This document shows, piece after piece, positions 1-64,000 of a stretch of 64,000 bases of DNA (its first letter is position 1; each line of letters begins with the position of its first letter). The notes under the pieces are model-generated. The model searched no databases. It saw only the letters and a program-made list of their open reading frames with translations, and had not been told where the DNA came from. The DNA is from Artemia franciscana (taxonomy: Eukaryota; Arthropoda; Branchiopoda; Anostraca; Artemiidae): NCBI RefSeq assembly GCF_032884065.1, contig NC_088867.1, positions 51,023,317-51,087,316 of the forward strand. Direction: 5' to 3'. The position numbers were made by a program, and so were the translations under genes.

Positions 1-1871
1 CTGCATCGTTTGAGGCCACCTTGCTTGTACCGTAATGGGTAGTTGAGGTAAGTTGATGGGTAAGTTGAGGCCACCTTGCTTGTACAAATTTCTTAAACGT
101 AGAGAGTTGTAAATAAAAATAGAGGTTAAATATTGGTTAAATTCTAAAGAGGATTTATTATTTATGTATACAATCTACTACTTCTACAATATATTATAAT
201 CTACAATCTACTACTAAGAAGGATATTTTTCACGGAAGGGGGGAGGGCAATAATTTAAAAAAAATCATTTGGTGAGTTGAATTACAGTGCCGGAAAATTT
301 CGCTGAAATTTTTAGTGGTTACTGAGCGGAAAAAATGTCAATTGGGGAGCCCAATTTTTGTTGGTGCCCCTACCTCCCAAACAAAAATTATGCATCTGCC
401 CCAGAGATCTGCTTACTCATTGTTAAGGAACGAATAGAATGCCGATGAGCAGCGCAATAACCACCTCAAGTGAGCCACGACATTGACGTAGCACCGCAAA
501 AAAAGTATCATCATGGTATTAGAACTACTAGGGCAAAGGTTTTTTTTTACATTGGTTTTCTAACAGAGGATTTCCAAAAACTGGAATTTAGTGTTTATAA
601 GAAATCAAATTGGTCACGGTAGTTCTCCTAATGACTTTTAGGTATGTTTATTTTATTTTACAGAAATAATAAAACAAACAAATTTTTGTTTGATTATGTT
701 GCTGTTTGAGAACTTACTTCAATTGGTCATATTTTAGTATAATTTATGCATAGCATAGAGCAGAATAAACTATTTTTAATCCAGAAGCAATTGTTAATTT
801 ACGGGGCAACCCCAGAAGATATCACATTTAAAATCTAACTAAAAAACATGTTTTACAAACCCGGTAATCATTACGTCCCATTAGTTTATTATTCAGTAAG
901 TAAAAATCGTTCATTTTCTAAGACTATAATTTTTATGTTGACTAATAACACCTCTGACCTCAGCATGTACGTAATTTTATTCATGAGCTAAACTAATCAA
1001 CCCGGTGATTAAGAACACTTAGAAGATAAGAATGTCTGATATTCTTGTAGAGTTAAGCGAGCGATCCCCAACGTAATAAACACCTGCCTAGAATTCATCA
1101 TAAACTACCCAAGTTTGCATATAAACATTTCACGGTAGAAAATATTGCATATCAAAACTTGCCATATCGAGTCAAATAATGGCCGTGAATTATGGTTAAA
1201 TCGTATATAACAGCCCTGTCAAACAGTAATGACTTCTCATTTTCGCCTTCCCAAACAAATGAATACTATCAGAAAAGGTTAAAGAATTCTGCCGTAATTT
1301 TCAGACACTCGATAATCCCATACCCTTCACGGTGTGATTGGCTGTAATAGCTTGCATAAAGGCTTACCTGATTAACTACTAACAGGCTTATCACCATACA
1401 CAAAACTTGTGCGATTATCATATCGATCTAATCTTTAGGCCCAGTAGACAGTAGTAATAAAAAATAGCATAGTCGGCAAAGGGAATTATTCGAATTTATT
1501 TTAATTTAGTTCTTCAATTGAATCTTGTATTTAATAAATTGAAAACAAAACTTTTTCCACAAAAGTTGTTTTTCAAAGAAAAGTAAAGAGCTACATGAAA
1601 CCAAAGATGATCAGAAATAAAGTCAAAAAATTTTCAAGCGTGGAACCATCATAAATCACAATCAGGAAATAAATGAAACCCAAAACAAAAAGAAATTACA
1701 ACGAATAACCGAGTCAAATTCAATTTCATCCCTCAATTCGAGTTATGTGTTTTTATTTCTCATAGTTATCGAAAAAAAGGAAAAACACCATCATAACCGA
1801 GATTACTAAAAAAAAAGTGAATATAGAATGACAGTTTAATATATATAATGATATTCATTCCTGAGAGTCAG
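1..1871. other. intergenic, no gene seen
   Basis: AT-rich, stop-dense in all frames. A 30-bp motif around 'attatcatatcgatc' at about 1400-1430 recurs at 2208-2240, and a family E-arm-like stretch lies at about 1540-1620. Confidence 0.6.
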
Positions 1872-2100
1872 TAAATAAAAAAACTAGTTTTTTTAACTGA
1901 AAGTAAGGAGTGACATTAAACTTAAAACGAACATAAATTGTTCCGTATATGAAAGGGGATATCCCTTCCTCAACACCTCGCTCTTCACGCTAAATGTTTT
2001 TTTTTTTTTTAAGTAGAGCTGTGAGAAATAGTTAAACTGTAGCGTAAAGAGCGAAGCATTGAGGAGGGGACAACCCCTTTCATAGATGGAATAAATTATA
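1872..2100. mobile_element. family A foldback module, isolated copy
   Basis: Starts with the motif AACTGAAAGTAAGGAG followed by a left arm, a T-rich loop and an inverted right arm containing 'gcgtaaagagcg'. The arms have diverged at several positions and the distal right arm is missing, so this is an old copy. The short open frame over it is not a gene. Confidence 0.7.
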
Positions 2101-3019
2101 TTTGGTTGTGTCAAATTTAAAAAAAGAGTAACATTTAAAACATATTTGGTTTTCAATAAAATGTGAATTATGTTCCGGTCGTTAGTAAGTACGGGGAGTG
2201 TCAGCCTACACAAAACCTATATGATTATCATATCGATCAATTTTTTTCTTATTTGGATGAAATCCTGGGGCTGCTCAAAAGCAAAGCTATTAAGGAAGAT
2301 TTAAACAGCTTTACCGTTCAAAATTGAAACATAGGAGCTTGACATTCGATTTGAAATGATCATCGAAATTTTTTTAACAGTTCCACTAATCTTAGGTTCT
2401 TAATGTTTATTTAATTCTAATCTGTATTTTATTGAATTGATTAATATAATTAACAAATAACAGTATAGTTTATTCACAAATAAAAAAATAAATAAAATTA
2501 ATGTTCAGTTCTATTATTAAACTAAATTTATCATTAAACTACTTAAGTTAAAGTTTAACTTTGTCTTATAATTCTACTTAAATAACAAAGGCTCATTTAG
2601 GTGCTTTTGCTTTCCACAACAATTCGATTTATAAAGCTACTGTCTTCATTGATAGGTTTGATTTTTATAATAAGAAAGAGTCTGTGAAACCCTCCCCATT
2701 ATTATACACTTAGTACAAATTTATTCCTTCACTGACCTACTCTCATTGGTAATTTGAAACCAGAAATGATTTTCTGAGACTTGAGGGCAGTCCTTCCCCT
2801 TGAGAAAAGATCCACCGACTTCTCCCTAATATTTGCAGTTTTGTACAACTATGCAAAACTTGATAACCATTAGTATTACGGTACAAATGATCTATAAGGA
2901 CTTCACATTTTTTTTTGTCGTTTATATATTCTACTTTATTCATGATATCGTCATGATAAGACGTCTTGCTTAATTGTGGTTAGGCTATTTTTGGACGATA
3001 TATTTGTTTCCCAAAAAAA

Positions 3020-3443
3020 ATGGCAAGATTTTGCACTCTTGCTCTAGCGACTTCTTTTGTAATTGGAGGAGTGTTATCTATTCACATTAAATTTTGCTGT
3101 TTTAATTTAATCAGTTTTTATTCTATCGTCGCCGGTTGACAAAAAAATGGAAAACACATCGAGGACTGCCCTTCTGGGGAAAAATACGATTTCTTTTTGC
3201 ATTTTTTATTTAAGGTACTTTTATTTAGTGCTTTAGCAATTTCTTTTGTAATTGGAAGAATGTGATCTATTTACATTTAATTTACGCTAAATTTATGACT
3301 AAATGAACCCTCTACTGATATTTAAACACAATCGGTTTGATTCTATCGTCCCTGGTAGACAAAAAAATGGAACACACATCGATGACTATCCTTCTAGGGA
3401 AAAAATATGATTTTTTTTGTATTTTTTATTTAATATACATGAA
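3020..3443 (+). repeat. diverged tandem duplication, about 200-bp unit
   Basis: 3040-3225 and 3226-3443 share the blocks 'cttttgtaattgga', 'tctattcacatt', 'attctatcgtc', 'gacaaaaaaatgg' and 'cccttctggggaaaaa' in order. The second unit has an extra insertion of about 45 bp near 3290-3335. Confidence 0.75.
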
Positions 3444-5123
3444 GCCTCGGCTCAATGATTCTAAGAAATATTGATTTTGTATTGAAAATTTGTTATGACC
3501 TCCTGATTTTTGGGTATGTTTTCCCATTTTGAATTGTGCAATGCTTCCTATGATAATAACGTTGATAAGCAAACGTATATGTACTAAATTTTACATTTTG
3601 GAACAAGTACTATAGAGTTTCAGTTTTTGTTGATTGGACTTGCTCTTTACATATATTTTACTATTTTATTTTATTATTATTATTTTATTATAGTCCGATA
3701 AAGAAAAAGATGGTATCGGCTTTTTTTTGGTTAGGGATGAATCTAAAAGGAGATTTCTGCTGGTTTCTTAGCCGTCATTAACCGATAGAATAGGGTGGGA
3801 TTCGTCAAAGTTTAGATCGCTTGGATCTTTAATAGAACATAAAAAAGCCGGCACGGGACTAGCTTCATATCCTTATATGGTGCTAAGACTCATCCTAAAT
3901 ATAAATTCAAACACGGAAATAGCAGAAACAGCCAGACTCTCTTCTAAGGTTGGTTCGGAGATCCTCCCCCGGCAAAACTTGACAATTTTGGCCTAAAACA
4001 TATTTTTTTTTTGTAAATTCGATCCTTTTCGTAGAAAAATTATCGGACAATCCCCCTCCCCTAAATGTTTGTGTCAAAAATTATTTGGGAAAACATTTCT
4101 AGAAAAGGCCTTATTAGTCAACAAAGCAAAAACAGGTGCTTAATATGAAACGATTAAAAGACACTAGAAAATACGGATATTGTAAAAGAGAGAAGGGGGT
4201 TCACACGCCTTTCCACTCTAAGCCTTGTATATATTTCCATACCATAATCCAAAATTTTCTTTTTAAGCAAATAAACACCTCCTTTTATGAAAATGTTTAA
4301 GCGACTATTGCGCGCTTTATTATGTCCTAAATTCCGTGTCATTTGCGTGCTTTTGCGGTTTGAGAATCTAGGGAACAATAGAATCCCCGAACAAAAGAGG
4401 AAATCCATAACTCTCCAATTGACTTAGTCGCGTATTGACTAGAATCGATGAGTGGAACGATTCGATGAAGTCGTACAGTCCTGACAAGAATTATGGATTG
4501 AGTCTATTTCAAATTAGCCCTCTGCAGAATATAGGGTGGTGTGTGTCAATTTACTGCCGCTTTTGGGGCGAAGTGTATATACATGGGACAGAAACTGACA
4601 CACATAATGGAACCAGCTATGATAGTTGATGTGTGAACAATTCAAAAAGTTTTTGTGCTTATGACATTTACGTTGTCATTTTAGCAGATGTTTAAATTAA
4701 ATGTTGCCTTTAAGGTTTGCCAGGCATTTTCAAACTTCCGACATATTGAAAAAAAGCTTGTCATTATGTTATATTCATATTTTCCTTTAGAGGGATCTAA
4801 TCTGTCTTTCTGCTTAAGTTTTTGATGGGCTATTTTTTACTTTTTTCTTAATTTGCTGACTGTCTTCCTAATAAATTCTAATCTTGTTGTTCGTCAATTT
4901 TTGCGTCGTATGGAGAGATGTAGAATGACATGTCAAGGCTGGCATCTACTTTTTAACATCTGTATTACACTAATACTTTATTTTCTATGTAAAAGTTATA
5001 ATCTGTTACCTATATTTATTATATTGAGCGACCATTTTTCAGGCGTGTCCACCACTTTTATCCCACTGAAATGTGATTAGGGTAAATTTGTGCAACTATA
5101 ACCTTGAGATTTATATGTTTTTA

Positions 5124-7050
5124 TGGCACTTGGTATTAACCAAGTGACACACAGCGATCGCAAATTCTATCGGTCGGTCTGCCTGTCCCGGTTTTACTAG
5201 TTTAGGCACTTCCAGATAAGCTGGGACGATGAAATTTGGCAGGCGTATCAGCAACCAGACCAGAAGAAATTGGAAATAGTCTTTCCCCAATTCGAATATC
5301 TGGGGGGGGGAGTGATGGGACGGTTAATTCAGAAAAGTTCGAAAAATTAAGTATTATAACTTACGAACGGGTGATCAAATCTTCGTGAAATTTGACATTC
5401 AGAAGGATATCGTGCCTCAGAGCTCTTATTTTATATTCCGACCAGATCCGGTGTCATTGGGGGGAGTTGGAGGGGAGGACCTAAAATCTTGGAAAACGCT
5501 TAGAGTGGAGGGATCGGGATGAAACTTGGTCGAAAAATGAGCACAAGTCCTATATACGTCATTGATATAACTAGAACGGATCCACTCTCTTTGGGGAATT
5601 GGGGGGAGGAGGGTTCATTCTGAGCAATTTGAAAATCAGGTATTTTTAACTTACAAAGGAGTGATCGGATCTTAATAAAATTTCATATTTAGAAGGTCCT
5701 CGTAACTCAGATCTCTTGTCTTTAATCTCGACCGGATTTAGTGTCATTGGGAGGAGTTGGTGGGACTGGAAATCTTGGAAATGGCTTATAGTTGAGGGAT
5801 TGGGATGAAACTTGGTGGGAAAAAATATAAATCCTAAATACGTGATTGACATAACCGGAATGGATCCGATCTCTTTGGAGGAGTTGGAGGGGGGGAGTAA
5901 TTGAGAAAAATTAGAAAACGTGAGTCATTTGTAACTTACAAACGGGTGATCAGATATTAATGAAATTTGATATGTAGAAGGATCTTGTGCTTCAGAGCTC
6001 TTATTTTATATCACGGCCAGATCCAGTGACATTGGGGGGAGTTGGAGGGGAAAACTGGAAATTTGGGAAAACGTGAAACTTGAGGTTTCTTTTTCTTACG
6101 AATGGGTGATCTGATCTTAACGAAACTTGATATATAGAATTGTTTTATGTCTCAGATGCTCCATTCTCATTTCGGATCGGATCAGGGGACATAAGAGGTT
6201 GGAGGGGGAAACAGAAATCCGGAAACCGGAAATCTTGTAAAATACTTAGAGTCGAGAGATCGGGATGAAACTAGATGGGAAGAATAAGCACAAGTTCTAG
6301 ATACACGATTGACATAATTGGAACGGATCCACTCTCTTTGGAGGAATTGGGGGGGGTGTTAATTCGGAAAAATTAGAAAAACTGAGGTATTTTTAACTTA
6401 AGAGCGGGTGACCAGACCTTAATGAGATTTGATATTTAGAAGGAACTCATGTCTCAGAGCTATTATTTTAAATACCGGCCCGATCTGGTGACATTTGGGG
6501 GGGGGGTGGATGGGGTAATCAGAAATCTTGGAAAACGCTTAGAGTGGAGAGATCGGGATGAAACTTGGTGGGTAGAATAAGCAAATTGCGTCGATACGTG
6601 ATTGAAGTAACCGGACTGGATCCGCTCTCTTTGGGGGAGTTTGGGGGGTCCAGCTTTTTGGCGAGTTTTGTGCTTCTGGATGTGCTAGGACGATGAAAAT
6701 TGGTAGGCATGTCAGAGACCTGTGCAAATTGACTTGAGAAAGTTGTTTTCCCCGATTCGACCATCTGGGGGGGGGGTTGAAAGGAGAAGAGAAATTAGAA
6801 AAAATGCGGTATTTTTAACTTACGAGTGGGTCATCGGATCTTGATGAATTTTGATATTTAGAAGGACCTTGTGTCTCAGAGCTCTTATTTGAAATCCCGA
6901 CCGGCTTTAAGCCTCTGATTTTCCTTTTAAATCAAGCTGTTGATCCTTAGAATTTTGCTAGAGCTCATGCCATATGAGCTCTTGGCTCTTCTGGCCTCGG
7001 CACAAGTGCCATATGAGCTCTTAGCTCTTGTTGAATTAGTGTCGTATACT
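5124..7050 (+). mobile_element. family B element, copy 1
   Basis: Starts with a perfect hairpin CACTTGGT-ATTA-ACCAAGTG at about 5131-5150, then a short degenerate GTCGGTCTG microsatellite, a unique head block ending 'tttggcaggcgtatcag', about six diverged tandem units of roughly 290 bp (recurring 'agaagg...ctcagagctcttatttta' and G-rich tracts), and a tail of inverted 'gccatatgagctctt' repeats at 6960-7030. A partial head block recurs at about 6655-6770. No coding frame is supported. Confidence 0.75.
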
Positions 7051-7421
7051 TTCAGAATGATTTGGTGATTATTTAATTTTTTGAATATACCCCTCCCCCT
7101 CCTTAACAAGTACTTGTCTCCCATTAATGATTCTTGAGTTCGCGCCTTTTACCAAAAGCATATATATTATTCAGAATCAGAAAGTGGGGGAACAGACACC
7201 AGTCAACCACTCTAAAATTTTCCGCCTCACCTCGATTTTGAAATACACCTTTAAGTTTTTTTTATTAAAATAAATTGCAACTCCCTTGATTTCCAAAAGC
7301 ACTTTTTTTTCTATCTTAATAACAAAACTGTTAGCTTATCCTTGTCTTCCTCTCCATTTTCGTAAATTGTTGCCCCTCTTATTAAATTTTCTTTTTTTTA
7401 AACTAAAATTTGTTAAATTTA

Positions 7422-8052
7422 ATGAACAAGCTTTTCAAACAAGATTAAGCAGCAACGTTAAAACATAAGACGGGTAGAAAATATTCCGTATATTAAGGGG
7501 GAACCCCCTTAACTTTAAAGTAAAAAGCCAGGTATTGAGGAGGGGGTGACCCCTTCATATACGGAATAACGTCTGTTTTGAGTTTTAATGTTGCTCCTTA
7601 CATCCAGTTGAAAAAATTGTTTTTCTTTTATCTAATTTCTAATCGTTTTTCAAATAATGTCAGTAAATCTGACTCACCATGCATAAAATACTCCCTCCCC
7701 CACTGGGAATATCTCCCTTCCTACGGGAATCATACCCGTGGAAACCAACCCCAAGCACAAAATACCACCACAAAAAATGAAATATGCTGAATCTGACGGT
7801 GTGATTTTCATCCAGATTCTTTGATTTTTTATGGGGGGGTTCCTCCTTTTCGGGGAATCAGTTAAATTTTCTCTGGCTCGTAGCCTTTTATGGTTAACAC
7901 TAAGCTTAATGAATATTTTATATTTGGAACGACCATTATAACCCAATTCTTTTGATATTTCTATTGATATCGAAGTTCCCTTTTTTAGAGTTTCGGTTAC
8001 TATTGCGCCTTGTTTCTCCTTACTTACAGTTCGTTACCACGAAGTGTTTGAT
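7422..8052 (+). mobile_element. family A element, internally deleted copy
   Basis: Contains a shortened foldback (7470-7612), the 3' half and the terminal hairpin 'cagttcgttaccacgaagtg' followed by TTTGAT. Most of the middle of the element is absent. It lies directly upstream of another copy in the same orientation. Confidence 0.7.
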
Positions 8053-8074
8053 TGTGACACAAAAATCCAAAACA

Positions 8075-9035
8075 TTGGCGTAAAAAGTGAGCAATGAGGA
8101 AGGGGTTGCCCCTTTCATGTATGGAGTGATCCCTGTTCGTTTTGTTTTTTAATGTTGCTTCTTACCTTCAGTAGAAAAAAGTCAATTTTTTAAATTTAAT
8201 TTCTGACCATTTTTAAATCAGACGAAAATATCACACCCGACCTTGTGTTAAATTTCTCATGAAAAGTTCTCCTGTAATTTTTTTCATCACAAGAAATTCT
8301 CCTAGTGGACCCCTCCCCCTCCCGCAGGAAATCCTTCTCCTTCCGCAAAAAGTTCCGTGTACTTTCCAATAACGTATACTATACGTAAACTAAGGGTAAG
8401 TTGCAGAACATACATTCCTTTTCCCAGGGGCTGTGGGGGTTTATGTCATCCCGAGAGGTAATTGGACCTTTCAACTCTGCTGAAATAGATGGCCACCTCA
8501 AAATTTTGGTCACTTGACTTTTTGAGAAAAAGATGGGCGGAAGGGGGTTAGCTGCTCTCCAATCTTTTCAGTCACTTAAAAATGTCACAAGGACTTCTGA
8601 TTTGTGGTCTGATGAGCCCTCTCCGATCGTCTAAGACCGTTGGTTCGATACAATAACCCCTAAAAAACAAAAAAAAAAACAACAAGCAATAAACATGCGT
8701 CCACGGTCGTTCTTCTGTAACAAATGCACAATTCCACAATTCAGTTGGTAAGAGCTTGAAATCTATATTTTTGGGTTTTGTGATATACTAAACCTGATGG
8801 CGTGTTCGTGTTGGTGGTGTTCCTCCCATCCCTTTCGAAAATCAGGCAAATTTTCTCAGACTATTAGCTTTTGATACATATCATCCAACTTAATGCATTC
8901 TATATGTTTGGAATTAGCATAAAATAATTTTTTTTCTGTGAAATAGGCATTATCAAAATTCCTTTTCTTAGATTTTCGGTTACTATTGGGCCGAGTCGCT
9001 TTTTACTTACAGTTCGTTACCACTAATTGAATGAT
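8075..9035 (+). mobile_element. family A element, 5'-truncated copy
   Basis: Begins inside the right arm of a foldback ('tgagcaatgaggaagggg') and runs through the G/C-tract block and poly-A spacer (8670) to a degenerate terminal hairpin at about 9010-9030. Head-to-tail with the preceding copy, about 22 bp apart. Confidence 0.7.
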
Positions 9036-10239
9036 TCCATGCTAAATGAGTGATTTTGAAGGGAATTTCTTCTCAAGTGTGTAATATTCTCTTCAATTTT
9101 TATATGTGAATATTTCCAGGTGTTTCATAAAATAGTGCTTAAGCACATCCCACCTCAGAGACAAATTATTAGATTTGTGTAAAAAGTCTAAGACATCCTT
9201 TAGTGCTGTTAAAAGCAACCTTGGCTCTGATGTGTCCCAATTGAGCTAATCAGTATGAAAGAAGAATTTCGAAGAGCGCTCATGCTAAAATATCTTCGAT
9301 TTTTGTGAAAGTTTACATTGGGACAACGTCGCATATTTCACTTTATTTCTTGTAATATATTAAGACCCATATTAAGTCCGCTGTATTCTTTATCTTTTTG
9401 TATTCTTTACCTTTTTTACCTTCCCATCTAATACCGTGTTCCCTCATGCTCCGTTTTTTTTTTTTAAACTAAGTCAGTCAAAGTGCAAAATACAAATATA
9501 AAGGGGTTGAAGTTGAGTGAGGGAGAAAGAGGGCCCAAATCTCCTGTCAAAAACATGTTTAATGGTAGAATATGATGGTTTTATATGATCTCTAGAGTCT
9601 TTGTGATGACATCCAATAAATGACTAGTAATCCTAAATTATATATTTAGTATAAAATAAAACTGCGCATAGTTGGCTTCGCTTCTTGATAAATCATTTAT
9701 TCATACTTAAGCAATTTTCAGACCTATTATCCAAGGGGTGGATCATGTGGGGTAAGATTTTTACGGCGTCCTCATTCACATTCTGTTCTTTTTTCTTTTC
9801 TTGCTCTTTTTTTAAGTAAACTTGTCAATTTGATCAATTATTCGTAGTTGATTTACCCAATTTACAACAAAAAAACAAAGCTTTCCTATAAATGTAAAGA
9901 GCAAAGTTGAAACTTAAAACGAACAAAAATTATCTATCTTCAGCCGGTTCAGTATATATCTGCAAAATCGGCATAAAAATATTTAATTGCTGCAAAGATT
10001 TTTAAACGAACGTGGAACTTTCCCCTATTTTAAAAACATTGATACTTTGTGTTAAACATTCGGTAAACCAGGAAAATATAGCTATTTGTCTATTCACAAA
10101 GACAAATTGAAAAGTAGCTTTGTAGCTAAAAGTCCAAAATGGATAAAACTGTGCAAGCAGATCGATCAATATTTGCGGATATTCTGGTAAAATATCCACA
10201 AATACCCGGCAATCGAAAAGTAAGTTTTAACTAATGATA

Positions 10240-10580
10240 AGTCCCCTCCACCCTCAAAAATTCCTTTATTTTAGTTTTGTGACTAATTAAATAGCAAATG
10301 GCCTAATAGGGCTTTCGTGTGAATAAATCTATGCATTTATTTATTTTAACTATTATATAGCTAATTTGGTTGAAAATAGATGAATGAAAGAGTTAAATGA
10401 AATTTAGGCCAGGAACAGATCCATGGAGTCGGAGGGGGGACGCTTCCCCCAAGACACTTCTGGCACACTTATTCCGTTCTTTTTTTCTTTTTTAAATCTT
10501 TTTTAAAATAAACTTGTCAGTTTGGTGCCCACCTCGAGTCACATTGGCGCCCTTGGTCCAGTGGTCCCAGCGCCCATGCC
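10240..10580 (+). repeat. family C repeat, copy 1
   Basis: Shares about 300 bp in order with 10885-11180, including 'tagttttgtgactaatt', 'atagcaaatgg', 'gaatgaaagagtt' and 'cagatccatgg'. It ends in a segment like 'cttgtcagtttggtgccca'. No coding seen. Confidence 0.7.
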
Positions 10581-10884
10581 AAAGATTTTGCTCTTGATCA
10601 GATTCAGACATGAAACTGCTCGCACGATCAGTTTACCAATCATTACGTCATAAAATTATAAGATAAACCTCGTTTTCAGGAAAAAATAATCATATAATTA
10701 AACTTACTTGCTAGATCTTCACCTTCAGATTGTGTTTTCCTTTTTTCTTTTTTTGGCGGGTTTTTCTTATTCTCTTTCTTAAGATTCCGTCAATTTAGGA
10801 TACAGTTTCTGGACGTCAATGATGGGGATATTATAAAGCAACTTACAACATTAATTTATGTTATGGAGTAAATTTTTTGAACTG

Positions 10885-11180
10885 CCCCTACCCAGTCCCC
10901 ACTAAAAATCCTTAATTTTAGTTTTGTGACTAATTCAATAGCAAATGGCTCATTAGGGCTTTTGTTTGATAAATCTATCTATCTATTTAATTTAACTGAA
11001 TAGCTAATCTCGTTGAAATTACATGAATGAAAGAGTTCCAAGCAATTTAGGCCAGAAACAGATCCATGGGCTCGAAGGGGGCGACCCTACCCACAAGTTT
11101 TTTTAAACTTTTTCATAACAAACTTGTCAATCTGGTGCCCACCTCGAGTCACATGCGTGCCCTTGGTTCTTTGCCCCCCA
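10885..11180 (+). repeat. family C repeat, copy 2
   Basis: Direct repeat of 10240-10580 about 640 bp away, diverged by substitutions and small indels. Ends with 'cttgtcaatctggtgccca' and 'ctcgagtcacat'. The open frame across it is not supported as a gene. Confidence 0.7.
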
Positions 11181-11621
11181 ATATTTTTTTTAGATCCGCA
11201 CCTGTATTATCCCACCCTGAAATCTCAAAACTTCCAAAATTAATCATTTTGTTTAAGTTTTTACTGAGGACGCATCAATCATCTATATAATTCAATTCTC
11301 CTTAAGTTTAACGTTTCTATTCTAGTCTTTTTGGTGATAACCGATACAGGCCAAAGAGTAAAATGCATAACTATGTGACAACTTGTCGCTGAGTTGTAAA
11401 AGGCCTGATAATATTTTTTTGAATTTTAACTTATCTTATAATCTTTATTTTTAGGTATTGTGTCTATAATCATCTTTTCACGGAAGGGGTCTCAGAACTA
11501 TCTTTGAAGAAAAACCCTTGCTATTAGATTTTTATCAATATACTGAAGCTTTTCCTTGTGCATATATCCATATGGATAAATACTCCACGGTAGCTGCCAA
11601 TGCTTTCCCTAGTATGAAATT

Positions 11622-13375
11622 ACATAAAAAAAACTAGTTTTTTTAACTGAAAGTAGCCTAAGGAGCGACATTAAAACTTAAAACGAACAGAAATTACTCC
11701 GTATATGAAATGGGTTGTCCCCTCCGCAATCCCTCGCTCTTTATGCTAAAGCTTTTAATTGTTTTAAAAAGCATAATTGTGGCAAAGAGTCAAACTTTAG
11801 TGTAAAGAGCGAGGGATTGCGGAGGGGACGACCCATTTCATATACGGAGTAATTTCTGTTCGTTTTAAGTTTTAATGTCGCTCCTTACTTTCAGTTAAAA
11901 AAAAATAGTTTTTTTTATGTAATTTCTGATCGTTTTTGAATTAATGCATGTTTGATTTTGGCTCTCCACACATGAATTATTAAAATGAAATTTGCATATT
12001 AATTCCTTTTTTGGCTAAATGGCTTTCTCTTAGTTTTGATCAGACGATTTTGAGAAATAAGGGATGGGGAAGGAGGCCTAGTTGCCATGCAATTTTTTTC
12101 GATTACATAAAAAGGCAACTATAAATTTTTATTTTTAACGAATTTTTTTATTAGTAAAAAATATACGTAACTTAAGAATTAACTTACGTAACAAACTTTT
12201 ATATTCTTTAATTTTTATTATGTATATGAGGGGGTTTGTACCCTCGTTAATACCTCGTTCTTTACACTAAATCGTAAGTTTTGTCCCAATTCTTTAAGAA
12301 TGACCCCTGAATCAGAAAGGCCGTAGAATAAATAGTTGACATTACTAAAAATACTATAGCATACAGAGCGAGGTGTTTATCTCCTCCTAAATACCTCACT
12401 CTTTGTGCTAAAGTATTTTTAGAACCCCTCATATGCGTAATAATCTCTGTTCGTTTTAGGTTTCAATGCTACTGTTTACTTTCAATTGAAAAAACTTTCC
12501 ATATTTATTTTTTCATTGTTTTTTTTATAGTAATTTTAGAAAATTCTGCGCCCTTTTCATTGAATTTCTGTTCCTTCATGACATATTTCTCCAAGGAAAG
12601 ATCCTCCCACATAGCCCCCTCCTCTCAACCCCACCCCCAAAACCAAAAAAAAATCCCCTGAAAACGACTGTACACTTGCCAATAACCATTATTATATGTA
12701 AACACTGGTCGAAGTTTGTAACTTGCAGCCCCTCCCTCAGGGACTGTGGGGGAGTAAGTCATTCCCAAAGACATATTTATTATGGTTTTTGACTATGCGG
12801 AACAAAATGGCTATCTCAAAATTTTGATCTGTTGACTTTGGAGAAAAAATGAGCGTGGGAGGGGGCGTAGGTGCCCTCCAATTTTTTTGGTCACTTAAAA
12901 AGGGCACTAGAATTTTTCATTTCCGTTAGGATGAGCCCTCTTGCGACATTCTAGGACCACTTGGTCGATACGATGACCCCTGGGAAAAAAAACAAAAACA
13001 AACAAACAAATAAACACGCACCCGTGATTTGTCTTCTGGCAAAAAATACGAAATTCTACATTTTTGTAGATAGGAGCTTGAAAATTTAACTATAAGGTTC
13101 TCTGATACGCCAAATGCGATGGTGTGATTTTCGTTAAGATTCTGTGACTTTTAGGGGGTGTTTTCCCCTATTTTCTAAAATAAGGCAAATTTTTCCAGGC
13201 TCGTAACTTTTGATGACAAAGACTAAATTTGATGAAACTTATATATTTAAAATCAGCATAAAAATTTGATTCTTTTGATGTATATTTTAGCATCAAAATT
13301 CCGTTTTTTTAGAGTCTCGTTTACTATTGAGCCGGGTCGCTCCTTACTACAGTTCGTTACCGCGAACTGTTTGAT
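11622..13375 (+). mobile_element. family A element, full-length copy
   Basis: One of the most complete copies, about 1.75 kb. Order: T/A-rich start, AACTGAAAGTAGCC motif, foldback 1 (about 11650-11910) with nearly perfect arms, AT-rich spacer, foldback 2 (about 12220-12500), a block with C-rich tracts, an A-rich spacer near 12990, and the 3' end with hairpin 'cagttcgttaccgcgaactg' and TTTGAT. No open frame in it looks coding, so it is non-autonomous. Confidence 0.8.
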
Positions 13376-13454
13376 AGGTGATATGAGCCACATAGGGAAG
13401 GTTTTCGCTATTATTTCCCTTGAAAAACACCTCAAAAGTTTTTGGGGCTCCTTT

Positions 13455-13538
13455 GATCTTAAATAAATTTTTTTTGATAAATCGTTTTAAAGCCTCGATC
13501 TTAAATAAATTTTTTTTGATAAATCGTTTTAAAGCCTC
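13455..13538 (+). repeat. exact 42-bp tandem duplication
   Basis: Two identical adjacent 42-bp units starting 'gatcttaaataaat' at 13455 and 13497. The event must be recent because no base differs. It lies just outside the end of a family A copy. Confidence 0.9.
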
Positions 13539-15241
13539 CGTTTATTACGGACAATGGTGACTTTTTGGTGACTGTGCATTACCTTGAACTATTTAATAGT
13601 AAAACTTATTTTTTCTTTTTACGAGCAAAGTTGGAAATATCTTCAATTCAACAAAATAGGGACGTGACTTAAAAGAAAAAGTAGAATTTTGTGCTGGGCT
13701 TTCCACTTTTAAAAATAGCGCGGAGCTGGTGAGATGTGGCACCTAGGGTGGAAGTGTGTCATTTGTGGCGTAACGTTTCTTACAGATAAAATGGTGTTAT
13801 TAGCCTAAATTTAAGTAACTAGTAACTGACGTACATGTGACACTGCCCTTAAATTTGTAACTATGAATAAAGGCATAAAGTCAAAATAAAAATCTTAGAA
13901 AATCTCAATTTTCAGGTATGAATAGACCTAAGATGGGATCCAGGAGGAAGAAAGAAAAAAAATAAAGAAAAAGGAAATAGGAAAGGAGAAAAAAGAAGAG
14001 ATAGAAGGAAAGAGAATTCATATAAATATGAGAAAACCTGCAACTTAAATCAGGTGATGCGGGTGATTTTACGCAATATAAAAAAAAAGGTAAAGGATGC
14101 GGCACTAGACCCTTAAGGTCAGAACCGGCAGTGCTGATCTCCGTCTCAAGGCCCTTACATATTATTTTTGGTACTCTAAATTAAGCTAACTATCTTGTGA
14201 AAAGGTTTAATAAGAATCATGTCCAACTAGCATAATAAAACTGATACTAGTCTTAGTTCATTATTTCCATAGTCAACAAAAGCCCTCACCTTTTTAGATA
14301 GTTTTTTTACCCAAATACAAATCCAATTGCAAAACATTCAGATTCAAAGTTCTAATTTATGCTAAAAGGCCTGTTAGACTTTTATCATGCATACTTGGAT
14401 TCTAAACCCGTGAAAATTTACGAGCGTACCTATTAGTCTAATAAATAAAAGACAAGCAGCGCAAGACCCCATTACAAAGACAGGTCCGTATTATCCTTAA
14501 CGCCAGCTCACAAACTCAAGTCCCATCGGCAGAACGTGGCCTATAATTTGCTGGCCATCGGCTGAAAGCAGCGGGGAACCTGCGATTTTTACCGCCGATT
14601 TGGTGAAGAATGCCACAGCATACAGGGGTATATTGATCACCCCCTATTACCATAGGTAAATGAGCTCAAAGTTTACTTTTCATAAGGGTCTATCTAACCC
14701 CTGCAATGGAAGGATCGGTAGTTCTTAAAGTGATACTATATGCCATTATATTGAATTTGGGATACAATGTTGAAGGTTTGCAATCAACTTTTAACGTTAT
14801 TTTAGCAAAACCATTTTAACGAATTCCTTTCAAGTTAAGGATAATTATAAATTGTTGAATTTAATTGTTATTATCCTTATGTATACGACAATTCATAAGC
14901 CTTCAGCTATAAGGCTAAAATTTTTAATAACTTAAATTTAAGAAAAAAAGTTTTGCTGATAAAAGTAAAGAGAGAAAATGAAACTTAAGCCAACGAAGAT
15001 TGTTTCATATTAAGTGGATTGTGACATTTTTCTACATTTTTAGAATTCTGAAAAATTAGCACTTTACTGAAAACACAAAACTGACGCAACAAAACAGAAA
15101 TAGGAACAGGTAATTCCTCAAGTCACCTGAAAAAAAAGATAAATGAATAACCAATAAAGCTCTCATTAGTCTTTTGCCGGTCATGAAAGCAATAACTATT
15201 ATGTAAGATTTTAACTCTCTAAAAAAATTTAAGATTGCTTA
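13539..15241. other. intergenic, no gene seen
   Basis: AT-rich. A purine-rich A/G strand at about 13940-14020 generates a spurious minus-strand open frame rich in F, L and S. A family E-arm-like piece is at about 14935-15100. Confidence 0.6.
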
Positions 15242-16330
15242 GTCAAAAAGTTCATGGTAGCCAACTATGAGTAACAAGTGATGTGGCTCAATAGTAACCA
15301 AAATTCTAAGAGCAAGAGTTAATAATAATAGATACATCAAAGGAATGGAATTTGGATACTTATTTAAGCTATATAAAATTCATCAAGTTTAATATTACCG
15401 ATCAAAAGTTACGAGCCTGAGAAAATTAGCCAAATTTTGAAAAAGAGGAGAAGCACCCCCAAAAAACCAAGAGATCTTAATGAAAATCACACAGCGTATC
15501 AGAGAACTCTATTGTAGAGATTTCAAGCTCTTTTACACAAAAATGTTTAATTTTGTAATTTTTTTTGTCAGAAGTAAAATCAAGGATGCTCGTTTATTCG
15601 TTTGTTTGTTTTTTCCTAGGGGCGATCGCGTCGAACTAGTTATCCTAGATGTATCGGGAGAGGGTTAATTTGATCAGAAATCGAAAGTTCTATTCTCCTT
15701 TTTAAGTGGCAAAAACATAGGAGGGCAGCATCCCTTTCTCCCTCAAAGCCGTACGGCCAAAATTTTGAGGTAGCCACTTGTTCTACATAGTCGTAAGATG
15801 TAATAACTATGTCTTCAAGTATGACTCGACATATAGTATTGGTTTATTGGGAAGCATGCAGATGTGGAGGGAGGTTGCTTGGAAGGATCTTTCCATTGAG
15901 GAATTTTTAATGCGGGAAGGGAACTTCCCATGGGGGGGGGGGGGGGAAGAACCATATTTTTTGGCGTTATTTAAAAAAGATCGGAAATGAAATTAAAAAA
16001 CAAGCTTTTTTACTGAAAGTAAGGAGCAACATTAAAACTTAAAATGAACAGACATTATTATGTATATGAGGGGATTGCCCCCTTCTCAATACTTCCTCTT
16101 TCTGCTAAAGTTTTTTTTAGAACTTTTAAAAAAGCTTATTATTCTAATCAAGCGGCTCTTGTGTTTCAGGAGCCATTCTTAAATAATTAGAACAAACAAT
16201 CAAGCTTTAGCGTAAAGAGCGAGGTATTGGGGAGTGAACAACTTCCTGATTTACGCAATAATTTCTTTTCGTTTTAAGTTTTAATGTTGCTCCTTACTTT
16301 CAGTTGAAAAAGCGTTGTATTTTTTAATTT
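15242..16330 (-). mobile_element. family A element, reversed partial copy
   Basis: Minus-strand copy. The degenerate 3' hairpin end is at 15245-15275 and the foldback with AACTGAAAGTAAGGAGCAAC-type ends is at about 16000-16315. A run of about 12 G occurs at 15935. Only one foldback module is present, so an internal part is deleted. Short plus-strand open frames in it are chance. Confidence 0.72.
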
Positions 16331-19300
16331 ACTTTTCAGTAAAGCGCTAGTTTTCGGTAAACCAGCGTAAAGTTTAGCCAAATTTTTATCAATAAACTGT
16401 TTATAATAATTTTTAAGTAAATATACTTCTTATAAAGGATACCTTTTAAGAAGTTTCATAGGTGTACACAATCATGTTTAGTAAATATTTTTTAACATGG
16501 GTCTAGAGTAAAATTTTCCACCATGGGGTTTCATGCTTGGGGGAATTGCACTGTGGCCTCAAATATCAGGTTCACTGTATGTTCTAGCTGAGAAAACAAA
16601 TAAGGTTAACGGGTAATTTAAAAGTGTTTATCTGCCCATTCTCTTTTAAAACATTTAAACTGAATACTTTAGTTTTTATAGCAAATGTGCGTTAATAAAC
16701 TCCTCTACATTCTGAAAAATATTTTTATCCCATTTCAATTCCTTTTGTGCTTGAGTAGTCAATCTTAAGGCAGTAGGGACTAAAAGCAAACCTTTAGCGT
16801 AAAGAGTGGGGAGGTGGGCATAAGAAGGAGACTAATTTACTTAAAATTTAAAAATTTACTCTAAAATACTCTTAAAATTTACTCTAAAATACAGAATGAG
16901 TTTTGTCAGTTTAAGGTCTGATATCGCTCTTTATTTTCATTTGAATATAATTTTTTTGTTTTACATTTAATTTCTATTCGTTTTCAGTGCCCTATCCAGG
17001 TTTACTCTAAATGTGAGGAGGGCTTCTGTTCCCTGATACCAGGCTCTTAAAATCAATAGCTTTTGCAGAATACAGCTGGAAGAAGAGCTGATTTAGTGTA
17101 TTTGCTGTTCAAAACAAAGTATTAAATAATCCAAAATTATTTATCGTCTCTGCAATAAGAGAATTTTTGAATTAGAGGTCTATCATTATTAGTGATGGTT
17201 CAATTTTTATGAATGCATTTATTTTCAGGAACAAATTACATTCTCATGTCAGTATGGTTTCCGATACTAGAAGGTAATACAAATTCCCTTTCAATAGTTC
17301 TAAGAATTTCCCCTAAATAACTTGTTGGTCCTGTCTAGGTCCTATTCCAGAGGGATGGGCAAACTATTCCAGATTTAAGGGCTGAAGTCTCCCAAATGAA
17401 ATCAAACTCTTACCAAAAATTCCTTTTCACGGTTTTTGACAATATCGTCGAAAAAAATTGCTACAGCTAATTAATGCGACATTTTATGTTTTCCCAAGAA
17501 GGGTCCAAGAAATAGCTCCACCTAATCTCCCAGATCCCCAAAGGGGTCTTATTTACAGCAATTAATATAATTAATTGTAGCTCGTGTTTGCAAATACTAA
17601 TGATACAACTTGAAATTATTCTGCAGACACGGTACCTCTCGCAGCTAATGGAACTCAAGGTGGAGCTAATCGAAGTCAATAAGCCCTTCATGTCTTTCTA
17701 ATTAACCATCCAGGTATCCAATATTTAGCTTTAACTGTTTTATGTCTTCGATAAATATTTCTTGCCTGCCCTGTTTCTAAAGATGGTTGCCCAGATTATC
17801 AGTCAACTGATGTACTTAGCCAAAACAATTCAAAAACTAGTTTCTGAGGCATGTGTTACTTAACTCCATGAAGATGAATAGTCAGGATGGCTGAAATTTC
17901 AGTACCTTAAACCATGCTGAAATAACTAGGGCGTGTCCAGGACATGTGTCCGGAATGGAAGTGGATTATTCTTTTCGGGGGAGGGTCACCAGAAAACTTT
18001 ATTAAATGCATCAAAATTTGTTTATATGCCTTTTTGTTACTTTTTTACGAGCCGAAAGAAACTTTAAGGGTGGTTCAAACCCAGTACCCCTCCCCTCCCG
18101 CTGCATACAGCCTTACAGATAGGTAGATTTTAAAATCATAAGCATAAGCCATTAAATCATAAGCCAGATTTAAACGGGTTGAGCAAAGTCAAGTTTGGGC
18201 TAATATTAGAATCAACGCTATTTTCTAGGCAAAAATTAATTACAGTATATGTATCAATTTTAAATGCTGATCAATAGTTCACATCATAGAAGTTTCATCA
18301 TTTGAACAACTTTATTAGATAGATCTCTGGTTTCTTGTTCAAATAGCTTCTTGTCAATTAACTTTGCGAAGCCTAGGATTGGCTGTCACATTTGTGCTGA
18401 TCCAAAACTTTAATAGTAATGAATTTTATGTATATATTTAAATCTATAAAAAGTAAGTTTTATTTAGTTAGAAAGTAAGTTAGAAAGCTCTTCTACGAAA
18501 TCTTGACTTCATATTTTCTGGAAGGTTGACAGCTTTCGCAAAATTTTTTCTTAAATGAAAAAAGGGACCTTAGAGCCTGACTGTCAATACAGCATTAGGC
18601 TTGCCCAAAAAAAGATTGTATATTTCCTCTTTTTTAGAACTGTTTTGCTATAAAAAAAATCTACACTTTCAATGATTACTAATGAAAATACTAACACGCT
18701 ATACACCTAGCTACCTCTCAGTTTGGCAGGTAGGAAGAAAGGGGGGATATAATAGGCTGCAATGTTAATCTTAAGAGTAAGAGCTGTAGCAAAAAGAAAA
18801 AAGCCTTTGCGCAAATCTTTCTTGAGCACCAGAGGAAAACCTTTTGCCCACTTCTTTCCAGCAAAAACTTTGAAATCTACTTGGAATTTAGTGTTTGGTC
18901 TTGTTTCCTGGAGTCCTGTTGTAAGTCAAATCCAAATAAACCAGATTTTCAACTACTATTTTTCTTTTGCCAGAGGAGGGTACGAGAGGAGATTCTCAAA
19001 TTATAAAACACCACACCATATTACCCAATCGATGCATCACGCCATCTTCGGATTTGATATGACGACAAAATCGAAAGAAAACCTTCTCCATACGTGAGCA
19101 ATAACAAACTGAAATGAGTAAATACTGATAGAGGTGCGTACCCTTCTAGTTTATGTTACACAAGATAATTAGCTCAATATTAATTGATTCATATAGTTTA
19201 GAGATTTGAGCTCTGGTAAAAGGGCAGCACATACCAGACACGTGCGCGGGATTTTTTTTTGAGGGGGGGGGGGCAATATTTAAAAACTATTTATATAATA

Positions 19301-20324
19301 ATTTTAGTGAGAAATGCCTAGAATTCAGAAATTTAGTTTCTACATTATAGTGTGTCTATAGTTCAAACGGTATAAGGACTTCAAAGTGACTCAAACATCA
19401 GTAAAATGTAAAAACCGTACTCCTGAAATCTAACAGATTTATTGTACTTAAGGCCTGAGTCATAGCCACAAAACCATTCCTAGGGTTGGTGGTGCTTGGG
19501 AAAAAATTAACTACAGCATCCCCCTCCTGACTTAAATACAAGCCAAAAAACTGAATCAAAGTGAAAAATTGTATCAACGTGGGAAACTCCCCTGCTGTTG
19601 CGCCCCCAGCCATGGCATCCGGGGCAGCTGCTTTGGTTTTTCCCCTCCTCTTTTGGGTGGCTCGGCTCAGCCTGATCATACAGAAAAATGCTGCTTATTA
19701 TTTCTCGCAGCTTTTCTGTATTTTCGTATAGGCCAAAGGAAGGTTTACCAGTACAATCCCTTTTTGTGATGAACCTTGTCCTTAGGAAACTTTCTTTTTC
19801 TTTGGTAATTTTTTCAATGTATGGAAAAAAATATCGATCTATTTCCTTTGCCTCAGGGACAACAATTTGCCTCAGGGCTGGGAATGACGTTTGCTCTCCT
19901 TCTTAGATTTTCACCCAACCCCAATATTTTGAAAATATCTTTATGGTATTTTTATTTAAAAACACCATTTTTAGTTTTTCTGTTGAAAAAGCTTACAAAA
20001 ACCTCAAAATTGCTCTCCCCCTTATTTGAAAAAATGCCCTTCCCTACATTCTCGTAAATTGGCCCCACAGCTTTTCTACTGACTTGGAAAACTTTTATTT
20101 AAAACTTTTAAATAAAATTAAACTTTTATTTAAAACTTTTATTTAAGGAATTGTGGAAGCAGATTGAAAGAAACAAATACCACTTGGATTAGGAACGTTT
20201 ATAAGCTATGCATTTGCAATAGGATAATCTAATGGCACAGAATAGAGTTTCTTCAATAAACTAAATTAGCGCTCTTTTGCGGATCTAGAGTAAAATCTTG
20301 TGGAAAACTCAATGTGACAAGGGC
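16331..20324. other. intergenic, no gene seen
   Basis: I examined the open frames of 60-111 codons here and none shows a recognisable domain or plausible splice context. 19258-19272 has a run of G. 16845-16895 holds a short 'aaatttactctaaaatac' duplication. Confidence 0.55.
20090..20145 (+). repeat. short AT-rich tandem repeat
   Basis: Three to four copies of an 'aacttttatttaa'-type unit with small variations. Confidence 0.6.
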
Positions 20325-20490
20325 GCCGTTGAGAAAAATCTTGGGGAGGGGGAAATGTGACAAAGGTGCCAATAATAGACCAAATTGACAAATTTACTCA
20401 AAAATAGTGAAAAAACGAAAAAAAAGGGAAATAGCGTGTCAGGAAAAATCTTGGGGGAACTTGGATCCTCCCGGCCTTCCTAGGTCCGCC
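20325..20490 (-). repeat. family C-related fragment
   Basis: The reverse complement contains 'aaatttgtcaatttggtc' and a 'ggcacctttgtcacattt' stretch matching the right end of the two copies at 10-11 kb. Confidence 0.4.
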
Positions 20491-21054
20491 AATGTGTTTT
20501 GAAGTACAGCGTTATGAAAAGGGATAGTTTTGGGTTTCAATTTCAGATGAATTCGTATAGCAAGTCAACATAGCCCTTAAGAATACATAAAAAGACTGTT
20601 ACAAAACCCTTACAGGAAAAGGCGTTTGCATAAAGTCACTTTGCTTCAGTTAAACGAAAGGAATGGCTCATGTTTCGGGTTAGAATGTCCTTATTTTTCT
20701 GAAAATGTCAGTTTTTGGCGTCTTTCAAAAGTAAGAGTGGCATCATGGCTCTCTCTCATACATCCTGAGGTGTTCGATGTTGAGCTTTAGAAGCTTCGTC
20801 GCTTCTCATTTTATCACAACTTCGTAAGTAGTATTGTGAAAGTGAAATGTGTATGCCAATGAGACTTAAAGAACAACAATATCCCCCTAGATTTTCAAAG
20901 CTACATTTTGCGCTCCCTTTACATTACATGAATTGCTGCCACGGGTTGAAAATGCAGACTGTGCTTGTTTACCATGAAGATACTAACTGATGTTGTTAGT
21001 CAGTAACTGTCGTGGCAGTCTATCCAAAACACACCACAAATGATATTTTGTCAA

Positions 21055-21180
21055 ATGACAAACGGCAACGTTGTCAATGACAAACGGCAACGTTGTCAAT
21101 GACAAACGGCAACGTTGTCAATGACAAACGGCAACGTTGTCAAATGACAACGGCAACGTTGTCAAATGACAACGGCAACG
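21055..21180. repeat. 22-bp minisatellite downstream of ems
   Basis: Six units beginning ATGACAA at 21055, 21077, 21099, 21121, 21144 and 21166, with spacing of 22 or 23 bp. The first four carry ACAAACGG, the last two ACAACGG. Each unit contains AACGTT, and the shorter form folds as GACAACG-gcaa-CGTTGTC. Confidence 0.9.
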
Positions 21181-21524
21181 ATTAACTATGTTAAATCAAC
21201 GACGTACGTACGTACCTTAGGGCTAAGACCCTCGAACTACTATATTGTCCCTAATTTATGGGCAATTTAATATCCTAATTGTCAATGTTCTTTTAGCCCC
21301 CCCCCCATCCAACAATAATTGTATGTGTCCTTTCAGAGGCATAACTTTATTACTACAATTCTCTCTTATAAGGCTATTATTCTGTAAGTTCTATTTGAGT
21401 CAGTTGGCTCAAGCTTTATTCACCCTCCTCCTTCATTCAATCTCATCCTGGTTTAAGTCATGGCAATAGGACTAAAGACAAATAATTTAAGTGTAGTCGC
21501 ACCAAAGTTTATTAACAGACAGAA

Positions 21525-21630
21525 TAATGATGTGCGTGATGAAAAGAATAATGATAATATAATGATAATATAACAATGATAATATGGTAATGAGAATAAT
21601 GATGTAATGATAAAAAGACAGAATAATGAA
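21525..21630 (+). repeat. degenerate AATGAT-type microsatellite
   Basis: Repeated 'aatgataat' and 'gaataatgat' motifs about 330-440 bp downstream of the ems stop codon, so possibly in its 3' UTR. Confidence 0.6.
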
Positions 21631-21710
21631 AGATGCAGAAGATTCGTCTTTAATTTAGTACCCTATTAATTTAGTAGTTCGTGTTCAATTCATTGTCTCT
21701 TTTTTCCTTT

Positions 21711-21716
21711 TTTATT
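21711..21716 (-). terminator. candidate polyadenylation signal for ems
   Basis: AATAAA on the minus strand, about 250 nt downstream of the ems stop codon. A second AATAAA lies at 21508-21513. In AT-rich DNA this hexamer is common, so transcript data would be needed to choose between them. Confidence 0.3.
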
Positions 21717-21962
21717 CTTTTTCGTCTCTTTTGCTTGACATGCGCAATTTATAACATATATTCATTTACATCATCTCGTGCTTAACATCGTAAAAGTCCA
21801 ATTACCTGTCATCATAACTATGGTAAATTTCAATTCAATTAATTTGGGACACATATAATTTAACTCTTTATCACATAGTAACAATGAAAGATGTACAGCA
21901 ATCATAATCTATACAGGAAATTTACATAAATATTATTTACATATATACATAATTGACCAATA

Positions 21963-22130
21963 TCAATGCTCGTCTTCAATATCAAGCTCTGCATCAGATT
22001 CATCAATTTCACTTTCTTCGCTTCTCACGTCATTTTGATCCTGTCTTCTGTCGGCCGTGGAGGTGTCCTCTGGACCGTCTTGGACAACCCTCTTGTGCTT
22101 GGTTCGCCTATTTTGGAACCATACTTTCAC
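21963..22130 (-). CDS. ems: ems/EMX exon 3: recognition helix and acidic C terminus
   Basis: Terminal coding exon, 55 codons plus a TGA at 21963-21965. It opens VKVWFQNRRTKHKR, homeodomain residues 45-58, including Q50 and the invariant W48, F49, N51 and R53. After the homeodomain a short tail of about 39 residues becomes strongly acidic (SEESEIDESDAELDIEDEH). EMX proteins also end in a short acidic stretch, so the tail probably corresponds to that, though residue identity is low. The acceptor TCTATTCCAG precedes it at 22131. The exon is only partly visible as an open frame on its own because it lacks a methionine; the assignment rests on the frame joining exon 2 exactly in the middle of the homeodomain. 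Confidence 0.95.
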   Translation of the reverse strand: MKVWFQNRRTKHKRVVQDGPEDTSTADRRQDQNDVRSEESEIDESDAELDIEDEH

Positions 22131-23689
22131 CTGGAATAGACCAACAGATGATTATCTAAGAAAAATAATTATAAACCCAGTTTAGAATATTTAAAAATGA
22201 AATAAAATCTTGAACTTTAGTTTATCAAAAAAGTAGTCCAATATCTCAAATAAAAGCCAAGAAACAGTAAAACATTAAAGCAGCTTAGAAAAAAAAATGT
22301 CTTTAAAAGTCAATCTAATTACATTTTTCCTAATAACGTTCTACTCACCTCTAAAACTACTATTTAGGTTTACGTTATTCTTATATATCTAGTTAGCTTA
22401 GAAATAGCAAAAACATGGCAAAATATATGTTTTGCATATAACATATATGTTATATGTTTTGCTAGAAAATAGCAAAAACATGGGCATCTACTCTTCTGGT
22501 TTTATAGCAAAATTTTGCATATGTTGGTTTAGCATATAATGGCTAAATCTTGAACAAGTAGTCAAAAAATCAAACTTAGAGTGAAATTTTAAGAACTAAA
22601 AGATTACCCGGCTGTAATCTAGATCCTTCTTAAATGACTCCATTCTGTAATGAACATTATAGCATTCTATCTTGAATCACCCCTAAGTGTAGCAGGCATA
22701 ACTTAATCGGGGGATTGGCCTCTCGAGGGGGCATTCAGTATTGCTTTAGATAACAAAAGTCACGTTTTTCAATAGTGCAATAGTTAAATTCCAAGAAGGT
22801 ATGCTTGGATTAATTTCGCAAGGGGTGGGAAGGGGGTATTTTTAGTTGAAGCGCGGAGGAGTCTCATCAAAACAACAACAAAATTTAGATTATACGAGCA
22901 ATATAAGAAAATATCAGGAAGATGAGGTTAACCACAAGTTTTATGGGGGCCTGTTTTTCCTCAAAAAGTCAGAATTGCTAAGAAATACACAAAATGCTAC
23001 CAAAATTTTAGCGTAGTAGCATTACCACAGTAATTTTTAAATTAACAATAGTTGTTTAATAATCACGTTTGAATTTAATATAATTTAGTTTACATTAATT
23101 TTAATTTAATATATCTTAACTAGTTAATAGCTCACTTTAAATAATTTATTTAATAATCGTTAACAATTTTATTTAAATAATCGCTTATATCTAATAATAA
23201 AATTGTTAGCCTGATGCTTTTATTTACAGTTTTAAGGACTTTTCATTAGAATCCACACCACAAATTCTCACACTGGGAGAGGCTTACGTTGACACAAAAA
23301 AACAAAACAAATGAGCTATAAATTTGAGAGCAAAAGTCAACAATGAAAAGGAAATTCTTGTTAATTCTATGCTTGATATGAAACTCTTGTTTTTCTTTTG
23401 AAAAAAAACATTCTTTTCTCCTATTTGTTCAGTTATCAGAGAGGATACCCTTGTTCAGCCTAAATCTTGGTTTCGTCTCTTCCATCGGAGATTTTTAAGC
23501 ACATATTAGCTAACTTAGCTGCTCAGTATACCCCTTTTGAACCGCAATGAAGACAATCCGTTGAGAGCCAAATATATATTCTATTTCTCTCATACTTTGC
23601 TAGGTTTATTTTTGAAGAGCGTAAGCTAATCATGTTTTGTCGCTTACAATTTCATAAGGTCAGAAATAGTTTTAATATAAACATGAATT

Positions 23690-23830
23690 CCACCTTTAAT
23701 TATTCCACCACCAGTGGCTTGGCACAGTTAATGCAACTATTAGCGCAGTTATACCGCATTTGGCCCACTTAGCACTGTACCTAGTGTACGTGATTTCTAA
23801 AAAGTTGGTACCCTCTCGATTATAAGTGCA
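23690..23830 (-). repeat. LINE 3'-tail-like fragment in ems intron 2
   Basis: Resembles 35740-35850 (the LINE tail) in the same orientation, with the blocks 'cacttagcact', 'tgtacgtgatttctaaaa' and 'gttggtaccc' aligning in order. It is probably a short 5'-truncated insertion, the usual outcome of LINE retrotransposition. No reverse-transcriptase coding remains. Confidence 0.45.
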
Positions 23831-24224
23831 TACAGGCTTAACCCTTAGAAGAGACTTCAGATGATTTTGGACGGAGGAAGAGGGGCAAGGGAAATAAACG
23901 CTCGTTCATTCTATTTTTGATCCCTGATAGGATATTTGGGTGCATCATAAGGAATAAAAAGTCCTTTATGTAAGTGCAGGCTTACATCATTTTGGTTATT
24001 TTGTTTGATAGATATATATTTACCGTGAATCTGGGGAGCTAAAAATTAAAAGAAAATCCCATGAAACATCTTAATTTCAGATGCCAGGCGAGGCAGAAAA
24101 TGCCTTTGCGCGAGTCCTTGCGCGAGTGCAAGATCAAGTAAGACATTAAATCTGAAGCGTTAATAGTATCCCCCCTCGTCTTCCAATCCAAACTGATTCT
24201 GTACCATCGACCTTTTCATTCTTT

Positions 24225-24735
24225 CAAAGGTGATAGATTCACAAGAGTCTCTGGCAATACCATATCCTCTACACCGTAAACCAGAGCGTAGCCGCTCATT
24301 TATGGTGAATCCTTTCAAACATAAATTAGAGAAACATGGAAAAAGAAAAACACACATAGAAAAAACATCGTCAAATAACACAAAGCTGTGCGTAATCGGT
24401 GAAATGAAAAACAACAGAATGACCAATTGACTAGACAGGTCAAAGAACGAGATAAATTCAAGACCCGCAGAAGAAAGAACAAGTAATAAAAAACTGGAAA
24501 CAAATTATGTACCGATATCACTGGAATACTCAATATTAAGGTGAACCAGGTCTATTTTCCGACAATCCTGTATCTCAGTAGTTGTCTCTGCATCCATGGG
24601 CTAATTTTCCAACAGAAGCGAGCATCTAGACCCTCAAGGTCCCTTAGCAACACCGCAGCTTCTACACCATAAGCATGAGCTTAGCCACTCTTTTATGGTG
24701 AATCCTATAGCAATTATAGAACTCCAGTTATAGAG
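24225..24735 (+). repeat. diverged direct repeat in ems intron 2
   Basis: 24225-24335 and 24600-24735 share 'cttctacacc', 'gagcgtagcc' / 'gagcttagcc' and 'tttatggtgaatcct' in order. The family is unknown, and the open frames here are chance. Confidence 0.5.
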
Positions 24736-25931
24736 AGTGGCAACACAGAAAAAAAAAAGAAAACATGTCGGAAGTGTTCCACTGAAAAACTGATCACGCT
24801 AACTGCTAATCAGCTTTTGACTAATGTCTAAGAAAGCAATACCTTAGCATTTAAAGCGCTATATTTTATCTAAAATGATTCGAACTTAAACAATCCAATT
24901 ATTTTTGGCGGCTACTTTGTGAAAATCTCAAAAATCTGATTTTTGTAAAATTATATTCTCATTGTGCTAATCCAGCATTTCTATGCATATAATTTCCCAC
25001 TTTCCATTATTTTGTATAGGGAAATCCCGAATTTGTTATTAATAAGGTTTTAATGATAAAAACAATAAAATTATCTAACTGATGGATTAGAAGGAAGAAC
25101 TCCAATGATGAATTTGAAAAAGGCTTGTAAGGAAGAAAGTCTTCGTTCAGTTGACAATTTTCTTTGTTTTTCCTTTGCTTTAAGCCAAGTCATCATTTAT
25201 TTTCCGCCGTTTTCTAAAATTAAAGTTTTTTTGTGGCAAATTCAACTATTTTTCCACTCTCTTAGTTAACTCTTTCGCCCCCTTTTTATCTTTATCCTTT
25301 CTTATACTAAATTGTCTTTGTCAGGCCGTAAAAAATAGTTTTCTAATACGTAAAGTAAGAACTGATCTACATAAACAGAATTAGAACAGTTTTCATATCT
25401 TTGATTATAACATGATCATTTCTGAAAAAAGCTCCAAATACCCCGAATTCGGGCTGCAGACCCATACCTGAAAACTCCCTTGCATTTTTGCCTAGTATAT
25501 TTAGAGTACAAAGAAACATACAATAGATAATACAATAAGAATAAAATAATAACCAATAAAACAAAGTTGCTACGTTCCTTATGAGAAAAAAGTCATATTT
25601 TAAACTGGTCCGCAAAACATAATTGCTTGCCGGTATTATAAAAATGCCAAAAAGGGCCAAAAACAAACTAAGTTGAAAGAATGTAAATTCAAAATTTAGG
25701 ATGGGCAATTTCCCTTATTTCTTTTTTTTAAACGAAAATACAAAAAAAATATTTTTTGATAAAGCTACAAAATAGGGTATTTTTCAAATTCCAGGAGGAG
25801 GGAAAAATATTTTGGCGAGGGGGTGCCTGCCCCCTTCTCCAGTTGATGCCACTGGACTGGGTATGCTCAAAAATTCAGAAAAACCTGATGCTGTTATAAA
25901 ACTAAAAACTCATTGTGAGTCCAAGACTAAC

Positions 25932-26104
25932 CTGTGTTTCAGAAAGGTTTAAGGACTGGGCAAGTTGTTTCCTTTCGGCTCCAACAACATAATGATTTTT
26001 GTCAAAAGCTGATTCAAGCTTAAGCAACTGACTGGGACTGAATGCTGTCCTCACTCTTTTTGGCTTTCGAAACGGTGCTAGCAAAAATCCAGCCATTTCT
26101 GGCC
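25932..26104 (-). CDS. ems: ems/EMX exon 2: homeodomain residues 1-44
   Basis: Internal exon of 173 nt, entered in phase 1 and left in phase 0. It completes the split Gly codon, then encodes [13 protein letters not shown] and homeodomain residues 1-44, ending LSETQ. Helix 1 ([12 protein letters not shown]) and helix 2 ([10 protein letters not shown]) are intact, and the N-terminal arm carries R3 and R5, which contact the minor groove. The acceptor is a T-rich tract followed by AG at 26105-26106; the donor is CAG|GTTAGT at 25931. The methionine inside the exon (26096) is not a real start, because the frame is open back to the acceptor and the upstream residues match the EMX linker. The intron after residue 44 is at the position known for EMX and many other homeobox genes. 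Confidence 0.95.
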
Positions 26105-26607
26105 CTAAAAAAAGAAAGGGATATCAGATTATGATAAGAACTAAATCTAGCGAACAGAGAAATTTATAGCAAAATATGTCCAGTAAACAGCTTATGAACG
26201 TGCTTCATAACAACTTTAGAAATGTAATGCCTCATATAAGGCATGTTCGCTGGGCTTTTTCAGGTGGGAGGTGAGGTGGGGGGCAGCAACAGAAAAGCAA
26301 ATTTTGCTGATAATATGTATTGGAATTGCTCAGAAATTTGGTAATATTTAGGGTTTCAGGGGAGTGTGACCCCCACTCCTGGCCCCTTTGACCATTTGCA
26401 GGCTTGGATTTACTAATAGACCCAATAGACCCGGGCCTAGGGGCGTGCAGTGCCAGGGTGTGCAATAAATTATCTCTGAGTGACTGTTTTCTTAACAAAA
26501 ACTGGGCTGGTGTGATTTATCGTTAAAGTGCGAGGTGAATCCCGCTGCCGCGCTGCCTATTCAAAGAAGAGTGATTTTAAAACAACACAGGAATTCCGTA
26601 CTTTCAG

Positions 26608-28332
26608 ATCAAACAGTTCGTGGTAACGAACTGTAGTAAGGAGCGACCCGGCTCAATAGTAACCAAAACTCTAAAAAATGGAATTTTGATACCAATACCT
26701 ACATCAAAAGAATCGCATTTTAATGCGATTTTGAATATATAAGTTTCATCAAGTTTAGTCTTACCCATCAAAAGTTACGAGCCTGAGAAAATTTGCGTTA
26801 TTTTAGAAAATAGGGGGAAACACCCCCTAGAAGTCATAGAATCTTGACGAAAATCACACCATCAGATTCAGCGTATCAGAGAATCCTACTGTAGAAGTTT
26901 CAAGCTCCTATCTACAAAAATGTGGAATTTTGTATTTTTTGCCAGAAGGCAGATCACGGATGCGTGTTTATTTGTTTTTTTGTTTTCTTGTTTTTTTTGT
27001 TGTTTTTTTCCCAGGGGTGATCGTATCGACCCAGTTGTCCTAGAATGTTGCAAGAGGGCTCATTCTAACGGAAATGAAAAGTTCTAGTGCCCTTTTTAAG
27101 TGACCAAAAAAATTGGAGGGCACCTAGGCCCCCTCCCACGCTAATTATTTTCCCAAAGTCAACGGATCAAAATTCTGAGATAGCCATTTTATTCAGCGTA
27201 GTCGAAGAACCTTATAACTATGTCTTTGGGGACGCCTTACTCCCCCACAGTCCCCGTGGGAGGGGCAACAAGTTACAAACTTTGACCAGTGCTTACATAT
27301 AGCAATGGTTATTGGGAAGTGTACAGGCGTTTTCAGGAGTATTTTTTGGTTGGGGGAGGGGTTGAGAAGAGGGGGATATGCTGGGGGAACTTTCCATCGA
27401 TAATTTGTCATGGGGGAAGAAAATCTCCATGAAGGGAGCGCAGGATTTACTAGCATTATTTAAAAAAAAAAAAAACAATGAAAAAATAAATATGAAAAAG
27501 TTCTTTCAGCTGGAAGTAAGGAGCAGCATTAAAACTTAAAACGAACAGAAATTATTACCCATTTGAGGGGCTCACCTCCTCCTAATACCTCGCTCTTTAC
27601 GCTAAAGTATTTTTAGTAATTTCAACTATTTATTCTACGGCTTTTGTGATTCTGGGGTCATTCTTAATGAATTGGGACAAAATTTAAGCTTTAGTGTAAA
27701 GAGCGAGGATCTGACAAGGGGGCGAGCCCCCTCATATATGTAATAAAAATATGAGAATACAGAAGTTCTTTACGTAAGCTAATTTATAAGTTACGTAAAT
27801 CTTTTACTAATAAAAATATTCGTAAACAATTAAAAATTCTAGTTGCCTTTTTAATTAACCAAAAAGTCGGAGGGCAACTAGGCTTCCTCCCCCGCTCTTT
27901 GTTTCTCAATATCATTTGATCGAAATTATGAGAAAGCCATTTAGCCAAAAAAAAAATGCAAATTTTGTTTTAATTATTCCTCTGCGGAGAGCCAAAATCA
28001 AAACATGCATTGATTCAAAAACGTTCAGAAATTAAATAAAAAAAAAACAAGTTTTTTTAACTGAAAGTAAAGAGCGACATCAAAACTTAAAACGACCAGA
28101 AATTACTTCGTATATGAAAGAGGCTGCTTCCTCATCAACGCCCCGCTGTTTACGCTAAAGTTTTTTACTGTTTTAAAAAGAAGAATTGAGAGAAAGAGTC
28201 AAACTTTAGCGTAAAGAGCGGGACGTTGATGAGGAAGCAGCCTCTTTCATATACGAAGTAATTTCTGGTCGTTTTAAGTTTTAATGTCGCTCCTTACTTT
28301 CAGTTAAAAAAAACTTGTTTTTTTTATTTAAT
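26608..28332 (-). mobile_element. family A element, full-length, inside ems intron 1
   Basis: Reversed full copy, about 1.72 kb. The hairpin end (ATCAAACAGTTCGTGG...) is at 26608; foldback 2 is at about 27500-27760 and foldback 1 at about 28050-28320. Foldback 1 has almost perfect arms with variants not found in other copies. It sits in the intron in the same orientation as the gene. Confidence 0.82.
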
Positions 28333-29559
28333 ATCTCCCAAGAATGGCAGTTGAAAGCTCTATATCACTCTCTCTTTCATTACTTTTGAATCATCAGTTG
28401 CGTTCTGTTCCATGCCTCCAGTATCTCTGAATTTTAAGGAAATCCCCGAAAATTTTGTAAAAATGGAGCGGCAAAAACGCTTGAGCCTAGAACCGTCAAA
28501 GCTTTAAATCCGACCCCGACCGTGTTCCTGCTTATTATTATTGATATACGGGATATTAGCCCAAAATATTCGGTCGCACATTTTCCCCAAAATGCCGACG
28601 GAACATGACAGAATTACAATGTGAAATTAGTTTTTGTATATTCACTTTTAAAATATTGCTGGGTAGTATTACTGATATACTATTATAACTACATTAAAAA
28701 GCTAGAGCTAATTACCAAAGTATAGTAAAATCAATTCGATATAAGGAGGCTGATTGAAAAGGGAAGACAAACGTAATAGCAAGAAACTGCAAACAATCGT
28801 CCTTAAGGACGATTTGTTTTGGTCTTTTATATTAAAATTGATCAAAACAATTTTAACATAAAAAGTGTCATCTGACTATTATTAGCATGTCAAATATTCG
28901 GTAACTAGTAGTAATACCTAGAAGTCCACAGACTTCCTAAAGAGGAGTCCCAGCCTTTTCACATTCGGATTTGATATTAGCCATGAATAGCGGATCAGCA
29001 TTAAGTAATTGATTGGACTATCTTTCAACGAGCAGCCTTTTTTAAGTTTTATTTCAACCAGAAGAGAGCCATGGCCAGGCTGAAATTTATTTGAGTGGGG
29101 GAGGGGATGGTTTTCAAAAATAGAACCTTTAAAATTTATGAGTTATGTATACAAATTTCAGAAACCATTGAAGCAATAGTGAAATCCTTGGTATTTCATG
29201 GTCGGGACATGGCTCCATCCATATAGTACTTGATTACATAGTTATACTCAAACTACGAACTTTTGATCTTTGAACTGTAACAATACAAATAAAAACTTTG
29301 AAAAGTTAAAAACGAACGATTTTATTTATTGTAAGCAGAATTCTTGCAAGAATCGCATTTAAATTTTGGCACCTAAATTGAGTGGATGCGAGGAGGTCTG
29401 GCACAAGTACGATGTGCCGCATCCTCTGCCAGGAACTCATTGTTTAGCGTCTCTTGTTAAGAGAGAAATTATGCATCTTTTTTCAATCAAAAAGTGGTTT
29501 TAGTGTTTGGGCAGTGAAAATTAGTTCCCCAAAAAACATTTAGTCTCTGTAAGCAGTAG

Positions 29560-29830
29560 CATAATGTCGTCAAAATTGGGGGGAGGTTAAAGTTGCTGCC
29601 ATGTTTCCCATATCAAGTAAAAATAACAATGAAAACAGAAAAATGAGCGAAGGATATGAAGGCAAAGATATACTAAAGAAAACTGACCCATTTTTATGGA
29701 TGCTTGAATTATGCAAGTTTATCTTAGTTTTGACAACATTTTAAAAGATACTAGATTTCAGTTGGGGAGGGGGGGGGATAAACTGGGATCTAGGGGAAGC
29801 AAACTGAGGTCAGAGCGGGCAGTTGCGCCC
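29560..29830 (+). repeat. family G repeat, copy in ems intron 1
   Basis: Its reverse complement matches 39895-40195 over about 270 bp, including 'cagttttctttagtatatc', 'aagcatccat' and a 'ctgcccgctctgacctcagttt' / 'ctgcccctcttagacctcagttt' pair. Contains a G-run at 29769. No coding frame. Confidence 0.65.
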
Positions 29831-29964
29831 CTGACCAATCACAAATAACTCCCCTGTCTGTAAGACGAATTCTTACGGAGAGTGTTATGCACAGCTTGAA
29901 CTAGTACGATAATGGAATCGAATTAACTAAATTAAAGCAACAATAAAATTAAGCAGTATGTTAC

Positions 29965-30565
29965 CTGGAGGGAATCGGTGTCCAAAAAAGCGGTTTTGTC
30001 GAGCCATTAGCCAAGGGTAAAGAGGATTCGATGTTTGCATCATTGGTGAAACCCCAGGAAGACTCTGAAAATTAGGTATATGAGCTAGCCCAACAGAAGC
30101 ATGATTCATAGGCTGTTGTAGACCAACTGCTGCTGCCAAGTGATGAGGCAGTTGTGCTTCGCCACTGTAAAGTGCCCTTAACTGTGTTAAAGCTTCAAGA
30201 ACTTGTGGTTGACCCTGGTGAAGTGGTGGCCACTGAAAATGTTGCTGAGGTACTTGTTGAGGTAGGACAATGGGGGATACAGGAGTTTCTGGGGTAGGGG
30301 CTGAAGAGGAGACTGGTGATGGTGTTCTTTGAGGGGTTGTAGAAGATCTTGGAGTCAACTGATCTTCACAGATTTCCTCATTTCCAACGATAGATTCAAT
30401 TGAAAAGCCTATTTTTGGCTTTTTATCACATCCTTGATCCAAGCTCTTATACTGAGAATAGTCTTTTGGCTCTGAATTAACATGTAACTGGAAAAACCGA
30501 TTACTTTGCCATGGATTGCTGGTTAAAAAATCACGTCTCATGTCTATCGGCGGGTTCACAGTCAT
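29965..30565 (-). CDS. ems: ems/EMX exon 1: eh1-like and YPWL motifs
   Basis: First coding exon, 200 codons plus one base (phase 1). The ATG at 30565 is preceded in frame by a TGA at 30578-30580, so translation starts here or at the second ATG, codon 9; both have G at -3. Residues 54-60 (FSIESIV) correspond to the EMX N-terminal eh1-like motif, which in homeobox proteins recruits the Groucho co-repressor. Residues 71-123 are rich in Ser, Thr, Pro and Gln, a typical low-complexity linker. Residues 183-186 are YPWL, followed by MARQNRFFGHRFPPG, aligning with the conserved block that ends the EMX first exon. The exon ends CCAG and is followed by the donor GTAACA at 29964. The roughly 50 residues before the eh1 motif are longer than the very short vertebrate EMX N terminus. 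Confidence 0.92.
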
Positions 30566-30760
30566 TACAGAATAAATTCACTGTTAAGCTACACCCTTTC
30601 TTCTTTGAACTAAATCAGACCCAAAAATATCTCCTTCAAGCATCAAGAAGTACGCCGTCTGAATTTTTACTCCTTCTGTTCTAATAGCCAATCAGAAGCA
30701 AGTACTTAGCTGATTTGCAAAGGGATTGGTCAGATGAAGTAAACATGGGAGGAAAGATCG
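30566..30760 (-). promoter_or_regulatory. candidate ems 5' UTR and proximal promoter
   Basis: The region directly upstream of the ems start codon contains two CCAAT boxes: one on the plus strand at 30688-30692 in the context GCCAATCAG, and one on the minus strand at 30725-30729. They lie about 120-165 bp before the ATG. I see no convincing TATA box. The transcription start is unknown, and a non-coding first exon further upstream is possible. Confidence 0.25.
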
Positions 30761-31689
30761 AAGTCATCGTTCAATCTCGACATAACCAATTAAGTTCTGT
30801 TGGATCATAAAAAGCCTAAATACGTTTGTTGATGGCCGTGTTATTTGCGCCGGATTTCATGCTCCTGGCATTAATTGTAAAGACATTTATTAAGTATATA
30901 CCTCTACAAGCGACTTGCATAAAAGCCTAGAATAATAACAACGATTTGTGGCTTACTTGGAATGTTTAAACGTGAGATCATAAGTAGGGATTTGATTATG
31001 TAGGCTATGCCATAAACAATAATTAATTTTTTATTTGCATGTTATTTAACAAGGCTGGAAATAATGATTTTATGAGAAAATAATTTCTGGCAATTAATAA
31101 CAAAATAAAGTACATTATGATAACACAGAAGTCAAGCGTGCGTTTGTGTAGACTTTGTTGTTTTGAAGTTAAAATAACTTAAATTAATTGATCTAATAAA
31201 AGAAGAAGAAAAAACTTAAAATGTATGCATTATAATTTTGGAGCCAGCGGAATAGAATAGACTATAAAAGTCTAAAAAATGTAAATTGAAAAAATATCCA
31301 AAACCGGAACATTACATCATGATAATAGGTGTAGGAGAGCCAAAGGCCTGTGCCAAGTAAATGTACATTTTAGTGAGCTTAAGGCCTGAGCGGTTGTGAA
31401 AAATGAATAGGGGGGGGGTGACGTACACTGATTGGGGAGAGGAAGGTAACTAAACTCTCTGTTAAATTTTGAAACATATTTTTTTCTATTTTCATTTAAA
31501 AAAGAAGTAAAATTACCCGCTACCCCTTGATTTTCAAAAATATATTTGTGTTCCTGGGTTCAAAATTTACCTACTACAAAAATTTACCCACCCCTAATAT
31601 TCTTATGAATTTACAACCCTGGAGGGAGGTAAGCCGGCTTGTTCTAAAGATAATATGTAGAAGTAAAACTATAAGAATATGCATTATGA
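30761..31689. other. intergenic, distal ems upstream region
   Basis: AT-rich with no coding signal. It could hold ems regulatory DNA, but no specific site can be supported from sequence alone. Confidence 0.5.
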
Positions 31690-31930
31690 TAGAAAGGGAG
31701 TTTTCAATCATCAGGCGTCGGGGGCTGTTCCCCCCTCAACGCCCAGCTCTTTACGCTAAAGTTTTTATTGTTTTAAAAAGTAGAGTTGAGAGAAAGAGTC
31801 AAACTTTAGCGTAAAGAGCGGGGCGTTGAGGGGGGAACAGCCCCTTTCATATACCAAATAATTTCTGTTCATTTTAAGTTTTAATATCACTCCTTACTTT
31901 CAGTTAAAAAAACTTGTTTTATGTAATAAT
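31690..31930. mobile_element. family A foldback module, solo copy
   Basis: Foldback with arms around 'ggggctgttcccccctcaacgcc' and its inverted partner, a central 'ctttacgctaaag' / 'ctttagcgtaaag' pair, and the right end 'ccttactttcagttaaaaaaac'. The outer left arm is missing. Confidence 0.7.
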
Positions 31931-33399
31931 ATAATTAAAATAGCATAATAATGATTATAGGATTTGATATTGTATTAAAATTAGAATGTTCAGTGGTGTC
32001 AATTCAAAAAAATATTAGAGGGGGGGGGGGGCAGATTGCATCTTTCAAAATCTACGGGAGAGCGGGCAGTTTTGTTGTTTTTTAATTTTTTTTCAATGAA
32101 AATACTTTTCCAATAGAAATAAATAACAGGTATTTTTTGAAGTCTATTGGGAATGGGCAAATGGCTCATTTCCAAATCACATGTGTCGTGGCAGTACGAT
32201 CTTTGCGCCAAGGCTTGATACGATAAAATAATAGAAAGATGGTTTGTTACACAACGCATAGTTAAGCGGAAAATGAACAATCGTATGCAGAGGTAGTTTT
32301 AGGAGGACAGAGAGGGCACTTGCCCCGAGCGCAAGGATTTTATAGGCGCAAAATTTCAAATAAATAGTCTACCGGTTATGATAATTTTGTAATGTTTGAA
32401 ATTTTATTTTTATTAAGATAAAGTAGAAGGTGCAGATGGAAATAAGTATAAGCAAACTGAATTCGAAATCTTTCTTTTTCCCGGAAGCTATCAATTGGGA
32501 TGACATAACTAATAACCTTACAGAGGCTAAAGTAAGAAAAGTCACATTTAATTAAACTCAAGATTTTGTCAATAAATGAAAATTGTTGTTAAAATTTGGC
32601 TTGAAAATTTTGGAGAGCAGGGGGGAGAAGGCTAAGAAAGATTCCACCTCGTGTTCAAGAGAGGCCAGAACCGCGACTGACCATTGACATCTTTGATAGT
32701 TAGGAAAATGGAAAACTGAATCTCCTATGAAAAAGACCTCTAGATGCAGGTGCCCAGTTTGTGGTTGTAGGAAAAAAGTAAAATAAAGAAAAGTGGGTAA
32801 AGAATCTCGTAAAAATAAGCAAAGAAAATAAATGGTACCGAACAAGTTAAAATATAACTACAATTTGCTGGTATAGTTTTCTTTGGGAATCCGCAGACTG
32901 TTATTATTTGAATTTCTATGGGCAAAATACCATCGTCAACTTTAACAAAATAGTTTTGCTCATTTCTTTTCTCGGTTCAACCTGGCAACACTGATGAAAT
33001 ATGGCTCTAAGCAAATCTCAACTTCTCTTTAGCAACAAACAGGAAGTCTTAGGACATCGAAGTTTCGGATATGAACACACTTAAGATGGGTGCAGCGGGT
33101 AAAAAAATTGCTATTTTGATGTTTTTGGTACTTTACAGGCCAGGCTCACTGAAGTCATTTTAATTAGCAGTGGGTCAACGTGTTGGGCTTTTGATGAAAA
33201 CTTTTCCCCATTTTTTAGGGCAATAAAAAAAATTAGTCAAAGTGGGGGATTGGAATGGAATAATCAGATAAAAGAGTTTTGGGTAATAATTAGAGAAATG
33301 GAGTAGTTTCGAGTAGCCTAGTTAGAGAAATTTCTGGGACTTAGTCTGAACTAAAGAGCTCCTCCTGAAGGTTGATCGTATTCATTAAAGATAACTTAA
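31931..33399. other. intergenic, no gene seen
   Basis: Several minus-strand open frames of 60-95 codons overlap in different phases and have no recognisable motif. A run of G lies at 32020-32030. Confidence 0.55.
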
Positions 33400-34992
33400 A
33401 ATAAAATTAAGTTTTTTTAACTGAAAGTAAGGAGTGACATTAAAACTTAAAACGAACAGAAATTGCACTGTATATAACAGGGGCTGTTCCCTCCTAAACG
33501 CCCCACACTTTACGCTAAAGTTTGACTCCTTCTCTCAGCCCTACCTTTTAAAACAGTAAAAAACTTTAGCGTAAAGAGCGGGGCGTTGAGGAGGAAAAGC
33601 CCCTTTCATATACGAAGTAATTTCTGTTCGTTTTAAGTTTTAATGTCGCTTCTTACTTTCATTTTTAAAAAAAACTTGTTTTTTTATATTTAATTTCTGA
33701 AAGTTTTTGAACTAATGCATATTTTGATTTTGGCTCTCTGCACATGAATAGTTAAAACCAAATTTGCATATACATTTTTTTGTGGCTAAATGGCTTTCTC
33801 ATAGTTTTGATCGGACGATTTTGAGAAAAAGGAACGGGGGAGGAGGCCTAGTTTCCCTCTGATTTTTTGGTTACTTAAAAAGGCAACTAGAACTTTTAAT
33901 TTTTTACGAACGTTTTTATTGGTAAAAAACATACACATTTTACGAATTAACTTATGTAACGAACTTTTATATTCCGTATGTTTTTATTACGTACAAGTGT
34001 CCCCCTCGTCAACACCTCACTCTTTAGACTAAAGCTTGAATTTTATCCCAATTCCTTAAGAAGGACCCCTGAATCACAAAGGCCGTAGAATAAATAGTTG
34101 AAATTACTTAAAATGCTTTATTGTAAAGACAGAGGTATTAGGAGGAGGTGAACCCTATATGCATAATAATTTATGTTTGTTTTGAGTTGTAATGCTGCCC
34201 CTTACTTTCAGTTGAAAAAAATTTCATATTTATTTTTTCATTATTTTTTAAATAATGATAGAAAATCCTGCACCCCTCCCCTTCATGGAAATTCTCTTCC
34301 CCTTTGAGAGATTCCTTCATTTAAAGATCCCCCTACGTAACCCCTCCTTTCAGCCCTTCCTCTCACCAGCCAAAAAATTCCCCCTGAAAACGTCAGTACA
34401 CTTCCCAATAACCATTACTATATGTAAATACTGGTCAAAGTTTGTAGCTTGCAGCCCCTCCCACGGGGACTGTGGGAGGATGCCCTACATGCCCTCCAAT
34501 TTTTTTCGGTCACTTAAAAAGGTCACTAGAGTTTTTAATTTCCGTTAGAATGATACCTCTTGCGACATTCTAGGATCACCGGGTCGATACAATCACCCCT
34601 GGGAAAAAGAAAAAAAAAATACAAACAAATAAATACGCATCCGTGATCTGTCTTCAGGCAAAAAAATACAAAACTCCCCATTTTTGTGGATAGGAGCTTG
34701 AAGCTTCTACAGTAGGGTTCTCTGATTCGCTGAAGCTGATGGTGTGATTATTTTTAAGATTTTATGACTTTTAGGGGGTGTTTCTCCCTATTTTCTAAAG
34801 TAAGGCAAATTTTCTCAGGCTTCTAACTTTTAATAGGCAAGATTAACTTGATGAAACTTATATATTTAAAATCAGCATTAAATTGCAATTCTTTTGATGT
34901 AACTATAGGTAACAAAATTCCGTTTTTTAGATTTTGGTTATTTATGAACCGGGTCGCTCCTTACTACAGTTCTTTACCACGAACTATTTGAT
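33400..34992 (+). mobile_element. family A element, near full-length copy
   Basis: About 1.6 kb with foldback 1 (33420-33670), foldback 2 (about 33980-34215), the C-tract block, the A-rich spacer near 34610 and the hairpin end 'cagttctttaccacgaact' with ATTTGAT. Open frames inside it are not genes. Confidence 0.8.
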
Positions 34993-35729
34993 TATTCGCT
35001 TAAGATTCACTAATTAACGTATTCGTATAAGATTAACTAATGTCGATTGTTCTTCATTTTTCCTGTTTCAGTGCTCTTGTGCGCTTTTGTGTAAAGAAAT
35101 TACTATAATTACTATTTTTATTATAGTGGGAAATACATACAAGTAGAGAAACCAGCTTTGATTCACATGGTTAAGGTTTATTTTCCCTCTGAGACGTGTA
35201 ATTTTTAAGAGAACTGAAAGGACCCAATAATTACATCTTTGGACTCATCAGCTTGAAATTTCATCAGATTTGGGCTCATCAGATTTGGAAACACAATCCA
35301 ATAGTTCTTATTAGTATAAACATGCAAACGTTTAGGCGATTAACGGGAGAGCTATGTTTTAATTTAGCGTTTTTATGCTTAATTTGAATTGTGCTTAATT
35401 TGTAATGACAACATTTGTATCCTGATTTTTAACCACCTAATTGTAACGATCCCTTCAAAATATCCATCGCTTTTACCACAATATGAACTGGCTCCATATT
35501 AATATCAAATTGACCCGAATTAGGGGAAGTTGATACACTTTGAGTTGTCTAATAAAAAAAACCGCAGTTTTATTGCTTAGTTAAGGCCTTTACCAAAATA
35601 AAACTATTTTTTTTACAGAATGTGTGAGCTTTAAGAACATGTTTTTTATGGTGAAATAATGCCAAGCATGGCTTGGTAAAAAAAAACGTCAAAACTTTTC
35701 AAACTATCCCCACTCTCTCAAACAGTTCC

Positions 35730-35850
35730 TACTACATTTGGCACAGTTTTGAGCCGCATGGCAGAGTCCTTACAAACTGCTTGTTATAATTCGCCACACT
35801 TGGCACTTATCACCTGGTGTATGTGATTTTCAAAAGTTGACACCCCTTGG
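35730..35850 (-). repeat. probable 3' untranslated tail of the LINE
   Basis: Sequence just downstream of the LINE reading frame. A diverged version occurs at about 23690-23830 in ems intron 2, including a shared 'gtgtatgtgatttt'-like stretch followed by a 'aaagttg' block. The recurrence of this piece suggests it belongs to the mobile element's 3' end. Confidence 0.5.
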
Positions 35851-37078
35851 CATGGAGTTCCTTACCTTAGACCTTAGATCTTCTTGGCCTCCAGAGGCAC
35901 CCAAGCCGTCTAAGAAGAGCCTCCAATCATCTCTGTAACTGCTGACCGCAATAATATCTTCCCACTCAGGTTGTAGGGAGGCATGAAATTGACGAAGGTC
36001 ACTGTTGAAGGTACGATGGAGTGTGTTTTTGGGTCGTCTTCTACAGTAGGTATCTTCGGGTAACCAAAAGAATGCTTTCTTGGGGATTCTGGTGTCGTCC
36101 ATACGCACTACGTGGCCTTGGTAGCTCTATCTGCGTCTTCGTATGGTTTCAATGAGGGTTGGCTGACCTCTGATCTTCCTTATATGTGCATTTGTGACTT
36201 TTTGAGTCCAGTGAGTACCGAGCAGCCTCCGGAGACAAGCATTCTCAAAGAACTGGATTCTCCTCTCTTGGACTTGGTTGAGATGTCAAGTTTCCGATGC
36301 GTAGAGGAGGACAGGCAGGCCATTGGTGTTGAACAGGCGGAGTTTGAGCCGGAGAGAGAAAGTACTCGATCTCCATACTTTATTGAGCCTTTTGAAGGTG
36401 CTGTTAGCCTGACCAATTCGGACAATGACTTCTTTGGCTGTGGATCCTGGTGTTTTCGATGATACTACCAAGATATTTGAAGTTGACTACCTGGTGTACA
36501 TCGTCGTCACCGCATTTGATTTTCGTAGGTGAGTCGCTTGTCACCATTCCTTTGGTTTTACTGACACTGAAATTAATCCCGAATTCACCTGCTTTTTGCT
36601 GGATATTTGAGAGAAATTCCTGAAGTCGTGCTTCGGCGGTTTCAAGTGTTGCAATGTCATCAACAAAATCTAGATTGCTGAGCGGGCGATCATTTAGGCG
36701 TAATCCAGTTGACTCGAGGCTTCTCAATATATAGTCCATGACCAATGCAAACAGTAGTGGTGATAAGACACAGCCTTGTTTCACCCCAGAGACGATTAAG
36801 AATTTACGTGATTTCCCCTCTGAAGTCCTCACACAGCTTGTTGTATCTTCATACATGGCCATAATTAGCTTAACTAAGATGTTAGGGATACCGTAATGGC
36901 GGAGAAGCTTCCAAAGTGACTGGCGGTCCAAAGAGTCGAAGGCTTTTTCAAAATCTATCAAGATCATACATAACTTGTTGTGCCATTCGCAGCTCTCCTC
37001 GGTGAGCATTCGCAAAGTGAAAATCAGGAGCGGTTTGGATCTATTCACTGTTTGTGGCACCATCATCAGCAATTGCAA
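35830..37078 (-). pseudogene. non-LTR retrotransposon reverse transcriptase, 5'-truncated and decayed
   Basis: Remnant of a LINE ORF2 copying element RNA at a nicked target. The first frame (37078-36404) has reverse-transcriptase motifs in order: DFEKAFD, GVKQGCVLSP, and the catalytic box as FVDD instead of the usual FADD. LINE homology seems to begin near 37030, so the endonuclease and N-terminal part are missing. Near 36460 the frame shifts; downstream the protein continues in one frame through YASET, an FENACLRR block and GHVVRMDDTRIPK to near 35840. That second frame is broken by TGA at 36286-36288 and TAG at 36127-36129, both where family members usually have Trp. The C-terminal block resembles the zinc-knuckle-free tail of RTE-like and related clades; clade assignment is tentative. 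The plus-strand open frames here are shadows. Confidence 0.88.
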
Positions 37079-37440
37079 AATGTCCAGAATTGAAATTTAT
37101 ACTTGACAGCAAATATTGAGAAAAACTTTAATTCTTTCAGAATTGTTAATTTATGTGTTATAGTTAGAACTGTCTTTAGTTAAATTTATCATTTATGGAA
37201 GTTGGCTAGCCAGTGATGACTGGAGGAAAATGGGCCAAATAAAAAGTAATTCCTATTGCAGTTCTGAACCAGGATAAGGTGAATTTCTTAAAGTTATAAA
37301 TCAATATAATTATGAATTATAACCGTGACACTAAATAGGAAAAAAAAAACAGTGCAGTCTGATTTACCTGTTTTACGAAAAGTTTCTCTTTATCGCTCGC
37401 TAAACAACAAATAGGATGGCTTCACACAGGGACATCAATT

Positions 37441-37560
37441 TACAAAAATATACGGGCGTGGGCAGAAGTTTACTTCTCAAAATATACGTGGGGGAAATTT
37501 ACTTTTCAAAATATAGGGGGTAAAATTTACTTTTCAATATCTAAGAGGAGGGGAAATTAT
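37441..37560 (+). repeat. degenerate tandem repeat, about 36-bp unit
   Basis: Three to four units of the type 'tttacttttcaaaatata' followed by a short G-rich stretch. Similar short units, mostly on the opposite strand, appear near 7270-7400, 19960-20060, 31500-31600 and 47380-47480. Confidence 0.5.
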
Positions 37561-38094
37561 ATTTCGTTTTTACTTTTTTCAATGAAAGTACCCATGCATT
37601 CTCCAACTTGAACATTAAAGAAACATATTTTTATTAATCTAGAAGGGGGGGGGGTCAAAATCTAGAGACAAATTTCCATCTTGCGACTTATTTTTGTCTG
37701 TCAAGACCTATTATGATCTAATTTTTGGCTTCAACGCTTTTGTAATTTATTCTCTATGACTTACAAGTTTTCAAGTTTGTTGATTACATTTGTTTTATCT
37801 CTTTTTCTGTAAAAGAAAGTATCAAATTACAACATAAATTAATTACAATAACTAACATTAATTAAACAACATTTAATAACATTAATTAATGCTAACAACG
37901 AGTTTTCCATCTGAAATGGTTGGAAAGCGTTCTAATCAACCATCTATCTGGTTATAACATATCTGTCCTGCAAATGAACGTTGTTGTACTCAAAGCAAAT
38001 ACTTAGATTCTCTTCAAATTTCTTAAGGGCTTCAAGCGGACCAGCGTTATCGACAGCATTATTCGTTGGAGAGTTGACACGGCTGGGTTTTAAT

Positions 38095-39065
38095 GTACAC
38101 ATTAATTAAAAAAACAAAGATTTTTCAAGGAAAGTAAAGAGTGGAGTTGAAACTTAAAACGAAAAAAAAATTATTACTTCCCAGCCTATCTAACATATAT
38201 CAATAAAACTAGTGCAAATAAATCAATCTGGTGATATTTCCCTATGTTTGTAGAATTACAAACAACTAGCGCTTTACTGAAAACACAAAAGCCAAGTATA
38301 AAAACCAAAAATATTGATTTATGACTTAAGAGTAAATACGTAGCCTCACAACAACATACTAATCTATAACGTGTTTCATAGCCTTACAGGAGCTGTGATA
38401 TCAGTAAATTTCAGTAAACAATTAAAATTATCTTAAAAACTAAGTTATGAAAATAATATTTTTAAATTCATTAAATAGCATACAAAATAATGGATTGATT
38501 TATCAGGTAGCATATTGGTTTCACCTAGCATTACTCGAAATGAAGAACAAATCAACCATAAGATGAACTCCGGAAATCCAATTATTTCTCTCTAAAAAAC
38601 GGAAAATTCCAAGTTGTAATACAAATGCTGAAGCGAGCCTGCAGTCATAATACTAACAAGATTCCTTTACTTCGAACTTTTCTACAAAAAAAAAAAAAAA
38701 AAAAAAAATCATGAAATGTCCTTTTCCGATCCAAAATGACAGACAATCATTGAACTGAGCTCATTTTGCATAAGTGATGCCATATTAAAGGAAAAAACAT
38801 AAAGCAACAATCTAAAAATGCTTTACTTTTAAACTGTTAAAAGTATCCTTAAATGATTTACATTTGCCGTACCAAAACTCCTATATTGTTTTGGGTTTTC
38901 AATAAAGCGCTAGTTTTCTGTAATCCCACCAACATACGGAAATATCACCACTTTCATTGACGTTCACAGGCTGGGAAGTAATAATTTTTGATCATTTTAA
39001 GTTTCAAATTTTCTCTTTACTTCCCTCAGAAAAGCTATGTTTTTTTTTAATTGATCTTTGCTCGT
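38095..39065. mobile_element. family E foldback element, about 970 bp
   Basis: Terminal inverted arms of about 180 bp: left 38095-38290 ('aaagtaaagagtggag', 'ttattacttcccagcct', 'ctagcgctttactgaaaac') and right 38885-39065, its reverse complement. The interior, including a poly-A run at 38685-38707, has no coding frame. Fragments resembling one arm occur at about 1540-1620, 9890-9950, 14935-15100, 16335-16370 and 44345-44450. Confidence 0.7.
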
Positions 39066-39894
39066 TTTTGATTAAAATTTAATTTAGAAACAACACTGCT
39101 ATGATCTTCTTTGTTTATACAGAATAATATATGTTCGTTTTAAGTTTTAATGTCCCCCCTTTGTTTCATTTGAAAACTTATTCTTTTACATAATTTCTAA
39201 TCACCTCCAATGCAGGGGAGATAAGACACATCAACCCTTACTAATGAGGTGAACAAAGAAGCCGTACAAGAACTGAAGGAAAAAATAAGTTTAAAGGGGA
39301 AAGAAAAATCAAAACAGATGTTGTTTCTTTTTTATTATTTTTTTTTAATAAGAAATAGATCTTCAATTCTTTGTTTAAAAAGAATTTAATTGAGTAGTGC
39401 TTAAGAAAATAGCTCTAGGCGAATAGCTTCGACAAAAAGGTTAACTAGGCGGACACGTTTGCACATCGACATGCTCGTGGAAAAATTTACTAGCTCACTA
39501 GGCTTAGGGAGTTATTTGACCTATCCCGATATAGAAGCCAATCATTACTTAGAAATGAATCGAAGTTTCAAAAAAATCATTTCTTTTATGATCAATGGTA
39601 TGATTGGTATGATAAATGGTATTATGAACTAAGTTTGTTTTCATTTTAAAAATTTTTGAAGGAATTAACTGATTTCTCCTACAGAACTGTTTTCGTTGGT
39701 CTTTTTTCCTCTTTGGATGCTCAATCATACGTACGGAGACAATTACGGTGGAAATGTCAAGTAAATAATTTGGATAAGTAAGTATAATAATAAGTAATCC
39801 TTCTTTTAATATACAACTTTGAATAGTTCCAGAACCACATGCCTGCACTACTCCAACCCATAAGTGGCAAGGGGTTGGGGTCATGGATGTATTT

Positions 39895-40195
39895 GTTAAG
39901 GGGCAGAGTGGGCAACTGCCCCTCTTAGACCTCAGTTTCTCCCAGATCTAAGTTCCTGCTTTCCAGATTTCAGGAGACCTGCTGAAATTCAGTGTCTCCA
40001 AAAAAATGTTATCAAAATTAAGATAAGACTGCACAATGCAAGCATCCACTGAAACAGGTCAGTTTTCTTTAGTATATCGTTAGCTTTTTTATTAATATAT
40101 GACTCATTCAATTTTCTCTCTCATTTTCACTTGATTTGAGAAAATTGGCTCCAACTTTGACCCCCTCCCTACATGATTTTGGCAAAATTACGCCA
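39895..40195 (-). repeat. family G repeat, opposite-orientation copy
   Basis: Inverted counterpart of the repeat at 29560-29830. Includes 'gggcaactgcccctcttaga', 'aatgttatcaaaattaagat' and a C-rich 'gaccccctcccta' end. Confidence 0.65.
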
Positions 40196-43100
40196 TCTTT
40201 TTTGGTATGAGTTTAGTCATTTGCTAAGAATGTTGTTGCAAACCATGAACTGGATGACATCTATTCCCTTTTGAATCAGAATACTTGACAAAATACCTTT
40301 CCGGGATGAGCTTTAAAAATAATGTGTGCATTAAATTTACTAAAACAATGAAACTATCTGAAAATGATCATATAGAAGGGAAACTACCATGATTGGAAAA
40401 AAAGTGAAGCAATAATCTAACGGAAGACACTTTAATTTGAAGTCCAACGCTGTACTAACAGAACCATGCCTCTAATAATTTAATTTGATATATTGGTAGC
40501 TTTGATATACTTGTCCCCCCTCTATAGTTTATATCCCGATATATTTAACATCCCTTAGGGGGCTCTGACTTTTGATGACCTTTAAAAATGTTTGTGTTGT
40601 AAAAGTGAAACCTTACAACACAGAGCTGCTTAAATAAAGTACAAAAAACTGTTTTCAGTGTCACAACTATGCTCAATCCCAATTTAAGAGGTTTTAAAGA
40701 TGTGTAAATATATCTCTTAAACTCAGAAAAAAAAAATCATTGATATGATTTAAAAATTTTACTCAAATAATAAAAATTAACTAAAACCATAGAAAAAGAA
40801 AGCGATAACCGGAAAGTAATGCAAAATGTTGTTTTGTCCAAATTTTAATATGCATAGACCTGTCAAGAAGGCAAAGTTCTAAGACTTAGAAACAAGAAGA
40901 AATATAACATAGAATCTCGGCAATACCTTCGCAGAGCACGTTTTTGGTCCTAGATTCATTACTGAAAGTTTCATTTTCTTAACCTAATCCTTTTCCAAGA
41001 TAGCAAAAAGTAGCTAAACTAGAATTTTACCAACGGTTTTAGACCATAGTTTTTACAATGATGATATCGTTCCATTTTAAACTTCCAAGCTTTTCTACTC
41101 AAGAAGTGGCACCCAAAGTGTTGTTTTTAGTGCTATACCACACTTACGGATGGTACAATTGACAAAGAAAATCGCTTAAATATAAGCAATAGCTTTCAAA
41201 TGAGCAATCAAACGTCACTTTTGAATTTTCTGATAGGCCACTAGCCCCAGCTTTTCCATTGAGCACCAAAAGTGTTGTTTTTATGCCATTTGGAACTTGC
41301 TGATGGTGGACTTTATAGGAAGGACGTTGATATGAGCAATATCTTTTATATGAGCTGTTAAAAATCTGTCTAAGATACACGTGATACTAATACGCCCAAT
41401 AACCATACGCCCATACCAATACGCGTGATATCGATACGTCCGATACCGAAAAAGCGTACAGCCCTTTCCCCAGGGACTGTGGAGGGTCTTATTATCACCA
41501 AAACCATAGATAGTTGACCTTTGAACTATGTTGAAGAAATGGCTATCTCAAAATTTTTATTGGATATCTTTTGGGGGAGGGGATCTTTAGGGAGGGTGGC
41601 GGAGGGAGGGGGCTGGTTGCGCTCCAATCTCTTTGGTTACTTAAAAAGGCACAAACAAATTTCAATTCCATTCAAATGAGCCATTAGAAATCTTTCTATG
41701 ATGTTCTGGTCATTCGCTAGCCCTGGTGAAAAAAGAAAGAAGAGAGACATAAGTGCTACCCATGCAAAAAAAGTGATATTCCTTAGTGTTCAAGGTGGAG
41801 GACTGTCATTTTCCCACCAAAGGTGTTCGACCATGCTGAGTCCAATGGTGCACTTTTTATTTCGATCTGACGCCATATTCAAATGGTCCCATGCCCTTTT
41901 TTGAAATCACCATAAATTTATTTTTGTAATAAACTTTGACTTTTAAGATTATCCGAAACAATTGTTACCATTCCTTGTTCAGTGTTAGATGGCAATTGTT
42001 TTTAACTATGCAGTTTTTTTTAACACATTTTTCAACTTTTGGTTTCTATGGGCTGTGGTTCGCTCTTTACTAGGTTGTAGCTACTGCTGCAACCATGATG
42101 ACATACCTACATTAAGGCAAGGAATGGAGGGGTTATGACTTCTCAATGACTGCCCTGATAATTTCTGAGGGAATTCAGAATACGTAGGAGCATTATTTTC
42201 CTCCCCCTCCTTCTTCTGTGCTTTTGTTCTTAAATTTATTTGGCATATTGGTTATCATATTTATGCTTGATGAGGCTTTAAGCCATTTGAAACACAGGAC
42301 CTTATATAAGTCCCTCTACAATATGCTGGTGTCAATACTGCTAGAGAGCTAAATCCCCCTCCCCAAAAAAAAAGAAAAAAATTAAGAAGCATAGAGATAG
42401 TGAAATACTAAATCGTTACCTGAAAAATCCTTCTATTCATAACAAGTTTAAAAATGCAGTCTCTGGTAAAAAGAAACAAAAGTTATTTCAAAAGCACATT
42501 TTGTTACGGCTTATTGTCTAACTTCCTGAAACAGATAACAAGTATTAAGTGGCGGTTGTGACCTCTCTTGTGCCCAGGGCAAAATCTTGATTAGCATCCC
42601 TTGGCTGTCTCCCGCAAAATTTTCAGGTAAAATTAATAAAAAAAAATATTTATTAACAAAATATAAAAATATAATTTCAGAAATTTCAAAAAGATTTTAA
42701 TTGTTAGATGATTTATTTGAAGTCTTGCGCCCCTAAGACATATGCACCTGGGCAAGTGCTCCTTCTGTCTCCTCTGCTATATCCACTTTTGAGATACACA
42801 GGATACAAAGATACAAATAAAAAAGAAAATTTTCAGGCTCTAGGAGTCAATCTTCCCTTTCAATTGGCATCCCTGAAATTGTTAAATTAATTTGAGGTTT
42901 CTGCTACAATGATGCCAAGTTTATTCAGATTTTCTGGATATTCTTTGTCAAATAATGGCATACGGATAAATTAATTATTCTAACTATATTTTTCGAATAC
43001 TTTCAAATTTGAAATACGGTCGCTATGTAAATGTGGGGAATATGTCACAATATAATGTTAAACAATTTGTGGTAATACTTTAACTTAATCTATATCTTTG

Positions 43101-43538
43101 CTTAGCGCAATTGCGCTGTCTATGATTTTTGTTTCAGCTTTATGTGGCCCCCTGATATCAATGCTATTTATTAATATAAATCGGCAAACACATAAAAAAA
43201 TCAATTTAATAGGAAATCATAAATAATATATTAATAAGTAGCATATATTAAAAGTTTAGTACAGCAAATTAAATCTTACACAAATCTTACAGTTTAGTAG
43301 GCCTACGAGCAAATTAATAGCACGATACCAGGGCCTATTAGAATAGAGCTTGATTCAATTAGGAGATTGAGCATCTTTTGCTGGGTGTGGGGGTTGGGAA
43401 AATCAGAGGGGAGACATGTACTGCAGCATTAGTGGTGAATATGGCTGAAAAAACCGAGTGTATACGACATTCACCTTCGCCCATCCGAAACCTTGTGTAC
43501 GCTGTACTACTGCCGTCAGCAGCAGCTCATGGCTGACA
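40196..43538. other. intergenic, mostly unassigned
   Basis: Apart from the family A fragment at 41.5 kb, no gene is seen. A segment at about 42050-42120 ('gggctgtggttcgctcttta') resembles, in reverse, the stretch at about 47020-47110, marking another low-copy repeat. Confidence 0.5.
41455..41735 (+). mobile_element. family A internal fragment
   Basis: Carries the internal block 'ccccagggactgtgg' followed by 'gaaatggctatctcaaaattt' and 'ttacttaaaaaggcac', in the order seen in complete copies. Both ends of the element are missing. Confidence 0.6.
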
Positions 43539-43985
43539 ATCAAACAGTTCGTGGTAACAAACTGTAGTAAGGAGCGACCCGGCTCAATAGTAGCCGAAAT
43601 TTTAAAAAATGGAATTTTGATACCAATAGTTACATCAAAAGAATTGTATAATGCTGATTTTAAATAGATAAGTTTCATCAGGATTAGTCTTACCCATCAA
43701 AAGTTACGAGCCTGAGAAAATATGCCTCATTTTAGAAAATAGGGGGAAACACCCCCTAAAAGTCAAACAATCTTAACGAAAATCACAGCATCAGATTCAG
43801 TGTATCAGAGAACCTTATTGTAGAAGTTTGAAGCTCTTATCTACAAAAATGTGGAATTTCGTATTTTTTGCCAAAAGACAGATCACGGATGCGTGTTAAT
43901 TTTTTTTCCCAGGGGTGATCGTATCGACTGAGTGGTCCTAGAATGTCGCGAGAGGGCTCATTTTAACGGAAATTAAAAGTTCTAG
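43539..43985 (-). mobile_element. family A 3'-end fragment
   Basis: Reversed copy with an intact hairpin end at 43539 and about 450 bp of the 3' module. It stops where full copies continue with the internal C-tract block. The two opposite-strand open frames here are chance. Confidence 0.72.
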
Positions 43986-44842
43986 TGGCGTGTTTGTTAA
44001 ATAGTTACTTTTTTTCACTACCGCATGATTAGCACCAAATTCAGTGGCCCCTCCTCTTGTCTCCTAATAAAAAATAGTGTAGCTGCGACCCTGATAGTTA
44101 CAGCTACAGGGGCCCTCCTATGATTGACCAATCTACAAATCTAAAATACGGAATGTATTCTTAGTCACTTGAACCTATTTAGGACAATAGTTCCTTAATC
44201 ATTAATTTCAATTTGTTTAGATATTTAATTGGAAGAAAAGCGTTGTCATGAAAAGTTTGCTGCTATTTTCCCTTGAAACTATAGAAAATAAAGTCTCTAT
44301 GTTCTATATCCTTTCCAATTAAAATTAATTTTAAAACGCAAATTTATTCTGGTGAAATTAAAGAGCTAAGTTTAAACTCAAAACCAACAGAAATTATGGC
44401 TTCGCAGTTTATGCAATATCTAAAACTGTTTTACTGAATACTGAAACCTATATACTGAAAAATGTATCTTGACATTTTCCCTGACATTTCTGGAATCAAA
44501 TTCACTGTCGTTTTCCAATATTCCCTAGTTGACCTCATTAAATGTAGCCATTTGCTATTCTCGCAAAAGCCTTTAAAAACTTTTACCGATGAAAAAAAAA
44601 ATAACCTACAGCTTATAAACTGTAAATATCTCTTTACATACTATATATTATGAAAAAAATTTCTGAACAGAAGTTCTGAGAAACCAAATAACATCCAACA
44701 AAAAATTTAATGAAAATGAAAATCGGTGCAATGCCTATGGAAAATGGTGTAGCAAGTTTTATTCTTCACCAAAGATGTGTTGGATATCCTATTCCCATAT
44801 CCTTTAGCTTATATCCTTAAATCAAACCGTTGGCTATTCTCA

Positions 44843-45280
44843 CAAATTGGTACTTGTGTAGTATTTAGAACACACTCAAGAAGTGAAGTTGGGTTCTTTC
44901 GTGAAAAAACTACGATGCAGGTACATCTTATGAGAAAATCCGGTTTCATAGCCACAAAGACAAAACTCAAAGACAAAAGGTTAGGTTAGAATTCTAAGTT
45001 GTAATTTTACAATTTTCCTAATAAAGTGTTATATTTCCATCATATTTTATTTCATTAGCTTTATCAAAAGTTTGGCTATATATTTGCACATTACGGGGGT
45101 GGGGGGCAGGCGGTGGGGGTGTATTGTATAAAATACCTAACTTAACCTAACCTAACCACCTCTATATATAAAATATTCAATTAAAATGTACCTGCATCGT
45201 AGTTTGTTTCACGAAAGGACCCAACTTAACTTATTGAGTGTGTTCTGAATAATACACAAGTACCAAAGTTTTAAATGTTT
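44843..45280. repeat. inverted repeat with TTAGG tracts inside
   Basis: Left arm 44843-44931 and right arm 45185-45280 are reverse complements over about 85 bp ('gtacttgtgta', 'gaacacactcaa', 'ctacgatgcaggtacat'). The spacer contains GGTTAGGTTAG at about 44980 and CTTAACCTAACCTAACC at about 45140-45157. Confidence 0.75.
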
Positions 45281-45944
45281 TTGGCAGACAAAAAAGTTCC
45301 AAGTAATCATGCTATGTACACTAAAAGACAATTTAAAAATCATAAATATCTCTTCACATTCCAGATTGAGCAATAAAGACCCTTTCATAATATTCTCCTT
45401 ATGAATATAGTTGATTAATGCCTTTTAAGAGCGTTGTAGAGAGAGCTGGCAGAGACCGAGAAATTCAAACATGAATGCCACAATAGACTGTGATAAATCG
45501 CTTGTCTCCTTTTACAACACTTAAGCAAATGATGATAACAAGGCTTGCTATTGAAAAGACTTACTCTGTAGATTTGGTGTATGTATTGTCGAAGGGTGAC
45601 GTTAATATCCTAATGGTCTTCTGCTCATTACGACTTCATTAACGATGAATTTAAATACAAATCTGATTTATGATAAGATGGAATTCATCTAAAGCTGCCG
45701 ACGAGACTTGTTCAATTCAAAGGGCTTCGGCTCTTTCAATGACGATTCTTTTTCGTGTCTTGAATTTTTGGATGCTGCTAAACAAGGATTTGGTACTGGA
45801 TATTCTTTTAAACTTTTTTATAAATATACAAATGAAAATCATCTCACAACTAATATGAATTTCTGTATTTTTCAGAGTGGGGGGTGTATTCTGAAGAGTC
45901 CCTCTTGACATGAATAGGTACACTATTTTTTAATATAAAAATAT

Positions 45945-46780
45945 AGGCCAATTATTTATGATAAATTGCAGTGAGTATGCATATCTTTGGATAGATTATT
46001 CGCTTATAGTATTTTTTCTATAGTAAGCTATGTACTTTATTATTTTGTGTAGAGTATGTATTTTTTAATGTATAGTTTTTAGACAGTAACCTTATTTTTT
46101 CTTAACGTGAAAAGTATATACATAATAATAAATTACAGAAAGTATGTATTTTTCTGTGTAGATTATTTTTTTATAGTATTTTTTTGGTACAGTATGTATA
46201 TTTTTTTATAGCAGGTATTTTATTATTTTTTCTACACTTTGTAATTTATACGTTTTAAATTATAGATTACAGACAGTAATGTTATTTTTTTTTTTTAAAT
46301 ATGTAAACTGTAGACGCTTTATTTTATAATAGATTACAGACAGTATGCTTTTTTTGTATAGATTAAATTTTTGTAGCAGACCGTGTTTTTTTGTAGGCTA
46401 TAGTATGTATTTTCTAAAAGTGTAAGTTACGGACATGAATGTTTTTTTAACGTGAAAACTATATGAATATTATTTTATAATAGATTAAAGACAGTATGTA
46501 TTTTTTGTATAGATTGTCTTTTTATAGTATGTTTTTTGTATAATATGTATTTCATCTTTTTATAGTATGTGTCTTTTAAAGTATAGATTACATACTATTT
46601 TATAATAGATTACAGACAGTAAGTATTTTCACGAGTTATTCGCACTTTTTTTCAAAGTTACCAGAAAAGTGTCCTTTTGGAGAGCAGTAAAAGTGGAGCG
46701 GAGTTGATAGAGCAGTACACTATTTTTGTATAGATTAAAATTTTACAGTTTATTTTTTAAAGATAATTTTTTTTGTTCAG
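45945..46780 (+). repeat. degenerate AT-rich tandem array
   Basis: At least five irregular units marked by 'ataatagattacagacagtatg' variants at about 45960, 46130, 46325, 46480 and 46600, each followed by 'tgtatagatt' and 'ttatagtatg' motifs. Spacing is 120-195 bp. No coding. Confidence 0.65.
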
Positions 46781-46879
46781 GTATGCTTCTCTAAACTGAT
46801 TGATTACCAGTGCTGCTACAATTCTTGTTAGATGGGTCGGGGCTGTTTTTCCTGATCGAGTATTCCAATACCTTTAATA

Positions 46880-46995
46880 TGTAATCAGGTATCTGTATGT
46901 AATTGTATGTATTGTCTGTATGTATATTATGTATGTTTAATGTATATTATGTATATTAATGTATGTATTGTCTGTATGTATATTATATGTAAAAT
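46880..46995 (+). repeat. TGTATGTAT-rich microsatellite
   Basis: Repeated 'tgtatgtattgtctgtatgt' and 'atgtatattatgtat' motifs. Confidence 0.7.
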
Positions 46996-48183
46996 AAATC
47001 TATGTTGCAGACGTTATAGAATAGTTTCCCTCATTAGCCAGAACTTGTCATTGCCGCAGCAGTAGTTGTAACATAGGGAAGAGCGAACCACAGCCCGTAG
47101 AAGCCAAATAATAATAAAAAAAACGTGCTTTTAAAGAATCGTTCAAGTGACAAATACTATAAAATATTATTTATGAAAGAGCTATTCTTATGTATGTTCA
47201 ACTGAAAAGCAATTTGTAACTACGAGAAAAAAACGTTTATTGATTTTGAACAAAGTTTAGAACCCACCAAAATAACCCTAAATTGATATATAAATGAAAA
47301 TCATCCAATTGAAGCCCTCTCCAAAACGATTTGGATCCCCGTGACAAAAAATAGATTAAAATACTATTTTGCGCTTCTCCAAATTTTGAAAAATATTTTT
47401 TTTTTCCTTTCGTTAAGAAATTGTCCCCCCACAAGATTTTGAAAAGTACCTTTTTTGTATCTTTTTTAAGAAATTGAAAAATTCTGGCCCTTGTCCCTCT
47501 ACATTTTCGTAGTTGGCACTCGCCATTAGGTAGTAACAGTTATCTTCAGAATGGTATCAATAATCATAGCAAAATAAATCATAGTTTGTCTCTATCTTTT
47601 TGTGATCTTTAGAGAAGCTAGTAGATTTTCAAGACTATTTTTGCAAAAAAATAATACAAATAAAGGATAAATAAAACTAAATGTTCTAATTTGAATTTTT
47701 TGAATCTTTTACTAGTATGTACTATCTATATTTTTTTTTCTCATTTGTTTTTTCAATTACTCGCAGTAAGAGAGTTATGCTTGAAGTATTTGTGCAAAAG
47801 CATTGGTAGCGGCACTAGTCCTTGAAATATCGTTCGATGGCTGGAAGTTTTCTGCAAGGATAAAAGTGTATTTTGCAAGTAAGATCTTTTAAACTTACTC
47901 ATTTATCAAGGATATTAACTTTTAATGATCAACGTAAAATTATTTAGGACGATACCCAAAATGATCGTTAAATAACAGTGAATTGGAGCAGCTACAATAT
48001 ACCTATATTTTCGAATCCTAGAGGCTGGGGGAATACCTCAAGCCCCAGAGCCTCACTTTAGGCTCTGTAATTATAAAGAGTGAACATACATGATTCTGGT
48101 TTCAGAAAAGTATCAGATGTCTACCGTTCTAACAAATCTATCTCTGGAATCTTCGCTCTTAAATTAACCGTTTCCGCAGCACG

Positions 48184-48246
48184 GTTTTTAGGGTTTTACG
48201 CCTAGGGTTTTAGGGTTTTTTAGGATTTAGGGTTTTTAGGTTTATG
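48184..48246 (+). repeat. short TTTAGGG-like array
   Basis: Several irregular 'ttttagggttt' units ('tttttagggtttt', 'ctagggttttagggtttttta', 'ggatttagggtttttagg'). Unit length varies between 7 and 9 bases, so it is not a clean telomere tract. Confidence 0.6.
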
Positions 48247-48514
48247 AATCACAAAGTTGAGTAGAAAAATTGGTCGAATGCCGTTGGTGCATAAATAGGC
48301 TTGGGTGTTTTCAGACCTCTTTTGTCATAATTTTCCATCGAATGATGGATCCCCCCCCTCAACTGTGCGTGATCATCCATTGTTTAAATGAGGCAGGGCC
48401 ATCAAATGCAAAAATAATAAATATATCGATCTTTACTACATTGGTCCTACGCCAGCATGTAAACTATGACATTCGTGATTATTATTTCTTTTGTGGAGGC
48501 TCCTTTATTATTCA

Positions 48515-48608
48515 ATCTATTATTATTATTATTATCATTAATGCTATTATAAGATATTTTCTTTTGAAGAAATCAGACGCGGTTTCTTTTTTTTTTTTTT
48601 TTTTTTTG
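48515..48608 (+). repeat. ATT microsatellite and long T-run
   Basis: (ATT)n around 48522-48536 followed by a poly-T run of about 20 bases at 48587-48607. Confidence 0.8.
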
Positions 48609-50479
48609 TCTTAAACAAACAACTAGAACAATAGGAACTTCTTTTATCTTTTTGGATGGAAGATAAGAAAGGAGACTGAGATCACAAATAAACGCCTTCC
48701 GCTCATTTTTGGGATATCTTACTCTTTTTTCGAATATATTCCACAAGTTTTGATCCCTGAGAGAACCCTCTTCCTCTCCCTCCTAGATAACATCCCCGCA
48801 AAGAAGAAATACTTTTAATTTTTTGCAATGGGTCCTCATCAGGGCCTTTTCCAGTAGAGGGGGGGGGGTTACCAGTGTGAACCACCACCAAAATTTCGTT
48901 AGATCCTCAAAAAGTAACAAAAAGACTTGCAAACAGAGTTTGTTATATTTTGGGGAGTTTTCTCTTGTTCCCTCCCACGAGGAGTCCCCATAACCTCCGT
49001 AAAAAATTATGAATACAGCCCTGATTTTCATATTTGTAGTACTTATTTTATCGAGAATATTGCATCCTAGGTCCCCTTTAATTTTCTTTTCTTGTATCAA
49101 ACATAAACCTAAGCCTAAGACCCCACATAGGCGGAAATCCAACCCTTAAATTTGGTTAAATGATGTTATTCTACTCCAGTTAACGATTATTCCAGTTAAC
49201 ATGTCATCCTGACCAAGAAACTGTTTAACATCTTTAAATTGCGGGTGTGAATTCATTACTCTCCGAGTTCCCTTAGAAAATTTTCCCACCGTTTAGGCCG
49301 CTTCATTTCAATGATGCTTAGAGCAATAGTGTCGACGTACAAATGTTGACATTGAGAAGAAGATATGGAAAATTTGAGATCTCATATCCGGATTGGCTGA
49401 TGTATTAACAATGAATTTATTCCATTGTTCGGAGCTCCACTTAGAATAATATCTTGAGGAAAGAGATGAGATTGAATCATAGGATACTTCCTTTTTGAAA
49501 CGTTATAGGGTATTCTTCTTAGGTGGTTTCAACAAATTAATTCTAAGACCTTATGATGAAAAAATATTGATCTTTGTTGTGGGGAAGCATAAAACCGAAC
49601 GAATTCAATGAGTACGAACAAGAAACTTTTATGCTTCCGGGTATAAACCTAGGATTAGGGCTGTTGAAAAGAAGATATGCTAAGAAGACAGTTATTACTT
49701 CAAAATATACAAAATAATTGTAATTAACACATTTTGTGTGCGATTTCACAATATTTTACCCCAATGCCCCTAATGAGCAAATATATAGCCTAATTAAATA
49801 TTTCCTATGAGTTTTTCCGTTTCTTGATTTCTTCAGCGTTGATTAAATTTAAATTAATAGCATGGGAAATATATAATTTTAGGTATATATCTACATATTA
49901 GGGGGGAGTGAGGATAAATTATAGTGAAATTGCAGCCAAAATGTGTTAACGATAATTTTTCTGCATATTATAAAGAAAGAATTGTTTTCTTAACATGTTT
50001 CCTTCTTAACAACCCCAATTCTAGGTTTATAACTTCTTCCTGGGGGAGGGGGGTTAAAGCCAATATGATCAAATTTGATTAATTCTTAATATCCTATAAG
50101 GTAAAAAGTGATTTGATAAATGCAAGAAATCTTTTAACTATTTGTAGGGGCTCGTCCCAAATCGCACTCAAGGAGACTTTGGACTTTTTAGCCTTCCTCT
50201 CATCAACAGATATCAGTTTTTTTCTTACTTTTTGCAATTGAATATATATTTGTCGTTTTATATTTTTAGGATTCTTTTTCAAAATTGTACTCATCCTTCA
50301 TACCAAATAAACTCCAGTGTATTTGCTTATCTTTGACCCCCCCCCCCATGCAATAACACTTTTAAGTTGGGTCTGTACCTCAGCAGCCCTCTGGTACCAC
50401 ACTGAATTGGTGTTCATCTTAGTAACATGGGGTCCATGGGTCGATCCATGTTACTGCTAGGCTGGACGACGGGCATGCC
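48609..50479. other. intergenic, no gene seen
   Basis: AT-rich with isolated G or C runs (48860, 50050, 50338). The minus-strand open frames near 48.7-49.1 kb overlap each other and have no domain. Confidence 0.55.
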
Positions 50480-52475
50480 ACTTGTCCCCGTAAAAAGAAA
50501 CAAGAGCTAAGAGCTCATATGGCACTTGTGACGAGGTCGGAAGAGCCGAGAGCTCATATGGTACGAGGTCGGAAGAGCCAAGAGCTCATTTGGACGAGGT
50601 CGGAAGAGCCAAGAGCTCATTTGGCACTTGTGAGAAGGTCAGAACCTAAAGTTAAACTTTATAGCACAAGATCCTTCTAAATATCAAATTTCATTAAGAT
50701 CTGGTCACCCTTTCGTAAGTTACAAATACCTCAATTTTCAAAATTACCTCCCCCCTCCCAATTCCACCAAAGAGAGCAGATCCGGTCCAGTTATGTCAGT
50801 CACGTATCTTAGACAGGTTTCTATTCTTCCCATCCAGTTTCATCCTGATCTCACCGCTTTAAGTATTTTCTAAGATTTCCGGTCCCCCCAACTGTCCCCC
50901 CCCCAATTACGTTTGATCCGGTTGAGATTTAAAATAAGATATCAGAGTTACGAGGTCCTTCTAAATATGAAGTTTCATGAAGATCCGATCACTCCTTCGT
51001 AAGTTAAAAATACGTTATTTTTCTTATTTTTCAGAATTACCCCCCCCCCCCCCGCAATTGAGCGGATCCGTTCCAATTATGTAAATTACGTATGCAAGAC
51101 TTTTGCTTATTTTTCCAACCAAGTTTCATCCCAATCCTTCCAATCTAAGGGTTTCCCATCATTTTAGGTCTCCCCACCCCAAACTTCCCCCAATGTCACC
51201 AGATCCGGTCAGGATTTAAAATAAGAGCTTTGAGCCACGATATCCTTCTAAAAATCAAATTTCATGGAGATCCAATCACCCATTCGTAAGTTAAAAATAC
51301 CTCATTTTTTCTAATTTTTCAGAATTAACCCCCCCCCCCCCCAACTACCCAAAAGAGAGCGGATCCGTTCCGTTTATGTCAATCATCTATCTAGGACTTG
51401 TGTTTATTTTTCCCACCATGTTTCATCCCGATCCCTCCACTCTAAGTGTTTTCCAAGTTTTAGGTTTCCCCCTCCCAACTCCCCGCCCCCATCACCAGAT
51501 CCGGTCGGGATTTAAAATAAGAGCTCTAAGACACGATATCCTTCTAAACATCAAATTTCATTGAGATCCGATCACCCGTTCGTAAGTTGAAAATACCTCA
51601 TTTTTCTAATTTTTAAGACTTACTCCCCCCCTCCCAACTACCCCAAAGAGAGCAAATAAGTTCCGATTATGTCAATCATGTATCTGGGACTTGCGCTTAT
51701 TTTTCCCATCAAGTTTCATCCCGATCCCTCTACTCTAAGTGTTTTCCAAGATTTTAGGTTTCCCCCCTCCAACTCCCCCCAATGTCATCAGACCCAGTCG
51801 GGATTTAAAATAAGAGCTCTGAGACACAATATCATTCCAAACATCAAATTTCATTAAGATCCAATCACCCGCTCATAAGTTAAAAATACTTCATTTTTTC
51901 TATTTTTCCGAATTAACCGGCCCCTTCTCCCCCCCCCAGATGGTCAAATCGGGAAAACGACTATTTCTAATTTAATCTGGTCCGGTCCCTGATACGCTTG
52001 CCAAATTTCATCGTCCTAGCTTACCTGGAAGTGCCTAAAGTAGCAAAACCGGGACTTTAGGTTTTCCCCCTCCAACTCCCCCCAATGTCATCAGATCCGG
52101 TCGGGATTAAAAATAAGAGCTCTAAGACACAATATCATTCCAAACATCAAATTTCATTAAGATCCAAATACCCGCTGATAAGTTAAAAATACTTCATTTT
52201 TTCTATTTTTTGCGAATTAACCGGGCCCCCACTCCCCCCCAGATGGTCAAATCGGGAAAACGACTATTTCTAATTTAATCTGGTCCGGTCCCTGATACGC
52301 TTGCCAAATTTCATCGTCCTAGCTTACCTGGAAGTGCCTAAAGTAGCAAAACCGGGACCGACAGACAGACCGACAGACAGACCGACAGACAGACCGACAG
52401 ACAGACCGACAGACCGACAGAATTGGCGACTGCTATATGTCACTTGGTTAATACCAAGTGCCATAAAAACAGGAA
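50480..52475 (-). mobile_element. family B element, copy 2
   Basis: Same structure as the copy at 5-7 kb but reversed. The tail has three 'aagagctcatatggcacttg'-type repeats at about 50500-50640, followed by about six tandem units of 284-303 bp, the head block, a (ACMG)n microsatellite of about 60 bp at 52358-52420, and the hairpin end 'acttggttaataccaagt' near 52441-52459. C-runs of up to about 15 bases mark each unit. The open frames crossing the units are repeat translations, not genes. Confidence 0.78.
52358..52421 (+). repeat. (ACMG)n microsatellite in family B
   Basis: Alternating GACC and GACA tetranucleotides, mostly as a 12-base GACC-GACA-GACA pattern, next to the head hairpin of family B copy 2. 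In the 5.1-kb copy the corresponding array is shorter and degenerate. Confidence 0.85.
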
Positions 52476-52719
52476 CTGGATTGTCAGTTTGGCACCATAG
52501 AGGATCTTTATCCTATCCCTCGGGGAGGGGGTTCCTATGTCAATGAGGATAATGTGATTACTTGTGCACCGGGTAGTCTAAAAGAAGGAACAAAAAGAGA
52601 TGGAAATATAGCGTCATGTATATAATCATATTTGTGCTTTTACAATGAAATGAATAGAGACTTATTTTTCAATAGTAATTTTTTCTGCTCCTCGTGACAA
52701 TTTAGTCCCTTAATACGTT

Positions 52720-53830
52720 ATCAAATAGTTCGTGGCGACGAACTCTAAGTAAAGAGTGACTCGGACCACTAGAAATCAAAACTCTAAAGAAAGTAATTTT
52801 GATAACAATGAACATATCAGGAGAACTGGATTTATACACTGATTCAAAATATATAAAATTCGTTAATTTTAATGTTACCAATCATATGTTACGAGCCTCA
52901 GAAAACCCAACCGATTTGTAAAAAAGGAGATCAAATCCCCCAAAAATTAAGCGATTTTAATGAAAATCAAACCATCAGATTCAGCATAACAGAGAACCTG
53001 ACTATGTGAGTTCTAAGCTCGTATCTACGCAACTGAGGAATTTTTTATTTATTTTTATTTTTGCCAGTAAAAAGTATAACGGATGGGTGTTTTTTCTCAA
53101 GGGTTTTCTTATCAAACCAGTGGTCCTGAATGATAAGGAGAGGGCTCATTCAAACATATATTATAAGTTCTAGTCTCTATTTTAAGTGAAATAACTATTG
53201 GAGGGCATCTAGCACCCCTCCCAGGTCCTTTTCCCCCCTCAAAGATATCCAACCCAAATTTAATGATAGTCACTTGTTCTACATAGTTACAATATCCAAT
53301 AAGTACGTTCACCACAACCCCTGAGGAAAGGGCTGTAAGTTATGAAACTTACCAACTGTTTACATGTAGTATTTGTTATTGAGAAATATACGGAAGCTTT
53401 TGAGGGGAATTTTCTTTGGTGGGGGGATTTTCTGGGGGTAAGTTTCAACAGAGGGGGAAGAGGATCCTCCGACCTGATTTGAAAAACGATCGGAAATTAA
53501 ATTTAAAAAAAAAGCTTTTTCAACAGTATGTAGTAACATTAAAACTTAAAACAAGCAGGAGTTTTTCCGAATATGAGAGGGGCTGCCTCATCAATCCCTC
53601 GCTCTTTACGCTAAAGTTTGACTTTTTTGTCTTAGTTCCTGAAGAAAGATTGTTGAAACACGAGGGCAGTTGGTCTGGAAGAAGAAGCTTTTTTAAAGCA
53701 CTAAATAACTTTAACGTGATGATCGGGATATTGGTAAGAGGGTAACCCCCCTCACATAAAGAATAATTTCTGTTAGTTTACGCTTTAATGGTGCTCCTTG
53801 ATTCCAGTTGATTTTTTTTTAATTTAATTT
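52720..53830 (-). mobile_element. family A element, reversed copy with one foldback
   Basis: Hairpin end at 52720 ('agttcgtggcgacgaact'), internal block and one foldback at about 53520-53815. Shorter than a full copy because one foldback and its spacer are absent. It begins about 245 bp past the end of family B copy 2. Confidence 0.72.
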
Positions 53831-56378
53831 CGTTTAGGAGTCATTTCAATTAAAACCAATACTATGGGCACGTTAATGTAGTGATTTTTCGATAGTACGC
53901 AATATGCTTAGAAATTTGTGACTGAGTTTAACCTGGTTCACATAAAAAAAAGAGTTTAAATGCTCTGTAAGAATTGTATTTGCAGTTTAACACGTGAAAA
54001 AAATGATAGCTAGTATGGAATTCAGTGTCTTAGATTTGTTCTCTTAGCTGTTATTAAATATTATTCTGTGCATTCGACTTGGAATTGACTTACTAAGGAC
54101 TGTTTTTAGACTAAGTCTGTAATTTGAGTGTTGTAGGGTTATACTTTTTCTCGTATTGGAGACATAATCTACGCCTACCATAAAACATACTATATGTCTA
54201 TCTACGTATTCGCCTCCCCAATAGGTGAGAGGACTAAACAGTAGATTCTATAAAAAAAAGAAACAAAAAATAAACTCAAAGAGCTCTTCTTAAAAACTAT
54301 GAAAATTATGACGTAAAGTATTTATTTTCAACATGCATAAACATGCATAAACTTTAGCTTTGAACCTAAAAAACGAGGTTGTGTGGTAGGATGGCAGCTT
54401 CTATTACATTTGGGAGAGTCCAGTTCAAATACTTGATGACAGTAAATAAGTAAAGAGTGAGCCTTGTCTATGGAAACCATAACTTTGAAAAACAAAGTTT
54501 AGATTACCCTATTTCTGCTTATTCTACATACGCGAAAACCGATAATTTTAAATTAACTCATTAGAAACATAAACGCACAAAAATTTGCGCCATTTTAGAA
54601 AAAGGAGTTACGCCTCCCCCCTCCAAAAAATACAAGGAAGGTGCTGATTTCTAGCATTTTACCTTTATAACTAGGGCTGTATCCAGGACCTTTTTTCGGG
54701 GAAGGGTTATTCTTTTTGGAGGAGGAAGGTGGGTACAACAACATTAAGAGAGGCATCAAAAGTTTGTCTATGTACATTTTGTTACGTTTTTTTCGAGTTT
54801 CAGAGGCGCCGCTAAACATCTAAACATACGAGCAGTCCATAAAAAATGAGGCACTATGAATCATAGATTCTTTTATAAGGAGGAGTAGGGCACCCAAGGC
54901 CTCAAAAAGTGTTTTTACACCCCTTTTAAACTGTCCATGAGAGGTATTTCAGATGAATCGGATGAACATTCACTTTATTTGAACCTGAACGATGACCTCC
55001 CTTCGTTTGACAGCATGTAAATGGATGAATATAGGATGAAGCTTACAGTATGGGCGCTGGGTGAATCAAAGCTCTCCTTTTAGTGTGGAAACGACAAATT
55101 TAGTTAGGAAACTTATATTTATGTTGAAAACCGAACTCAACCTATGGGTCATATTTCTCGGAATATTGTTCTCCTACAGGTGAGGTTTAGTGTAAAGAGG
55201 CGAGTTTTAAGTTAGTGTAGAAGGGGAGTGGACCGCAGCATCCCTAACATTCGTCATAACCCTGGATATGATAATAAAAACGAATGGAAAAAAATTGAAC
55301 GGATATCGGATAAAAAAAATTCCAAATGAAGAGTAAAGAACAACACTATAACTAAAAACAAATAAAATTTTCTTGTGTGAAAAACACCCAGTCCCTTCAC
55401 CTCCTCCCCCTGTCTGTAAGTCCTTGGTGAATTAGTGCCTGTATTAGAAGCCTTATAGATAGCAATATGCATAGTTCTTGGTTTATAATTTCACAATTTA
55501 TTGCTAACCATAGATGCGAATAAATAAGCCCTTTAATTCTTATGCGCTAGTATAAAAATAAAAAAGAATTACTATTTCACTGGTGTTTGAGCGTTCATTC
55601 CTGAAGTGATGAAAAAACTCAGGCTATAGCCTAAAAGAGGAGGGTTGAAGGCCCCTCATTGATTTAAAATGACAAGACTATTTTTGATAATTTTTAAATC
55701 ATTATATAATGAATATTTATTAATTCATAATTTATTGTCATCAAGAGTCTATGTAAGTGATTATTAAAAACTGTAAGGCACTCTATTGGAAGGTTTCCAG
55801 TTTATTGATATGGCTGCTGACTCTTCGTTGATTTTACCTTCACGCTAGTCTGTTTATAGAAAAAGGGTAAATGTATGGGGTAAGATGTATCCACGATTTT
55901 TGCTTGGGGAAGGAATATTTTAGAGGGGGGTTAAAAATTTGTTTCAAAAGCATAAAAATGTGTGTCTTTGCATTGCTATCACGTTTATACGAGTACGATG
56001 AACATTTCAGGAGGGGGTAGTGTTCAAAGTAGGGTCTGACCGATATATATTTTGTGATCCGATACCAGTACCGATATATCAGGGGAGTACCGATACGGTA
56101 TAAATATAATTTGCCGATAAATTCCTTTCCAGAAAAAAACTTACTAAAGTTTAACCCCCCCCCCCATTCCCTGCCCATATTCATAATGACATGTTTCTTT
56201 CTGGTATATTACATACCAAAGAACAACCTCAATAATTCACTGTGGATTCGTAAGATTAGGTCATTTACAAGAATTGTTTGATTTTCTTTTCAGAGTAGAC
56301 AAACAAAATGGCGGATATTTGCGGAAGTGAAAAATAAGACAGAAATTTAATCAAAGAAGCTGGTTTAGTCACAATATT
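53831..56378. other. intergenic, no gene seen
   Basis: No coding signal supported. 54330-54350 has a short 'aacatgcataa' tandem duplication. The plus and minus open frames at 55.8-56.3 kb are mutual shadows in AT-rich DNA. Confidence 0.55.
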
Positions 56379-56482
56379 GAATAAAAAAACAAGTGTTTTT
56401 AACTGAAAGTAAAGAGTGAGATTAAAACTTAAAACGAACAGAAATATTCCGTATATGAAAGGGGTAGTCCCCTTCCTTAGTT
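56379..56482 (+). mobile_element. family A left-end fragment
   Basis: Only the left terminus is present: A-rich start, AACTGAAAGTAAAGAGTGAG and the first part of the left arm to 'ggggtagtccccttcc'. Confidence 0.6.
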
Positions 56483-56794
56483 TACGCATGCTGTGATCTT
56501 CTATTTTAAAATAACAATATAAATAAAACAAAATAAAAAATTAGCCTACTTATGCAAAAAAGGCACAGGTAACCACTTGTTACAGAATAACTTACACCAT
56601 TCCAAAAGTAAAAGGAGTAGATAAAGAGAAAACTTAAAAAGGGAGAATTCTAATAAGAAAAAAAATTGTCAAGCACTGACCTAGTACAACAACAGACAAT
56701 CCTCGCCCCCACCCCCATCCCCCAGTGCAACGTCTAAAATTTGCCCCCTTACATATGCACTGATGTGTGGAACGTAGTCTTTTAGTCGTAATTA

Positions 56795-58499
56795 AATAAA
56801 AAAAACAAGTTTTTTGGACTGAAAGTAAGAATCGATATCAAAACTTAAAACGAACAGAAATTACTCCGTTTATGAAAGGGGATGTTCCCTCCGCAACGTC
56901 TCGCTCTTTACGCTAAAGTTTGACTCTTTCTCCCAATCTTACTTTATAAAACAGTAAATAACTTTAGCGTAAAGACCGGACGTTGAGGAGGAAACAGCCC
57001 CTTTCATACAAGGAGTAATTTGTGTTCGTTTTAAGTTTTAATGTCGCTCCTTACTTTCAGTTAAAAAACTTGTTTTTTTTATTTAATTTCTTAACATTTT
57101 TGAATTAATGCATGTTTGATTTTGGCTCTCCGCAAATTAATAATTAAAACGAAATTTGCGTCTTAATTTTCTTTTTTGCTAAATGGCTTTCTCTTAGTTT
57201 TGATCAGACGATTTTGAGCAAAAGGGAGGGAAGGAGGCATAGCTACCCTCTAATTTTTGGTTACTTAAAAAGGAAACTATAATTTTTAATTTTTAACGAA
57301 CATTTTATTAGTAAAAAATATTCGTAACTTACAAATTAACTTACGTAACGAACTTCTATATTCGCATATTTTTATTATATGTATGAGGGGGTTTGCCCCC
57401 TCGTTAATGCCTCCCTCTTTACATTAAAGCTTTAATTTTGTCCCAATTCTTTAAGATTGACCCCTGAATTACAAAGGCTGTAGAATAAATACTTGAAATT
57501 ACTAAAAATACTTTAGCGTAAAGAGCAAGGTATTTAGGAAGAGATGAACCCCCATATGCGTAATAATCTCTGTTCGTTTTAAGTTTTAATGCTTGTCCTT
57601 ACTTTCAGTGGAAAAAACTTTTTCATATTTATTTTTTCATTGTTTTTTTTTAAATAGTGCTAGAAAATCCTGCGCCCCCATCATGGAATTTCTCTTTTCC
57701 CATGACAAATTCTTCCAAGGGAAGATCCTCCTATGTAGCCCCCTCCCCTCAGCCTCCCCTCTCCCCAACCAAAAAATCTCCCTTAAAAGGTCTGTACACT
57801 TCCAAATAACCATTACTGTATGCAAACGCTGGTCAAAGTTTGTAACTTGCAGCCCCTCCTCCGGGGACTTTGGGGGAGTAAGTCAGCCCCAAAGACATAG
57901 TTATTATGTTTCTCGACTATACTGAATAAAATGAATATCTCAGAATTTTGATCCGGTGATTTTGGGAAAATAATTAGCTTGGGAGGGGCCTAGGTGTCCT
58001 CCAATTTTTTCATCACTTGAAAAGGGCTCTATAACTTTTCATTTTTGTTAGAATGAGCCCTCTCACGATATTCTAGGACCACCGTGTCGATACGATCACC
58101 CCTGGGGAAAAAAACAAAACAAAAGCCCTTGGGAAAAAAAACACACATCCGTGAAGTTTCTTCTAGCAAAAAATACATAATTCCACATTTCTCTGATAGG
58201 AGCTTGAAACTTCCACAGTAGGGTTCTCAGATACACTGAATGCGATGGTGTGATTCTCGTTAAGATCCTATAGCATTTAGGGGGTGTTTCCCCCTATTTT
58301 CCAAAACAAAGCACATTTTCTCAGGCTTGTAACTTTTGATGAGTAAGATTAAATTTAATAAAACTTATATATTTCAAATCAGCATAAAAATCTGATTCTT
58401 TTGATGTATCTATTTGTATCAAAATTTCGTTTTTTAGAGATTCGTTTACTAATGAGCGGGTCGCTTCTTACTACAGTTCGTTACCACGAACTGTTTGAT
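56795..58499 (+). mobile_element. family A element, full-length copy
   Basis: About 1.7 kb and structurally complete: foldback 1 (56815-57065), foldback 2 (about 57370-57610), the C-rich block, the A-rich spacer near 58110, and the 3' hairpin 'cagttcgttaccacgaactg' with TTTGAT at 58493-58499. Foldback arms differ at many positions, so it is older than the intron 1 copy. Confidence 0.8.
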
Positions 58500-60703
58500 T
58501 TTGACATAACACTAAAAATATTTCCGATCGCTAAAATAATATGGTCCAGTACAGAAATCTTTTTGCAGGAAATGGTGTCCATAAAGGAGCAAATTTAAGC
58601 ACAAACATATAAGAATAATGATAGTTTCTTTAAGGAGGCTTTACCAAAAAAAAAGGAAATTAATTTAAACAATGACAATTTAGCAACCAGCCCGGAAAAA
58701 AATAGCAACTACGGAAGCTGTCACCTAGGATATATCAAGGATATTTCAACTACACAATAATGCAGACGAATATTTCCACACATATAAAACTCTACGCACA
58801 TTGTGGGTAAAATAATATCCATTGAAAATTACTCCCCCAATATTTAAAATTTCTAACGGTTGAAGTCATCTATTGTTGAAATAGTCACTAGCAACATTTT
58901 CGCGCGACTAATTATCGCGTACGAACTATGTCGTCGGTTTGCTCTTCTAAAGCTGAAATATTTTACAGACATCGTCTTTCGTGAATGCAATCTCCACGTA
59001 ACATGATAATTACATCTGAATAAATTTGCAACCCTCCCCCAAAATTACAGCCCAAAAAATGTCACCCTGTATAACTTATTCCTGAGAATCTGGTCATTTA
59101 ATACTGACCCTCGTACAACACACTTCCGAAAATTTACCTCTCTTGAATTTGTTCACAGAAAAACTCGCCACTGAAAATCTTGGCTCTAATATTTTCCAAA
59201 ATATTTGAAAGAAATAAGCTTTCCCAAAGAAACACGCACAATAAACTTGCTCCTGTCAAACATACACTAAAGGAAAAATTGGCTCCTGAATACTTGCCTT
59301 TCATATTTTCCCAAAAAATATGCATCCTAAAACAAATAATAACAAGGACTTAAAAAGCAACTTTCAGTAGAGGGACTGCGACGCTGTGAGCTTTGTAAAA
59401 TTTGTAAACTATGTAACATGTTTAAACCGAGTGCAACCACCGAACTGTCCGCGGTCGACATCAAATCATTTCTGCTACTTCTCAACATCCACCCAGCCTG
59501 AAATCCCTAGAAATCCCTTTTAAGCTTTTCGAATAAAGCTTTCGATCCCTGGAGTACTTCTGAAATTTTAAGGCATTTTTTAACTAATGCTATGCATAAT
59601 TAACATGTGTAGTCAGGAATAAGGATCACGAGTGTACATTTATACGGAGTAGGGGAGCGATCCCAACAGACCTCACCTCGTAAAATACCTAATATTACAC
59701 AGCTTTAAGTAAAACGCAAAAACACAAGAATTATATGAAAAGAATAAAAAATTGAAGAGATCTCAATATTCCAAAATTGGACAGGCCTTCTTCAGTAATG
59801 TCAATCGTAAAATAATCAACAAGCCTCATATGATAAAATTACTCAAAAAGATCAAAGAATTTTGCTTTATGACTACAGAAGAAAGAAAAACGAGAGAAAT
59901 CATCATTTTTACAACTCAGAAAAAACGGAGTTCTAATTTTTTTTGAAGGAAGGTTGAAACTGTATTTATCTGTGAGGAAATAGGAGGTGATAGGTCGGGC
60001 TGGTTGGGGGTGGTAGGGAGGAGTGGGTGAATGGGTATTAGTGAGGGAGTGGGGTTTTTGGGAGGTATATATTTATTTTGAAGGGGATAATGTGAAGGAG
60101 ATGGATCTTTTCCTTTTTTCTTTTTTGTGGTATGTTTTTTCCTTGTTTTTGGTAGTTATTTATTATGATATTTTTGGAATGTTCAGAAAATAGTTAAATT
60201 TTACTACTGCATCTCAACAAAAACGTATTTTTTTCCCCTCAGTGCAGTAGATGTAAAATATAAAGAGTTATAATTGTGTTTATTAATAAAGAAAATATCA
60301 TAAACATCACATGCCTTTGCTTTTGGTTGGAACATCTGACGCAGAATCAGCGTCATTTATTGAAACTATGCAAGCCTTGAAGGAAAGACAATTGACTCCA
60401 GTCATTTACTGTGTACTGCCAGTTAAGGCTCCAATAACATATCGACTGCTCTTCGTCCAGCAAAAAAATGCTTCAGTCTGACCTTAGCCTTGGACTGCTC
60501 TTATGGATTTTAACATTGCCGTCACAAGACCTTGAATATGCAGGCTAATTTTTTAGTTTTTTATCAATATTTGTGCACCATATTCAAATTTGTTCAAAAG
60601 TGTGAATTGTGCAAACCACATATATTCAAATTTACTAATAGTGTTCTAGCACAAACGAGGTTGTAATAAAGTACCCTTGCAGCCTAAATTCTGACATGGA
60701 TCT
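58500..60703. other. intergenic, no gene seen
   Basis: 59020-59330 looks like loosely repeated short units around 'aaaatttgctcctg'-type motifs, too degenerate to define. 59950-60070 is G-rich and pyrimidine-poor on the plus strand. No gene. Confidence 0.5.
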
Positions 60704-61334
60704 TTAAAAAAAAAGGTTTTTTCAACTGAAAGTAAGGAGCAGCATTAAAAGCTAAAACGGTCAGAAATCATAGCGTATATGAGGAGGTCACCCTCTCCTC
60801 AATACTTCGCTCTTTGCGAGAAAGTTTATTTTTTTTTGTTTCATTTATTTAAGAATAACTCCTGAATCACAAAGGCCATTTAATTAGAATAATAGGCTCT
60901 TTTAAATTTTCGAAGAAAACTAGAACTTTTGATTTCCGACCGAGAGAGTCCTCTCCCGATCTTATACGATCAACTGGTTATATTTAATCACCTCTTCCGG
61001 CAAAAATGCTAAATTTCACATTTTTGTGCGTAGGAGCTTCAAATCTCAACAGTAGGGCTCTCTGGTATGCTGAATCTGTTGGTGTCCTTTTTATTAAGAT
61101 CACTTGATGTTTCGGAGCTGTGTTTTCCTTTTTCAGAAATTGGCCAAATTTTCTCAGGCTCGTAACTCTTCACGGGTAACATTAAATTTAACGAATTTTA
61201 CATATTATTAATGACCGTCAAAATTTAATTCTTTCGATGTATTTATTTTTATTAAGAATTGATTTCTTAGGGTTTTGGTTACTCTTGAGCCGCGTCACTC
61301 TTTACTCACAGTTCGCCACCACAAACTGTTTGAT
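60704..61334 (+). mobile_element. family A element, internally deleted copy
   Basis: Has the left end and left arm (60704-60840) and the 3' module with hairpin 'cagttcgccaccacaaactg' and TTTGAT, but only about 630 bp in total. Confidence 0.7.
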
Positions 61335-62919
61335 TTGTTAGGCAACGTTAGGCGTTTATTTGTACAACATTCTCGTTTTTGATATACCAAGCCGTTTTGA
61401 AATAACTGAGAGATTGCGTTCTTGGTAGATGCCATCAGTTTCCCCCGTTCTTACACGTTCAAATTTTGCAATTAGGAAATCAAGGGTGGTATCCTCTCGA
61501 ATCTTTAACAAGTGTTCCCCAGCTGGTCGGTTCCAAAACTTTATACTTAGTTGTAACAGATGGACTTAGATAATTAGTTCTGGACTCGCATTTCAACGGC
61601 TGACAGCTCTAAGTGAGATTTACGAATTTAGAAATTTGACACAAAATTAAGAGTGGTTTGAAACACTTGGTGTGCGATAGGTCAACTCGGTCACGGAACC
61701 ACCCGGAACGACCCACAAGGGGATAGAAATGATGATTAATTGCCCCAATGCTAACGCTTATTGCTGTGTAAACGTTCTATTTGACCCGGAAATATTCTTT
61801 CCAATTGTAGATCATGTTTCAAATTGAAGACTCGGTTTTTAGGAAATTGAAAACTCATGGTGTATTGTGATTTTAGCTTCAGCAAAGAATTCTTTCTTCC
61901 GGGGAGATTTTTTTTTATAATTAGTGAAAGCACTCCCAAAAAGGGAGTGTAAATCTTAGTAAGAAGAAGAAGTTTATATTATTCATTTCTTTTGTCGTTA
62001 GATTAGGTATTTTCGTGTTCTATTCTGTTTCTGTGTGTGTTTACAATTTTTACTGTTGTTTAATTGCCTTGCTTGTTTGTTATTTATTTATACTTTTGTG
62101 TATATATGGCCCCTGGTCTTTTGAAATACACTGATCTATCTATCTATCTATGCCATTTGTTTTATTATTGTGTTTGGTTGTATATTTTGTATTTTGCGGC
62201 AAGCCTAAGTTTCTGTTAATAGGCGTCAAAAAAGGAGATAAAAATCGCAGATGAAGTAGGGTATGCTGTTTTTTTTTCGTTGAAGATCGCGATGAGCCCT
62301 TCAAATGTTATATAACACTTAAGGGATGCTCATTATAATTCAAATTCTAATCATTAATGGTGTCTTGAGCAGTCATATTGATCCACAACAAAGTTCTGTT
62401 ATCAGCTGATTTGTCCAACAGAAGAAAAACAATTTTAGGCCAAAAGAGTGCCAAAATATTATAAGACCAAATTCAGAGATTGCCAACTGGTTTTAAAGAA
62501 GTAGAAAAACTTGTAGGGATCCTTCCAGTTGCTGAACGCGTGCTGCATGGGGTAAAACAAGCGTTCTTAATTAAGTTTGCAGTCCAAATAAACTGGGCCT
62601 CTCTTGCATAGGCAATAAACTGAGTAGTGGATTTTGCAGTCTTCTTCTAATTCATCCGGATCACTTGAAGACTCACTGTTTTAATTTACAGTTGATCATT
62701 ATTATTTATAGCGCTCTCTTCATTCAGTTGCTCCACGTTTGCGCAGCAACTGCTCAATGTTAGGAAATTATGTCATTCTGTGGAGGGTGAGGGGTAGGTC
62801 TAGAAGTGTCATGCAACACATTTGTACGTAAAATTGACCAAGATCCTGAGAGAGGTCCTTCAGAATAAATCCGAAGGAGAGGTAGCAAACAGCCCTCCAA
62901 CCTCTCTTAAAATTGAGGG
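61335..62919. other. intergenic, no gene seen
   Basis: AT-rich sequence with one tetranucleotide microsatellite. Nothing else is recognised. Confidence 0.55.
62135..62152 (+). repeat. (CTAT)n microsatellite
   Basis: About four and a half perfect CTAT units. Confidence 0.8.
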
Positions 62920-63385
62920 AAATATTGGGAATGGTTACTTGGGAGGATCTTTCCGCGGAGGAATTTTTCAAGGGAGAAGGGAATTTTCTATGAAGGTGGT
63001 GCCGGATGTCCAAGCATATATAAGAAAATGATCAGAAATTAAATAAAAAAAAACAAGTTTTTTCAACAGGAAGTAAGTAGCAACATTAAAACTAAAACCA
63101 ACAGACATTATTACGTCTATGAGGGGGTTCACCTTCTCATCAATACCTCACTCTTTTCACTAAAGTTTTTTTTAGTACTTTCAAAAGAGCTATTTATTCT
63201 AATTAAACAGCCTTTGTGATTCAGGAGTCGTTCTTAAAGAATTGGAACAAATTTCGAACTTTAGTGTAAAGAGCTAGGAAATGACGAGGGGACGAACCCC
63301 CTCATATACGTAATAATTTCTGTTTGTTTTAAGTTTTAATGTTACTCCTTACTTTCAGTTGAAAAAAAGTTTTTCATTTAATCCT
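62920..63385 (-). mobile_element. family A fragment with one foldback
   Basis: Foldback at about 63050-63370 with ends 'ccttactttcagttgaaaaa' and loop sequence around 'gattcaggagtcgttcttaaag', preceded by part of the internal block. The hairpin end is absent. Confidence 0.65.
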
Positions 63386-64000
63386 GACGCACACAGAATG
63401 AATATGCTCATTTAGGTGCTCAATGAGCATATTCGTTAATATGCTATTAAGCTCATTTATATGTTCAATAGTAAAATTTTCGTTTTCAGTAAAACTAGAA
63501 ACAGCAAAATCTTCAGTTCAATTTTTCTTTAAACAGCAAAAATGTACTGAGGTAATTACTAGGAGGCTGTATTTTCCGTTTATTTTAGGCTTTATCGTTT
63601 CTCTTTACTGTCGGGTGAAAAAAACTTGTTTCGTTCTTTATATAGGGTCACGAACTCACCCCAAGACTCTCTAGGACAGCAGAGAGTCATTTCCGTTCTA
63701 CTGAAAAAAAAAGATGTTATTTGTTCAATCATATAAGCCTTCTTTTTTTAATCAGTTTTTTTTTTAACTTTTTTAATCAATTTTTCCATCGAATCAAATC
63801 AGTTTCAATGTATTAATTATTTTAATAATTAATTTCTAATATTTCAAAATAATATTGAAAATAATAATATTTCTAATCAAATAGATTAATTTCAAATGTA
63901 TAGAAAATCAACTCGACTAATCATACTTTTAAGATACGCTATTTATTCAGTTTTGGGGTAAACTAGAAGTGACACAATACGCGATCAAATTACCAGAGGT

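Follow-up and report, generated by a model that had tools for sequence, protein, structure and literature searches.

The two arms of a long terminal foldback in an abundant Helitron-like element of Artemia franciscana have probably been kept alike by recurrent copying of short tracts from one arm to the other, with occasional inversion of the loop, in the lineage of the element that multiplies, and polymerase template switching is the most likely route. Under this reading, stretches of one arm of the foldback, termed FB1, would be copied repeatedly onto the other in short tracts when a polymerase changes template at the hairpin. Mutations would in this way come to stand in both arms and be inherited as subfamily markers, while the same process would now and then invert the loop together with adjoining arm and would rarely run on into the body of the element to leave a long palindrome. 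As to timing, we infer that these events would fall before or around the copying of the element, neither detectably after insertion nor at every copying.

The window, the whole stretch of 64,000 nucleotides that was analysed, contains ten places with a shared start point, each a variant of (A)TCAAACAGTTCG. Four of these starts belong to full copies of 1.6-1.8 kb in which a 5' end, body1, FB2, body2 and FB1 follow one another and the outer arm of FB1 forms the end (Table 1). The foldback arms of the copy at 28.0 kb (28039-28163 and 28201-28325) are 125 nt each, 94% complementary and separated by 37 nt, and the whole FB1 folds as a single hairpin at -133 kcal/mol under DNA parameters. A stretch of body1 (27073-27189) recurs at 78% identity in body2 (27828-27942). 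Judged from its sequence, the element looks like two tandem body-plus-foldback modules, as would be expected from read-through past an old terminator.

Table 1. Coordinates of the element, its parts and its relatives within the window.
Feature	Position	Strand	Basis or remark
Whole element (intron copy)	26609-28331	+	Non-autonomous, Helitron-like; common 5' start in 10 window copies
Element termini	TCAAAC start after A 26608; ATTTAA end before T 28332	+	35 scored genomic copies
5' subterminal short hairpin, CAGTTCG..CGAACTG	26614-26633	+	Sequence
Subterminal inverted repeat AACTGTAGTAAGGAGCGAC	26629-26647	+	Sequence; counterpart AACTGAAAGTAAGGAGCGAC inside the FB1 arms
FB2, internal foldback	27492-27745	+	Arms 27492-27607 and 27689-27745, loop 27608-27688; control without matched changes
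body2	27746-28027	+	Loop-independent probe for genomic copies
FB1 inner arm	28028-28160	+	
FB1 loop	28161-28203	+	43 nt, forward orientation
FB1 outer arm	28204-28331	+	Element 3' end; short A/T-run palindrome (AAAAAAACTTGTTTTTTT type) near the terminus
Subfamily B copy	11616-13375	-	FB1 11616-11926; loop inverted relative to the element
Subfamily D copy	33400-34992	-	FB1 33400-33696; loop forward; arms drifted
Subfamily C copy	56790-58499	-	FB1 56790-57090; loop forward; arms drifted
Foldback of a related element (start 52720)	53493-53829	+	93-nt loop inverted relative to the 16.0-kb and 63.0-kb loops
Solo FB1-type foldback	1872-2107	+	Drifted; no adjoining body
Solo FB1-type foldback	31707-31930	+	Left arm cut short

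Several other features lie in the window. At 7414-9035, the element starting at 8052 (-) sits inside the foldback loop of the element at 9035 (-), and the apex of its own hairpin is deleted, leaving a loop of 3 nt. A further family with larger inverted ends, arm motifs in common and an inner ACTAGCGCTTTACTGAAAACAC-type repeat is found at 38104-39047 and about 14930-16990; one of its members apparently encloses the element at 15243. There are also tandem arrays with units of about 293 and 303 bp (50671-52358), an open frame with a reverse transcriptase domain (36404-37096 (-); RVT_1, E 5.5e-24), a homeodomain-like stretch KVWFQNRRTKHKR at 22121 (-), and an open frame at 29927-30577 (-) that carries an FSIESIVG motif and has no Pfam match. 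The last two may be exons of a single homeobox gene.

Within the genome assembly (1.27 Gb, 6,468 contigs), 29,065 places lie within 3 mismatches of the first 64 bases of the element, against 0 for a reversed control, and a published Artemia franciscana assembly puts Helitrons at 8.81% (PMC11492255). Element ends were scored in 35 subfamily A copies, the remainder of 47 rows after removal of 5 duplicates, 4 rows without a fitting 3' end and 3 without a fitting start. The base preceding the initial TC is A in 28 copies, T in 4 and G in 3, and a T directly follows TTAR in 34 of the 35. The 3' terminus reads TTAA in 32 and TTAG in 3 and CTRR is absent, this absence being the only informative part because the search pattern required TTAR. 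Among the joins listed, flanks match related unoccupied repeats with no target duplication, as at L058 and, by eye, at L045; at L021 and L022 the joined flanks depart from the repeat by one or two bases close to the joint. Insertion is thus between A and T without duplication, which is Helitron-type, with a 3' end other than CTRR.

FB1 forms the hairpin at the 3' terminus of this element, which is Helitron-like and non-autonomous. As in Helitrons such as Helraiser (PMC4778049), the element starts with TC (TCAAAC) after a host A, is followed by a host T, lacks a target-site duplication and has a palindrome shortly upstream of its 3' end, here both the A/T-run palindrome and the FB1 hairpin. With Helentron/HINE elements (PMC4067079) it shares subterminal inverted repeats, a AACTGNAGTAAGGAGCGAC-type repeat lying near both ends, together with the 3' palindrome; the T-rich site with T on both sides that marks this group was not seen, mostly A standing before and T after. 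Relative to both groups as described in these two sources, the present family differs in ending with TTAR rather than CTRR, in bearing a foldback of 250-300 nt instead of a short hairpin, and in that no autonomous partner was found. The search for a RepHel partner with the same ends, in which 150 Helitron_like_N matches were scored among 7,435 candidates and one autonomous family was examined, found none. That family consists of young autonomous Helitrons (L157-L160, the flanks of two copies), whose 5' flank parts are 99.9% and 3' parts 100% identical and which sit in TA microsatellites; common ends were rejected for them, since a 14-bp stem precedes a terminal CTAG there, with T as the next base. 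A foldback transposon or MITE was likewise rejected, the foldback being at the 3' end only and no target-site duplication being seen. Rfam at gathering thresholds gave 0 matches, as did exact pattern scans of viral contigs and genome contigs.

The initial annotation had pointed to variants shared by the two arms of single foldbacks, and these are present: gaccag, acttcg and ggctgcttcctcatcaacg in both arms at 28.0 kb, aaatggg and ccgcaatcc in both arms at 11.6 kb, and gttcccccctcaacgcc common to both arms at 31.7 kb, within the inner part of about 40 bases. The arms of older copies have drifted apart as described, with a likeness of 77% at 1.9 kb and 87% at 56.8 kb, and also of 84% at 33.4 kb. 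The paired arms of six window copies (12 arms) have 22 non-consensus variants in common, where re-pairing gives 6.9 on average and a count of 22 is reached by 5 of all 10,395 re-pairings; 8 of the shared variants occur in no other arm (13 arms used), where the average is 1.4 and 8 is reached by 35 of 10,395. Most of the signal comes from the foldbacks at 28.0 kb (7 shared, 4 unshared) and 11.6 kb (7 shared, 3 unshared); those at 33.4 and 56.8 kb have 1 shared and 13 unshared variants each and, taken together, do no better than under re-pairing. A matching produced by chance or by the alignment of six copies from one window could draw on this dependence on two copies, but the same result from 132 genomic copies in four subfamilies makes such an origin negligible. 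The matched variants are therefore real beyond chance, although the term copy-private does not hold for them: with all 29 window arms as reference only 2 shared variants stay private, and in the genome they are subfamily or clade markers found in both arms of many copies. The impression of privacy arose because one member per subfamily is visible in the window. The observation is real at the level of the subfamily, not of the copy.

The FB1 at 28.0 kb recurs, with an identity of 95-99%, in no fewer than 39 places elsewhere in the genome. Copies were oriented by the body adjoining FB1, and inner and outer arms were separated. Subfamily A (28.0 type) comprises 45 distinct copies, the window copy and 44 further ones from 20 of 39 plus 30 of 40 places, with L036 (no adjoining body) and L021b (another type) omitted. 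Five of the 45 (L020, L025, L039, L054 and L057) lack a 5' part of the body and keep the 3' end. Subfamily B (11.6 type) is represented by 37 of 40 places, 36 of them beyond the window copy, subfamily C (56.8 type) by 32 of 40, and subfamily D (33.4 type) by 19 of 21, 20 of 39 further places having been fetched; 3, 8 and 2 places, respectively, were dropped for want of a complete foldback, and the later removal of L121, a near-identical duplicate, left 31 in C. L097 and L127, which have body on both sides of FB1, were taken out of the flip counts and kept in the consensus, arm-tree and mismatch counts.

In each of the four sampled subfamilies, the consensus inner arm equals the consensus outer arm over a 103-base core, and the arms of young copies are about 97% alike. 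The columns that distinguish the subfamilies number 14; all are matched (14/14) and all fall within core 49-84, so that none of the 14 changes is in the outer 49 bases of the core, where the subterminal repeat is located. Clade markers within subfamily A include site 36 A>C, found in both arms of 8/8 A1 copies, and site 37 A>C, found in A2 in the inner arm of 16/16 and the outer arm of 14/16 copies. On a tree of 260 arms (4 of 264 were left out for gaps), the subfamily label changes 12 times against 137.6 when shuffled, and the inner/outer label 85 times against 86.8, and 110 of 300 shuffles give 85 changes or fewer. Clustering of left arms with left and right with right, the outcome named beforehand as contrary to matched arms, thus did not occur. 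The expected pairing of arms by copy is seen to the extent that the partner is among the nearest arms for 40/260 against 1.7% by chance. Arm identity was also expected to fall with age, and it does so between subfamilies (mismatch 2.5% in A, 3.6% in B, 8.0% in C and 13.3% in D) but not significantly within A, where arm mismatch and body singletons give a Spearman coefficient of 0.14 (p 0.39, 41 copies).

For matched variants private to one copy, the observed and expected numbers are 0 and 0.09 for A (45 copies), 2 and 0.11 for B (37 copies), 6 and 0.53 for C (31 copies), and 3 and 0.67 for D (19 copies). Those of C and D may be explicable by unsampled siblings, both subfamilies being sparsely sampled. 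Since such variants are near zero in A and B, conversion at each copying cannot be general.

The loop offers a second record. In the window, the 43-nt loop is forward at 28.0, 33.4 and 56.8 kb and inverted at 11.6 kb (reverse z 11.1, forward 1.7), and the 93-nt loop at 53.5 kb aligns with the 16.0-kb loop in reverse (z 13.4, forward 2.0). Among the sampled copies, orientation is forward in 42 and inverted in 3 for A, inverted in 34 and forward in 2 for B, and divided 27/3 in C and 18/1 in D, so that the minority orientation makes up 3/45, 2/36, 3/30 and 1/19 or, in total, 9/130 copies (L097, L127 and L121 excluded). One prevailing orientation per subfamily plus exceptions implies that orientation is inherited, with re-inversion, and subfamily B descends from a flipped source. 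Flips are as frequent in young as in old subfamilies (5/81 and 4/49, p 0.73), though arm mismatch climbs from 2.5% to 13.3%; within the limits of these small numbers, an age-flat frequency speaks against steady inversion after insertion.

Other variants are confined to one arm. In clade A3, 7/9 copies have C>G at core site 85 in the inner arm only, and C>T is restricted to the outer arm in 10 copies at site 82 and in 4 copies at site 84. These variants pass unmatched through many copies, which refutes matching at every copying event; of the three origins offered at the outset, descent from progenitors whose arms already matched accounts directly for what is seen in the window. Matched progenitors themselves still require arm-to-arm copying, the footprints of which are the 14/14 subfamily sites, the loop inversions and the scattered genotypes at sites 22 and 82. 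Read as inner/outer in the 45 A copies, site 22 is T/T in 35, C/T in 7, C/C in 3 and T/C in 0, and site 82 is C/C in 32, C/T in 10 and T/C in 2, with one gap. Ten forward copies carry the T of site 82 on the outer arm, and 2 flipped copies carry it on the inner one (Fisher p 0.015); the third flipped A copy, L056, has no site 82 variant, and the side switch thus rests on two copies. An arm-specific mutation hot spot at site 82 was rejected because the two flipped copies have T on the other arm.

The body tree of 41 A copies, with weak supports in places, separates these sites. Changes at site 22 (9 against 8.6 shuffled) and site 82 (11 against 11.0) are scattered over it, while sites 36 (2 against 8.5), 37 (4 against 14.5) and 85 (5 against 9.7) follow the clades and sites 75 (3 against 3.9) and 84 (4 against 5.9) are intermediate. 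Exchange of the whole FB1 as a block between clades was rejected as the source of this scatter, since sites 36 and 37, located between the two scattered sites, agree with the body clades. Recurrent mutation is disfavoured for sites 22 and 82 because it would be expected in both arms alike. The pattern fits a source that was unmatched at both sites, followed by short-patch conversion in its descendants. The window copy (L029) is matched at site 37 and unmatched on either side of it, at 22 and 82, which sets the patch at less than 60 nt.

Matched changes might instead reflect selection only, if well-paired hairpins move better and compensatory mutations accumulate without any copying between arms. 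The 3' hairpin of the Helitron Helraiser is a termination signal for transposition (PMC4778049), and the unchanged outer 49 core bases of FB1 agree with a constraint of this kind. Selection by itself, however, predicts neither loop inversion, nor the side switch at site 82, nor scattered genotypes, and unmatched sources do amplify, all of which leaves it very improbable as the whole explanation; selection for hairpin pairing could contribute to the matched changes.

FB2, the internal foldback, served as a control. Of the 45 A copies searched, 2 gave no FB2 loop and the other 43 all have it in forward orientation, and of 9 clade markers within its 57-bp paired region 0 are matched, even with offsets of up to 3 bases allowed; at one possible pair, 27581/27716, both arms changed in clade A1, to opposite bases. 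Compared like for like in A, 2/3 markers are matched in FB1 and 0/9 in FB2, a weak difference (p 0.045). Inclusion of the 14 subfamily sites gives 16/17 against 0/9 (p 3.2e-6), a comparison that mixes unequal levels, and the difference in flips, 3/45 against 0/43, is not significant (p 0.24). Since the arms of FB2 are only about 70% alike and one of them is short, its lack of matching may perhaps be due to low homology rather than position.

Turning to the copies with body on both sides of FB1, longer stretches were obtained around L097 (L161) and L127 (L162). At L161:1265-3632 and L162:809-3465, a full element is followed by an inverted, 5'-shortened copy of itself, the two having one FB1 in common. 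The body halves of L161 show 1 difference in 605 aligned positions (99.8% alike) and have in common 19 differences from the B copy of the window; those of L162 are 83.5% alike and represent an older case. L161 looks like a recent turn-back of the strand at the terminal hairpin with a run-on of about 600 bases. It could be an assembly artefact, which is less likely for the diverged L162. Two smaller structures were observed elsewhere. In the 11.6-kb element, at about 12330-12423, the inner part of the 5' FB2 arm has a small inverted duplicate within the same arm, which looks like a further snap-back event. At L019:2100-2420, a second loop and outer arm with the same variants as the first stand at the element end behind a T-rich junction; this structure would suggest, on sequence grounds, that the 3' end was directly re-copied.

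Ordinary arm-to-arm recombination would give the same two outcomes as template switching, gene conversion matching the arms and crossover inverting the loop, as in Y palindromes, with neither template switching nor transposition playing a role. FB1 arms of about 130 bp that are identical in consensus would suit it, and at the human palindrome P6 conversions (56) outnumber inversions (3) (PMC3723533). Set against this, the site 37 tract of less than 60 nt is short, flips do not rise with age, copy-private matching is missing from A though young arms are about 97% alike, and the run-on palindrome of L161 resembles a snap-back product. Recombination thus appears unlikely, if still a serious contender; template switching is favoured over its classical form, short of proof.

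A second possibility would make self-copying of the hairpin a regular step of each transposition, by snap-back or a rolling hairpin, with flip and flop forms as at parvovirus ends. A foldback at the 3' end, loops in both orientations, identical consensus arms, and the likeness of L161 and L162 to snap-back extensions are all consistent with it. A parvovirus-like flip/flop terminus has both orientations in about equal numbers. Here the minority orientation is limited to 9/130 copies and the ratio is far from 1:1 in each subfamily; moreover, unmatched arm variants traverse many copies and A has no copy-private matched variants. Self-copying as a step of every cycle is therefore largely refuted and improbable, and an optional version is retained.

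In such an optional version, put forward tentatively and with rather low confidence, the terminal hairpin may be handled as a single strand during rolling-circle copying, where it would fold, have one arm templated or repaired by the other in patches, sometimes have its loop rejoined in inverted form, and sometimes prime synthesis into the body as in L161. If so, transposition itself would renew the terminator hairpin on which the element depends.

When inverted repeats show matched arms or an inverted loop, the change is usually observed as a single event. In yeast genes (PMC8604942), template switching homogenises the arms of short inverted repeats and inverts their spacers, and the inversions are reversible. 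There the spacer inversions changed 2-5 bp and the arms exceeded 9 bp, whereas in the Artemia element the arms are about 130 bp, the loops 43 nt (93 nt in the related foldback), the location is the end of a mobile element and the changes are inherited by subfamilies. Hairpins of RNA genes (PMC8794818) are similar in that one template-switch event yields compensatory changes and fully inverted loops; they differ in that the inverted loops are mostly of four, some of seven to eight nt and that RNA structure is under selection, rather than a transposon DNA hairpin. P6 (PMC3723533) likewise combines arm matching, several arm-variant genotypes and rare inversions recognised from phase, but its conversion tracts are multi-kilobase and at one locus, in contrast to a tract of less than 60 nt and many dispersed copies here.

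The mechanism is accordingly already known. What seems new is the combination, in which such events keep matched the long hairpin at the end of a very abundant Helitron-like element and the changes are inherited subfamily-wide; no description of such arm behaviour in this family was found in the literature searched, a result that counts only weakly towards its being undescribed. The system does not look like a new kind of element; it has the appearance of a large-scale natural record of template switching. Together with body trees and the FB2 control, the element family records conversions, tract lengths, inversions and snap-back extensions, which makes it possible to measure how often and when template switching takes place in the genome of an animal. 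It also suggests how a long terminal hairpin stays perfect while its sequence changes.
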